A stretch of 41,424 nucleotides of DNA. Source: a virus. A program made the position numbers and the translations under genes. The notes below the pieces were generated by a model. The model was not told where the DNA came from, did not search any database, and was given only the letters and a program-made list of their open reading frames with translations. The stretch is from IMG/VR virus record IMGVR_UViG_3300050821_003342, positions 1-41,424 of that record. The stretch is one strand, 5' to 3'. Each line of letters opens with the position of its first letter. Position 1 is the stretch's first letter. Of this stretch, positions 1 through 41,424 are shown one piece after another.

Positions 1-55
1 GGAAGGCATACTCGCCGGGTGACTTGCGAAGCTGCATCATGGTGATTGTTTTCAT
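1..55 (-). CDS. Partial small protein, possibly Phd-like antitoxin N-terminus
   Basis: Only the first 18 codons are present; the gene runs leftward off the window. It starts MKTITMMQLRKSPGEYAF. The ELRxxPGE-like pattern (QLRKSPGE) resembles the first strand and helix of Phd/YefM antitoxins, which is a weak analogy. Its ATG overlaps the TGA of the preceding membrane gene (ATGA), so it belongs to the leftward operon. Function not established. Confidence 0.5.
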   Translation of the reverse strand, partial: MKTITMMQLRKSPGEYAF

Positions 56-207
56 GGGAGGCTCACGAAAGAGGAAAGAAACAGCACCGCGCCAATGCCC
101 GCTATGATCCATCCAGAGATCATGGTGCCGAAGTTAAACCGGGTCGCACCGTACAAGCCCAGGGCCACCCCTCCTACAGCAAGGGCCGATCCGGTCAGCA
201 TTGTCAT
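52..207 (-). CDS. Small two-helix membrane protein (51 aa)
   Basis: I start it at the ATG at 207 because the longer upstream reading overlaps the next gene. Two hydrophobic segments are visible, about residues 5-22 (LTGSALAVGGVALGLYG) and 30-48 (ISGWIIAGIGAVLFLSS). Residues after the first helix are polar (ATRFNFG), giving a hairpin topology in the inner membrane. It overlaps both neighbours by 4 bp (ATGA), showing translational coupling. No family recognised; holin-like size, but the early leftward position argues against a lysis role. Confidence 0.6.
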   Translation of the reverse strand: MTMLTGSALAVGGVALGLYGATRFNFGTMISGWIIAGIGAVLFLSSFVSLP

Positions 208-476
208 TCTCCCTTGCTGTGGTCTGACGGAAGTACGTTGCACGCCTTCAGCGCGGCAGTGCATCGCTCGCAATTCCAGCCACTAACGGCGATCCGGCTG
301 CATGTCTCGCAGAGGCGCAGGCCATTCGCGCAGGCCCTCCGGTAGCCGCTGATCTTCTTGAACAGAACACGCGGGTTTTTGTCGAACGGGAACGGCGTGT
401 GATTCCAGAGTGCGTAATCCGCATCCGCGTCTGAGGCGCCGGGCATTGCGGCTTTCGCCAGTTCAAGAAAAGTCAC
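204..476 (-). CDS. Small Cys-rich protein with zinc-finger-like C-terminus (90 aa)
   Basis: A GTG start at 476 is preceded by a strong GGAGGGG Shine-Dalgarno on the minus strand, 2 bp after the methyltransferase stop. The N-terminal half (LELAKAAMPGASDADADYAL) is acidic and helical. The C-terminal half holds CETC and CERC pairs (about residues 56-72), a C-x2-C...C-x2-C zinc-binding pattern, plus an isolated Cys. Likely a small nucleic-acid or protein binding accessory factor; the actual role is unknown. Confidence 0.6.
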   Translation of the reverse strand: MTFLELAKAAMPGASDADADYALWNHTPFPFDKNPRVLFKKISGYRRACANGLRLCETCSRIAVSGWNCERCTAALKACNVLPSDHSKGE

Positions 477-478
477 GT

Positions 479-1060
479 TTACCCCTCCGTTGTCGGGCCA
501 TTCGTGGACATCAATTCCATCTGATGCTCGGTCTTGCGGTAGATCGCAAACAGGCGGATCCGCTTCTGTGGCCCGTTCATGATGCCGATGATGCCGAGCA
601 GCTTGACCGGCAGGCGCTTGGTCGGCGGGATGAACTCGTGCAGCAAGCCGATCTTGCCGCCCACCTTCGTGACGCGCGCCAACTCACCCAGGATCTTCGT
701 GGCCGAGATGTAGGGGAGGGCGTATCGCTCGGAGTCCTTTGGAGAGTAGGGAGGATCCGCGAACGAGGCGCAGAAAGTGTCATCGGCGAAGGGCAGCGTT
801 CCGCCAAGGCACACCACGGAGGGCCTCGTCTCGGGATTGCCGTCAACCGTGGTGATGCCTTCCTCGGGCGGCATCGTGCCGCTGAACCAGTGGACCATAG
901 AACCCCAAGGCCGCAGGACGTGCTTGGCACGCTTCCAGAAGCCTTGCGGGAAGGCACCGTAATACGCCTTCGTCGGCCGCCCACAGAACCACGTGCCGTG
1001 GATATAGCCGTTCTCAAGAACGGTGTAGGGCGGGAGATCCGTGATCGCGTCCATGCTCAT
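479..1060 (-). CDS. DPPY-type DNA methyltransferase (193 aa)
   Basis: Probable SAM-dependent N6-adenine or N4-cytosine DNA methyltransferase. Visible are VHWFSGT (residues 56-62) as the glycine-containing SAM-binding motif I region, LPFADDTF (89-96), the catalytic ADPPYSP (101-107), and a helix followed by ARVTKVGGKIGLLH (about 145-160), the usual strand after the catalytic motif. At 193 aa it is a compact single-domain enzyme with no obvious target-recognition insert. Phage solitary methyltransferases commonly protect against host restriction or tune regulation. No cognate nuclease is visible, so this is an orphan. Its ATG (1060) overlaps the stop of the upstream gene. Confidence 0.8.
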   Translation of the reverse strand: MSMDAITDLPPYTVLENGYIHGTWFCGRPTKAYYGAFPQGFWKRAKHVLRPWGSMVHWFSGTMPPEEGITTVDGNPETRPSVVCLGGTLPFADDTFCASFADPPYSPKDSERYALPYISATKILGELARVTKVGGKIGLLHEFIPPTKRLPVKLLGIIGIMNGPQKRIRLFAIYRKTEHQMELMSTNGPTTEG

Positions 1061-1317
1061 TTTCCGGTTGCTGACGCGCCCACAGTGCCGATTTTGACGA
1101 GCCGATTGTAAAGCACCTCGTCGGCCCAGGTGGCGGCGCGCTCCGCATCGCCAAGCGCCTTGTATTCCTGGTCACATGTCATTGAGAGGCAGGCAGGGTC
1201 GCGCTCGCGCTCGGCCCGCACGAAGGCCAGCCGCGCGTTATAGATGTCGGACGCCTTGTGGTAGGCGTAATGCGCCGCGAACCATTCCGCGATTGCCGTT
1301 TGGTGTTCTGCACTCAT
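1057..1317 (-). CDS. Hypothetical helical protein (86 aa)
   Basis: Start placed at the ATG at 1317 (MSAEHQTAIAEWF). Sequence is mostly helical and charged, with two Cys close together (DPACLSMTCDQ). It overlaps the methyltransferase start by 4 bp, so the two are coupled. No recognised domain. A longer reading to 1374 would run into the preceding gene and is less likely. Confidence 0.55.
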   Translation of the reverse strand: MSAEHQTAIAEWFAAHYAYHKASDIYNARLAFVRAERERDPACLSMTCDQEYKALGDAERAATWADEVLYNRLVKIGTVGASATGK

Positions 1318-1331
1318 GGGGCGCCCTCGGT

Positions 1332-1754
1332 TCAACAGTTGCACGGGCCAGAATCTTTGCATCGGCCGTCGCATCGCTCGCCTTGAGCCATTTCGCGTTC
1401 GTTCTTTTCTTCCCGCGCGACCTTTGTTGCGCGATCATGTCGCTCGATCTCGGCTGCGATCAGCGCCCCGGCTCGTACAAGGTCACGGCGAAAATCGCGC
1501 GGCTTCCACCATCCCAACGACCACGGCCAACACGTGGGCGGCGATGGCAACGGCTTACGTGGGTAGTTGTCACCTGCCGGCGAGCTGTCGGCGTTGTGCA
1601 CGTAGCGTGCCGCCCACATCGCGTAGGCGGCGCCAGCCTCGGCGAGTTCTCCGCCAATATGCGCGTCATCGTGTTCGGCCGACCAACCTTCGACCTCGAT
1701 CTGACGGCGCCGTTCTGCCGCGATGTCCTCGATAGCCTTGCTATGATCTGTCAC
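1332..1754 (-). CDS. Conserved phage protein with Cys-rich tail (140 aa)
   Basis: Starts at GTG 1754 with AAGGG just upstream. The sequence has the pattern IEDIAAERRRQIEVEGW near the N-terminus, then EHDDAH, a Trp-rich middle (CWPWSLGWWKP) and RRDLVRAGALIAAEIER. That combination is familiar from many phage and prophage hypothetical proteins; I know no function. The last 16 residues hold four Cys (CDGRCKDSGPCNC), which the common form does not need and which could bind metal. It lies 2 bp after its upstream neighbour. Confidence 0.7.
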   Translation of the reverse strand: MTDHSKAIEDIAAERRRQIEVEGWSAEHDDAHIGGELAEAGAAYAMWAARYVHNADSSPAGDNYPRKPLPSPPTCWPWSLGWWKPRDFRRDLVRAGALIAAEIERHDRATKVAREEKNEREMAQGERCDGRCKDSGPCNC

Positions 1755-1756
1755 CG

Positions 1757-2083
1757 TTAAACCCTTTCCTTTTCAGGCGTGAGCATGCGGGTGAAGATCG
1801 AGATATCCGTTTTGCGCTCGACTACGGGACGGAACGAGGCAGATTGGAACCACGGCTCCTGATCCGGCGCATCGGTGAACGGCACCGCTGGGTTAATGAT
1901 CTCCATGAGGCGGGCGCGCTGCGTTCCGTCTTTGGCCATCCGAGTATCGCGAATCGTGTAGACGATTCCGCGCTGCGGAATGATGATTTTGTGCTGTTCG
2001 CGCCACGCCTTCCAGAACGCGGGGGAACGACTCGTCGCGCGGCCTCCTACGCAAACTACCCTCTGCCCGATATAGAAGCGCAT
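1757..2083 (-). CDS. Conserved rhizobial-phage hypothetical protein (108 aa)
   Basis: The ATG at 2083 gives MRFYIGQRVVCVGG, followed by a beta-rich domain ending FRPVVERKTDISIFTRML. The start YIGQRVVCV, the GIVYTIRD strand and the VERKTDISIF tail form a recognisable pattern in alphaproteobacterial phage proteins of unknown role; the fold is probably a small SH3-like barrel (inference). The longer reading to 2179 is rejected because an ACATTCGAGGA ribosome-site element (complement of 2092-2102) precedes ATG 2083. The same element precedes two genes at the right end of the window. Confidence 0.7.
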   Translation of the reverse strand: MRFYIGQRVVCVGGRATSRSPAFWKAWREQHKIIIPQRGIVYTIRDTRMAKDGTQRARLMEIINPAVPFTDAPDQEPWFQSASFRPVVERKTDISIFTRMLTPEKERV

Positions 2084-2091
2084 TGTTGTTG

Positions 2092-2102
2092 TCCTCGAAT
2101 GT
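2092..2102 (-). promoter_or_regulatory. ACATTCGAGGA ribosome-site element, copy 1
   Basis: Minus-strand ACATTCGAGGA containing an extended Shine-Dalgarno (GAGGA) about 8 bp before ATG 2083. Identical 11-mers lie at 39570-39580 and 39972-39982, each before a minus-strand start codon. Confidence 0.6.
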
Positions 2103-2103
2103 A

Positions 2104-2274
2104 CTATTCGCGCACGGGTTCGGACGTCGCGAACACGAGTACCAAGCCGATTGAAAACTCCGCCGCGTAGAATCCCCATGGCATAAATTCAGGCGGCCAC
2201 ACGATGTCGAGAAGTCGCAATGTGCCGATAGCTACCATGACGTTGCCGAGGACATAGATCGCGCGTTTCCTCAT
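2104..2274 (-). CDS. Small membrane protein (56 aa)
   Basis: Short gene read from ATG 2274 to TAG 2104. It encodes a basic start (MRKR), a hydrophobic segment IYVLGNVMVAIGTLRLL, a loop with WPPEFMPW, then FSIGLVLVFAT and a charged end SEPVRE. Two membrane passes are likely. It fills the gap between its neighbours exactly and follows the strand of the operon, which supports it. No homology recognised. Confidence 0.55.
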   Translation of the reverse strand: MRKRAIYVLGNVMVAIGTLRLLDIVWPPEFMPWGFYAAEFSIGLVLVFATSEPVRE

Positions 2275-2283
2275 GCTGTTCCC

Positions 2284-2577
2284 CTATGAACGCACGGCCG
2301 TGATGCCGAGCTTGTCGGATGCGCGCTGAATCCACGACTGCGGACCAAGGCGCCTGCCGAGCGACTTCTCGTGCGACGCCCGATGCCGACCGGCCGCCGC
2401 CAAGAACCGCTTCTGCATATCGGGAGAGAAGTCGGTCGCGAGACCGGCGAGGACGGCGCGCTGCGCCAATCCGACGATTACCTTCATGTCGTCGTCCACG
2501 AATGTGCAATTGAAGCCGAGACCTTCCTCGGCCCACCGTCTCGTTGCTCCGATTGCATCAATCTCGGCGTCGTCCAT
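2284..2577 (-). CDS. Hypothetical protein (97 aa)
   Basis: ATG 2577 follows GAGAGGAA by 8 bp. The product is mixed alpha/beta with no signal or membrane segment: MDDAEIDAIGATRRWAEEG, then CTFVDDDMKVIVGLAQRAV and a basic C-terminus (HRASHEKSLGRRLG). Nothing diagnostic. It lies within the leftward operon between two small membrane-protein genes. Confidence 0.55.
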   Translation of the reverse strand: MDDAEIDAIGATRRWAEEGLGFNCTFVDDDMKVIVGLAQRAVLAGLATDFSPDMQKRFLAAAGRHRASHEKSLGRRLGPQSWIQRASDKLGITAVRS

Positions 2578-2616
2578 GTGATTGTTTCCTCTCTATAATT
2601 CCGTATCTGTGAGCAT

Positions 2617-2985
2617 CTACGCCGCTTGCTCGCGCGCCATGACGAACTCGTGCGCATAGCCTCTCGCGAGACGCCGAAACTTTGATGAGATGGCGCAACG
2701 GCATGCGCCCTTGCCGAACTCGCGGCCATTAGGGTCACGCCAGCGGCGAGTGAAAAACACACGCGTCGGAAAGCGGCCGGGCTGGTGGACCGACACGACG
2801 GTCAGAATGATTTCGCCCATGGCGTCGGCGATGCACTCGGTGTCCTCGGGGCCGACCCACTCAAAGCGGGTGCCCGGCTTCCACGTCTTGATCTTGTGGA
2901 TGCCGTCTGCGTCCACCTCCTCGTATTCGTCGCGAACGAACGGATAGGGCGCCCGGAACACCATGCCGGCGGCGAGGTCGTTCAT
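2617..2985 (-). CDS. Hypothetical protein (122 aa)
   Basis: Start chosen at ATG 2985 (MNDLAAGMVFRAPYPF), which overlaps the stop of the upstream gene (ATGA) and has GGGGTGAAAAG before it. The protein is beta-rich with a conserved-looking stretch FVRDEYEEVDADGIHKIKTW, KPGTRFEWVGPEDTE and a basic tail. It looks like a soluble phage accessory protein; no family recognised. Confidence 0.6.
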   Translation of the reverse strand: MNDLAAGMVFRAPYPFVRDEYEEVDADGIHKIKTWKPGTRFEWVGPEDTECIADAMGEIILTVVSVHQPGRFPTRVFFTRRWRDPNGREFGKGACRCAISSKFRRLARGYAHEFVMAREQAA

Positions 2986-3179
2986 CTTTTCACCCCCTGA
3001 TAGTTGTGCGCCGACGTGTTGGAAACGGACGCCTTGCACAGCTCGCGCCCGTTGGTGGTGGTGACGTCGCCGGGACGGCAGTGGAGATCGAGCAGCGGCA
3101 TGATTCCGATTGCGCTCGCCAGCACGATCGCGGCGAGCGCAATTTGGTGCCCTTTTGGTGCCGGGTTGAGAGTTTTCAC
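2982..3179 (-). CDS. Small single-pass membrane protein (65 aa)
   Basis: GTG 3179 with GGAGAT upstream gives a short basic N-terminus (KTLNPAPKGHQ), one hydrophobic segment (IALAAIVLASAIGIMPLL, about residues 12-29) and a polar tail carrying two Cys. Either an inner-membrane anchor or an uncleaved signal. An ORF extension to 3233 adds a poor, unlikely leader. First gene downstream of the integrase and the probable attP region. Confidence 0.5.
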   Translation of the reverse strand: MKTLNPAPKGHQIALAAIVLASAIGIMPLLDLHCRPGDVTTTNGRELCKASVSNTSAHNYQGVKR

Positions 3180-3253
3180 ATCTCCAACCCCTTGATTTTC
3201 AGCGCTTTTGTAATTTAGCCAAAATGGGCACATGTAGTTTTTTCAACACCTTG
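3180..3253. other. Candidate attP region beside integrase
   Basis: A 74-bp AT-richer gap directly downstream of the integrase stop, without a supported gene. It contains T-runs and short direct repeats (TTTT, GGGCACA flanking AAAATG). Phage attP sites usually lie next to int, so this is the most likely position; no tRNA 3' end is recognisable. Inference from context only. Confidence 0.3.
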
Positions 3254-4249
3254 TCAGTCGTTCTCGGTGCCGGTCCCGGACCTGCGTTCGGCAAAGGTTC
3301 GGTCGAGGTGGATGACGGCGGCCGCCGCATTGTCCCTCTGCTTCGACGGCTGGCAGTATCGGGCGACCATGCCGGGCGACATCACGATCATGTCGCAGAT
3401 TTGCAGCTCGGTGGCGCCGGCCCGCTTGAGGCGCACGCATGCCGTCCCGCGCAGGCCGTGGATGACGAGCCCGCCGTCTCGGCGCGGCGCAACAACCGGG
3501 TCGAGATCAAGGGCCTCCAAGCGCAATGGTGCGAGTGCTGGGTTCGTGTCCCGCTCGCGGGTCCACGCCCTGGACAGTTGCTTGCGCGTCCATGGCGAGC
3601 CATCCGGCTGCGTCAGGAAGGGGCCTGGCCGGCGCTCCCACGTCGCCATGGCGCGGGAGAGCTCGGTCGTGATCGGAATCCACGCCTCGCGTTTGACCTT
3701 CTGGGTGTGCTTCACGAGGATGCCGCGAATGCCCTTGTAGACCTCTATATCGGTCGGCCCCATGCGGATGAGGTCGGACCCTCTCTGGCCGGTATTCGCC
3801 GCGAGCGTCACGGCTCGAGCAAGGCTGGGGTCGGCTTCGCGCTCGGCCAGCGCCACGTGCGCGTCACTCCACGGGACATGGCTTCCATCGCTCTCGCTGA
3901 TCTCGATGCCGAGCGTGATCTGGCGTGGCAGGAGCTTGCGCTTGACGGCCCATTTCTCCAGCAGTTTGAGAGCGGATAGGCCGATCGCTTGCTTGCCCGG
4001 CCGGTCGTCGATGCCATCGAAGTAGGCTTGCACGAGCGACGGGTCGATCTCCTCGATGGTCAGCGCGCCGAGACAATCTGGTCTCGACATGAAGTCGAGT
4101 TCGCGCGCCCAGTTTGACTTGGTGCCTTCGGCAAAGCCGCCCTCAGCTTGAGGGCGTGTCCACTTCGATGTCTGCCGAAATGCTGTGATGAGTGCCGCGA
4201 AGCTGTCGTCAGTGACGCGCAGCAGCCGCGGCCGCGGCTCTTGTTCCAT
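3254..4249 (-). CDS. int: Tyrosine-family site-specific integrase (331 aa)
   Basis: Catalyses integration and, with a directionality factor, excision of the phage genome. ATG 4249 is preceded by GGAG and gives [10 protein letters not shown]. An N-terminal core-binding region is followed by the catalytic domain: Arg156 in NTGQRGSDL (motif I), a beta-hairpin Lys near 184 (HTQKVKR), His264 and Arg267 in IHGLRGTA (motif II), and the nucleophile Tyr298 in MVARYC. The usual second His before the Tyr is replaced in MSPGMVARY, a pattern seen in some rhizobial integrases. The first 13 codons overlap the HTH gene upstream. Having phage genes on both sides of int implies a non-integrated genome. Confidence 0.92.
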   Translation of the reverse strand: MEQEPRPRLLRVTDDSFAALITAFRQTSKWTRPQAEGGFAEGTKSNWARELDFMSRPDCLGALTIEEIDPSLVQAYFDGIDDRPGKQAIGLSALKLLEKWAVKRKLLPRQITLGIEISESDGSHVPWSDAHVALAEREADPSLARAVTLAANTGQRGSDLIRMGPTDIEVYKGIRGILVKHTQKVKREAWIPITTELSRAMATWERRPGPFLTQPDGSPWTRKQLSRAWTRERDTNPALAPLRLEALDLDPVVAPRRDGGLVIHGLRGTACVRLKRAGATELQICDMIVMSPGMVARYCQPSKQRDNAAAAVIHLDRTFAERRSGTGTEND

Positions 4250-4496
4250 TGCGAATCTCCTCGGCCTTCGAGGGCGGCGCCTTGCCGGCCTCTTTGCCCA
4301 GCGTAAGCCTTTCGTCGACCTCGGACCACTTCCACAGGAGCTTTCCACCGCGCTTACGTGCTGGCGGGAGGGTGCCGTCCGCGACCCACGCATCGATGGT
4401 GTTGTCGACGATGCCGACGCACAGGCCGAGCACTTCGCGATCCTGCCATGGCGGCCGGAATCCGGCGATCAGCATGGCCTTGAGTTCGGGCGTCAT
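4209..4496 (-). CDS. HTH protein, excisionase/directionality-factor candidate (95 aa)
   Basis: Residues 20-70 read as a winged helix-turn-helix of the excisionase/MerR-like type: [19 protein letters not shown], then [16 protein letters not shown], where a Gly-Lys wing precedes a Trp-rich strand ([10 protein letters not shown]). The C-terminus ends in an Ala run ([10 protein letters not shown]). It sits directly before int with a 41-bp overlap, the usual place for xis, and overlaps the bet stop by 4 bp. The role in excision is inferred from fold and position; it could also be a simple regulator. Confidence 0.65.
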
Positions 4497-5692
4497 GCCT
4501 CGGCCTCGTCCATCAGCCCGCGCAGCTCCTCGCCGATCGGCCGCAGTTGCCGGCGCTCATCCGCGTCCAGGTTCTTCCAGTACGTGTCGAAGATAGCCGC
4601 GCCCCGCCGGGCCTCCTTGCGCGCCTCGTCCTCCAGGCTCAGCGGAACCTCACCCCCGGCCGGGTCAACTGGGGGGCTGCTACCGGCCGGGGGCTGGTCC
4701 GCCGCGCGTTCGTCCGGTTGGCGCGGTGAAGGCTCGTCCACGATGGCGGGCTCGCGCTGCCATGCGCGGTAGTCGGCCACGAGCGCGCGCCAGAGCTTGG
4801 CGGCGGCCTCGTTGGTGGCGAGTTCGCGCCGGCTGGCGACCCTGCAGGCGATCCGCACGTAGTCGGCGGCCTGGTCGGCGTTGCCGATCGGCGCGCCCTT
4901 CGTGCTCAGATAGCGCCAGAAGCCTTCATCCCCGCAGAGCGTGCCCGCCTGCTTGACCGGGCCGAGCTTTTCCCACGCGCTGTCCCACTCGGGCGGCGTG
5001 TCGTCGGTCCATTCGATGACTTCGGGTTCTGGCCGCGTTTGCGCCGCTCGGATGAGTTCGGCGCCGCGCTTCTCGCTCCACTCGTCGATGATGTCCTCTG
5101 GATCGCGGTCGTCGTGTCGCTTCGCCTGCGACATTTCCTCAGCGGTGTAGAGGCCGGATAGTTCCTGCGGAAAGGCCTTGCGCAGCGCTAGGGATTCGGC
5201 GCACTTCGCCAGCATCACGTCGCCCATTGCCTTCCAGAACTTGGTAGGCGCGCCTTCCTTGGTGCGCTGAACGTAGGCCTCGTATCGAGCCACGCCCCAC
5301 GTCGGCTCGCGGAAGCCGGCGCGCAGGACGCCCACGCGCGCTGCGGCCGGCGCCGCCGATGTCGTCCACACGTCGCGCCACACGCCATCTTCGCTGCACC
5401 AGAACGGGCCAACCTGCCCCTCGTATTGTCGCGTGCGCTCGGCGATCAGCCGGAACCCATCGATCGAGGTTTGCAGGCCCATCACCTCGCGCCGCTGCTG
5501 CGAGTCCCATCGTTTGATGGCGTAGATTTGCTTGGCAAACGGATCGAGCCCCGTGCGCTCACACTGGTACATGAACAGCTTGAATTCGTCGTCGGTCGCG
5601 CCCTTGCAGATGGTTCGCTTGATCAGATCGACCTGATCTGGCGTGTAGCGCGAGACTTCCTGCGCGGGGCGTAGCGCGACTGCGGTGGTCAT
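4493..5692 (-). CDS. bet: Bet/RecT-type single-strand annealing protein (399 aa)
   Basis: Recombination protein of the lambda Bet/RecT superfamily, which coats single-stranded DNA and anneals complementary strands. The diagnostic segment is [20 protein letters not shown] followed by [12 protein letters not shown] (residues 31-61), then the core through [16 protein letters not shown]-region equivalents and [13 protein letters not shown] to about residue 195. The C-terminal half (200-399) is variable, acidic and Pro/Ala-rich, longer than in the 260-aa lambda protein. No exonuclease, Gam or SSB partner is recognisable next to it. The ATG overlaps the upstream RHH gene stop. Confidence 0.9.
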
Positions 5693-5955
5693 GCTGCCTG
5701 TTCCTTGATCTGGCTCTGCAGGTTGCCCATCGCGGCGGTTCGCAGCGCGGACGAAAGCGGCACATCGGGCGATCGGCTGACGTTGATGATGTGGGCTAGA
5801 AATCCGAGCGGGATGCAGCGCGCATGCGCCATTCGGCGAAGCTCGGTCCAGAACGCGTCCTCCAGGGTCACGCTCGTCTTGCGTCCCGCCATGGTGATCG
5901 ACCGCTTGCGCACGGGACTGAGACGCAAACCCTTGATTGGCCTACGAACGTACAT
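5689..5955 (-). CDS. Ribbon-helix-helix DNA-binding protein (88 aa)
   Basis: Begins at ATG 5955 ([12 protein letters not shown]). Residues 15-60 match the RHH_4-type pattern of alphaproteobacteria: [20 protein letters not shown], a beta strand followed by helix [20 protein letters not shown] and an SSALR stretch. Such proteins dimerise through the strand, which inserts into the major groove. Probably a small regulator of the leftward operon; overlaps bet by 4 bp. The target is unknown. Confidence 0.75.
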
Positions 5956-5965
5956 GCACGCTACC

Positions 5966-6265
5966 TCACGCTGCGGCCGGGATGGCCGTTCCGACGCCAA
6001 GCTGTTCCTCTAGGAAATTGCGCACCTGCGTGGTCGGCAGATCGCCGATGTCCACAACGGACGCCGCGAGATCGCGCGCAAAATCCTCGGTCACGTCGCG
6101 CGCCCACTTCTCCTCCGGGTCGTAGCAGTCAACCCTGTCGATCGAGCCAGCGGCATGCCCGCCGAGCACGGCGGCGAGCGCGCGGCGCTTGGCAAAGCGG
6201 CCCGTTTCGAGCAGCGCGCCGGTGTAGTGCTTCGTGCTGTAGTGGACGACATATGTTTCGCTCAT
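5966..6265 (-). CDS. Hypothetical protein (99 aa)
   Basis: ATG 6265 overlaps the stop of the first gene of the operon (ATGA). The sequence starts MSETYVVHYSTKHYTGALLE, then a short basic region (RFAKRRALAAVLGGH), and an acidic, helical C-terminal half (WARDVTEDFARDLAASVVD). No motif recognised. Position just upstream of the RHH and bet genes suggests an early accessory role. Confidence 0.55.
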   Translation of the reverse strand: MSETYVVHYSTKHYTGALLETGRFAKRRALAAVLGGHAAGSIDRVDCYDPEEKWARDVTEDFARDLAASVVDIGDLPTTQVRNFLEEQLGVGTAIPAAA

Positions 6266-6531
6266 TGCGGCGTCCTCGCTCCGTCGGCCCATGAATGCAC
6301 CTTGTCGGCAAATTCGATGATCTGCTCGGACGTGGCGTTGGGTCCGAGCACGCCTTTGGCGAACTCCTTCATCTCGCCGTAGGTCAGGCGAGAGAGGCCG
6401 TCCGCGATGAACTCAAGCCACGTCGGCGTTCGCTCGCGGTCGTGCTCGACGGTGGGCGAGGGCTCGGGAGGCTGCTTCACCGCGCGCGGGAACGGCCGGT
6501 GCTGTCTGTGATCGGTGGTGATATCGGTCAT
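6262..6531 (-). CDS. First gene of the leftward operon, hypothetical (89 aa)
   Basis: ATG 6531 lies about 27 bp downstream of the predicted leftward -10 box, with AGGGGCTGAGC before it. The N-terminus is His/Pro/Arg-rich and probably disordered (HRQHRPFPRAVKQPPEPSP); residues 36-85 form an acidic helical domain (TWLEFIADGLSRLTYGEMKE) ending HSWADGARTPQ. As the promoter-proximal gene under repressor control it would be made very early. Function unknown. Confidence 0.6.
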   Translation of the reverse strand: MTDITTDHRQHRPFPRAVKQPPEPSPTVEHDRERTPTWLEFIADGLSRLTYGEMKEFAKGVLGPNATSEQIIEFADKVHSWADGARTPQ

Positions 6532-6557
6532 GCTCAGCCCCTTTGCGAACAGGGGCT

Positions 6558-6587
6558 AAGATAGACGCAGTAATATTACCGCGTCAA
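6558..6587 (-). promoter_or_regulatory. Leftward early promoter (PL-like)
   Basis: On the minus strand, -35 TTGACG (complement of 6582-6587) and -10 TATCTT (complement of 6558-6563) are separated by 18 bp. The spacer contains operator dyad 1, so repressor binding would occlude the polymerase. Drives the operon beginning at 6531. Confidence 0.6.
6566..6583. promoter_or_regulatory. Operator dyad O1
   Basis: Near-perfect 18-bp palindrome CGCAGTAATATTACCGCG (one mismatched pair) within the leftward promoter spacer. Shares the AGTAA/TTAC half-sites with the dyads at 6596, 7232 and 7290. Confidence 0.65.
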
Positions 6588-6595
6588 TACCAATG

Positions 6596-6609
6596 CAGTA
6601 ATTTTACTG
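6596..6609. promoter_or_regulatory. Operator dyad O2
   Basis: CAGTAATTTTACTG, half-sites CAGTAA/TTACTG around a 2-bp centre, 28 bp centre-to-centre from O1. It overlaps the stop codon of the membrane gene downstream of the repressor gene. Confidence 0.65.
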
Positions 6610-6852
6610 AAAATATTTTTCCGGACGTTTTTGGCTGACAAGGGCGTGGATAGCGCCGCCTACCATAAACAGGACTGGGCCAGCGCAAAGGACGCCTACC
6701 CAATAGAAAACGTCGTCAAGGATTGTAATCCGGCGTACCGACCATCCGGCCGCAAGCTGCACCGTCGTATATTCGTTCACGAACAGAACGAGGGCCGGGA
6801 GAGCTCCAAAAATAATGCCCCAGAGTGCAAGATTTTGCAGATTCTTAAGCAT
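6604..6852 (-). CDS. Two-TM membrane protein co-transcribed with repressor (82 aa)
   Basis: ATG 6852 overlaps the repressor stop (TGATG). Two membrane segments are visible: about residues 9-27 (LALWGIIFGALPALVLFV) and 48-70 (VFYWVGVLCAGPVLFMVGGA), with a short linker and a basic tail (SQKRPEKYFQ). It is encoded in the repressor transcription unit and would therefore be expressed in the lysogen. Small lysogenic membrane proteins often mediate superinfection exclusion; this is an inference from position and topology, with no sequence family recognised. Confidence 0.65.
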   Translation of the reverse strand: MLKNLQNLALWGIIFGALPALVLFVNEYTTVQLAAGWSVRRITILDDVFYWVGVLCAGPVLFMVGGAIHALVSQKRPEKYFQ

Positions 6853-7229
6853 CAACTCGCCTGCTTGCGCTGCAATATGGACAAGGACACGTCGATTGCG
6901 TCGGCGAGCGCTTTGAACTTGCGCTCCTGATCTCGATAGTGGGCCTGCTGTTCAACCAAGTGTGCGATCGCATCGTCGGTCGATTCCGGAACTGGCTTGC
7001 CGTTCAGCGGTGCCAGCGGCTCGTATAGTCCCGGCGGTTCGTCGCCCAACACCTTACCCAGCTTCCGCAAGCTGGGGACCTTGGGAAGGCTCCCGTGGCC
7101 GTTCCTGATCGTCTTGCGCATGTTCTGAATGAGGGACGGCGTGCCGGCCTTGCCCTCAGCCTGCCGATCGCTGAGGCCAAGTGCCTTCAACCTAGTGTCA
7201 ACCCAAGCGAGCACGTCTTTCAGGTCCAT
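6852..7229 (-). CDS. CI-like phage repressor, short form (125 aa)
   Basis: Begins MDLKDVLAWVDTRLKALGLS at ATG 7229. Residues 6-62 look like an XRE/CI helix-turn-helix: GLSDRQAEGKAGTPSLIQNM, then KTIRNGHGSLPKVPSLRKLG and KVLGDEPPGLYEP. The C-terminus (80-125) is an amphipathic helix suited to dimerisation. It lacks a LexA-type Ser/Lys autopeptidase domain, so induction would not use RecA-stimulated self-cleavage in the usual way. It faces away from the rightward operon, with operator-like dyads at its start (7232) and at the divergent promoter (7290). A longer start in the divergent region is possible but would run through the operator. Confidence 0.75.
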   Translation of the reverse strand: MDLKDVLAWVDTRLKALGLSDRQAEGKAGTPSLIQNMRKTIRNGHGSLPKVPSLRKLGKVLGDEPPGLYEPLAPLNGKPVPESTDDAIAHLVEQQAHYRDQERKFKALADAIDVSLSILQRKQAS

Positions 7230-7231
7230 CC

Positions 7232-7245
7232 CAGTAAAGTAACCG
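7232..7245. promoter_or_regulatory. Operator-like dyad O4 at repressor start
   Basis: CAGTAAAGTAACCG matches the consensus CAGTAAnnTTACTG with two mismatches. It ends 3 bp before the repressor start codon, where binding could give autorepression or affect translation of the repressor message. Confidence 0.4.
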
Positions 7246-7279
7246 GAATTCACAAACAGGTCGCGCGGTAAGATTGCTG

Positions 7280-7308
7280 TTGACTTCCGCAGTAAATTTA
7301 CTGAGATT
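7280..7308 (+). promoter_or_regulatory. Rightward early promoter (PR-like)
   Basis: -35 TTGACT at 7280-7285, 17-bp spacer holding the perfect operator dyad, weak -10 GAGATT at 7303-7308. The transcript would start at or near ATG 7315, so the first gene may be translated from a leaderless message; no good Shine-Dalgarno is seen before it. Confidence 0.45.
7290..7303. promoter_or_regulatory. Operator dyad O3 (perfect palindrome)
   Basis: CAGTAAATTTACTG is a perfect 14-bp palindrome lying in the spacer of the rightward promoter. It is the best match to the set of four dyads and the likely primary repressor site. Confidence 0.7.
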
Positions 7309-7314
7309 GCGTCC

Positions 7315-7563
7315 ATGACCGGCATCGAACAGCTATTGGCCGTCGCTCGCGCGTATGGCGCGTCCGAAGGCTTGGCCCTCTCTGCGGTGAGCTGGCGTGC
7401 GCTCGGCGACAGCAAGAAGCTTTCCGCGATGGAGCAGGGCGCGGACATACAGGTCCGCCGGCTCGAATCCACGCTGCAGTGGTTCTCGGACAACTGGCCG
7501 GCCATCGATTGGCCCGATGGAGTGCCGCGGCCGCTCCCCGCTCCGGTCGAGGTCCGCGCATGA
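7315..7563 (+). CDS. Cro-position small phage protein (82 aa)
   Basis: First gene of the rightward operon, divergent from the repressor. Residues 5-40 (LLAVARAYGASEGLALSAVS followed by WRALGDSKKL) look like a degenerate helix-turn-helix; the second half has RLESTLQWFSDNWP and a Pro-rich end. This pattern is common in rhizobial prophages directly after the operator region. A Cro-like role is inferred from position. The start lies about 7 bp after the predicted -10 box, consistent with leaderless translation. Confidence 0.65.
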   Translation: MTGIEQLLAVARAYGASEGLALSAVSWRALGDSKKLSAMEQGADIQVRRLESTLQWFSDNWPAIDWPDGVPRPLPAPVEVRA

Positions 7564-7777
7564 CGCCCCGGAAACTCGATCACCCGCCCCGACATGAGAC
7601 GCATTCCCAACCTGTCGCCCAAGTTGTATTTCACACACAGGTCCCGGCATTTGTCCACAAGTTTCGCTGCTGCACAGCGGAATTGTGTCTGATCGACTCC
7701 ACAACCAATCATCGGATCGAGATTCCCAGGTCGCAAGGCCGGGGCTGTGCTGTTGCGTCGAGTGAGGGAGGGGTTTC

Positions 7778-8032
7778 ATGCACGGAACAATACGTGAGGG
7801 CGTGCTTTCGGGAGCAGAAATCGAGGGACGGCTGGCGGCAGGCAGGGACAAAATTGTCACCCGCCGGTTCGGCGCCGTCGCCAAGGTGCTGTGGCCCGAA
7901 AAGACTGCGGCATGTCTCGCCGCGATCTCCGGCAAAGACGAACGCACCGCGAAACGATGGATGGCTGGCGAGTTCGAGCCGCCCGCCGTCGTGCTCGCGG
8001 CTGTCCTCGTTGAGCTGACCCGTACTCGCTGA
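7778..8032 (+). CDS. Small helix-turn-helix-like protein (84 aa)
   Basis: Preceded by GAGGGAGGGG, a very strong ribosome site 5 bp before ATG 7778. The product holds KTAACLAAISGKDERTAKRW followed by MAGEFEPPAVVLAAVLVEL, reading as a recognition-helix type HTH: AISGKDERTAKRWMAGE resembles phage regulators that count on a Trp after the recognition helix. Likely an early DNA-binding regulator; the 214-bp upstream leader holds no supported gene. Confidence 0.65.
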   Translation: MHGTIREGVLSGAEIEGRLAAGRDKIVTRRFGAVAKVLWPEKTAACLAAISGKDERTAKRWMAGEFEPPAVVLAAVLVELTRTR

Positions 8033-8093
8033 GCGTCTGTCTGTACCTGTCGCGTGCGTCGCGTCTGTCGCAATCGAACGCAATGGGGAAAAG

Positions 8094-8501
8094 ATGCTCA
8101 CGGCTTCCGAAGCTGCCGCGACCGCGGTGGATCGGCCATTCGCACCACCGCTTGAGTGCGTGGTCGACCTTCCGCCGCCGCCATCCGTCAACGTCACGCG
8201 CCGCGTCAATGGCGCAGGCCAGCGCAAATTGCAGAAGTGGAAGCACCAGGCCGGCATGGCCGTGATGGTGGCCGGCGGGCTGCGTCGCCTCACCAAGATG
8301 CCCGGCCGGTTCGAGGCGACGATCATCCTCGACGAGCAGCAGAACCGGCTCGATCTCGACAATGCCGCCAAGTGCTTGATCGATTATGCGAAAAAGCTCG
8401 GCCTGATCCTCGACGATGCCCCGAAGTTCATGCGCCGCGTGACGATCGAATGGGGCGACGCACCGCACGGCGCCCGGCTGATCCTGCGGAGCGTCATATG
8501 A
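8094..8501 (+). CDS. rusA: RusA-family Holliday junction resolvase (135 aa)
   Basis: RusA-like endonucleases cut branched DNA symmetrically during phage recombination and packaging. N-terminal PPPPSVNVTRRV matches the usual LPxPPSxNxxxR strand; the catalytic acidic motif LDLDNAAKCLIDYAKK (about residues 86-101) corresponds to RusA DxDN, and LILDD (104-108) to the second acidic pair. Length fits the family (about 120-140 aa). Coupled to the GP88-like gene by an ATGA overlap. Confidence 0.88.
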   Translation: MLTASEAAATAVDRPFAPPLECVVDLPPPPSVNVTRRVNGAGQRKLQKWKHQAGMAVMVAGGLRRLTKMPGRFEATIILDEQQNRLDLDNAAKCLIDYAKKLGLILDDAPKFMRRVTIEWGDAPHGARLILRSVI

Positions 8502-9427
8502 GCGTGCTGGCCGTCGAGCGCCCGCGCCGGACGCGCGAATACCGGATCGACCGCGATCTCGTGTTCGCGCTGTACGACTCGTTCGGCAAGATGACTCACG
8601 TCAAGCGCGCGCTGGCCGAGCAGGGAATTCACTGCGCCTACAACACGGTGCGCAACATCCTCAACGGCAAGCAGGACAAGCGGCCGGGCCGAAAGACCCA
8701 ATCCCGCTTCGCGGCGCGACCAGTTCATGGCCGCGCGGTGCTGCCGGACATCGATACGCCCGCCTTCACCGAGAAGCGCACGCTCTATCCCCACACGGTG
8801 GTCAAGAAGATCGCTGCCGAGCCACTGCTCAAGCACGGCCAGAATTCATCGAAGATCGGCGGACTCGTGCTCAAGGGCAAATGGAAGGGAATGCCGATCT
8901 ACACGCTGACACTCGAGGAACGGGCGACATGCCCGACCTCGTGCCAGCATTGGCGATCCTGCTTCGGCAACAAAATGCAGCTCGCCCACCGAATGAACCA
9001 CCTCGATCCGAATTTCGAGACGCAACTCGTGCGCGAGGTGTGCTCACTCGGTCGTAAACATCCGCAAGGTTTCGTGATCAGACTGCACGTGCTCGGCGAT
9101 TTCTTCTCGGTGCGCTACGTCCAGGTCTGGCAAGCGCTTCTAGAGCAGGTCCCAGGGCTGCGTGTGTTCGGCTATTCGGCGCGGTGGCAGCCCGAGGACC
9201 CGATCGCCGCGGCGCTTGTGCGGCTCGTTATGGCCCAATGGGAGCGGTTCTCGATCCGCTTTTCGAACGCGCCGGCCGACGAGTGCGCCACCGTCTCGAT
9301 TGAGCATCCGATCCAGCGGCCTCCTGACGCCGTGATCTGCCCCGAGCAGGTCGGGAAAACCGAGTCCTGCTCGACGTGCGGCCTGTGCTGGCAGACCAAG
9401 CGCCGCATCGCCTTTTTGCAACATTGA
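8498..9427 (+). CDS. HTH-GP88 family fusion protein (309 aa)
   Basis: The ATG at 8498 overlaps the rusA stop; the ORF is open further upstream but that part is a shadow of rusA. Residues 12-65 look like an added HTH domain (DLVFALYDSFGKMTHVKRAL, then YNTVRNILNGKQDKRPGRK). Residues 85-300 match the phage Gene-product-88 family: NSSKIGGLVLKGKWKGMPIY, CPTSCQHWRSC, RLHVLGDFFS, GYSARWQPEDP. Two Cys clusters (CPTSCQHWRSC near 147-157, and CPEQ followed by CSTCGLCW near 284-300) suggest a metal or Fe-S site. The biochemical role of GP88 is not known to me; location among replication and recombination genes suggests DNA metabolism. Confidence 0.75.
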   Translation: MSVLAVERPRRTREYRIDRDLVFALYDSFGKMTHVKRALAEQGIHCAYNTVRNILNGKQDKRPGRKTQSRFAARPVHGRAVLPDIDTPAFTEKRTLYPHTVVKKIAAEPLLKHGQNSSKIGGLVLKGKWKGMPIYTLTLEERATCPTSCQHWRSCFGNKMQLAHRMNHLDPNFETQLVREVCSLGRKHPQGFVIRLHVLGDFFSVRYVQVWQALLEQVPGLRVFGYSARWQPEDPIAAALVRLVMAQWERFSIRFSNAPADECATVSIEHPIQRPPDAVICPEQVGKTESCSTCGLCWQTKRRIAFLQH

Positions 9428-9434
9428 GGACGGC

Positions 9435-10097
9435 ATGAGCCACTGGTGGCGCGCCCATGACGACGCGGTCGACAGCCCAAAGCTCGGGCTGCTCTCTGAT
9501 CGGCTGTTTCGAGCCTGGTTCAACCTCAACTGCTTGGCGTCAGCGAATGGCGGCAAGTTGCCGGCGATCGGCGAGGTCGCGTTCAAGCTGCGCGTCACCG
9601 AGCACAAGGCGGCCGAGATCATCACGGCGCTGGTGCAAGCCGGGCTATACGAGCGGCGCGATGATGCGTTCGAGCCACACAATTGGGCGTTACGGCAATT
9701 CAAGAGCGACGTTACGGACCCGAATGCCGTAACACGCATGCGTAACTACCGTAACCGAAAGCGTAACGGGACCGTAACGGTTACGCTCCCCAGAGAACAG
9801 AGTACAGAAGCAGAGACAGAAAGAAAGGAAGAACCGCCTGACGGCGGATCGTCGAAGTTCGCGTTCGAAAGCGGGGTGATCAAGCTCAATAGGCGCGATC
9901 TCGACCTTTGGAAAGCCTCTTTCACGCACCTCGACGTAGCAGCCGAACTGATCGGAATGGCCGAGTGGGCCTCTCACGAATCGAACTGGTTCATGGCCGT
10001 CAAGGGCTTGCTCGCAAAGCGCAATCGCGAGGTGGGCATTCGCAAATCACAGCAACAAAACGGCGCGGTCACCGACCACGGCAGGGGGATCGTATGA
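9435..10097 (+). CDS. Winged-helix phage replication protein (220 aa)
   Basis: Starts at ATG 9435 after GAGGA. Residues 1-85 (HWWRAHDDAVDSPKLGLLSD, NCLASANGGKLP, VAFKLRVTEHKAAEIITAL) form the N-terminal winged-helix domain typical of phage replication initiators and helicase loaders in rhizobial phages. A basic, low-complexity linker follows (RNYRNRKRNGTVTVT), then a C-terminal helical domain with LWKASFTHLDVAAELIGMAE and WFMAVKGLLAKRN, as in primosome/helicase-loader proteins. It overlaps the helicase start by 4 bp, supporting a loader role. The linker DNA is repetitive in GTAAC motifs and may hold an origin. Confidence 0.7.
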   Translation: MSHWWRAHDDAVDSPKLGLLSDRLFRAWFNLNCLASANGGKLPAIGEVAFKLRVTEHKAAEIITALVQAGLYERRDDAFEPHNWALRQFKSDVTDPNAVTRMRNYRNRKRNGTVTVTLPREQSTEAETERKEEPPDGGSSKFAFESGVIKLNRRDLDLWKASFTHLDVAAELIGMAEWASHESNWFMAVKGLLAKRNREVGIRKSQQQNGAVTDHGRGIV

Positions 10098-10942
10098 GCG
10101 AGGTTGTCGACTTCGAAATGGTGCGCCTCGTCGGAATGCACCGGCACGATCAGCCGGGCTATTACTCGCTCAAAGACCTGCCGCAGCGGCCGTCGGTGGC
10201 ACACATTGCGCAGACCACCGGATGGTGGGAACTCGATCAGATTTGGAAACTCTACCACGGCCAATTCACGGTCGTGACGGGCGTCGCCGGCCACGGAAAA
10301 TCGACGTTTCTGCTCAACGTCATGGTCAACCAGGCCAAGCAGATCGGCACGCGCTGGTTCCTCTATGCGCCCGAGAACGAGCAGCATTTGCGCGACAAGC
10401 TCGAGCGCATCTGGGGGCCTGAGCCGGGGTTCAAGCTGTTTTGCGAGCACCAATGCTACGTGCAAACGGCGCCGCCGCCGCGCTACGACACCGCTGCAAA
10501 AACGATCGATTGGGTGCTTGACAAGGCGATCGTGGCGATTGAGCGCGACAACGTCGACGTCGTGATGATCGACCCGTGGAACGAGCTCGAACGCGCCAAG
10601 CCGAAGGATCAGTTGCTGAGCGACTACATCGGGCAGTGCCTGATGTACCTCAAGCAATTCTGCCGCTCCGAGAGCGTGAGCGTGATCGTGGTTGCCCACC
10701 CTACGAAAGCCGGCGTTTCGGACGGCAAGGTGCCGGGGCTCGCCGACATCGAAGGTTCGATGAACTGGTTCAACAAGTGCGACAACGGCCTGATCGTCGT
10801 GCGCGATCTCAACGCCTCGACGTCCGAGGTGATCAGCGCAAAATGCCGCGAGGAAGGCGCCGGCAAGCGCGGCCGCTGTCATTTCTTCGTCGACGAAGCG
10901 TCCGGCCGGTTCACGCCGCAGCACGGCGCGGTGACGCCATGA
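10094..10942 (+). CDS. DnaB/Twinkle-like replicative helicase core (282 aa)
   Basis: RecA-fold ATPase of the DnaB/Twinkle type. Walker A GVAGHGKST (residues 63-71), Walker B VVMIDPWNE (156-164), and the VVAHPTK strand with a sensor His (199-205). It lacks the N-terminal DnaB dimerisation domain or a TOPRIM/primase region; only about 45 residues precede the core, so it is a core-only helicase. Together with the winged-helix gene upstream it forms the replication module; the phage must take polymerase and probably primase from the host. ATGA overlaps on both sides. Confidence 0.85.
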   Translation: MSEVVDFEMVRLVGMHRHDQPGYYSLKDLPQRPSVAHIAQTTGWWELDQIWKLYHGQFTVVTGVAGHGKSTFLLNVMVNQAKQIGTRWFLYAPENEQHLRDKLERIWGPEPGFKLFCEHQCYVQTAPPPRYDTAAKTIDWVLDKAIVAIERDNVDVVMIDPWNELERAKPKDQLLSDYIGQCLMYLKQFCRSESVSVIVVAHPTKAGVSDGKVPGLADIEGSMNWFNKCDNGLIVVRDLNASTSEVISAKCREEGAGKRGRCHFFVDEASGRFTPQHGAVTP

Positions 10943-11124
10943 GGACCGCAGATCGCGCAGAGGTGAGGCGAGATATCGATATGGCGCTTGCCGAGGCTGA
11001 GCAGGCCCGCGCCGATTACGACGCATGGATGGCCGCCTGGCGGGCAAGGAACGGCCATGTGAACGGATTCGACCGCGACACCGGATTGCCGATCCGCGAG
11101 CCGGCCGACCTCGTCGAGGCGTGA
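10939..11124 (+). CDS. Hypothetical small protein (61 aa)
   Basis: Starts at ATG 10939 overlapping the helicase stop (ATGA). Helical, acidic N-terminus (EVRRDIDMALAEAEQARADY) and a polar end with RNGHVNGFDRDTGLPI. No motif recognised. Retained because of the overlap coupling and same strand. Confidence 0.55.
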   Translation: MRTADRAEVRRDIDMALAEAEQARADYDAWMAAWRARNGHVNGFDRDTGLPIREPADLVEA

Positions 11125-11125
11125 C

Positions 11126-11314
11126 ATGGAGCAGATCGCCATGGTGCCCGTCGTGCTCGCAATCGGCCACGCGCCCGGCCTCGCAGCGCTGATCTTCGGG
11201 CCGGTGCTGTGGATCTCTATCGCGGTCGTCGTGCCGATCGGCGTCGCGCTCACCTACCGCGACGTGCGCGGCGTCAGAACGTTGCCTTGCCGGGATTGTC
11301 GCGACGACGCTTGA
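11126..11314 (+). CDS. Small membrane protein (62 aa)
   Basis: Hydrophobic through most of its length: IAMVPVVLAIGHAPGLAALI and LWISIAVVVPIGVALTY, two probable membrane helices, then a polar Cys-containing tail (TLPCRDCRDD). It begins 1 bp after the preceding stop and is the last gene of the rightward early operon; its 3' end overlaps the convergent HGGxSTGP gene by 41 bp. Confidence 0.5.
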   Translation: MEQIAMVPVVLAIGHAPGLAALIFGPVLWISIAVVVPIGVALTYRDVRGVRTLPCRDCRDDA

Positions 11315-11474
11315 GCGCCCAAGCACGCGCGCCCTCACGCTGACGCTGCCGGCCCTCGATCGTGAGCGGGCCAGTGCTCCTCCCACCATGGAAGTGGCAG
11401 CGAGTCCGTCCAGGCACCACGTGCCGCCGGCACAGCCCGTAGGACCTCATGTGTCGCGCGCCGCAGACAGGCAT
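11274..11474 (-). CDS. HGGxSTGP-motif protein (66 aa)
   Basis: Contains the diagnostic CHFHGGRSTGP (about residues 26-36) preceded by paired Cys (CGARHMRSYGLC) and followed by basic helices (GRQRQREGARAWALKRRRDN). Proteins with HGGxSTGP are common in rhizobial genomes and prophages; the Cys/His pattern suggests a small zinc site and the basic tail suggests nucleic-acid binding. Function not established. Overlaps the end of its upstream neighbour by 28 bp. Confidence 0.7.
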   Translation of the reverse strand: MPVCGARHMRSYGLCRRHVVPGRTRCHFHGGRSTGPLTIEGRQRQREGARAWALKRRRDNPGKATF

Positions 11475-11743
11475 GGAACCGAACCTTCTTTCAGCCTGAT
11501 CGTCGCGATCAGCCGCTCAAGCGCCATGTCGTCACGCGCCGCCCGTAGCTTGAGCGCATCAGCCCGCAGCTGCGTGTTCAGCGCCACAGCCGCCGCCGAG
11601 ATGTGAGCCCGCAGCAGCCGGCCAGCATCCTCGTCGATCGGTGTCCCGACCGGAAGCTCCAATATCTCCCTGATCTTCGTAATCGAAAGCTCGCTGACGC
11701 CCTCAAGAGCCTTCGCAAGCCGAGATGTCGTCTCGTCGGTCAT
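11447..11743 (-). CDS. Hypothetical helical protein (98 aa)
   Basis: Started at ATG 11743 (MTDETTSRLAKALEGVSELS); a TTG 6 bp upstream is possible. It is almost wholly alpha-helical with TKIREILELP, DEDAGRLLRAHISAAAVALN and RAARDDMALERLIATIRL. Paired with the HGGxSTGP gene in a minus-strand island between the early and late regions. A small-terminase role would fit size and place, but the strand is wrong for the packaging operon and I see no diagnostic motif. Confidence 0.55.
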   Translation of the reverse strand: MTDETTSRLAKALEGVSELSITKIREILELPVGTPIDEDAGRLLRAHISAAAVALNTQLRADALKLRAARDDMALERLIATIRLKEGSVPCLSAARDT

Positions 11744-11991
11744 AACCAAGTGACCTTACAGAGGAAAGTTGCACGCGCAACCAATATAGCTTCGCTGAAC
11801 GGCTGGATCGGCCTGCGTGATCTGCGGTTTGCCATGCTGTAACCCATTGATATCATTGATGCAAACAATTGTCCCCAAATGGTGAGCGAGCGGCCTGGCG
11901 CGTCGTGGCAGCTCGTTTTCCGAACTCGGGGAAACCCCAGGGGTACGGACGGGGGTGTTGAAAAATATAACCCCCCTCCGCAAGTTTTCCA

Positions 11992-12115
11992 GATTTGAGA
12001 ATTTTGCAGGGGGAAACTTCTTCTCCATCAGATCGTGGATATTCCCCATAGGGGACCCCTGCGGTTTGCAGCATATCACGCCCTGCCATCGCAACTGCGC
12101 GCGATTTGAGAATTT
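11992..12115. repeat. 13-bp direct repeat GATTTGAGAATTT (two copies)
   Basis: Copies at 11992-12004 and 12103-12115, 111 bp apart, identical over 13 bp, flanking the CCCCATAGGGG hairpin. Could be terminase or initiator binding sites. Confidence 0.55.
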
Positions 12116-12224
12116 CGGCCCATCTGCGGTTCGATCATTTTGGCCCTCAACTACTGTTCTATACTGAGCCGCGCGTAGGCTTATAGGGCGAGCGTTGATT
12201 TCATTGAGGAAACCCGCGGCCGAG

Positions 12225-12284
12225 TTTGTCCACGTTTCTGGTGCAAATTCCGGGTTCCGATTTGTCCACGAAGCTGGTACAAAT
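12225..12284. repeat. Tandem 24-bp operator-like repeat
   Basis: Two 24-bp copies at 12225-12248 and 12261-12284, 36 bp apart (start to start). Both read TTTGTCCAC, a 4-base variable part, then CTGGTnCAAAT with one further difference. Each is an imperfect dyad (TTTGT/ACAAA ends). They lie immediately upstream of the HTH gene at 12292, suggesting a regulator binding site, possibly autoregulatory. Confidence 0.55.
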
Positions 12285-12291
12285 CATACGC

Positions 12292-12558
12292 ATGGGCCGG
12301 CCTTCTCATCCGTTACATGAACGCGCGGTCGGCCTGATGAAGCGGGGGCTGGCGACGCCGGGCGAGATCGCGAGGGCGTGCGGGATTCCGCTGGAGGTCG
12401 TGCGGTCGTGGCGCAAGCGCGCGGCGATCTGGTCGGAACAGGCCCGGCTTGATCACGTTCGCCGGCTGATGATGCGAGGGACAGATGGCCCAGGTGGAAA
12501 GGAACGACGACCTGCGCAGGCACTGCGCCATTTTGGTCAGGGTGGCCGTCCGGTGTGA
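12292..12558 (+). CDS. Helix-turn-helix protein (88 aa)
   Basis: ATG 12292 gives MGRPSHPLHERAVGLMKRGL. A clear HTH lies at about residues 18-45: RGLATPGEIARACGIPLEVV followed by RSWRKRAAIWSEQ, with the recognition helix ending in RSWRKR. The rest is basic and probably disordered. The tail overlaps the next gene by 74 bp, so its 3' end may be lower quality. As an HTH protein preceding the terminase cluster it could be a late regulator or small terminase subunit; neither is proven. No Shine-Dalgarno is visible. Confidence 0.55.
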   Translation: MGRPSHPLHERAVGLMKRGLATPGEIARACGIPLEVVRSWRKRAAIWSEQARLDHVRRLMMRGTDGPGGKERRPAQALRHFGQGGRPV

Positions 12559-12673
12559 GAACTGCGGCCATCAGGCGATTCTGTACGTGGAGATGCGGGG
12601 AAGCCGGTTCCGGCCGATGGCCTGCGGGGAATGCGGGTGCAAGGACGTTCTGGTCGAGCCGCGCCCTCGCTAG
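12485..12673 (+). CDS. Zinc-ribbon-like small protein (62 aa)
   Basis: GAGGGACAG precedes ATG 12485. The C-terminal half is a two-knuckle zinc ribbon: CENCGHQ (about residues 24-30) and CGECGCKD (about 47-54) separated by a basic beta hairpin (MRGSRFRPM). Such proteins bind nucleic acid or partner proteins. It overlaps the HTH gene in another frame; the Cys spacing argues that this one is real. Confidence 0.6.
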   Translation: MAQVERNDDLRRHCAILVRVAVRCENCGHQAILYVEMRGSRFRPMACGECGCKDVLVEPRPR

Positions 12674-12732
12674 GTCACTGCTTCGTCGGATGCGCCGGCT
12701 GTGATCGCCGCTCTCTGTGAGGGCGTCGTCGG

Positions 12733-13098
12733 TCATGCGTGCTTCTCCAGGAGATTGCGGCCCGCCTCTATGTCCTTGCGGAACTGCGCGGACTGCTCGC
12801 CCTGGCCCCAGGCGAAGTCTGCGATTCCGATCCCGGCGCAGCAGCATCGGTAGCGCCGCCAAGCCCGCTCGCCGATCGGTCGGCCGCGGTGGTCGTAGCC
12901 CTGCTCGAACAGGGAGATGGCCTGGGTCGAGTAGCCGATCTTCTCGCCGAGCTGCTTGCGGGTGAGCCGCGCGATGGCCTTGCGCCAGAACTTGGCGCGC
13001 GCCGCTTCGATCGCGACGGCGGACGGAAGCTCGATCAGGGTGGGTGTTGGCACACGCCAAATATGAGCGTTTCCCGTGAAACAGTCAAATTGCTTCAT
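12733..13098 (-). CDS. XRE-family transcriptional regulator (121 aa)
   Basis: Minus-strand gene divergent from the KTSC gene. Start placed at ATG 13098 (MKQFDCFTGNAHIW); the ORF extends further but into the neighbour. Residues 35-75 are a HTH: FWRKAIARLTRKQLGEKIGY, then STQAISLFEQGYDHRGRP, with the recognition helix STQAISLFE. The rest has RYRCCCAGIGIADFAW and a helical end. An isolated regulator at the early/late boundary may control the late operon through the 26-bp divergent gap plus the promoter at 13090. Confidence 0.7.
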   Translation of the reverse strand: MKQFDCFTGNAHIWRVPTPTLIELPSAVAIEAARAKFWRKAIARLTRKQLGEKIGYSTQAISLFEQGYDHRGRPIGERAWRRYRCCCAGIGIADFAWGQGEQSAQFRKDIEAGRNLLEKHA

Positions 13099-13118
13099 CT
13101 GAAATATTAAGTTATCCT
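13090..13118 (+). promoter_or_regulatory. Candidate promoter for the terminase cluster
   Basis: -35 TTGCTT (13090-13095), 17-bp spacer, -10 TATCCT (13113-13118). A start near 13124 would leave almost no leader before ATG 13125. It overlaps the start of the divergent XRE regulator gene, so regulation is plausible. Confidence 0.4.
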
Positions 13119-13124
13119 CGCAAA

Positions 13125-13328
13125 ATGCCGTGGACAAACGCAAATTCCTCGATGATCGAAGCCTACGACTACGATGCGGAGATGCGCGTGCTCCACGTCA
13201 AGTTCCCGAACGGGTCGATCTTCAGCTTCAAGGACGTGCCGGCCGACACCGCGGCCGAGTTCGAGGCTGCGCCGAGCAAGGGGAAGTTCTTCCACAACGT
13301 GCTCAAAGAGGGGTTCCTGACCCTATGA
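13125..13328 (+). CDS. KTSC domain protein (67 aa)
   Basis: Matches the KTSC domain pattern: SMIEAYDYDAEMRVLHVKFP, then GSIFSFKDVPADTAAEFEAA and the SKGKFFHNVLKEGF end. These domains occur alone in phages and fused to lysyl-tRNA synthetase-like proteins; the role in phages is not known. It precedes a 34-aa ORF and the terminase gene, overlapping the former by 4 bp. Confidence 0.85.
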   Translation: MPWTNANSSMIEAYDYDAEMRVLHVKFPNGSIFSFKDVPADTAAEFEAAPSKGKFFHNVLKEGFLTL

Positions 13329-13429
13329 CGCCGGTCGACGAGTGGGAGGACTACGACGTCGAGGCCCCCGACGATCCCGACGCCTTCCGCGACATGCTCG
13401 ACGACCCGGCGCGCGAGGACTTCGCGTGA
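13325..13429 (+). CDS. Very small acidic protein (34 aa)
   Basis: ATG 13325 overlaps the KTSC gene stop (ATGA) and its own TGA overlaps the GTG of terL (GTGA). The product, MTPVDEWEDYDVEAPDDPDA followed by FRDMLDDPAREDFA, is very acidic. The double overlap suggests it is translated and couples expression of the large terminase. Function unknown. Confidence 0.55.
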   Translation: MTPVDEWEDYDVEAPDDPDAFRDMLDDPAREDFA

Positions 13430-15393
13430 CCACCGCGCGCGAACAGGTCCTGTTCCGGCTCGCCGACAACCTGTTGCTGGCGCACCAGACGCTGTTCGCC
13501 CACCGGCACCCGCAGGACACCCCCGAATTCCACTGGAGCATGATCGCGGACTTTCACAGCCCGCACCCCCGCATCGCGACGCAGGCGTTCCGCGGCGCGG
13601 CAAAATCCTCGATCGGCGAGGAGGGCATCGTCATCGCGGCCGGCTACCGCATGTTCCGCAACTGCCTGATCCTCGGCGACACCGAGGACCGCGCGATCGA
13701 CCGCCTGCGCGCCGTCAAGCACGAGTTCGAGACCAACGAAGGGCTGGAGGCGCTGTTCGGCAAGATGGTCGGCCCGGTGTGGCAGCAGACCAAGATCGTG
13801 CTCTCGAACGGGGTGGTGATCCAGGCTTACGGCCGCGACCAGGCGCTGCGCGGATGCAAGCACAACGACATCCGGCCGGACTTCTGTTTCGGCGACGACA
13901 TCGAGAACGAGGAGTCCTGCGGCGACGAGACCAAGATCGCCAAGACGATGAAATGGCTGCTCGCCGTCGTCATCCCGGCGCTCGACATCAACCACCGCAT
14001 CCGCATCAACGGCACCCCGCTGCACCCGCGCGCGATGATCTGCCAGATCGCCGAGGACAAGACGTGGCTGCGCCGCGACTACCCGATCGAGTATGTGGAC
14101 GCGGCCGGCGAGCGGCGATCGATGTGGCCGGCGCGCTATCCGCTCAAGTGGATCGACGAGAAGCGCGAGAGCTACGAGCGGCACGGCTATTTCAACCACT
14201 TCGCGCAGGAGTACCTGTGCAAGGCCGAGGACCCGCAGTCGAAGGTCTTCACCAAGAACATGTTCGTCGTCGAGCCGACCGTGCGGACGTGGCACCCGAC
14301 CTACGCCATGTTCGATCCGGCGCGCACCAAGAAGGACACCAGCGCCAGCACGGGCCTTGCGGTGTGGTCCTGGATCAACCGCCGCATGATCGTGTGGGAG
14401 GCACGCGCGCTGCTCGCCATGCCGGACGAGATCGTCACCGAGATATTCCGGGTCGACAACGACTACCAGCCGATCGTCACCGGGGTGGAGGTGGACGGGC
14501 TGGAGGAATTCCTGATGCAGCCGCTGCGCCAGGAGCAGGTCCGGCGCGGCTATGCGGTGCCGATCCGGCCGATGCGCGCGCCGCGCGGCAAGATCGACTT
14601 CATCAAGGGGCTGCAGCCGTTCTTCAAGGCGAAGGAAATCATCCTCGCCAAGAACTGCCCGGACCTCGTGGCGCAGTTCATGAGCTTCCCGAACGGCCGC
14701 ATCGACGTGCCGAACGCGCTCGCCTACGCGCTCATGCTGCGGCCCGGCCAGCCGATCTACGACGGCTTCCAGGCGCAGCACGTCGTCGAAGAGCTGCCGG
14801 TGGTGGCGCGGCATCCCTGCTATCTGGTGGTCAACGCGACCGGCGGCTGCACCACCGCGGCGCTGCTGCAGATGGTCGACGGCGGGCTTCTCGTGCTGGC
14901 CGACTGGGCGCGCGAGGGCGACCCTGGGTCCAACCTCGACACCATCGTCCGCGAGGCATCGCTGGCCGCACACGGCAAGCCGAAACTGTTCGCGCCACCG
15001 CGGCATTTCACGGCCTACGACCTGATCGGCCTGCGGGCGGCGGCGCGTGCGGTCCCGGTCGAGCTCGGCCGCGGCGGGCAGGAGCATGCCGGCCGGGAGG
15101 AAATCCGCTCGCTGCTCGGCCGGCTCACCCGCGGGCGCCCGATGGTGCAGGTCTCCACCACCGCGCGCTGGACGCTCAACGCGCTCTCCGGCGGCTACTG
15201 CCGCGAGATCACGCGCAGCGGCCAGCTCACCGACCAGGCGATCGAGGGGCCATACCGCACGCTCATGGAAGGCATCGAGGCGCTCGCGTCGCTGACCAAG
15301 TCGATCACGCTGCGCGAGGACGACGACATCCATTACGACTACACGCCGGACGGACGGCGGTTCATCTCATCGAGGGTGGCGGGGCATGGCTGA
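13426..15393 (+). CDS. terL: Terminase large subunit (655 aa)
   Basis: ATP-driven DNA packaging motor and nuclease. Start at GTG 13426 overlapping the previous stop. Walker A-like RGAAKSS (residues 56-62), Walker B FCFGDDIENEE (153-163), coupling motif NGTP (195-198), nuclease acids Asp297 (MFDPARTKKD), Glu355/Asp357 (VEVDGLEEF) and Asp427 (GRIDVPNALAYAL). Residues 465-655 form an extra C-terminal domain beginning YLVVNATGGCTTAALLQMVD, which resembles a second, degenerate RNase H-like nuclease fold. Most TerL proteins end soon after the third Asp. Small terminase is not identified with confidence. Confidence 0.92.
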   Translation: MTTAREQVLFRLADNLLLAHQTLFAHRHPQDTPEFHWSMIADFHSPHPRIATQAFRGAAKSSIGEEGIVIAAGYRMFRNCLILGDTEDRAIDRLRAVKHEFETNEGLEALFGKMVGPVWQQTKIVLSNGVVIQAYGRDQALRGCKHNDIRPDFCFGDDIENEESCGDETKIAKTMKWLLAVVIPALDINHRIRINGTPLHPRAMICQIAEDKTWLRRDYPIEYVDAAGERRSMWPARYPLKWIDEKRESYERHGYFNHFAQEYLCKAEDPQSKVFTKNMFVVEPTVRTWHPTYAMFDPARTKKDTSASTGLAVWSWINRRMIVWEARALLAMPDEIVTEIFRVDNDYQPIVTGVEVDGLEEFLMQPLRQEQVRRGYAVPIRPMRAPRGKIDFIKGLQPFFKAKEIILAKNCPDLVAQFMSFPNGRIDVPNALAYALMLRPGQPIYDGFQAQHVVEELPVVARHPCYLVVNATGGCTTAALLQMVDGGLLVLADWAREGDPGSNLDTIVREASLAAHGKPKLFAPPRHFTAYDLIGLRAAARAVPVELGRGGQEHAGREEIRSLLGRLTRGRPMVQVSTTARWTLNALSGGYCREITRSGQLTDQAIEGPYRTLMEGIEALASLTKSITLREDDDIHYDYTPDGRRFISSRVAGHG

Positions 15394-17548
15394 CGAATTC
15401 GCACGCGAGCCCGAGACGGAGGAGCCCGAGCGCGGCGACAAGCGCAGCCGCGACCTATCGCGCATCAAGTCGATCAAGGACGACCTGCTGAAAATCTTCA
15501 CCGAGGTCGAGGAGGGATTCCGCGACCAGTGGAACCGGGCCAATGACCAGCTCGACTACTGGGACATCGTCAATTCCAAGCTGACGTCGAAGCAGTTCTA
15601 CTCGGGGAATTCCCGCATTTTCGTCCCGATCGTCAAGAACGCCGTCGAGGCGCGCAAAACCCGTTTCACCAACCAGATTTTCCCGCAGTCGGGCCGCTAC
15701 GTCGAATGCACCTCGTCGGACGGCACGCGCCCCGACGCGATCACGGCGCTGCTCGAACACTATGTCCGCAAGGCGAAGCTGCGCACGCAAGTCATGCCGG
15801 CGCTGGTGCGGGCCGGCGACGTGACCGGGCAGTACAACGTCTACGTCTCATGGTCGAAGACCAAGCGCCACGTCACATGGCGCTCGCGCCAGCGCCCCGA
15901 GATCGACGAGGGCATCCCCAACCCGGCGGCCGAGGAGGTCGACGACATCCAGGAGGAGACCGTCGAGAGCGCGCATCCGATGGTCGAGGTCATCGCCGAC
16001 AGCGACATCCTGGTCCTGCCGCAGACCGTCGACTCGCTGGAGGAGGCCATCGCCGAGGGCGGGTCGGTCACGATCCTGCGCCGCTGGAGCAAGGCGAAGA
16101 TCAAGCAGATGGCGCGCGAGGGCGTGATCCGAAAGGATTTGGCCGACGACCTGATCGAGCAGATGGCGAAGAAATCGCCGCCCGAGGTCGTCAACGCCGA
16201 CAAGAAGATGGTCGACGCCGCCGGCATCAAGGGCGACGGCAAGAAGCATCTTCTGGCCTACGAGACGTTCACGATCCTGGAGGTCAAGGGCGAGCGCCGG
16301 CTGTGCCAGGCGTTCTACGGCGGCGAGCAGAAGATTCTCGGCGCCCGGATCAATCCCTTGTGGTGCGACAAATTGCCACTACTATCCGTGCCTGTGGAAA
16401 AGGTCGCGGGCGCCTTCAAAGGCCGGTCGAAGATCGAAGCTTGCGCCGACCTCCAGTACGCCGCGAACGACGCGATCAACATGGGCTGGGATTCGGCCGC
16501 CTACGCCCTGCTGCCGATCGTGATGACCGACCCGGAGAAGAACCCGCGCGTCGGCTCGATGGTGCTCTCGATGGCGGCGGTGTGGGAGACCAGCCCGAAA
16601 GACACCCAGTTCGCCACCATGCCGCCGGTGTTCGAGAAGGCGTTCGAGCTCGTCAACTCGTGCAAGGCCGAGGTGTCGCAGACGCTCTCCGTCTCGCCGG
16701 CTGCGATCACGCAGGGCGTCTCGGCAAGCGCGAAGGGCAAGCCGAACCAGGCGATGGTGGCGCAGGAGCAGCAGATCGACATCCTCACCACGGCCGACGC
16801 CGTGACGGTGATCGAGGAGGGCGTGCTGACTCCGATGCTCAATCTGTTCCTCGAACTCGACCATCAGTACCGCGACAAGGAGATCACGGTGCGCCAGTTC
16901 GGCGAGATGGGGCTGCGCGCCGGCATGGAGGAAATCCCGCCGGTGCAGATGGATCAGCGCTACGTCTTTCGCTGGTTCGGGGTGGAGCAGGCGCGCAGCG
17001 CGCAGCAGATACAGCAGCAGATCGCCGGCATGAACGTGATCCGGGGCATCCCGCCGCAGCAGCTCAACGGCTATCAGGTCAACCTCGTGCCGGTCATCAC
17101 GCAGCTCGTGGAGAACACGTTCGGACCACGGCTCGCACCGCTGATCTTCGTCTCGCCGGAGCAGCAGATGCCGGTCCCGGTCGAGCAGGAGAACATGCTG
17201 CTCGGCGAGGGTTTCGAGGTCCCCACGCACCAGATGGACGACGACAAGGCGCACATCCAGGCGCACATGCAGGCGCTCCAGGCGATGCAGGCGCAAGGGG
17301 AGGGCAAGAATGCGAAGAAATTCCAAGCCCACATCTGGCGCCACATGCAGCAAGGGCAGGCCAAGCAGCAGGCTGCGATGCAGGCGCAACAGGGGGCGCA
17401 GGGCGTTCCCGGCGGCGCGGGTCCGGGTGTTGCCGGGACGCCTCGACAAGGCGCCCAGCCCGGACAGCCCCGCGCCCAAGGTCCCGCCGGCATGATCCAC
17501 CAGGACCAGATGCGCGACCCGCGCGTGATGCCGCGGAAAGTCGGGTGA
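15386..17548 (+). CDS. Portal protein (720 aa)
   Basis: Long podovirus-type portal, overlapping terL by 8 bp. Order terL-portal, length (720 aa; P22 gp1 is 725) and content support this. Residues 20-110 hold the typical start (RIKSIKDDLLKIFTEVEEGF, RDQWNRANDQLDYW, NSRIFVPIVKNAVEARKTRF). The middle has YAANDAINMGWDS and the crown/wing region; the last 120 residues form a Gln/Ala-rich helical barrel candidate (HIQAHMQALQAMQAQ, QGQAKQQAAMQAQQ) followed by a Gly/Pro tail. A long C-terminal helical barrel reaching into the head is known in P22. Confidence 0.88.
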   Translation: MADEFAREPETEEPERGDKRSRDLSRIKSIKDDLLKIFTEVEEGFRDQWNRANDQLDYWDIVNSKLTSKQFYSGNSRIFVPIVKNAVEARKTRFTNQIFPQSGRYVECTSSDGTRPDAITALLEHYVRKAKLRTQVMPALVRAGDVTGQYNVYVSWSKTKRHVTWRSRQRPEIDEGIPNPAAEEVDDIQEETVESAHPMVEVIADSDILVLPQTVDSLEEAIAEGGSVTILRRWSKAKIKQMAREGVIRKDLADDLIEQMAKKSPPEVVNADKKMVDAAGIKGDGKKHLLAYETFTILEVKGERRLCQAFYGGEQKILGARINPLWCDKLPLLSVPVEKVAGAFKGRSKIEACADLQYAANDAINMGWDSAAYALLPIVMTDPEKNPRVGSMVLSMAAVWETSPKDTQFATMPPVFEKAFELVNSCKAEVSQTLSVSPAAITQGVSASAKGKPNQAMVAQEQQIDILTTADAVTVIEEGVLTPMLNLFLELDHQYRDKEITVRQFGEMGLRAGMEEIPPVQMDQRYVFRWFGVEQARSAQQIQQQIAGMNVIRGIPPQQLNGYQVNLVPVITQLVENTFGPRLAPLIFVSPEQQMPVPVEQENMLLGEGFEVPTHQMDDDKAHIQAHMQALQAMQAQGEGKNAKKFQAHIWRHMQQGQAKQQAAMQAQQGAQGVPGGAGPGVAGTPRQGAQPGQPRAQGPAGMIHQDQMRDPRVMPRKVG

Positions 17549-17583
17549 ATTGAGAGATTGGTTTAAGCATCTGTCTGAACGCG

Positions 17584-17611
17584 TTGCAATCTAACGTAAT
17601 TTGTTTATCAT
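17584..17611 (+). promoter_or_regulatory. Candidate promoter of the lysis/envelope cassette
   Basis: -35 TTGCAA (17584-17589), 16-bp spacer, -10 TATCAT (17606-17611), in the 87-bp AT-richer gap after the portal gene. The transcript start would fall inside the palindrome at 17613-17627. Confidence 0.5.
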
Positions 17612-17612
17612 G

Positions 17613-17627
17613 CCCTGAAATTCAGGG
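17613..17627. promoter_or_regulatory. Palindrome at predicted transcription start
   Basis: CCCTGAA-A-TTCAGGG, a perfect 7-bp inverted repeat around one base, directly after the -10 box and overlapping the AGGGG ribosome site of the gene at 17636. It could be an operator or, in RNA, a weak structure masking the ribosome site. Confidence 0.5.
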
Positions 17628-17635
17628 GTGATGCC

Positions 17636-17833
17636 ATGACGTACAGAACGGCATTGTTTGCAACGTGGCTTGCGCTCGGCGCCGGCGTCATCGGGTACGC
17701 ATTTGCGACCGTTCAGGCGCCCAACACGCTTGCGGGCTGCCAATACAACGCGACCCCGCCGACCCTGACTGACGGCCAGCTCGTCACCCTGCAGTGCGAT
17801 TCGAGCGGCAACCTCAAGACGAAGGCGCAGTGA
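17636..17833 (+). CDS. Small secreted or membrane-anchored protein (65 aa)
   Basis: N-terminal hydrophobic segment (residues 6-24, ALFATWLALGAGVIGYAFA) works as a signal peptide or anchor with a possible cut after AFA. The mature part NTLAGCQYNATPPTLTDGQL, then LQCDSSGNLKTKAQ, resembles short phage structural proteins with TPPTLTDGQ and CDSSGNLK motifs, which often sit near fibres. It is coupled to the endolysin gene by a TGATG overlap. Confidence 0.65.
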   Translation: MTYRTALFATWLALGAGVIGYAFATVQAPNTLAGCQYNATPPTLTDGQLVTLQCDSSGNLKTKAQ

Positions 17834-18669
17834 TGAGCGCGTCCTTCGCGGCCCTCGCCCCGGAATACAACGCGCTCCTGGCGCGCATGGTGATCACGCG
17901 GGAGGCTGAGGTCGAGGCCGTCGCGAACAAGCTGCTGCATTTCGTCGACGAAGGCCGCTACGCGCCGGTGTCGGCCGAGGTTGGCGTGCCGCAGGTGTGG
18001 ATGGCGACGAGTTTCGAGCGCGAGGCGTCGTCAAACTTCAACGACAGCCCGGCGCAGGGCGATCCGTGGGCGCACCGATCGGTGCATGTACCGGCCGGGC
18101 GCGGGCCGTTCCCGTCATGGGCGGCCGCCGCAATCGACGCCTACCACATCGACGGCCTCGACAAGGTCGGCGCCGACAACTGGACCTGGCCGCGCGCCTG
18201 CTACGAGGGCGAGGTGTTCAACGGCATGGGCTACCGCGCCCACGGCATCCATTCGCCGTATCTATGGGCCGGCACGAACAACTACACCTCGGGCAAGTAC
18301 GTCGCGGATGGCGTGTGGTCGGCCGGCGCGATCGATCAGCAGCTCGGCATCGTGCCGGTGATGTTCCGCATGATCGCGCTGCGGCCGGCTCTCGCGCTGG
18401 TGGGGTCCGTCCCGCCGATCGCCGTGACGCCGATGCCTGATCCGCAGCCGGCGCCCGATGGCCTTGGGCAGCACGGCGCCCACGACACCGCTTGGCTGCA
18501 GCACGCGCTTAACGTCCTGAAGGTCGACGGCACGCCGCTCGTCGAGGACGGCAGCTACGGCCGGCGCACGCGCTTCGCCGTCATCGCGTTCCAGACTACG
18601 CACGGGCTCGAGCCTGATGGCATCGCCGGCCCGCTCACCACCGCAGCAATCGAGAAGGCCATCGGCTGA
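17833..18669 (+). CDS. Endolysin with C-terminal peptidoglycan-binding domain (278 aa)
   Basis: Degrades murein at the end of infection. Residues 1-190 form a lysozyme-like catalytic domain with SFEREASSNFN (60-70; probable catalytic Glu), GDPWAHRSVHVPAGRGPFPS, WTWPRACYEGEVFNGMGYRA and HSPYLWAGTNNY. Residues 213-278 are a PG_binding_1 domain (DTAWLQHALNVLKVDG, DGSYGRRTRFAVIAFQ, DGIAGPLTTAAIEKA), joined by a Pro-rich linker. It has no signal peptide, so export would need a holin. Catalytic family is not certain; the residues resemble muramidases in alphaproteobacterial phages. Confidence 0.85.
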   Translation: MSASFAALAPEYNALLARMVITREAEVEAVANKLLHFVDEGRYAPVSAEVGVPQVWMATSFEREASSNFNDSPAQGDPWAHRSVHVPAGRGPFPSWAAAAIDAYHIDGLDKVGADNWTWPRACYEGEVFNGMGYRAHGIHSPYLWAGTNNYTSGKYVADGVWSAGAIDQQLGIVPVMFRMIALRPALALVGSVPPIAVTPMPDPQPAPDGLGQHGAHDTAWLQHALNVLKVDGTPLVEDGSYGRRTRFAVIAFQTTHGLEPDGIAGPLTTAAIEKAIG

Positions 18670-18678
18670 AAGGGCGCC

Positions 18679-18918
18679 ATGCAGATCGATCCGAAAGTCT
18701 CGATGTACCTCAATATCGGCTCGCTGATCCTCAGCGTGTTCGCGATGGCCGGATGGTGGGGCGATCTGGTCGGCAATCATCTGGCGGCGACGATCACCGG
18801 CATCATGTTCACGACCGTCAGCGCGGCCAATGTTGTGCTGCATGCCTATTCGCCGCCGACCGCCGGCCCGGCCAACTCTCTGGCCCCGGCGTCAGCGCCG
18901 GCTGCCAAAGTCGGATAA
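18679..18918 (+). CDS. Holin candidate, two-TM protein (79 aa)
   Basis: Directly downstream of the endolysin. Two hydrophobic segments (residues 14-32, IGSLILSVFAMAGWWGDLVG, and 33-52, LAATITGIMFTTVSAANVVL) fit a class II-type holin; the tail is Ala/Pro-rich and polar. Size (79 aa) and location support a role in forming membrane holes for endolysin release. Sequence family not recognised. Confidence 0.65.
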   Translation: MQIDPKVSMYLNIGSLILSVFAMAGWWGDLVGNHLAATITGIMFTTVSAANVVLHAYSPPTAGPANSLAPASAPAAKVG

Positions 18919-18960
18919 ATCTTGCGTGTGTCTTCCCGGCAACAACCTTCAGGGGGAAAT

Positions 18961-18988
18961 AGGACTACACTCCTAGGTGTAAAGTCCT
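18961..18988 (+). promoter_or_regulatory. Hairpin before the outer-membrane protein gene
   Basis: AGGACTACAC (18961-18970) pairs with GTGT (18977-18980) and, past a two-base bulge, AGTCCT (18983-18988), giving a 10-bp stem and 6-base loop. It ends 6 bp before the GGAGGGTGG ribosome site. Could attenuate read-through from the lysis genes or stabilise the message. Confidence 0.45.
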
Positions 18989-19005
18989 AACACGGAGGGT
19001 GGAAT

Positions 19006-19713
19006 ATGAAGAAATTCCTATGCATCGCGGCACTCGCCGCACTGTGCGTCCCGGCCGCGGCTGCCGATCTGCAGCTCAAGGCACCGGCGTTGACGGCGCA
19101 ATTCCCGACGACGATGTCGGGCGCCTATTACGGCCTCTACACGGCGCTCGCCGCCGGCCAGGCCGAGGTGAAGAACATCCCGGCCGGCATCAATGCGGCC
19201 TCGCTCACCACGACGCAGGGCGAGATCGGCGGCGTGGTCGGTTATCGGTGGGCGAGCGCCAACGCGGCGCGCTTCGTCGATGCCGAATGCGACATCGGCG
19301 CCATGAACCTCAACGGCAACACGGCTGGCCTGAGTGCGGGCGGCCCAATGGTCGTCGAGTGCGGCGTGCGGGCCGGCGTGCCAATGGCGGCGTTCGCGTC
19401 GCTATTCCCGAACCTCGGCCTGCCGAATTTCCCGACGCTGCCGATCCCGACTGGCGTGTCTCAGCTCTCGACGCAGATGTACGTCGGCGGCGCAGTGCGG
19501 TTCGAGGACATCTCGCCGAACTTCGGCGCCACGAGCAACTCGGCATGGGCGATCTCGCCCGCGCTGTGGGTCGGCATGCTGCAGATGCTCTCGAACGGTA
19601 CGGCGCTTGACGGGCGGATCGAGTACATCTTCGCGTCCGACAAGTGCATCGGGCCGGTGGCCTGCATGCAGATGGACCACCGCGTCATGGCGAAGATCGG
19701 AATGCTGTTCTGA
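19006..19713 (+). CDS. Secreted outer-membrane-type protein (235 aa)
   Basis: Begins MKKFLCIAALAALCVPAAAA, a clear Sec signal peptide with cleavage expected after about residue 20; the mature start ADLQLKAPALTAQFP resembles rhizobial porin-like outer membrane proteins. The rest alternates aromatic and small residues in beta-strand fashion (GAYYGLYTALAAGQAEV, GGVVGYRWASANAARF, MYVGGAVRFEDI, RIEYIFASDKCIG) and ends in Leu-Phe, as outer-membrane barrels commonly end in Phe. GGAGGGTGG is an excellent ribosome site. It could be a lysogenic-conversion surface protein or receptor blocker (inference). Confidence 0.7.
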   Translation: MKKFLCIAALAALCVPAAAADLQLKAPALTAQFPTTMSGAYYGLYTALAAGQAEVKNIPAGINAASLTTTQGEIGGVVGYRWASANAARFVDAECDIGAMNLNGNTAGLSAGGPMVVECGVRAGVPMAAFASLFPNLGLPNFPTLPIPTGVSQLSTQMYVGGAVRFEDISPNFGATSNSAWAISPALWVGMLQMLSNGTALDGRIEYIFASDKCIGPVACMQMDHRVMAKIGMLF

Positions 19714-19752
19714 TCGCGTTGGGGAGGGGAGCGCGTAGCGTGCAGTAGCGTA

Positions 19753-19789
19753 GCGGGCTGGCACCTGAGTGGCCTCGGTGCCGGCCCGC
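19753..19789 (+). terminator. Strong GC hairpin, candidate terminator
   Basis: GCGGGCTGGCACC (19753-19765) pairs with GGTGCCGGCCCGC (19777-19789): 13 pairs with one G-U wobble and an 11-base loop. There is no U-run, so an intrinsic terminator is not certain; a second bulged stem follows at about 19811-19838. Together they fill the gap after the outer-membrane protein gene. Confidence 0.5.
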
Positions 19790-19926
19790 AGCGTCTCACA
19801 GGTGCGGCACAGCCCAGCCGGTTGGACGACCGGGCTGCGCCTGACCAGCACGACGGAGCGCCGCCGCGATGGCTGCAATCAGCATACGCAATCTGTACTT
19901 AAGCGGATGTGAAGGTGATCACACTC

Positions 19927-20292
19927 ATGGGCACCCTCGTGGCCGGTAAGCTCGACGAGATCAGCGAGGCAATCGGGGGATTGCGTGCGAGCACCGCGGG
20001 GCTTGAACGTGCATTTTCCGAACACTGCCGGGACGACGACCGCCGCCATGAGGAGAACATCGCAGTACAGCGCGAGGCGAACGAGAGCATCCGCAAGCTG
20101 ACCGAGGTCGTAACGCCGCTAGCCAATGCGGTAGGGGCCATGAAGCCGATCGTCGACCAATATCAGGCATCGCGCTTCAAGCTGGTCGGTGCCGCGAGCG
20201 TCATCATGATGCTGTTCGGCTTCATCGGCTGGCTGATCCAGACCTTCATCACCTCGATCATTCACGGGGTATGGAAGCTGCTGCAGGGGTGA
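19927..20292 (+). CDS. Coiled-coil protein with C-terminal TM (121 aa)
   Basis: I prefer ATG 19927, with GAAGGTG 9 bp upstream, over GTG 19909. Residues 1-80 form an amphipathic coiled coil (KLDEISEAIGGLRASTAGLE, RRHEENIAVQREANESIRKL); residues 88-115 are hydrophobic (LVGAASVIMMLFGFIGWLIQ). Topology suggests an inner-membrane-anchored coil, like a spanin subunit or phage holin accessory; a DUF1515-like match is possible. It is followed by another coil-plus-TM protein 3 bp downstream. Confidence 0.6.
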   Translation: MGTLVAGKLDEISEAIGGLRASTAGLERAFSEHCRDDDRRHEENIAVQREANESIRKLTEVVTPLANAVGAMKPIVDQYQASRFKLVGAASVIMMLFGFIGWLIQTFITSIIHGVWKLLQG

Positions 20293-20295
20293 GCC

Positions 20296-20733
20296 GTGGC
20301 GGGCAAGAAGGGCTGGACGCTCTGGACGCTCAAGGAATTTCTTGAGGACAAGATCGTCCAAGGCGAAGCGCGAACGGCCGAACGCTTCGCCCTCTCCAAG
20401 CTGGCCGTCGATGCCGCGCTCGCCGCCGCCGAGAAGGCCATCACCGCAGCAATGGCTGCGGCCGAGAAGGCGGTCACGAAAGCCGAGGTTGCCGCAGAAA
20501 AACGCTTCGACTCGGTGAACGAATTCCGCAACGCGATGAAGGACCAGCAGTCGACCTTCGCCGACAAGGCGCAGACCGACTTCCGCCTAGCCGCGCTTGA
20601 GAAGCGGGACGAGGTGTCTGGTGGCCGCTCGACCGGGCGCAACGATGTCCTGGGATGGATCGTTGCCGCCGTTCTCTTCGTCGCGGCTGTCGCGTCTCCC
20701 GTGCTTACCATCATGGCGATGCGTGGCCACTGA
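20296..20733 (+). CDS. Ala-rich coiled-coil membrane protein (145 aa)
   Basis: Starts at GTG 20296. Residues 15-100 are a highly helical repeat-like stretch (AVDAALAAAEKAITAAMAAA, EKAVTKAEVAAEKRFDSVNE, FRNAMKDQQSTFADKAQ), a pattern common in phage membrane proteins across several hosts (AVTKAEVAxEKRFxSVNEFR). Residues 117-140 form a TM segment (VLGWIVAAVLFVAAVASPVL) near the C-terminus. Function in other phages is not settled; position beside endolysin suggests a role in lysis or envelope interaction. Confidence 0.7.
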   Translation: MAGKKGWTLWTLKEFLEDKIVQGEARTAERFALSKLAVDAALAAAEKAITAAMAAAEKAVTKAEVAAEKRFDSVNEFRNAMKDQQSTFADKAQTDFRLAALEKRDEVSGGRSTGRNDVLGWIVAAVLFVAAVASPVLTIMAMRGH

Positions 20734-20822
20734 CATGGCCGGCACCAGCTCGGTAGGGAACTTTTCCTATCCACGAGATGTTGTGGTCATGCCCGTAAAT
20801 TCCGTGGGCGGGGACTACATCC

Positions 20823-21038
20823 ATGATCCCTCTCGCCGTATCGATCTTGTGGCTGCTGATCGGCGTAATCATTCTCGGTGCGGTCATTTACATCGCGCTC
20901 CGCGTCATCCGGCGGTTTTTCCCTTCGATGGACCCCAACGTCGATTATGCGGTGTGGGCGATCTTCGCCATCCTGATCCTGATTTACGTGCTGACATCCT
21001 TGATGGGTGGAGGCGCCAGCTTTCACTTCCCCCGATAG
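20823..21038 (+). CDS. Thivi_2564-like membrane protein (71 aa)
   Basis: Two strongly hydrophobic segments: residues 2-24 (IPLAVSILWLLIGVIILGAV) and 42-62 (YAVWAIFAILILIYVLTSLM), joined by a basic loop RVIRRFFPSMDPNVD. The arrangement resembles the Thivi_2564 family of small membrane proteins found in phages and bacteria. Could be a second holin or antiholin. Confidence 0.6.
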   Translation: MIPLAVSILWLLIGVIILGAVIYIALRVIRRFFPSMDPNVDYAVWAIFAILILIYVLTSLMGGGASFHFPR

Positions 21039-21113
21039 CCAAGTCGAGCCGCTCCAGCCTTATCCACCGGCACCGCCCTCGATCTGCAGGGGATGCTGAG
21101 AATTTGCCGTGTC

Positions 21114-21142
21114 TTGACGGACTTATCCCTAACAGTTAATCT
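21114..21142 (+). promoter_or_regulatory. Strong promoter for scaffold/capsid genes
   Basis: -35 TTGACG (21114-21119), 17-bp spacer, -10 TAATCT (21137-21142). This is the best sigma70-like promoter in the late region, and the predicted start (about 21149-21150) falls at the first unit of the triple repeat that forms the leader. Confidence 0.65.
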
Positions 21143-21149
21143 GAAACAT

Positions 21150-21218
21150 CGACTGGCGACCGTAAGTCGCTGAAACGACTTGCCCCCGTAAGGGGATTTC
21201 GACTGGTGGCCGTAAGTC
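21150..21218 (+). repeat. Three tandem CGACT/CCGTAAG leader repeats
   Basis: Units start at 21150, 21176 and 21200, spaced 26 and 24 bp. Each has CGACT, five bases, then CCGTAAG. Units 1 and 3 can fold on CGACT/AGTCG (unit 3 lacks the last G) with GG/CC inside; unit 2 folds through CCCC-GTAA-GGGG. They would make up nearly all of the 5' leader of the scaffold-capsid message, ending 4 bp before its AGGAG ribosome site. Confidence 0.65.
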
Positions 21219-21231
21219 ACAGGAGCGGAAA

Positions 21232-21969
21232 ATGGCGGGTGAAGGCGATGACGAGGAAGTCGTCACAGGGACCGAAAGTGAAGACGCCGCCGGGTCGGAC
21301 GCCCCAGAGCGGGACGACGACAGCGAAGTATCCGCCGAACACGCTGACGACCAAGAAGACGATGGGCAACCGGAAGTAGACGCCGAACCGGCTGCAAAGC
21401 CGGGGCGGGCCGAGAGCCGAATCCAGCGTCTGGCGAACGAAGCCAAGGCGGCGCGCGAGGAAGCGGCAGCCGCACGGCGAGAGGCAGAGGAAGCAAAGCG
21501 CGCTGCATGGCAGCGGCAGGATCGAGATTCGAGGGAAGTCCACGAAGCGCGTCGCGCGCTGATGACCCCCGAGGAGAGAAACGCAGACGACATGGCGCAG
21601 ATGCGGCGCGAATTCGCGCAGCAGCGTCACCAGGATCAGATGACCACCGCGGCCTTGATGGACAAGACCGCATACGACGCGAAGGCAACGATCAACCCGG
21701 TCTACGCGAAGTTCAAAGGCGAGGTGGAGGACAGGTTTCAGGAGCAGTTGCGCAAGGGCCAGCCGGTCGAGCGCGAGATCATCCTGAAGGTTCTTCTCGG
21801 CGAACGCGCTCTTGAGGGGGCGGGCAAGTCGGGACCAGCGAGGCGGCAGGCCAGTCGGCGGGTCGAATCGCAGCGGGTAGCGCCGGGGAGCGGCAGGGGG
21901 GATGCCCCCTCCAATCGCGGCAAGGCGGGAGACACCGCCGAGAGTCGGTTGAAGGACGTGATTATCTAG
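21232..21969 (+). CDS. Scaffold protein (245 aa)
   Basis: Directly upstream of the capsid gene. The N-terminal 60 residues are very acidic (DDEEVVTGTESEDAAGSDAP); residues 60-125 are a charged coiled coil (RIQRLANEAKAAREEAAAAR, REAEEAKRAAWQRQDRDSRE); the C-terminus is basic (RRQASRRVESQRV) and ends AESRLKDVII. Acidic N-terminus, central coil and basic capsid-binding tail are the usual plan of phage scaffolds. It would assemble the procapsid and leave before packaging. Confidence 0.8.
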   Translation: MAGEGDDEEVVTGTESEDAAGSDAPERDDDSEVSAEHADDQEDDGQPEVDAEPAAKPGRAESRIQRLANEAKAAREEAAAARREAEEAKRAAWQRQDRDSREVHEARRALMTPEERNADDMAQMRREFAQQRHQDQMTTAALMDKTAYDAKATINPVYAKFKGEVEDRFQEQLRKGQPVEREIILKVLLGERALEGAGKSGPARRQASRRVESQRVAPGSGRGDAPSNRGKAGDTAESRLKDVII

Positions 21970-22010
21970 CGGCGGCCCACCGGCCCCCGCGTTGACGCAC
22001 GAGGGCTAGA

Positions 22011-23372
22011 ATGGCTGTCAATCAGGCTTCGCAATTTTCGAGCGATATCGTTGCCTACATCGCCGAGAAAACCCTTCCCCTCACCCGCAAGCAATTGGTC
22101 GCCTACCAGTTCGGCGATCCGCTGACCCTCCCGAAAGGTCGAGGGACCACCTACACGGCCACCCGCTATCTGCGCATCCCGCTGCCGCTCTCGCCGCTCT
22201 CCGAAGGCGTTCCTCCGATCGGCGAGACGATGACGATCCAGCAGGTCTCGGCCGTCGCGCAGCAGTGGGGCGACAAGGTGACGATCACCGACGTCGCCGA
22301 GATGACGATCTACCATCCGCTGTTTCAGAAGGCGACCGAACTGGTCGGCCTGCAGGTCGCGGAAACGCTGGAGCGCAACACCTTCAACACGCTCAACTCC
22401 GGCACGCAGATCAACTACGTCAATTCGCGCGGCGCGCGTGCTTCGCTCGTTGCCGGCGACGTGCTCAGCCCGTTCGAGGTCCAGCGCTCCTACTCGATGA
22501 TGTTCAACCTCGGCGCCCCTCGCTTCATGGGCGACGAGATGACCGACACCAAGCTCGAAGCCGACGCGGGCGGGGCGAAGGCGTCGAAGAATCCGCGGCA
22601 GATGCCGCACTACACCTCGATCATCCACCCATTCGTCGCCGCCGACCTGCGCCAGAATTCCCAGGTGCAGACCGCGTGGTCCTACTCGGACATCAACCGC
22701 CTCTACAATTTCGAGGCCGGCGAGTTCAACGGCATCCGGTTCTGCGAATCGAACATGGTGCCGTTCTGGACCGGCATCGCGAACAACTCGGCGGGCCTGA
22801 CCTACACGCCGGGCGCGGCGGGCAATCTCGCGACCGGGACCTACTACATCGAGGTCACCGGCTCCGACACGCAGAACCAGTTCGAGAGCCAAATCTACCA
22901 GATTTCGGCGTCGCAGTCGGTCACCGGCCCGAACGGATCGATCTCGGTCAAACTGCCGTCGACCACCGGATTCACCTACAACGTCTACATCTCGACGTCC
23001 GCAACGATGGCGAGCTCGAACCTCGGCCTGACCGCATCAGGCCCGACCGTTGGTCCGCTCGCGGGTCAGGCGGTGCAGCTCGCGGCCGGATCGACCGTCA
23101 TCATCACCGGCACCGGCGCTGCGCAGCAGCCACCGGCGGCGCCCGCAACGGGTGTCACGGTCTATCCGACCTTCGTCATCGCCCGCGGCGCCTACGGTCA
23201 GGTCATGCTCGACGACGTGAAGTTCACGTACCTCAAGGAGGCCGACAAGTCCGACCCGCTGAACCAGCTTCGCGTGGTCGGGTGGAAGACCATGTACGGC
23301 ACCCTGATCGAGAACAACCAGTTCTTCATGCGCATCGAGTCCGTCTCGGCCTTCTCGGCGACCTTCGGCTGA
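22011..23372 (+). CDS. Major capsid protein, N4-gp56 family (453 aa)
   Basis: HK97-fold shell protein. The start MAVNQASQFSSDIVAYIAEK, then TLPLTRKQLVAYQFGDP, KGRGTTYTATRYLRIP, EGVPPIGETMTIQQVS and QWGDKVTITDVAEMTIYHP are typical of N4-gp56-type capsid proteins. Residues about 260-385 look inserted: NSAGLTYTPGAAGNLATGTY, NVYISTSATMASSNLGL, with FN3/Ig-like beta strands, before the fold resumes at YPTFVIARGAYGQVMLDDVK. The insert likely projects on the capsid surface. The phage otherwise lacks N4 hallmarks such as a virion RNA polymerase. Confidence 0.88.
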   Translation: MAVNQASQFSSDIVAYIAEKTLPLTRKQLVAYQFGDPLTLPKGRGTTYTATRYLRIPLPLSPLSEGVPPIGETMTIQQVSAVAQQWGDKVTITDVAEMTIYHPLFQKATELVGLQVAETLERNTFNTLNSGTQINYVNSRGARASLVAGDVLSPFEVQRSYSMMFNLGAPRFMGDEMTDTKLEADAGGAKASKNPRQMPHYTSIIHPFVAADLRQNSQVQTAWSYSDINRLYNFEAGEFNGIRFCESNMVPFWTGIANNSAGLTYTPGAAGNLATGTYYIEVTGSDTQNQFESQIYQISASQSVTGPNGSISVKLPSTTGFTYNVYISTSATMASSNLGLTASGPTVGPLAGQAVQLAAGSTVIITGTGAAQQPPAAPATGVTVYPTFVIARGAYGQVMLDDVKFTYLKEADKSDPLNQLRVVGWKTMYGTLIENNQFFMRIESVSAFSATFG

Positions 23373-23384
23373 TCGGGGTACACG

Positions 23385-23681
23385 ATGGCGACGGGAACGC
23401 TCGGCACTGCGGCGACGACCACGTTGACGTCGCTCAATCCGTGGACCGCCTCGACGGCTCCGGCCGACGTGGCGTCCATCGGGATTGCGATCCTCAACGA
23501 TCTGAACGTCAACCATCCGATCTTTCCGGGCGCCTTCGCGCAGAACGGCCTGCTCTACGTCCCCAACAGGGGCGTTCTGCGGGTGCTGCCCGGCGACTAT
23601 GTGGGCGTGGACCCGAACGGGTGGCCCATCCTGGTGTCGAAGAATTCGATTGCCGGCTCTGGCTGGTCGCACTCACCCTGA
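23385..23681 (+). CDS. Capsid-associated protein, decoration candidate (98 aa)
   Basis: Thr/Ala-rich start (TGTLGTAATTTLTSLNPW) followed by a compact beta domain with HPIFPGAFAQNGLLYVPNRG and VLRVLPGDYVGVDPNGWP. Small beta-rich proteins immediately after capsid genes are often decoration or stabilising proteins; this assignment rests on position and composition. Twelve bp after the capsid gene. Confidence 0.6.
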   Translation: MATGTLGTAATTTLTSLNPWTASTAPADVASIGIAILNDLNVNHPIFPGAFAQNGLLYVPNRGVLRVLPGDYVGVDPNGWPILVSKNSIAGSGWSHSP

Positions 23682-23690
23682 GGACGCAAC

Positions 23691-24146
23691 ATGGCAAAGA
23701 AGTCTCTTTTTGCATCAGATCAGCCGCCGCTCGATGCCGAGCTTCTGACCGAGACCGAAGTTCAGGAGCTTTCCGCCGAAGTGCAGGCGGAAGTCGATGA
23801 GGAACGCAGGGAAGCCGCGCGCAAGTCCCTCAAGGAGAAGCTGCGCAAGGAAGCCCGCCAGAAGCAGGGCCTCGCCGAGGCGCAGGAGAGCGTAACGATC
23901 GACCTCGCGCCGTATGCGGATCGGCTGCTGATCGACAACGTCGCCTATCTCCAGGGCATGACCTACACGGTTCCGACGAGCCGCGCTGCGGTGTTGCGCG
24001 AGCAGATGCAACGGACGTGGGGACATCAGTCGATCATCGACGGCAAATCCGAGAACTTCTACCGCAAGTCCCGCGGCGCTCGGGTCATCCCGGTCGGCGA
24101 GAACGGCGCGGCCGTGACCACCAGCAGCAGCCTCCTGAGGGCATGA
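23691..24146 (+). CDS. Head-region structural protein (151 aa)
   Basis: N-terminal half is a charged helix (EVQELSAEVQAEVDEERREA, KSLKEKLRKEARQKQGLAEA), C-terminal half (VTIDLAPYADRLLIDNVAYL, QGMTYTVPTSRAAVLREQMQ, RTWGHQSIIDGKSENFYRKS) is a conserved-looking beta segment. The pattern YLQGMTYTVP is seen in other phages with this capsid type. Probably a head completion or minor head protein. Confidence 0.6.
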   Translation: MAKKSLFASDQPPLDAELLTETEVQELSAEVQAEVDEERREAARKSLKEKLRKEARQKQGLAEAQESVTIDLAPYADRLLIDNVAYLQGMTYTVPTSRAAVLREQMQRTWGHQSIIDGKSENFYRKSRGARVIPVGENGAAVTTSSSLLRA

Positions 24147-24147
24147 C

Positions 24148-24570
24148 ATGGACGAGATCGAGAAAGTCCCGTCGATCGGCATTTCCTACACGGTCGAGCT
24201 TCCCGGCAAGAAAGCGCTGGTGATGCAGTCCTTCGTCGGCCGCGACGATCCGCCGAAGTTGCTCAACGACGTGCTCGACAAGATCAGGGTCGCGTCGGAG
24301 CGGCAGTTTGCTTTCGGCGCCATCCAGCAGCTCAAGCTGCAGCTCGAACAGGAGCAGAAGATCGCTTCCGACCATGCGGCGCGGCTCGCCCAGGTCGATG
24401 AGAACATCAAGCGCGAATGGACGAACGGAGGCCGGCGCGGCGAGATCAAGCTGTCGCAGAAGCAGCAGCAGGATCAGCAGCAGGCCTACGCGCACGCCGA
24501 GGAATGCAAGAAGCGCATCGACAAGGTGCGCAAGGACATCGCCGAATACGAGGCCATGATCGGGGCGTGA
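24148..24570 (+). CDS. Coiled-coil structural protein (140 aa)
   Basis: Begins one base after the previous stop. Residues 1-45 are a beta region (SIGISYTVELPGKKALVMQS); residues 47-137 are coiled coil (QLKLQLEQEQKIASDHAARL, QQQDQQQAYAHAEECKKRID). Likely a minor virion or assembly protein. No family recognised. Confidence 0.55.
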   Translation: MDEIEKVPSIGISYTVELPGKKALVMQSFVGRDDPPKLLNDVLDKIRVASERQFAFGAIQQLKLQLEQEQKIASDHAARLAQVDENIKREWTNGGRRGEIKLSQKQQQDQQQAYAHAEECKKRIDKVRKDIAEYEAMIGA

Positions 24571-24574
24571 GGGT

Positions 24575-25318
24575 GTGGCACTCACCGCAGCACAGATTAT
24601 CACGCTGTCTTGCCAGATGGCGAAGTGCCCAGGCTTCACAGCCCAGGCATTGCAGTTCCTGAACGCGATCCTTCAGGAACTCGCGCAGGACTACGATTTC
24701 AACGTAATCCGCAAGACCTTCACGTTCAATTTCTCGACCAGCGCGAACGGCAACGGGTATGCGGCCGGGTCCGGCCCAAACCTGATGCCGGCCGATTTTC
24801 TGCGGCTGCACCGGAACGGCTCGTTCTATTTCATCGTCCAGGTGCCGTACAAACTGATCGGCGTCACGCAGGAAGAATTCGACACGTTCGTTCAGCAGCC
24901 GGGCCTGCAGTCGTATCCCTATCTCGCCTACGTGGACGTGACGCAAGTCGCGGGCCAGCAGCCCGGACTCTACGTGTGGCCGCCTGCATCGGGGGCCTAT
25001 CCGGCGACCATCCGTTACAACCCGCAAATGCCGGACATCACGGACACGTCCACGACGCCGTGGTTTCCGAACTCGAACTATCTCTACACGCGGCTTGCCG
25101 GAGAGCTGATGAAGATCAGCAACGACGACCGCTGGCAAGAGTTCTTGGGCGATTCCGATCCCGACAAGGACAAGGCCGGCAGCGCGGCATCGATTCTGCG
25201 CGCGTACCTCAAGATGAAGGACGACCCGGAGACGGCGGTTAAGACCGTCGAGCTCGACCGCCGTCTGTTCAAGCCCAACATCGCCAACGTCCGCAACACA
25301 AAAATGATCGGGTGGTGA
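24575..25318 (+). CDS. Head-tail connector/adaptor protein (247 aa)
   Basis: GTG start at 24575 (VALTAAQIITLSCQM). The helical start with ITLSCQMAKCPGF and FLNAILQELAQDYDF, followed by a beta domain (FTFNFSTSANGNGYAAGSGP, PADFLRLHRNGSFY, PYLAYVDVTQ, YVWPPASGAYPATIRYNPQM) and the C-terminal helices with DDRWQEFLGDSDPDKDKAGS and MKDDPETAVKTVELDRRLF, correspond to gp4/gp11-like tail-adaptor proteins of podoviruses that bind below the portal. Position after head genes fits. Confidence 0.72.
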   Translation: MALTAAQIITLSCQMAKCPGFTAQALQFLNAILQELAQDYDFNVIRKTFTFNFSTSANGNGYAAGSGPNLMPADFLRLHRNGSFYFIVQVPYKLIGVTQEEFDTFVQQPGLQSYPYLAYVDVTQVAGQQPGLYVWPPASGAYPATIRYNPQMPDITDTSTTPWFPNSNYLYTRLAGELMKISNDDRWQEFLGDSDPDKDKAGSAASILRAYLKMKDDPETAVKTVELDRRLFKPNIANVRNTKMIGW

Positions 25319-25320
25319 CC

Positions 25321-25518
25321 ATGCATCCCATGGAAAAGATCATCATCCTGATGACGGCCTGCCAAGTTCTTCAGATGATTTACACGCTGCGTCGCGTTCA
25401 CGCCTCTCATCAGGGAATCCGATACGTGATCGAGATGGCGCCGCTCGTCCTGTGCGTTGTTGCGCTCGTCGTTCTTGTCTCTCGAATCTTCAATCTGATC
25501 CCTTACGTCGGGATATGA
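25321..25518 (+). CDS. Small membrane protein (65 aa)
   Basis: ATG 25321. Two hydrophobic stretches, IIILMTACQVLQMIYTLR (about 6-23) and MAPLVLCVVALVVLVSRIFN (about 40-59), with a basic, His-containing loop between (RRVHASHQGIRY). Lies within the structural cluster rather than the lysis cassette, so it may be an additional holin or a virion-associated membrane protein. A GTG start 9 bp upstream is possible. Confidence 0.5.
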   Translation: MHPMEKIIILMTACQVLQMIYTLRRVHASHQGIRYVIEMAPLVLCVVALVVLVSRIFNLIPYVGI

Positions 25519-25522
25519 CGCG

Positions 25523-27721
25523 ATGAAACGAATACTCATAGCGCTCGGCTTTCTGGCATCCCTGATTTCGGGATCGGCTGCGCAGCAGACCAAGTCGCAG
25601 CTCAACACCGAGGTCTCGACCAACTATCCCGACAACACTACGGGCCTGATTACGCCGTCAATTCTCCGATCAACTACGAATGACCTGATTGCGTCCTGGC
25701 AGCAGGGCACTAGGGTAAATGCGCAGACCGGAACGACCTACACGTTCGTCGTCGGAGATTACGGAAATCTGGTCACCTTCAACAATGTCGGCGCAATTGC
25801 TGCATCCCTTCCGCAGGCGACCGGGTCATTCGCGACGTTCAACGTCTACGTCAAGAATCTGGGCGCCGGAACGGTCACCATCACGCCGACCACGTCGACG
25901 ATTAATGGGGCGTCGTCTTACGCGCTGACGACAGGGGTCGGGGCTCAGATCATTTCAGACGGTGTGAATTATCAAGTCTGGACCGGCGCTCCATCACCTC
26001 CGTGGTCGCCGCAAATCCATCAGGACGGCGGCTGCGCGAATCACGGTCACGTTCTGGCGTGGAGCGACTGCAACTTTGATCTGGCGGTTGATTTCATCAA
26101 CGCCGCGAGTGCGGACGCCTCGCAAATCTATCAGTATTCAATCACGGGCTCGATCACCGGCGGAAACACGCCGACGTTCAGGTTTGTGATTGGCGGCGTC
26201 AACCACGATGTCGTCTACACGGTGCAGGGCGGCGACACCACGACGACGATCGCCACTGCGTTCGCGGCCTGCATCAACGGCGGATCGACCAACTGCACGG
26301 GCGGTCCCGGCCTGATCTCCGCGATGGCGGCGTTTCTCGGCAGCGACGGTATCGGATATCGACCCAGCGCGGGTAGCAGCACGAATTCGGTGTTTTTCGA
26401 TTTCCCGTGGGCCGCGTCGGGCAACTCGATCTCGATCCTGACGCCCGGCACTCTCACGATCACCAAGACGAGCACCGATCTTCTCGATATCGGGCCGCTC
26501 TACAAGTGTGGTCGCAATGTCCCTGGCCGAACACCGACCTTGGGCGATGAACTTTGCACTTGGCAGGTGTCCGGTCAATCCGGTCCCAACACCGGATATG
26601 ACAGCACATTCGGGGCGATGACCGTCAACTATATGGGCGGGTCTGCGGGGTCAGCAAGCGCACGAATAGCTCTAGGCGCGGTGTCCGCCGGGACTAACGC
26701 GCATAGCACTCTCTTTGTCGGTCCGAAGGGTGTCTACACGTCGGACACGGACGGCAGCAGCAATCCTTGCAATGCCTTCACAGGCATTATCGGCGATCCT
26801 GGTTTCGGAGCGTTTTCCGCGTGCGGGCAGATTTTCGCGGGGATGCACAACTATTCCGGCGAGACTGTCGGCAACCTCGCGATGATCGAAAGCTCCGGCT
26901 TCTTGCGGGTGCGAGGAAACGCGCAGCAGCCATCGTCCGGCCAGGGCATCGAGATTTTCATGGATAACGGAGCCTCGCCGCAGGCGGGGACGATCCGCGC
27001 CTACAACGCCGGAACCACGGCATTTACGCCGCTGCATCTTGGTGCGCAGCCTCTGATGGTCGACAAGACGCTCACGGTCGGCCTGCCGAATCTGACGACG
27101 AACGACAGCATCATCAACGCGAACCTCAATGCGGCAGTGCCGCCAGCGAACCCGACCACGGGTGCTCATCTGTCCTTGCTGGATGCGACGGTGGGCGGCT
27201 TCAACGTGGATGCCTTCGCGCAAAATGGGCAGAACCTTTTCCGCCGTGCGAACGGAACGAACGCCAGCCCCACAGGTCTGGTTGACGGCGATACGATCGG
27301 TGGCCTTCGTTGGGATGGATTCGCTGGGGCCAGCACGAACGCATATGTGGGAGGAAAGGCATTTCTGCTTGTCGTGGCTTCGGGCACTTGGAGCAACACG
27401 AATAACGCGACAAATATGAAGGTGCTTCTCGTCGCGCCGAGCACGACCGGCGTAGCAGAGACGGCGCGTTTCTGGGGATCAGGCTCATTCAATGCGACTT
27501 CTTCGCCGACCGATGCCGGAGCAGGTTCGGTGGTGATGAAGCAGAACACCACGAACAAGGGCGCGACCATCACGGCGACAGCTCCGGGAGCCGCGAACGG
27601 ATCGCTTGTGTTCGGATGCGGCACCAACGCGGGAACGGCAGCTCTGTTCGCTGGCTCAGGAACATCGACGACGCTGACGCGGGTTCTCGACAACATCGGC
27701 TCAGGGGTGACGGGATGTTAA
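25523..27721 (+). CDS. Tail fibre/spike protein with signal peptide (732 aa)
   Basis: Large beta-rich fibre. The first 20 residues (MKRILIALGFLASLISGSAA) have all features of a Sec signal peptide. Next comes an attachment-like segment (LNTEVSTNYPDNTTGLITPS), then long Thr/Ser/Gly-rich strands (NVYVKNLGAGTVTITPTTST, GGNTPTFRFVIGGVNHDVVY), and a C-terminal shaft-like region (PSTTGVAETARFWGSGSF, NTTNKGATITATAPGAANGS). Likely binds host surface polysaccharide or an outer-membrane receptor; no enzymatic motif is visible. A signal peptide on a fibre is unusual (see findings). Confidence 0.7.
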   Translation: MKRILIALGFLASLISGSAAQQTKSQLNTEVSTNYPDNTTGLITPSILRSTTNDLIASWQQGTRVNAQTGTTYTFVVGDYGNLVTFNNVGAIAASLPQATGSFATFNVYVKNLGAGTVTITPTTSTINGASSYALTTGVGAQIISDGVNYQVWTGAPSPPWSPQIHQDGGCANHGHVLAWSDCNFDLAVDFINAASADASQIYQYSITGSITGGNTPTFRFVIGGVNHDVVYTVQGGDTTTTIATAFAACINGGSTNCTGGPGLISAMAAFLGSDGIGYRPSAGSSTNSVFFDFPWAASGNSISILTPGTLTITKTSTDLLDIGPLYKCGRNVPGRTPTLGDELCTWQVSGQSGPNTGYDSTFGAMTVNYMGGSAGSASARIALGAVSAGTNAHSTLFVGPKGVYTSDTDGSSNPCNAFTGIIGDPGFGAFSACGQIFAGMHNYSGETVGNLAMIESSGFLRVRGNAQQPSSGQGIEIFMDNGASPQAGTIRAYNAGTTAFTPLHLGAQPLMVDKTLTVGLPNLTTNDSIINANLNAAVPPANPTTGAHLSLLDATVGGFNVDAFAQNGQNLFRRANGTNASPTGLVDGDTIGGLRWDGFAGASTNAYVGGKAFLLVVASGTWSNTNNATNMKVLLVAPSTTGVAETARFWGSGSFNATSSPTDAGAGSVVMKQNTTNKGATITATAPGAANGSLVFGCGTNAGTAALFAGSGTSTTLTRVLDNIGSGVTGC

Positions 27722-27957
27722 AGCGTGTTGCCGTTTGGATTGCTCTGCTAGCCCCCGCGGTAGCATTTGCGCAGCAGCCTCTCATGATCGATGCCGACGC
27801 GCTCGGCCGCGAGATCGGCCAACTCGTGATCCAGAAGAACGCGGTTCAGGCGCAGGTTAATCAGCTTCGGGCGCAGCTTGCGCATGCTCAGGAGCGCATC
27901 AAGGCGCTTGAGGACAAATACGAGCCGAAGTCAGGAGCCTCGCCGGAGAATAAATGA
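27715..27957 (+). CDS. Secreted/periplasmic coiled-coil protein (80 aa)
   Basis: ATG 27715 overlaps the fibre stop by 7 bp. MLKRVAVWIALLAPAVAFAQ is a signal peptide or membrane anchor; residues 30-68 are a coiled coil (EIGQLVIQKNAVQAQVNQLR, AQLAHAQERIKALEDKY). Topology resembles spanins, but it lies among tail genes. It may also be a fibre chaperone or a structural coil. Coupled to the next gene by ATGA. Confidence 0.6.
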   Translation: MLKRVAVWIALLAPAVAFAQQPLMIDADALGREIGQLVIQKNAVQAQVNQLRAQLAHAQERIKALEDKYEPKSGASPENK

Positions 27958-29645
27958 GCCTCCGTCGTTCCACCCCTCTGACCTTCAACCCGCGTAGCCT
28001 GTCGGACGCGCTGGATGGAACGAACGTGTTTGCGGGCGCAATGGCGTCGCTGCAGAACCTCGTTCCTGATCCATCGACTCGCGCGCTGTGGCAGTGTCGT
28101 CCGGCCGCTATCAGCCTCATCAATTTTGCGACCCAAGGTGGCGGGTTCAGCAGCGGATTTTCGAGCGGATTCCAACTGGGATTTTCTCAACTTCCGATCG
28201 GCTTGATCTCGTGCCTCAAGGTGATTGGTAACGTCGCCTACGGCATGGTCGCGACGGCCCGCAATCCGGGAAATGACGAGCCGTTCGCCTACAACCTTCT
28301 GACCAACACGTTCGCGCTCATCAGCGGTGTTACGAGCGCAAACACGCCGGCCAGTCCAGCAGCGACGGGCGCGTGGACGCCGCCGACGATGGACCTCGTG
28401 GGCACGAACCTGCTGGTCACGCATCCGGGATACACTGGGGCGGGCGGCGTCTATTTCGGCTGGTTCGATATCTCCAATCCGTCCGCGATCACCTGGAGCG
28501 GCGGACAACTCAGCGGGGCCGTCACGTTCGCCACGGCCCCGGCCGCGGTGCGCAACTTCAACGGTCGCGCCTACTGGATCACCAACCCGCCGACCGGACA
28601 GCCGGCGGTGATTTTCTCCGATGTGCTCGTTCCGCGCACCGTCACCAATGCGAACCAGGTCATCACCTTCGACGACAATGTGCCGCTGACCGCGCTCGCG
28701 CCGCTGCCGCTGAACAATCAGCTCGGCGGCATCATTCAGGCGCTCATCGTGTTCAAGGGCGTCCAGAACATGTACCAGATCACCGGGGACGCCGCGTCAA
28801 CGAGCAACCCTCTCTCCAAGAACGCGCTCAACGTCGCGACCGGAACGCTGGCGCCCAACTCGATCGCGTCGACCCCGAAGGGCCTCGCCTTCATCGCGCC
28901 GGACGGCCTGCGCTTCATCGACTTCAACGGCAACGTGGGCGACCCGACCGGAACGGACGGCATGGGCAAGACGCTGCCGTTCATCTACTCGGTGGTGCCA
29001 TCCCGCATGTGCGCCGCCGCGAATGGCTCGATCTATCGGGTGACGACGCAGGACGGATCGCTCAACGGATCGCCGTGGGTCGAATACTGGTACGACATGA
29101 CGCGGCAGATTTGGTCTGGGCCACACACGTTCCCGGCCTCGGGCGTCGCGCCTTACAACAACACGTTCATCATGGCGCCGCGCAACGTCGCGGGCGCGCT
29201 GTGGCAGGCCGACTTCGTGCAGAGCGCGACCTCTACGTTCACCGAGAACGGCTCCCCGATCACGTTCAACTGGACGACAAGCATGCTCCCGGACCCAAAC
29301 GACATGTCCGAGCACGCCATGATCGAGACGACGATCTACATGGGACAGGCATCGGGCGCGTCCTATTCGATCTCGGCCCTCGATCAGAACGGGACGATTC
29401 TGCAATCGGCGATTCTGACAAATACGTCTGTTCCGACGATCTGGGGCGCCTTCGCCTGGGGACAGGCGCCATGGGGCGGACAGCAGAGCCTGCTTTTCCC
29501 GCGTCGGGTGCCGTGGCCTGCGCCGATCGTGTTCCGTCGCATGCAATTGTATCTGACCGGAACGTCGAGCGCCGCCGTTCGCGTCGGCATGGCTCACATG
29601 AAGTACGAGAAGCTTGGATACCTCCAGCAATCGGATGCAGCCTGA
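27954..29645 (+). CDS. Beta-propeller-like tail hub/nozzle protein (563 aa)
   Basis: Basic start (MSLRRSTPLTFNPRSLSDAL) followed by repeated beta sheets with Trp/Gly turns (NLVPDPSTRALWQCRPAAIS, GWFDISNPSAITWSGGQLSG, FKGVQNMYQITGDAAS, LAFIAPDGLRFIDFNGNVGD, WVEYWYDMTRQIWSGPHTFP). Such repeats are typical of beta-propeller tail nozzle proteins, the P22 gp10/T7 gp12-type parts that close the tail after packaging. Overlaps its neighbours at both ends, consistent with co-translation with the fibre genes. No signal peptide here. Confidence 0.65.
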   Translation: MSLRRSTPLTFNPRSLSDALDGTNVFAGAMASLQNLVPDPSTRALWQCRPAAISLINFATQGGGFSSGFSSGFQLGFSQLPIGLISCLKVIGNVAYGMVATARNPGNDEPFAYNLLTNTFALISGVTSANTPASPAATGAWTPPTMDLVGTNLLVTHPGYTGAGGVYFGWFDISNPSAITWSGGQLSGAVTFATAPAAVRNFNGRAYWITNPPTGQPAVIFSDVLVPRTVTNANQVITFDDNVPLTALAPLPLNNQLGGIIQALIVFKGVQNMYQITGDAASTSNPLSKNALNVATGTLAPNSIASTPKGLAFIAPDGLRFIDFNGNVGDPTGTDGMGKTLPFIYSVVPSRMCAAANGSIYRVTTQDGSLNGSPWVEYWYDMTRQIWSGPHTFPASGVAPYNNTFIMAPRNVAGALWQADFVQSATSTFTENGSPITFNWTTSMLPDPNDMSEHAMIETTIYMGQASGASYSISALDQNGTILQSAILTNTSVPTIWGAFAWGQAPWGGQQSLLFPRRVPWPAPIVFRRMQLYLTGTSSAAVRVGMAHMKYEKLGYLQQSDAA

Positions 29646-30727
29646 TGAAGCGGATCACTCTTGCGATTCTGTTGTGGTTGACGATCGCCCCGGCATGGGC
29701 AGGCGTTCCCTGCTCGGTTCCGTTCCAGTTGCAGAACGGCGTGACTGCCGACGCGACCCAGGTGATGGCGAATTACAACGCCTTGATCGCGTGCCTCGGC
29801 AATGCGGCGGCGGCGGGCGCAAACAACGACATCACGTCGCTGTCCGCCCTCTCGACGCCGATCACGCCGGCCCAGGGCGGCACCACCGTTTTCGTCGGCG
29901 GCACGTCGAGCGGGACGAATACGCAGGTTGTCTCATCGGTCACGCCGTCGACGTTCTCGCTGACGTCCGGTCGGCAGGTGCTGTTCATCGTGGGCCTGGG
30001 CAACACCGGCCCGACGACGCTGAACGTGGCTTCTGCCGGCAATGTGAATTTCTTTCGCCGCACCCAGCTCGGCATTTCGGCCATGGTCGGCGGCGAGCTC
30101 GTCGCGGGGCATCCGGCGATTGCCGAATACGACGGAACTGAATTCGTCTGCATCACTTGCGGGCCGTATCTTGTCGGCGAGATCAAGAATTTCGCGGGGA
30201 GTACGGCGCCGGCCGGATGGGCCTTCATCGACGGCTCATGTCAGGTCCGCACCACCTTCGCCGACCTGTTCACGGTGATCGGCACCGCCTACGACCCGAC
30301 CGGATCGACCTGCGACACGGCGCACTTCGCGCTGCCGGACGGCCGCGGGCGCGTGCTCGCCGGCCAGGACAACATGGGCACGAACGGCGCGGCGAACCGG
30401 ATCACCAACGCCGCGTCAGGATGTACGGGAACCACGATCGGCGGGGCCGGGTGCGGCTCGCAAACGCACACGCAGACGCTCGCAGAATTGGCGGCGCACA
30501 CGCACGCGATCACCGATCCGGGGCACACTCATACTCTCAACAACGCTACCAATATTGCGAGTACGACCGGCGCAAATAATCAATTTCAGAGCGGCATCGC
30601 TGGCACGAGCGTCAACATCTCGGTGAATAGCGTGACGACCGGCATCTCTATCAACAGCGCCGGCACCGGCAACGCGATGCCGATTCTGAACCCGCTGCAG
30701 ATCGTGACCAAGATCATCAAACTCTAG
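29645..30727 (+). CDS. Tail fibre with collar domain and signal peptide (360 aa)
   Basis: MKRITLAILLWLTIAPAWAG is a typical Sec signal peptide. After a neck (FQLQNGVTADATQVMANYNA), residues 175-360 contain a phage tail collar domain: VGEIKNFAGSTAPAGWAFID, LPDGRGRVLAGQDNMGTNGA, then His-rich ETHTHTL-like turns (SQTHTQTLAELAAHTHAITD, GHTHTLNNATN) and the end MPILNPLQIVTKIIKL. HxH repeats bind iron in known collar-type fibres. The C-terminus matches the standard collar end (NPLQ..TKIIKL). Confidence 0.85.
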   Translation: MKRITLAILLWLTIAPAWAGVPCSVPFQLQNGVTADATQVMANYNALIACLGNAAAAGANNDITSLSALSTPITPAQGGTTVFVGGTSSGTNTQVVSSVTPSTFSLTSGRQVLFIVGLGNTGPTTLNVASAGNVNFFRRTQLGISAMVGGELVAGHPAIAEYDGTEFVCITCGPYLVGEIKNFAGSTAPAGWAFIDGSCQVRTTFADLFTVIGTAYDPTGSTCDTAHFALPDGRGRVLAGQDNMGTNGAANRITNAASGCTGTTIGGAGCGSQTHTQTLAELAAHTHAITDPGHTHTLNNATNIASTTGANNQFQSGIAGTSVNISVNSVTTGISINSAGTGNAMPILNPLQIVTKIIKL

Positions 30728-30819
30728 AGGAAGGCGTCGCGCCTAACCGCGCGGACGAAGGCCCACCCGAGGAGAAGAACGACCGTAGCCGCGAGGGATA
30801 AGGCAAAAATCCAGCCCAT
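30724..30819 (-). CDS. Putative 31-aa membrane peptide, antisense orientation
   Basis: On the minus strand ATG 30819 to TAG 30724 encodes MGWIFALSLAATVVLLLGWA then FVRAVRRDAFL: one clean membrane helix with a basic C-terminus. Its stop shares the CTAG tetramer with the stop of the collar-fibre gene, so the two genes end face to face. It is the only minus-strand candidate in the late region; the ribosome site is weak. Confidence 0.35.
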   Translation of the reverse strand: MGWIFALSLAATVVLLLGWAFVRAVRRDAFL

Positions 30820-30840
30820 GGCTGGAAGCCTATTCCGGCT

Positions 30841-30862
30841 CCCCATAGGGGCGCAAGTGCCC
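30841..30862 (+). promoter_or_regulatory. Overlapping alternative hairpins after collar fibre
   Basis: CCCCATAGGGG (30841-30851) and GGGGC-GCAAGT-GCCCC (30848-30862) share the same G run, so only one can form at a time. The first element is identical to the hairpin at 12044-12054. No T-run follows, so an intrinsic terminator is uncertain. Confidence 0.4.
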
Positions 30863-30875
30863 CGAGTGTCATGTC

Positions 30876-30904
30876 TTGAGTTTCAACGCGTTACAGCGTA
30901 TTCT
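30876..30904 (+). promoter_or_regulatory. Candidate promoter of the second fibre unit
   Basis: -35 TTGAGT (30876-30881), 17-bp spacer, -10 TATTCT (30899-30904), about 33 bp before ATG 30943 with CGGAGGGTGACC as ribosome site. It would drive the fibre gene and the ejection-protein candidates downstream. Confidence 0.5.
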
Positions 30905-30942
30905 TAAACCGGGATGTGAAGATCATCCCTCGGAGGGTGACC

Positions 30943-32151
30943 ATGCTCAAGCGGATTCTGGCGTCGTTCGGCGCCGTCGTCGGCGCCACCGCCATTGCGG
31001 TCGCGGCCAATATCTCGTTGCTGTCTGGCCCACAGGACCCCAGCCAATTGCTGGCGACCGTCAACGGCCTGATCCAGTCCATCAATTCGCAGATCACGCC
31101 GCAGTCGATGGCGCCGTTCAGCGGGCCGCGCAACTACCTCGACAACGGGTCGATGCAGGTCCAGCAGCGCGGCACCGGCACCGTCACCTGTGCCGCCAAT
31201 GCCGCCATCACCTCGGCGGCCTACGGCGCGGATCGATGGGGCTGTCAGGCCAACGTCGGCTCGGCGCAGGGCCGCATGCAGGTCATCACGGCATCGCCCG
31301 CCCCGCCGACCGACTTCACCGCCTCCATGAAGCTCTGGCGCAATTCCGCCGCGCTGACGCAGCCGGTTTGTGCATGGCAGGAGGTCCCGACCACCCAGGC
31401 GACCGAGCTCGCGAACCAGACGGTCACCGTTTCAGCCTATGTCCAGGCTCTCGCGGGCCTCTCTGCCGATAACGGCAACGCCTTCAATCTGGTCATCATC
31501 ACCGGCACCGGCACGGATGAGGGCTTCGGCACTCCGACCGCTTCCCCGGCCATCACCCCGGCATGGACCGGCATCGCGACGCCGCTCAATTCCGCGCAAA
31601 CCGCAACGACCGCATGGGTGCGATATCAGGCGTCGGTCACGCTGGCATCGACGGTCACCGAGATCGGCGTCGGCATCTGCTTCACGCCGACCGCGACCGG
31701 CGCAGGTGCGACGGACGGCCTTGCCTTCACGGGCGTCCAGCTTGAGCAGGGCGCGGCTGCCTCGTCCTATGAATTCCGCCCGATCGCGACCGAGACGGCG
31801 CGCGCGCAGCGGTATTTCTGGCGGATCAACGAGGCGGCGGCCGGTGTCGTTCAGGTCGGCGGCGGTTCGGCGCAGGGCACCACGACGACCTGCACCACGT
31901 ACATCCCGTTCCTGGTGCAGATGCGCGCGGCGCCGACCTACTCGAACGCGCTGACGGCCTCGACATTCAAGATCGTGTCGGCCTCTCAGGCGGCCACCGC
32001 GCTCAGCACCCCGTTCTCGGCCACGCTCGCCGCGAACACCGTCAACGGCGCCTCGATCAACTTCACCACCACCGGCATGACCGCGAAGGACGGCTGTTTC
32101 CTCGTCGGTGCGGCCGGCGGCGGCGTCATGGACTTCACGGCCGATTTCTGA
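30943..32151 (+). CDS. Tail fibre/receptor-binding protein with signal peptide (402 aa)
   Basis: MLKRILASFGAVVGATAIAV begins with basic residues and a hydrophobic core ending AVAA. Residues 60-110 contain RNYLDNGSMQVQQRGTGTV and YGADRWGC, the N-L-NGxMxxxQRG...ADRW pattern found at the start of jelly-roll carbohydrate-binding domains of phage tail proteins. Repeated beta strands follow (VQLEQGAAASSYEFRPIATE, ARAQRYFWRIN), the usual end of this domain family. Probably a receptor-binding tail protein. Confidence 0.75.
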   Translation: MLKRILASFGAVVGATAIAVAANISLLSGPQDPSQLLATVNGLIQSINSQITPQSMAPFSGPRNYLDNGSMQVQQRGTGTVTCAANAAITSAAYGADRWGCQANVGSAQGRMQVITASPAPPTDFTASMKLWRNSAALTQPVCAWQEVPTTQATELANQTVTVSAYVQALAGLSADNGNAFNLVIITGTGTDEGFGTPTASPAITPAWTGIATPLNSAQTATTAWVRYQASVTLASTVTEIGVGICFTPTATGAGATDGLAFTGVQLEQGAAASSYEFRPIATETARAQRYFWRINEAAAGVVQVGGGSAQGTTTTCTTYIPFLVQMRAAPTYSNALTASTFKIVSASQAATALSTPFSATLAANTVNGASINFTTTGMTAKDGCFLVGAAGGGVMDFTADF

Positions 32152-32162
32152 CGGAGGCAAGC

Positions 32163-32414
32163 ATGCACACGTTTTCCTGCGCGGTTCAGTCTGTCGATGT
32201 CGATGGGGTGATCCTGAGGTTCGAGGCCGATCCGCAGGACTACCACATCTGCCGTCTGTATCTCGGTGACCAATGGGTGGTGACGTTCGACCGGAACGGC
32301 ATCGTTGCGAGCGTCGCGCGGATCGAACCGGAGCCAGCACCCGATCAGGCCGAGCCTGACCCTGTCGCGGCCGACCCCGGCACGGACATCGTCGGCAACG
32401 ACAAGGCGGACTGA
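32163..32414 (+). CDS. Hypothetical protein (83 aa)
   Basis: Small beta domain (TFSCAVQSVDVDGVILRFEA, YLGDQWVVTFDRNGIVASVA) with an acidic Pro-rich tail (EPEPAPDQAEPDPVAADPGT). The acidic tail may be flexible. Located between fibre and ejection-protein candidates. No function recognised. Confidence 0.55.
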   Translation: MHTFSCAVQSVDVDGVILRFEADPQDYHICRLYLGDQWVVTFDRNGIVASVARIEPEPAPDQAEPDPVAADPGTDIVGNDKAD

Positions 32415-32417
32415 GCC

Positions 32418-32600
32418 ATGAAGAACCGATCGCCTTCGGGCAAGAACCAGCGGCCAGACGCCTGCATCCATCAGAAGGGGATGCACAACAAGTCGCCGGC
32501 CGCCGTCGAGCCCAAGCCCAAGGGCGGGTCCGTCAATGCCGACGTGACCCGCTCCAAACCGGGCGTCATGCCTCCCGTCATCGGGCCGCGGGCTGCCTGA
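32418..32600 (+). CDS. Small basic hypothetical protein (60 aa)
   Basis: Basic, Pro/Lys-rich, without hydrophobic segments (MKNRSPSGKNQRPDACIHQK, PKPKGGSVNADVTRSKPGVM). Possibly disordered. It starts 3 bp after its neighbour and carries a ribosome site CTGAGCC that is weak. Retained because of its position in a tightly packed late operon. Confidence 0.5.
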   Translation: MKNRSPSGKNQRPDACIHQKGMHNKSPAAVEPKPKGGSVNADVTRSKPGVMPPVIGPRAA

Positions 32601-32620
32601 CGGCCCGTTGAGGAGCCGTC

Positions 32621-33484
32621 ATGTCGTGGCTGTCCAATCTATTCAGTCCGCCGGCTGCGAACGTCCCGACGCCGCAGCTCAACAGCTATCAGCCGGGCGG
32701 GCTTGGTCAGGCTGATCCTGCTGCGCTGGGCGGGATCGGCAGCCTCGGCAACTTCAACACCTACGCGCAGCTTTATCCCCAGGTTTCCGGCATCGGGCAG
32801 GGGCTGGTCAACGACCCGAACGCGCAGGGCTTTCAGCAGGGCGCGGGCGTGGCATCCGGGCTCGGCCAGAGCGCTGCGCTGGGTGCCTTCGGAATGGGTG
32901 GCGGGCTCGAACAGTTGGGCGGCCAGATCGCGGGCACGGCCTTCGACCCGCAGAACGCGCTGTACAATCGGACGCTCCAGCAGACGCAGGACCAGACGCG
33001 CGCCGGCCTGGAAGCGCGCGGGATGGACAACACCCCGTATGGGGCCGGCGTCGAGGGGCAGGCGCTCAACAACTTCAACATCGATTGGCAGAACAACCAG
33101 CTTCAGCGCCAGATCGCGGGCGGCGGGGCCGCCGGTGGGCTAATCGGGCAGGGGGCTGGCCTGCAGGCCGGGGCGCCGGGCGCTTACTACGGGGCTTCTG
33201 GACTGCCCTACCAGACCTCCCAAGGCATCGGGCAGGGCCAGCTTGGCACGCTCGGGACGGTCGGCGGATTCGGCGCACAGGGCGCACAAATCCCGCAGCA
33301 GCAGGTGCAGGACTATCTCTCGTACCTCGGGTGGGGCACCGGCGCGCAGGGCTCTGCCAACCAGGCGCAGCTCGGCCTCGGAAACTTCGGCCTCAACCAG
33401 GCCAACCAGGGCTTCAACCAGCAGCAGACGATGTTCGGCGACATCGGCAAGGTCGTCGGGACGGCGCTGCCGTTCATTCTGTAG
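32621..33484 (+). CDS. Internal virion/ejection protein candidate 1 (287 aa)
   Basis: Starts MSWLSNLFSPPAANVPTPQL, a start pattern of podovirus internal virion proteins. The rest is rich in Gly, Gln and Asn with helical repeats (GIGQGLVNDPNAQGFQQGAG, TLQQTQDQTRAGLEARGMDN, QALNNFNIDWQNNQLQRQIA, NQAQLGLGNFGLNQANQGFN) and a hydrophobic end (GKVVGTALPFIL). Low-complexity amphipathic proteins of this kind are ejected into the host envelope in podoviruses. Ribosome site GAGGAGCC. Confidence 0.65.
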   Translation: MSWLSNLFSPPAANVPTPQLNSYQPGGLGQADPAALGGIGSLGNFNTYAQLYPQVSGIGQGLVNDPNAQGFQQGAGVASGLGQSAALGAFGMGGGLEQLGGQIAGTAFDPQNALYNRTLQQTQDQTRAGLEARGMDNTPYGAGVEGQALNNFNIDWQNNQLQRQIAGGGAAGGLIGQGAGLQAGAPGAYYGASGLPYQTSQGIGQGQLGTLGTVGGFGAQGAQIPQQQVQDYLSYLGWGTGAQGSANQAQLGLGNFGLNQANQGFNQQQTMFGDIGKVVGTALPFIL

Positions 33485-33493
33485 GAGGGCGGG

Positions 33494-34978
33494 ATGGCTT
33501 TCTTCAACCCGCTAGGCGCTCTGTCGGCCGCCGGTGCGGGCGCGGTCAAGGGCTACACCGAGGACGCGCCCAAGATTTACGACATGATGGGCATGCAGGC
33601 GCTGGGCCGCGCGTTCCAGATGCCGCAACAGGCGCCGACGATCGCGCCCATTCCCGGCATCGGTCAGCAGGGGCCGCAAGCGCCACCTCCCGGTCAACCG
33701 TCACAGCCTGCCGGCGGTCCACAACCTCCCGGTCCTCCGGCTGGCGGTGGCGGCGGCCCTCCTGCGTCGTTCTCAGGCGGTGCGGGAGGGCCAATGCCGC
33801 CGGGGTTTGTCCAGAATGGACCGGCAAATCCGCAGCAGATGGCTGCTGCGTTTGCAGCGCTGCGGCAGGGTCAGGGAACCCCCATGGGCGGCTATCAGCC
33901 TCCTCAGGGTTCCCCGATGATTCCACCCCAGGCGCGAGCGCAGGCCCCGATGGGGCCACCGCAAGGGCCGCCTCCGGGCATGCAGCAGGGCGGTGGCGGA
34001 CCGGGTCCGCAGGGACCAATGCCCGGCCAGCAACAGGGCATGCCGCAGTTCGACCTTCAGACGCTGGCTAGCCGCATCAACCAAGCCAATCCGGGCCTGC
34101 CCCCGCAGGCGATGGTGGCGGCGCTGACGCGCGCCGTGCCGCTGCTCAACGTTCAGGGGCGGCAGGACTTGATGATGTTGCGCCTGGAGATGCAGCAGCA
34201 GATCGCCAACGCGAAATTGTCGCAGGGAGATCGCCGGCTTGACCAGGGCGACCGCCGCCTCGATCGAGGTGATGAAAGAGCGGCCGAAAGCAAAAGCGAG
34301 GCCCAGGACATCGTTGACGCGATGAAGCGCGGCGACCAGCCGCCGACCATGACGGGGCTCTATCGTCTTGCCCCGGAGGTCCGCGCCTTGGCCGCCAAGC
34401 AGGGCGTCGACCTCGCCAAGATGCAGCAGGAATGGTCGCGAGCGCAGAAGCAGATTTTGTCGCTCAATGGCCCGCAGATGATCCGCTACCAGGGTCTAGC
34501 GCATTCGGTCGTCAACACGATCGACGAAGTGAAGCGGCTGTCTCAGGAAATGGAGAACAGCGGCATCCCTCTGCTCAACCACGCCAAGATGGTGGCCTAC
34601 GCGCAGACGCAGGGCAACTCTCCGAACGGGCAACTGGTCGCGAAGTACATGGCTGGCATCAACACGCTCAAGGAGGAGTTCGCCAACCTCGCACAAGGCG
34701 GCTACGCGCCGACCGAATCCGCGTGGGGGCTCGCCAATCAGCAGATCAACGGCGACTACGGAGTGAAGCAACTGGATGCGTCGCTCGGCGAAGTGCAGCG
34801 CCTGATCCGCTATCGGCTTGAGGGCATCCCCGGCATCAGCACGCTCGGCACCGATGCGCCGAATCGATACGTTCCGGGGGGAACGGGATCGGGAGGCGGA
34901 TCGCAGCAGCAGCCCGCAGCGGGCGCGGATGCTCCCGCGGTCAAGTCGGGTGGGTGGTCGATCCAGCGGGTGCAGTGA
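33494..34978 (+). CDS. Internal virion/ejection protein candidate 2 (494 aa)
   Basis: Residues 1-30 form a hydrophobic helix start (FFNPLGALSAAGAGAVKGYT). Residues 50-185 are an extreme Pro/Gly/Gln low-complexity region (QAPPPGQPSQPAGGPQPPG, MQQGGGGPGPQGPMPGQQQG), followed by a helical domain (NPGLPPQAMVAALTRAVPLL, QGDRRLDQGDRRLDRGDE - a short tandem repeat, and QNSPNGQLVAKYMAG-type helices). The disordered part resembles proteins that unfold for ejection through the tail. Ends in a TGATG overlap with the next gene. Confidence 0.62.
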   Translation: MAFFNPLGALSAAGAGAVKGYTEDAPKIYDMMGMQALGRAFQMPQQAPTIAPIPGIGQQGPQAPPPGQPSQPAGGPQPPGPPAGGGGGPPASFSGGAGGPMPPGFVQNGPANPQQMAAAFAALRQGQGTPMGGYQPPQGSPMIPPQARAQAPMGPPQGPPPGMQQGGGGPGPQGPMPGQQQGMPQFDLQTLASRINQANPGLPPQAMVAALTRAVPLLNVQGRQDLMMLRLEMQQQIANAKLSQGDRRLDQGDRRLDRGDERAAESKSEAQDIVDAMKRGDQPPTMTGLYRLAPEVRALAAKQGVDLAKMQQEWSRAQKQILSLNGPQMIRYQGLAHSVVNTIDEVKRLSQEMENSGIPLLNHAKMVAYAQTQGNSPNGQLVAKYMAGINTLKEEFANLAQGGYAPTESAWGLANQQINGDYGVKQLDASLGEVQRLIRYRLEGIPGISTLGTDAPNRYVPGGTGSGGGSQQQPAAGADAPAVKSGGWSIQRVQ

Positions 34979-36645
34979 TGGCGACGTTCGAGCTCACCAG
35001 CCCGCAGGGTCAGAAGTACCGCGTCGAAGGCCCGGAAGGCGCCACCGAGCAGGATGCGCTGCGCCAATTGCAGCGCCAGCTTGCCGGGCTTCCCATCGAG
35101 CAGAACCTGTCTGCCGGCGACCAGGCTGCCGACGTCGCCAAGTCCGGCGGGATCGGCGTCGTCAAGGGCGCGATCGGGCTTGCGGGCGCTCCCGCTGATT
35201 ACGGAACACAAAGCAAGCATCTCGGTGGGATCATCGCCGAGAAACTTGGCATTTCGCCCGAGACGCAATCGAAGATCGGGACCGGCTTCGACTGGGCAAG
35301 ACGAACCGGGGCGCTCGGGCCAATTGCTGCGCTTGGCACGATGACGCCTGGATCAGGAGACATCCAGTCGGCGGTGGAGCAGCGTACCGGGAAATTCTAC
35401 GAGCCGAAGACGCGAGCCGGTCGCTATGCCGAAACGGTTGGAAGTTTTGTGCCCTCAGCGGTGGGTGGGCCGGGCGGTTTCGCACGGCGGGCTCTCACAC
35501 AAGCGGTCATTCCCGGCATCGCGAGTGAGGCGGCTGGCGAAGCGACTGCGGGAACGGACCTTGAGCCCTATGCCAGAATGGGTGCGGCGGCGGCTGGCGG
35601 CTTCCCATTCGGGCGCTGGCGGTCGGTGCCGCGGCAGGGCGCATCTGCAGCGCCCCTGGCCGAGGAACTATTCGACGCCGGCCGGCACCAATATAAACAG
35701 ATTCGCGATCTCGACCTGCGCATCAAGCCGGCGCCGATCGCCAGCCTTGCCACGACGATCGAGAACGATTTGACGCACCAGGGTCTCACTCGAACCAACG
35801 TTCCTGAGACATACGCCGTCATTGACCGACTCAAGAAGTCGCCACCGGCCGGCGGCTTCGTCAGCGCCACCGATTTCGACAGCGCGCGGCAAGAGCTGCT
35901 GCAGGCGACCCGCAGTGCCGCCAATCCGCGTGAGAAGGCTGCTGCGTGGCCCGTCATCGAACAGTTGGACAAGTACCTGTCTAAAATTCCCGCAGGCGAT
36001 GTCATTCGGGGTGACGCCAAGGCGGCATCCGAGCTGTTTCAGCAGGCGCGCGGAAATTGGGCGGCCGGGAAGCGGCTCGAAATGCTCGGCGGAAAGCTTG
36101 AGTTGGGCGACCTGAACGCCGCGACGGCACACTCTGGAATGAACCGAGACAACGCTATCCGGCAGGCGGTCAAGCAATTGATCCGTCCGAATAAGTACGG
36201 AAAGACGCTGGCTCAGCAGCATGGTTTTTCGGATCGAGAAATCGCGGCCATGCGAGATATCGCGCGGGGAACCGCGGCGACCAATACGCTGCGGTATATC
36301 GGTAACCTCCTCGGCGGCGGCGGGGGATTCGGACAACTCGCCATGGGCGTCGCTGGTGCAGCCGCCGGATACGAGACGGGGCACCCCGAGCTGATGGGTA
36401 TCGGTCTTGCCGGATATGGCGCGCGGCGCGCAGCCGGCGCGATGACGGAACGGCAGGCGCAGCGCCTCTTGGAAGATGTTGCGCGTAGGTCTCCCCATGG
36501 AGGCGGCGTATTGCCGCGCGTGCCTACGGATAGCGCCCGGCTTCTCGGACTCGGCGCGCTGCGCGCAGACGAGACAAATCGCGAGCATGGCCCGCTGCGC
36601 CTAACCGTCCATCCGAAGCCGCGCGACTATGGTGGTCCGCAGTGA
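34978..36645 (+). CDS. Internal virion/ejection protein candidate 3 (555 aa)
   Basis: Starts MATFELTSPQGQKYRVEGPE, then GATEQDALRQLQRQLAGLP, a short N-terminal domain recurring in phage internal virion proteins. Two hydrophobic/Gly-rich patches (GIGVVKGAIGLAGAPADYGT, GPIAALGTMTPGSGDIQSAV) and a long helical region (AAAWPVIEQLDKYLSKIP, NRDNAIRQAVKQLIRPN) precede a Gly-rich hydrophobic C-terminal part (IGNLLGGGGGFGQLAMGVAG). Amphipathic regions suit membrane crossing during DNA injection. Overlaps the PurD-like gene start by 4 bp. Confidence 0.62.
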   Translation: MATFELTSPQGQKYRVEGPEGATEQDALRQLQRQLAGLPIEQNLSAGDQAADVAKSGGIGVVKGAIGLAGAPADYGTQSKHLGGIIAEKLGISPETQSKIGTGFDWARRTGALGPIAALGTMTPGSGDIQSAVEQRTGKFYEPKTRAGRYAETVGSFVPSAVGGPGGFARRALTQAVIPGIASEAAGEATAGTDLEPYARMGAAAAGGFPFGRWRSVPRQGASAAPLAEELFDAGRHQYKQIRDLDLRIKPAPIASLATTIENDLTHQGLTRTNVPETYAVIDRLKKSPPAGGFVSATDFDSARQELLQATRSAANPREKAAAWPVIEQLDKYLSKIPAGDVIRGDAKAASELFQQARGNWAAGKRLEMLGGKLELGDLNAATAHSGMNRDNAIRQAVKQLIRPNKYGKTLAQQHGFSDREIAAMRDIARGTAATNTLRYIGNLLGGGGGFGQLAMGVAGAAAGYETGHPELMGIGLAGYGARRAAGAMTERQAQRLLEDVARRSPHGGGVLPRVPTDSARLLGLGALRADETNREHGPLRLTVHPKPRDYGGPQ

Positions 36646-38012
36646 GGCTCCTCATCCTCGACGGAAAGAACGCGAACGGCCTCGACTTCGCGATGCGAGC
36701 GAAGCGCGACGGCCATTCCGTGCGCTGGTACTTCCCGCTCAACGAGCGCAACAAGGACGTCGGCCGGGGCCTGGTCGACGTGATCCACGATTACGAGACG
36801 TCGCTGCGGTGGGCGGACCTCGTGTTCCTCGCCGACAACACCAAGGCGCTGCGGATCACGGACCAGTTGCGCCGGATGACCGGCAATGTCTGCGGTCCGA
36901 CGTGGGAGACCGCGCAGTGGGAACTCAACCGCACGCTCGGCATGGAGATGTTCGAGCAACACAACATCCCGGTTCCCGAATATCGCGAGTTCACATCGTT
37001 CGACCAGGCCATCGCCTATGTCAAGAAGCAGGATCGACCGTTCGTGTCGAAGCCCTCAGGCGATGCCGACAAGGCGCTGTCCTACGTCGCCAAGAGCCCG
37101 GCCGATCTCGTCTACATGCTCGAACGTTGGAAGAAATCGACCAAGCTCAAGCCGCCGTTCATCCTGCAGGAGGAGGTCGACGGCATCGAGATGGCGGTCG
37201 GCGGCTGGCTCGGCCCGCACGGCTTCAATCGCGGCTGGTGCGAGAATTTCGAGTTCAAGAAGCTGTGCAACGGCGACCTCGGCTGCGCGACCGGCGAGCA
37301 GGGGACCGTCCTGCGCTACATTGCCAAATCGAAACTGGCGAACAAGGTGCTCAAGCCGTTCGCGGACGATCTGATGGAAGCGGGATACACCGGCTACGCC
37401 GATGTCAACTGCATCATCGACGACGCCGGCACACCCTGGCCGCTCGAATTCACGATGCGCCCCGGCTGGCCGACGTTCAACATCCAGCAGGAGCTTCACG
37501 AAGGCGACTGCGTGCAGTGGCTTGCCGACCTCTGCGACGGCACGGACGCCGACAACACCAAAATGGACGAGGTGGCGATCGGCGTCGTAATGTCGATCCC
37601 GGACTACCCGTACAGCCACATCACCCGCAAGGAAGTAACCGGAATCCCGGTCTACGGGATCGATGACGATCTGACGCCGCACGTCCACCCGTGCGAGATG
37701 ATGCAGGGCGAGGCGCCGGACCAGGAGACGCTGAAGCCGGTCAAGATGCCGGTCACGGCCGGCGACTACATCCTCGTCATGAGCGGGGCGGGAGAGACGG
37801 TGCGCGCGGCTCGCGATCTGGTCTATCGGCGCATCAAGAAACTGTCGATACCGAACAGCCCGATGTACCGGACGGACATCGGCGACCGTCTCGCAAAGCA
37901 ATTGCCGGAATTGCAGAAGAACGGATATGCGGTCGGAATGTCGTTTAGCACGCCGAAATCGGAAGCGCCGAAGGCCGAGAAGATCGGCGACCTCAAACTG
38001 ATTTACGTGTGA
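36642..38012 (+). CDS. PurD-like ATP-grasp ligase (456 aa)
   Basis: Resembles phosphoribosylamine-glycine ligase in three parts: an N-terminal pre-ATP-grasp domain (LLILDGKNANGLDFAMRAKR), a central ATP-grasp with Lys137 (FVSKPSGDADKAL), Glu177-178 (LQEEVDGIEMAVGG) and Glu269/Arg273/Gly275 (PLEFTMRPGWPTF), and a C-terminal PurD domain (VVMSIPDYPYSH, GIPVYGIDD, GAGETVRAARDLVYRRI, MYRTDIGDRL). Departures from PurD: the N-terminal GGREHA loop is absent and EFNxRxGDPE becomes EFTMRPGWPT, changing a metal ligand. Substrate may therefore not be glycine and phosphoribosylamine. GTG start overlaps the previous stop (GTGA). No other purine gene is present. Confidence 0.78.
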   Translation: MRLLILDGKNANGLDFAMRAKRDGHSVRWYFPLNERNKDVGRGLVDVIHDYETSLRWADLVFLADNTKALRITDQLRRMTGNVCGPTWETAQWELNRTLGMEMFEQHNIPVPEYREFTSFDQAIAYVKKQDRPFVSKPSGDADKALSYVAKSPADLVYMLERWKKSTKLKPPFILQEEVDGIEMAVGGWLGPHGFNRGWCENFEFKKLCNGDLGCATGEQGTVLRYIAKSKLANKVLKPFADDLMEAGYTGYADVNCIIDDAGTPWPLEFTMRPGWPTFNIQQELHEGDCVQWLADLCDGTDADNTKMDEVAIGVVMSIPDYPYSHITRKEVTGIPVYGIDDDLTPHVHPCEMMQGEAPDQETLKPVKMPVTAGDYILVMSGAGETVRAARDLVYRRIKKLSIPNSPMYRTDIGDRLAKQLPELQKNGYAVGMSFSTPKSEAPKAEKIGDLKLIYV

Positions 38013-38029
38013 GCAAATCCAGCATCACT

Positions 38030-38042
38030 CGACGTTAAGTCG
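38030..38042. terminator. Weak hairpin between convergent operons
   Basis: CGAC-GTTAA-GTCG forms a short stem in the gap where the plus-strand late operon meets the minus-strand operon. Possibly a weak bidirectional terminator; low support because the stem is only 4 bp. Confidence 0.3.
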
Positions 38043-38253
38043 GCGGTAGCGGCAATGGCATCCAATGAGTAGGCTGCGAGACTGTGAAGATTGGCTCGCG
38101 TTCGTTTGACCTTTCCCACACACCATCATCCTCAAGCCATGCTATCTCGTGGCCCAGGTCCTCTCCCGTTGAGATCATCCTAACCCAAACGAGAACCGTG
38201 CGCCCAACCGGGGCTGTCGTAATCGGTAGCCATTCTGCGGCGTATAGGGCCAT
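38035..38253 (-). CDS. DUF551 family protein (72 aa)
   Basis: Matches the DUF551 pattern: EWLPITTAPVGRTVLVWVRM near the start, then DGVWERSN, and the C-terminal THWMPLPLPP signature. DUF551 proteins are common small phage early proteins of unknown function. Last gene of the right-end minus-strand operon; its ATG shares a base with the preceding stop. Confidence 0.8.
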   Translation of the reverse strand: MALYAAEWLPITTAPVGRTVLVWVRMISTGEDLGHEIAWLEDDGVWERSNEREPIFTVSQPTHWMPLPLPPT

Positions 38254-38468
38254 TATCGGTCCGCTGACCTCTTGACGCTATACGGATTGCTTCCGGCCAC
38301 CCGCAGGGCAGCGCGGATGTCCTCTTCTAGGAACATGAACAGTTTGCTGTACGTGTGCTCCAAGTTTGCGCGCTCGGTCGGGTCCTTGAGGCGCCCGATC
38401 TCGCGATGCAGTTGCTCGCGCTTGAGCCTCGCAGCTTCGCCAGCGACCATTTTGAATCCGTCGTTCAT
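38253..38468 (-). CDS. Hypothetical helical protein (71 aa)
   Basis: Start chosen at ATG 38468 (MNDGFKMVAGEAARLKREQL), rejecting a longer reading that overlaps the regulator gene. Residues 10-60 are charged helix (LHREIGRLKDPTERANLEHT, YSKLFMFLEEDIRAALRVAG). Not recognised. Coupled to the DUF551 gene (TAATG). Confidence 0.55.
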   Translation of the reverse strand: MNDGFKMVAGEAARLKREQLHREIGRLKDPTERANLEHTYSKLFMFLEEDIRAALRVAGSNPYSVKRSADR

Positions 38469-38472
38469 TGGC

Positions 38473-38706
38473 TTACCACCAGATGCCCTTGAGGAGATGT
38501 TTCGGCGTAGTGCCGAGAGCCCGCGCGAAGTCCTCGACGCCGTCCAAAAGAAACCGCTGGCGGCCAGTTTCAATGTTGGCAATCGAGGCGCGCCTTAGAT
38601 TGACTCGCTTCGATAGTTCGTCCTGCGACAATCCAAGCGCCTCGCGGATCAAGCGAATGCGCATTCCAAGCGCGGCGTGGCAGGCTTCAATCGGTTTGCT
38701 CATCAT
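38473..38706 (-). CDS. XRE-family HTH regulator (77 aa)
   Basis: Single-domain HTH: MRIRLIREALGLSQDELSKR, then VNLRRASIANIETGRQRFLL and VEDFARALGTTPKHLLKG, a textbook XRE layout with recognition helix RASIANIETG. Third HTH regulator of this class besides the CI-like (6852) and the one at 12733; its distance from the operators suggests a separate control target, perhaps this operon. Follows the 37-aa membrane peptide gene. Confidence 0.85.
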   Translation of the reverse strand: MMSKPIEACHAALGMRIRLIREALGLSQDELSKRVNLRRASIANIETGRQRFLLDGVEDFARALGTTPKHLLKGIWW

Positions 38707-38709
38707 CTA

Positions 38710-38823
38710 TCACGCCATCTTTTTGAAAAAGAAGAATAGGAACAAGACAATGATAAGCCAGCCAAACGTATCATTGATCTCGTGCAGCGCTTTGAGAAGC
38801 TGGGCGGCCTGCTCTACGGTCAT
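38710..38823 (-). CDS. Small membrane peptide (37 aa)
   Basis: ATG 38823 to TGA 38710. Polar amphipathic start (MTVEQAAQLLKALHEINDTF), then one very hydrophobic helix (GWLIIVLFLFFFF) and KKMA. It overlaps the upstream zinc-ribbon gene stop (ATGA) and ends 4 bp before the next start, so it fills the gap precisely. The Phe-rich end is unusual; possible signalling or antiholin-like peptide, not proven. Confidence 0.6.
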   Translation of the reverse strand: MTVEQAAQLLKALHEINDTFGWLIIVLFLFFFFKKMA

Positions 38824-39017
38824 CTATCGGCTCGCAGCAACATGTGAAACTTCACGTCCTTTTCATCCAGCTTGACCCAAGCCCGGCCGCCGCCTTGCGG
38901 ATATAGGTGACCCCACACGCGCTTGCAGTTGGGACACTGAAAAACCCTGCCACAGGAGATTTCTTCTGGCTCAACGTCCGTATTCGTTCCGCAGTGGCAG
39001 GCGAAGATCGTATCCAT
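38820..39017 (-). CDS. Zinc-ribbon protein (65 aa)
   Basis: Contains FACHCGTNTD and FQCPNCKRVW: C-x-C and C-x2-C pairs with another Cys (ISCGRVF), the pattern of a zinc ribbon. The tail is basic/acidic (AWVKLDEKDVKFHML). Likely metal-binding, possibly nucleic-acid associated. Overlaps both neighbours (TGATG and ATGA). Confidence 0.65.
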   Translation of the reverse strand: MDTIFACHCGTNTDVEPEEISCGRVFQCPNCKRVWGHLYPQGGGRAWVKLDEKDVKFHMLLRADR

Positions 39018-39184
39018 CAGTCACTCGCTAACTTCGGCAGTGTGACGGGTTTTGGCGCCGACTTACCGCGCTTCTTGCGTCCGCCAAGATTATAGCTGTT
39101 TTCAGAGCGCGTCTTCGCCGCGCGTAGCATCGCGCGAAGGCGTTGCGTTCGGGTCTGATATCCTGGATGACGGCCGCCGCTCAT
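39017..39184 (-). CDS. Small basic protein (55 aa)
   Basis: ATG 39184 to TGA 39017. Strongly basic: MSGGRHPGYQTRTQRLRAML, then AAKTRSENSYNLGGRKKRGK and SAPKPVTLPKLASD. The charge suggests nucleic-acid binding. It exactly bridges its neighbours by overlapping start/stop signals. No family recognised. Confidence 0.55.
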   Translation of the reverse strand: MSGGRHPGYQTRTQRLRAMLRAAKTRSENSYNLGGRKKRGKSAPKPVTLPKLASD

Positions 39185-39354
39185 TTGTTGTTCACCGTTT
39201 GCTCATCTGTGCGCTTATTGAGATCGGCGCAGATGTGCATGGCGTGGTCGCTGAAAAGTGCCTTGCAGCGCGGGCAACGCAGGATGGGATAGGGCGGGAT
39301 GATCGTCTCGTCCGTGAGCCATGCCGGTTTTTCCATTCGCGATGTCATCGTCAC
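39181..39354 (-). CDS. Small protein with Cys pair (57 aa)
   Basis: I start it at GTG 39354, which overlaps the previous stop as GTGA; ATG 39348 is an alternative. A longer reading to 39420 adds CRVC, which with CPRC (about residues 30-33 of the short form) would make a four-Cys zinc site, so the start remains open. Other features: ETIIPPYPILRCPRCKALFS, HAMHICADLNKRTDE. Confidence 0.5.
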   Translation of the reverse strand: MTMTSRMEKPAWLTDETIIPPYPILRCPRCKALFSDHAMHICADLNKRTDEQTVNNK

Positions 39355-39563
39355 TGGGCCTTTGCCAAATTCTGTGCGGCATACACGACAGTATCGATCA
39401 TCTCGCGCGCCTTCTTCCAATCGTCCAGAGGGATTTGATGGACCATCTCGAACCGCAGCATGATCCCTTCGTCGGTGCGCTCAGCAGTAGCCTTCACCTG
39501 ATCTCCGCTCCCATCAGAGTACGGCAGGGCTCCGGCAGTGATCTTCAGGTGCGGGTCAGGCAT
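39351..39563 (-). CDS. Hypothetical protein (70 aa)
   Basis: ATG 39563 is preceded by the ACATTCGAGGA element. Beta start (HLKITAGALPYSDGSGDQVK, ATAERTDEGIMLRFEMV) and helical end (DDWKKAREMIDTVVYAAQNL). Not recognised. Part of the tightly coupled operon. Confidence 0.6.
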   Translation of the reverse strand: MPDPHLKITAGALPYSDGSGDQVKATAERTDEGIMLRFEMVHQIPLDDWKKAREMIDTVVYAAQNLAKAQ

Positions 39564-39569
39564 TTTCGA

Positions 39570-39580
39570 TCCTCGAATGT
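39570..39580 (-). promoter_or_regulatory. ACATTCGAGGA ribosome-site element, copy 2
   Basis: Identical to 2092-2102. It lies 6 bp before ATG 39563; the flank TCACATTCGAGGATCGAAA is nearly the same as at copy 3. Confidence 0.6.
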
Positions 39581-39584
39581 GACG

Positions 39585-39965
39585 TTAGTCGCCATTTACC
39601 TGTCGCGCCTTTAGAGCGGCGATACAGCAAGGAACGGGATGCGATGGGACGAGATCGGGCCGCGGCCATTTCCAAAGCGACAGCGCCGCCTCAATGCTCG
39701 ACGTATATCGAGGGACGCGGCGGAAATGGACCGCGTCGCCGTCTCGGGTGAAGATACACCAACCGACCCACCCAGCCCCAATGGCGTCCATATTTCGGGC
39801 GCTGGCATCTGCATCGCAGAGATTGGCCTTTTCGACCGTTGCGCCGCGCCATGGCTTGCTCACAAGCAGCGCGATGTCGGCATCGATTTCGCGCATCTTG
39901 TAGCTGTCTGTCCCGTTCTTCGGGTCGATGGCCTCCAGTGCTGCGATGATCTCTGCGGCGTTCAT
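39585..39965 (-). CDS. Phage ABA-sandwich-like protein (126 aa)
   Basis: ATG 39965 (MNAAEIIAALEAIDPKNG) follows the ACATTCGAGGA element; the longer frame to 40094 is a shadow of its neighbour. Pattern with EIDADIALLVSKPWRGATVE, CIFTRDGDAVHFRRVPRYTS, SIEAALSLWKWPRPDLVP and CCIAALKARQVNGD matches the layout of phage ABA-sandwich proteins (P-Y-T-S-S-I-E-A-A-L-S-L and a closing AL-A stretch). Function unknown in phages. Confidence 0.72.
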   Translation of the reverse strand: MNAAEIIAALEAIDPKNGTDSYKMREIDADIALLVSKPWRGATVEKANLCDADASARNMDAIGAGWVGWCIFTRDGDAVHFRRVPRYTSSIEAALSLWKWPRPDLVPSHPVPCCIAALKARQVNGD

Positions 39966-39971
39966 GTTCGT

Positions 39972-39982
39972 TCCTCGAATGT
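39972..39982 (-). promoter_or_regulatory. ACATTCGAGGA ribosome-site element, copy 3
   Basis: Third identical copy, 6 bp before ATG 39965, with GTG directly upstream as in copy 2's GTC. Confidence 0.6.
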
Positions 39983-40203
39983 CACTTCCCAAGTATCGCG
40001 CGGCCGGCGTCGGTGATGCTCCACTTAATCGCAGTATGAGGCATCGCGATAGAGCCAAGCCCCCGCCAAGCCCGAACGAGTCCCTTATCCTCAAGGGATT
40101 TCAGGATGCCCATGTGAAGGCTATTGCGGTAGGCGCTACGCGGACCTGACCCATCGCAAAGGACTTTCAAGTGCTCTTTTTGCTTCTCGGTCAGCTTCAT
40201 CAT
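39982..40203 (-). CDS. Winged-helix-like small protein (73 aa)
   Basis: KLTEKQKEHLKVLCDGSGPR followed by HMGILKSLEDKGLVRAWRGL and WSITDAGRAILGK reads as a winged helix: a helix bundle, a recognition helix (ILKSLEDKGLV) and a wing ending TDAGRAIL, as in MarR-like or phage DNA-binding proteins. A small regulator is likely. Starts at ATG 40203 or 40200. Confidence 0.65.
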   Translation of the reverse strand: MMKLTEKQKEHLKVLCDGSGPRSAYRNSLHMGILKSLEDKGLVRAWRGLGSIAMPHTAIKWSITDAGRAILGK

Positions 40204-40215
40204 TTTAACTCGCCA

Positions 40216-40512
40216 TCACTGACCGGGTGAAGCTTCGTTGAACGCTTTCCGCATGATGTCCCATGCCTCGTTGAACCCGACAATCGAGTCGTCGTAGCCC
40301 TCCTTCATTTCGCACAGGTTATTGTTGAGAATTATGTCCAGCCGTTCCTTCATTCGCCGGAGGCCGCTATACCAGCCCTCGGCGAACTCGTGCGCGGCGA
40401 GCAACTTTGTACGGCGCTCGCTATCGTCCTTGTAGGACCAGCCGCGAATCTCTTTGCCGAACACCTCGACCTTCACGTCGCCGCGGTCGTTGTCGATCAC
40501 TTTAGGGTGCAT
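40216..40512 (-). CDS. Hypothetical protein (98 aa)
   Basis: ATG 40512 with GGGAGGAT upstream; a longer frame to 40587 is a shadow. N-terminal beta strand (VIDNDRGDVKVEVFGKEIRG), then helices (SERRTKLLAAHEFAEGWYSG, LRRMKERLDIILNNNL, GFNEAWDIMRKAFNEAS). No family recognised. Confidence 0.6.
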   Translation of the reverse strand: MHPKVIDNDRGDVKVEVFGKEIRGWSYKDDSERRTKLLAAHEFAEGWYSGLRRMKERLDIILNNNLCEMKEGYDDSIVGFNEAWDIMRKAFNEASPGQ

Positions 40513-40543
40513 GGTCCTATCCTCCCTGTAACCTGCAGACAGT

Positions 40544-40705
40544 CTACTTGATCCCGAGCGCGCGGGCAGCGGCGGTGCCGGCGACAACGCGCGGCTTCTG
40601 ACCGCGAGCGCGCTTGCGCTTGATGGTCGTGACGGCGCGCTTCCCGATCACCTCGTCCTTGGCCTTCGGCTTCTTGGCCGGCTTCATCTTGAACGGGCGT
40701 CCCAT
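40544..40705 (-). CDS. Small basic protein (53 aa)
   Basis: ATG 40705 after AAAGGAT. MGRPFKMKPAKKPKAKDEVI, then GKRAVTTIKRKRARGQKPRV and VAGTAAARALGIK. Nearly a third is Lys/Arg, resembling ribosomal or nucleoid-type basic proteins; probably binds nucleic acid. No family assigned. Confidence 0.6.
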   Translation of the reverse strand: MGRPFKMKPAKKPKAKDEVIGKRAVTTIKRKRARGQKPRVVAGTAAARALGIK

Positions 40706-40727
40706 GGTCGTATCCTTTCGATGATGT

Positions 40728-41021
40728 TCACTTAGTGGCTTTGCGGATCGCGGAGCTAGTCACATGCTGGCTTGCGTATAGCCGCTCGGCCCAATCACCA
40801 TCGAGAGGATTGAAGCCGGTCAGGGCGCCCTCGGAGATGATCTTCCTGACGTTCAGAAGGGCCGCCAGCATATCCGGTGCGGCTGCGATCAAGAGGGCAT
40901 TGGCGCTGCAATCGAAGACGCCGCCTTTCTGTGGCACGGGACACAGCGCGATCGTACCGCGCGTCGTGCGGACGACGTTGCAGTCTTGCTCCCACGGGCC
41001 GGGGGTGTGTTGTGAGTTCAT
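40728..41021 (-). CDS. HTPGPW-motif phage protein (97 aa)
   Basis: Starts MNSQHTPGPWEQDCNVVRTT and includes CSANALLIAAAPDMLAALLN. The HTPGPW start followed by an NAxLIAAAPDxLxAL helix is a very common pattern in phage early proteins of unknown function. GAGGCGATAAC precedes the ATG. Confidence 0.85.
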   Translation of the reverse strand: MNSQHTPGPWEQDCNVVRTTRGTIALCPVPQKGGVFDCSANALLIAAAPDMLAALLNVRKIISEGALTGFNPLDGDWAERLYASQHVTSSAIRKATK

Positions 41022-41022
41022 G

Positions 41023-41262
41023 TTATCGCCTCTTTATCGTTCGCGCCTCGGGATGGTCGAAGGCGGACTCGATGATGCTCTTGATCTCGCGCATCATCGC
41101 GTCTTCCAGATCGATGCCGTCCGCGTAGGAAAGATCGTCCCGAAGCCAGCCGCCGAGCGCGAGCGCTCCGACGATGTGGTCATGCGCCCAGATGCGAAGT
41201 TGTTCCTCGTGACAGACCGTCTCGGCTGCGGCGGCGGGGTTGAGGATGATCGTTGCGGACAT
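41023..41262 (-). CDS. Hypothetical protein (79 aa)
   Basis: Ala-rich start (MSATIILNPAAAAETVCHEE) followed by helices (WAHDHIVGALALGGWLRDDL, DLEDAMMREIKSIIESAFDH). The product appears soluble. Not recognised. Ends one base before the HTPGPW gene start. Confidence 0.55.
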   Translation of the reverse strand: MSATIILNPAAAAETVCHEEQLRIWAHDHIVGALALGGWLRDDLSYADGIDLEDAMMREIKSIIESAFDHPEARTIKRR

Positions 41263-41268
41263 GTCGTG

Positions 41269-41424
41269 TCAGTTTACTTTTTCTTCCTGCTTGATCTTCG
41301 CGACCCGCGGGTGAACCTTCACCCCATGCGCTTTCGCCGTCAGAATAGCTTGAGCAGCAAGACGCCCAAAGTCCGCGCGGATGTCGCGTCCCGAAATATG
41401 TTTGTCGATAGCTTCTGCCGCGCA
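41269..41424 (-). CDS. Partial gene at right edge (51+ aa C-terminal part)
   Basis: Open from the window edge to TGA at 41269; the start is outside. Visible: CAAEAIDKHISGRDIRADFG, RLAAQAILTAKAHGVKVHPR, VAKIKQEEKVN. Helical with a basic end. If the window is circular, the gene cannot be joined in frame with the truncated gene at 1-55 (one base out), so sequence is missing, the ends are not adjacent, or these are two genes. Confidence 0.55.
   Translation of the reverse strand, partial: CAAEAIDKHISGRDIRADFGRLAAQAILTAKAHGVKVHPRVAKIKQEEKVN

Follow-up and report, generated by a model that had tools for sequence, protein, structure and literature searches.

Why would a temperate phage carry a gene for an outer-membrane-type protein among its lysis genes, and what would the protein do there? 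The question is raised by a 41,424-base IMG/VR virus record (hereafter the window, meaning the whole stretch of DNA analyzed), in which a protein designated P0001 is encoded between the endolysin and capsid genes (Table 1). On its minus strand, the window has genes for an integrase and a RecT-like protein; terminase and capsid genes are also present, with tail genes beyond the capsid gene, so it is most likely a temperate tailed phage.

The terminase–portal–capsid backbone (13342-23372) has no close cultured relative. When 50,697 phage records were searched, the product that we take to be the portal protein had just two relatives, both weak; its close relatives are uncultured contigs. Paenibacillus phages were among the named matches of the capsid protein. 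Capsid matches to Paenibacillus phages were likewise reported in 2026 for Sinorhizobium phage AP-20-A (PMC13299392). An 11,473-base stretch of another contig (L092), which starts past the barrel gene, is 100% identical to window positions 20897-32369.

Table 1. Coordinates of the barrel gene and of the features around it.
Feature	Coordinates	Strand	Basis or remark
Terminase large subunit	13342-15393		
Portal-type protein, anchor for related loci	15386..17548	+	Name from place and size
65-aa secreted-type protein, CxYNxTPPTLS-like motif	17636..17833	+	Similar to small proteins of related phages
Endolysin, C-terminal peptidoglycan-binding domain	17833..18669	+	PG_binding_1 E 8e-12; PHROG endolysin E 4.5e-10
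Holin candidate, 79 aa	18679..18918	+	Size, hydrophobicity, place
Inverted repeat/RNA hairpin ahead of ribosome site	18960..18989	+	12 pairs, 2-nt bulge
Shine-Dalgarno-like GGAGGG, 6 nt before ATG	18994..18999	+	Direct reading
P0001, predicted outer-membrane eight-stranded beta-barrel protein, 235 aa	19006..19713	+	ATG start; AlphaFold2 model, fold matches, profile comparison
Predicted Sec signal peptide, residues 1-19, then mature Ala-Asp N-terminus	19006..19062	+	Pattern only
Uncharged Pro-rich insert, residues 127-152, between strands 4 and 5	19384..19461	+	AlphaFold2 model, alignments
Strong G+C-rich inverted repeat 3' of gene	19753..19789	+	No T run, not scored as terminator
127-aa protein, coiled-coil-like stretch and C-terminal membrane segment	19909..20292	+	
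Major capsid protein, second anchor for related loci	22011..23372	+	

The barrel gene and the predicted fold

P0001 begins with a Sec-type N-terminus, MKKFLCIAALAALCVPAAA, followed by a predicted mature start ADLQLKAP, both recognized by pattern only, and its last residue is Phe. When given a 13-sequence alignment, AlphaFold2 produced a model with eight long strands (residues 39-50, 73-83, 90-100, 115-126, 153-168, 181-195, 200-208 and 226-234; pLDDT 71.8, pTM 0.65); the model made with no alignment was of low confidence (pLDDT 35.8). The solved structures that best matched the alignment-based model were OprF (Z 14.9), NspA (Z 14.1) and OmpA (Z 13.2), and the Foldseek matches included Ail/OmpX and entries of uncultured phages named "outer membrane protein" in BFVD. 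The original prediction, made from the letters alone, had named a signal peptide, a beta-strand pattern and a C-terminal Phe, all of which were recovered here together with a barrel model that matches known outer-membrane barrels. P0001 is thus predicted to be an eight-stranded outer-membrane barrel and probably sits in the host outer membrane.

By the strand-parity rule, under which both ends of the barrel are periplasmic, the insert between strands 4 and 5 should face the periplasm. It was found in all seven members of the subfamily to which P0001 belongs, with 25-29 residues, 4-6 prolines and no charged residue, and host proteins have a gap at its place in the profile alignments. Strong conservation of the insert was considered and rejected: its character is kept, but its identity of 0.40 is not above that of the strands. 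Among the loops, extracellular loop 2 is the best conserved in the subfamily, with a mean pairwise identity of 0.65.

The strong ribosome site that had been described after a 10-bp hairpin is present. The hairpin comprises 12 pairs with a bulge and is just modestly above chance (−15.7 kcal/mol, z −2.14), since 6 of 200 shuffled sequences folded equally well. No promoter-like site was found near the gene by a simple scan for the sigma-70 type, and no T-run terminator was seen in a scan at the gene. The gene is separated by gaps of 87 nt from its upstream and 195 nt from its downstream neighbor, and in base composition it resembles the late genes of the phage itself.

Relatives and origin of the barrel

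Searched by itself, P0001 gave no match in Pfam (E ≤ 1), including the Lom/Ail family, nor in NCBIfam, PDB sequences, phage and plasmid records, or viral and genome contigs; the best PHROGs hit was at E 0.57, which amounts to nothing. No PF13505 match was found in the window, P0001 scoring below the Pfam gathering threshold, so we regard it as only a distant relative of that family and not as a member. A peptide-pattern scan of 84,980 genomes, a weak test, found no relative, and a four-sequence alignment (A4) offered no stretch conserved enough for scanning.

Relatives were found through the backbone. A search of viral contigs with a portal alignment, from which the best 80 of 196 related loci were taken, and capsid scans, from which the best 80 of 369 relatives per scan were taken, supplied the loci. 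A phmmer search with P0001 against the ORFs of the portal-related loci identified, in the corresponding position, proteins with a signal peptide and a length close to that of P0001, and the capsid scans added L191, a clear relative (phmmer 4.5e-37; mature parts 38% identical, E 1.6e-33). A relative this close to the mature protein, in a similar context, shows that the barrel gene is no chance ORF. P0001 and L191 together served as the query of a scan that yielded six more distant relatives on other contigs (L211-L216). All seven came only from uncultured viral contigs, and a search of 72,556 plasmid records turned up no relative of either P0001 or L191. The PF13505 cut-off is passed by four other barrels, L063, L053, L072 and L029, which occupy this position in related phages. 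Barrels were recognized by phmmer from known barrels and by a rule on signal peptide and C-terminus, and strongly divergent ones may therefore be missed.

A link to bacterial proteins appeared at the profile level. In a profile comparison of the phage barrels with six Hyphomicrobiales outer-membrane proteins, the match was at 95.2% (E 2.7e-8), and at 98.6% (E 6.6e-16) when related phage barrels were added on both sides; a portal profile used as a negative control gave 0.1%. When the phage barrel L072 was run against plasmids by tblastn, 48 records matched. The 11 records that were opened belong to Hyphomicrobiales by their taxonomy lines, and the ten genera named in the tally, which leaves three further genera unnamed, are presumably Hyphomicrobiales as well. 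From these plasmid matches we infer a host among the Hyphomicrobiales (rhizobia and allies). The assignment comes solely through relatives of the barrels, because genome contigs scanned with the portal in search of named hosts yielded a single MAG contig, labeled Eremiobacterota.

The N-terminus is also of a host type. For comparisons between loci we used a set of 21, consisting of the window and 20 related loci; it excludes the partial L091 as well as near-copies and loci on the same contig (L070, L089, L144, L151, L183, L210 and L217-L221). A mature Ala-Asp start was found by regular expression in 17 of the 21 proteins, and in 19 with two read by eye; the exceptions are L045 (Gln-Val) and L072 (Thr-Asp). 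Barrels of Brucella and Agrobacterium are linked to peptidoglycan by ends of this kind, with L,D-transpeptidases making the link in Brucella, and such host barrels anchor the outer membrane to the peptidoglycan (PMC10787603, PMC11527210). By analogy with these host relatives, attachment of P0001 is plausible. The fold, the profile match and the Ala-Asp end all agree with the rhizobial-type barrel that the original prediction had described.

That prediction had also called the gene host-derived and proposed a phylogeny against rhizobial outer-membrane proteins. In the tree, P0001 falls in a phage-only branch of 13 rows (support 96/94), and the remaining phage barrels fall near or among the host proteins, which formed a small sample of nine rows picked by similarity to L072, itself a phage barrel. 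The tree suggests several captures of host genes by phages, as far as a small host sample chosen through L072 can indicate. Host derivation stands as a remote link, but the phage-only branch, the lack of plasmid relatives of P0001 and L191 and the late-gene-like composition speak against anything closer. The best explanation is that P0001 descended from Omp25/Omp31-like proteins of Hyphomicrobiales and has long been resident in phages.

The place in the lysis cassette

The original prediction had placed the gene downstream of endolysin and holin candidates. The endolysin is backed by family matches; the small product that follows it, which we take to be a holin, had no reliable match in Pfam or PHROGs. 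The endolysin lies 337 nt upstream of the barrel gene in the window and 269-745 nt upstream in 15 of the 20 related loci (16 of 21 with the window). The misses are L212, L213, L060, L090 and L200, the last of which has just 58 nt of upstream sequence and was scored as a miss. These endolysins belong to different families (Glyco_hydro_108, Glyco_hydro_25, PG_binding and, below cut-off, CHAP-like), and the link between barrel and endolysin therefore survives exchange of the endolysin gene. The lysin of L215, which we had presumed to be a GH19 enzyme, has no Pfam match.

Of the 20 loci with a readable upstream neighbor (L200 has none), 5 show a 4-nt overlap between the barrel gene and the small gene before it, and 2 show a gap of 1 nt. 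Because most loci were picked out through their backbone, the sample is biased with respect to the place of the barrel; of the seven that only barrel homology brought in (L090 and L211-L216), four have an endolysin directly upstream. Relatives of the barrel also occur on contigs where the surroundings differ. Agrobacterium phage Rivra and a prophage on a Pseudochrobactrum plasmid each have a related barrel gene next to a lysozyme gene, on the opposite strand. The Rivra barrel, RIVRA_27 (L088:8001-8663), is annotated just as a hypothetical protein, and Rivra is a cultured phage with an integrase. The other barrel (L232:14146-14850; NZ_CP084393.1, plasmid p.QF3) lies beside a GH108 endolysin gene in a prophage with an N4-gp56 type capsid, and places a similar arrangement in a host that is named and cultured. 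Overall, place, strand and coupling suggest expression late in infection, together with the lysis genes, as the likeliest reading.

Small proteins surround the cassette. The 65-residue product ahead of the endolysin resembles small near-portal proteins of related phages and forms part of a longer protein in L046. A small coiled-coil membrane protein follows the barrel in many loci (window 19909-20292, L214:1939-2235, L072:7196-7459); several of these have a C-terminal LRRG-like motif and an N-out topology by charge. The membrane segment in the counterparts of the window protein is mostly near the N-terminus. We considered that this protein and the barrel might form a spanin pair, and rejected the idea as the charge rule places the coil in the cytoplasm in six of eight relatives; one relative had a weak match to an Rz-like PHROG (E 5e-4).

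What occupies the stretch between portal and capsid varies across the clade. Our census covered 61 loci with the two genes at least 2 kb apart, forming 56 clusters and drawn from the best 80 of the portal relatives and the best 80 of the capsid relatives per scan. Within this best-80 sample, barrels of several lineages were found in 11 clusters, a lipoprotein in 10, and neither in 35; no cluster had both once a false lipobox in L065 was removed. The exclusion was weakly tested (p 0.09, or p 0.30 counting the false lipobox). Mutual exclusion had been proposed from 12 loci of each kind with no overlap among 82, and was dropped when it proved not significant after clustering. The lipoproteins are of several kinds (L021, L030, L033, L041, L042, L046, L050, L051, L066, L120, L154 and L163), with two each in L030 and L033. 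A match to Cor was seen in two of six scanned lipoproteins (E 0.001-0.002), confined to the signal-peptide end. No ORF of at least 40 aa with a lipobox was found on either strand of the window, by a rule that does detect lipoproteins in the related loci, and the window hence has no o-spanin candidate. P0001 itself, having no lipobox, is neither an o-spanin lipoprotein nor a u-spanin, that is, a lipoprotein with a C-terminal helix.

Possible functions and known systems

Our tentative preference, held at somewhat less than an even chance, is that P0001 serves late envelope conversion by altering or occupying receptors at the cell surface. The protein would be exported by Sec and inserted in the outer membrane, where host L,D-transpeptidases would probably tie it to peptidoglycan through its Ala-Asp end, as in the host relatives. 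Judging by gene order, strand and coupling in the relatives, it is probably made late, with the endolysin and holin; neither the infected cell nor its debris would then go on binding progeny or competing phages (superinfection or debris-adsorption exclusion), an effect that T5 Llp and Cor reach by a different route. We favor late envelope conversion because the place takes varied barrels or small lipoproteins and because, by analogy, outer-membrane exclusion proteins act in this way elsewhere: T5 Llp and Rtp45 block adsorption to infected cells and to lysed fragments (PMC9586334, PMC12685063). It is consistent with the barrel model and its structural matches, with a profile link to host outer-membrane proteins that the negative control, the portal profile, did not show, with the upstream endolysins of several families, and with the overlap or near-contact to the upstream gene in 7 of 20 loci. 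Different barrel lineages in one place look like a fixed need filled by a variable barrel, as for surface-directed proteins, and the small lipoproteins found there in other loci of the clade are of the protein class of Llp and Cor. Several observations fit less well. T5 Llp is expressed early, unlike lysis genes (PMC9586334). Llp, Cor and Rtp45 are lipoproteins and not barrels, the exclusion between the two kinds is weakly tested with most clusters having neither, and the conserved extracellular loop 2 is unlike a loop under receptor arms-race pressure. The gene in the window is also loosely coupled, given the gaps on both sides.

The main rival is lysogenic conversion, named beside receptor masking in the original prediction, in which the gene is a moron with its own promoter in the lysogen and the barrel alters the lysogen surface, for example by blocking other phages or changing host interactions. 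It is kept alive by Rivra and the Pseudochrobactrum prophage, whose barrel genes have the classic moron layout, and the integrase of the window phage, the gaps and the hairpins on either side of the gene would suit it as well. We nevertheless place it on the unlikely side of possible: the scan for sigma-70 type promoters gave nothing near the gene, the composition is that of late genes, and the strand is shared with late genes, the preceding gene being overlapped or nearly touched in the same 7 of 20 relatives. A gene co-directional with the late genes and set in the lysis cassette suggests late lytic rather than lysogenic expression.

A third account, the boldest and one that we consider unlikely, is that the barrel takes part in lysis itself: tied to peptidoglycan and equipped with the Pro-rich insert, it would loosen or break the outer membrane after the endolysin has acted, replacing a spanin. 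The constant place across swapped endolysins, the window's want of an o-spanin candidate and the uncharged insert throughout the subfamily would fit, as would the host barrels that hold the outer membrane to the peptidoglycan (PMC10787603, PMC11527210). A missing spanin is nothing special, since a survey found none in 91 of 677 phages (PMC6139136) and 35 of the 56 clusters have neither barrel nor lipoprotein, which itself tells against a lysis role. So do the canonical, insert-free barrels that also occupy the place, and the topology of the downstream membrane protein, opposite to that of Rz by the charge rule in 6 of 8 relatives. To our knowledge, no barrel disrupts an outer membrane. Somewhat more doubtful still is a full barrel-type lysis factor, in which the phage's own peptidoglycan-attachable barrel, made with the holin and endolysin, opens the outer membrane spanin-free. 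The outer membrane of Hyphomicrobiales is riveted to peptidoglycan by Ala-Asp barrels and not by Lpp, and the phage barrel would compete with or replace these rivets, or act through its uncharged, Pro-rich periplasmic insert.

P0001 might also be a passenger, a copied host outer-membrane protein giving general permeability or envelope support and having no phage-specific task; its ultimate kinship to host proteins and its host-type N-terminus agree with this, but one place kept over large divergence and the phage-only branch make it improbable. A structural protein of the virion, as the place between portal and capsid might suggest, is very improbable given the signal peptide, the barrel fold, the occurrence in just 11 of 56 clusters of the best-80 sample and the relatives on contigs with other surroundings.

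Compared with known systems, P0001 shares with the spanins (Rz/Rz1, T1 gp11) a place in the lysis cassette, an outer-membrane component and a Pro-rich periplasmic stretch, but has neither a lipobox nor a membrane-spanning helix in the mature protein, and its neighboring membrane protein has the wrong topology in most relatives. Like T5 Llp, Cor and Rtp45 it is a phage-encoded envelope protein, and the effect proposed here on adsorption to infected cells and debris would be similar; those proteins are lipoproteins of the periplasmic face, whereas P0001 is a predicted barrel.

Phage outer-membrane barrels are already known, mostly as isolated conversion genes. Lambda Lom is a phage-encoded outer-membrane barrel of the Ail/Lom family, and P0001 resembles it and the BFVD phage entries in fold, as an eight-stranded barrel of a temperate phage. 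It differs in having no match to a Pfam barrel family and in sitting in a lysis cassette with co-directional neighbors and not as a separate moron. Among the titles and abstracts listed by our literature search, a listing and not proof of absence, none dealt with a barrel gene in the lysis cassette of such phages. If phages of plant-associated bacteria have a recurrent, barrel-swapping place in their lysis cassettes, such barrels would be connected with the end of the lytic cycle, and it would become testable how phages handle an outer membrane held covalently to peptidoglycan by barrels. The Omp25/Omp31-type proteins (PF13505, OMP_b-brl) have in common with P0001 a signal peptide, an Ala-Asp mature end, an eight-stranded barrel and a C-terminal aromatic residue. 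P0001 is joined to them by the profile match to Hyphomicrobiales proteins and not by PF13505, and is set apart by a 26-residue uncharged, Pro-rich insert where the host proteins have a gap, and by its place in a phage lysis cassette.
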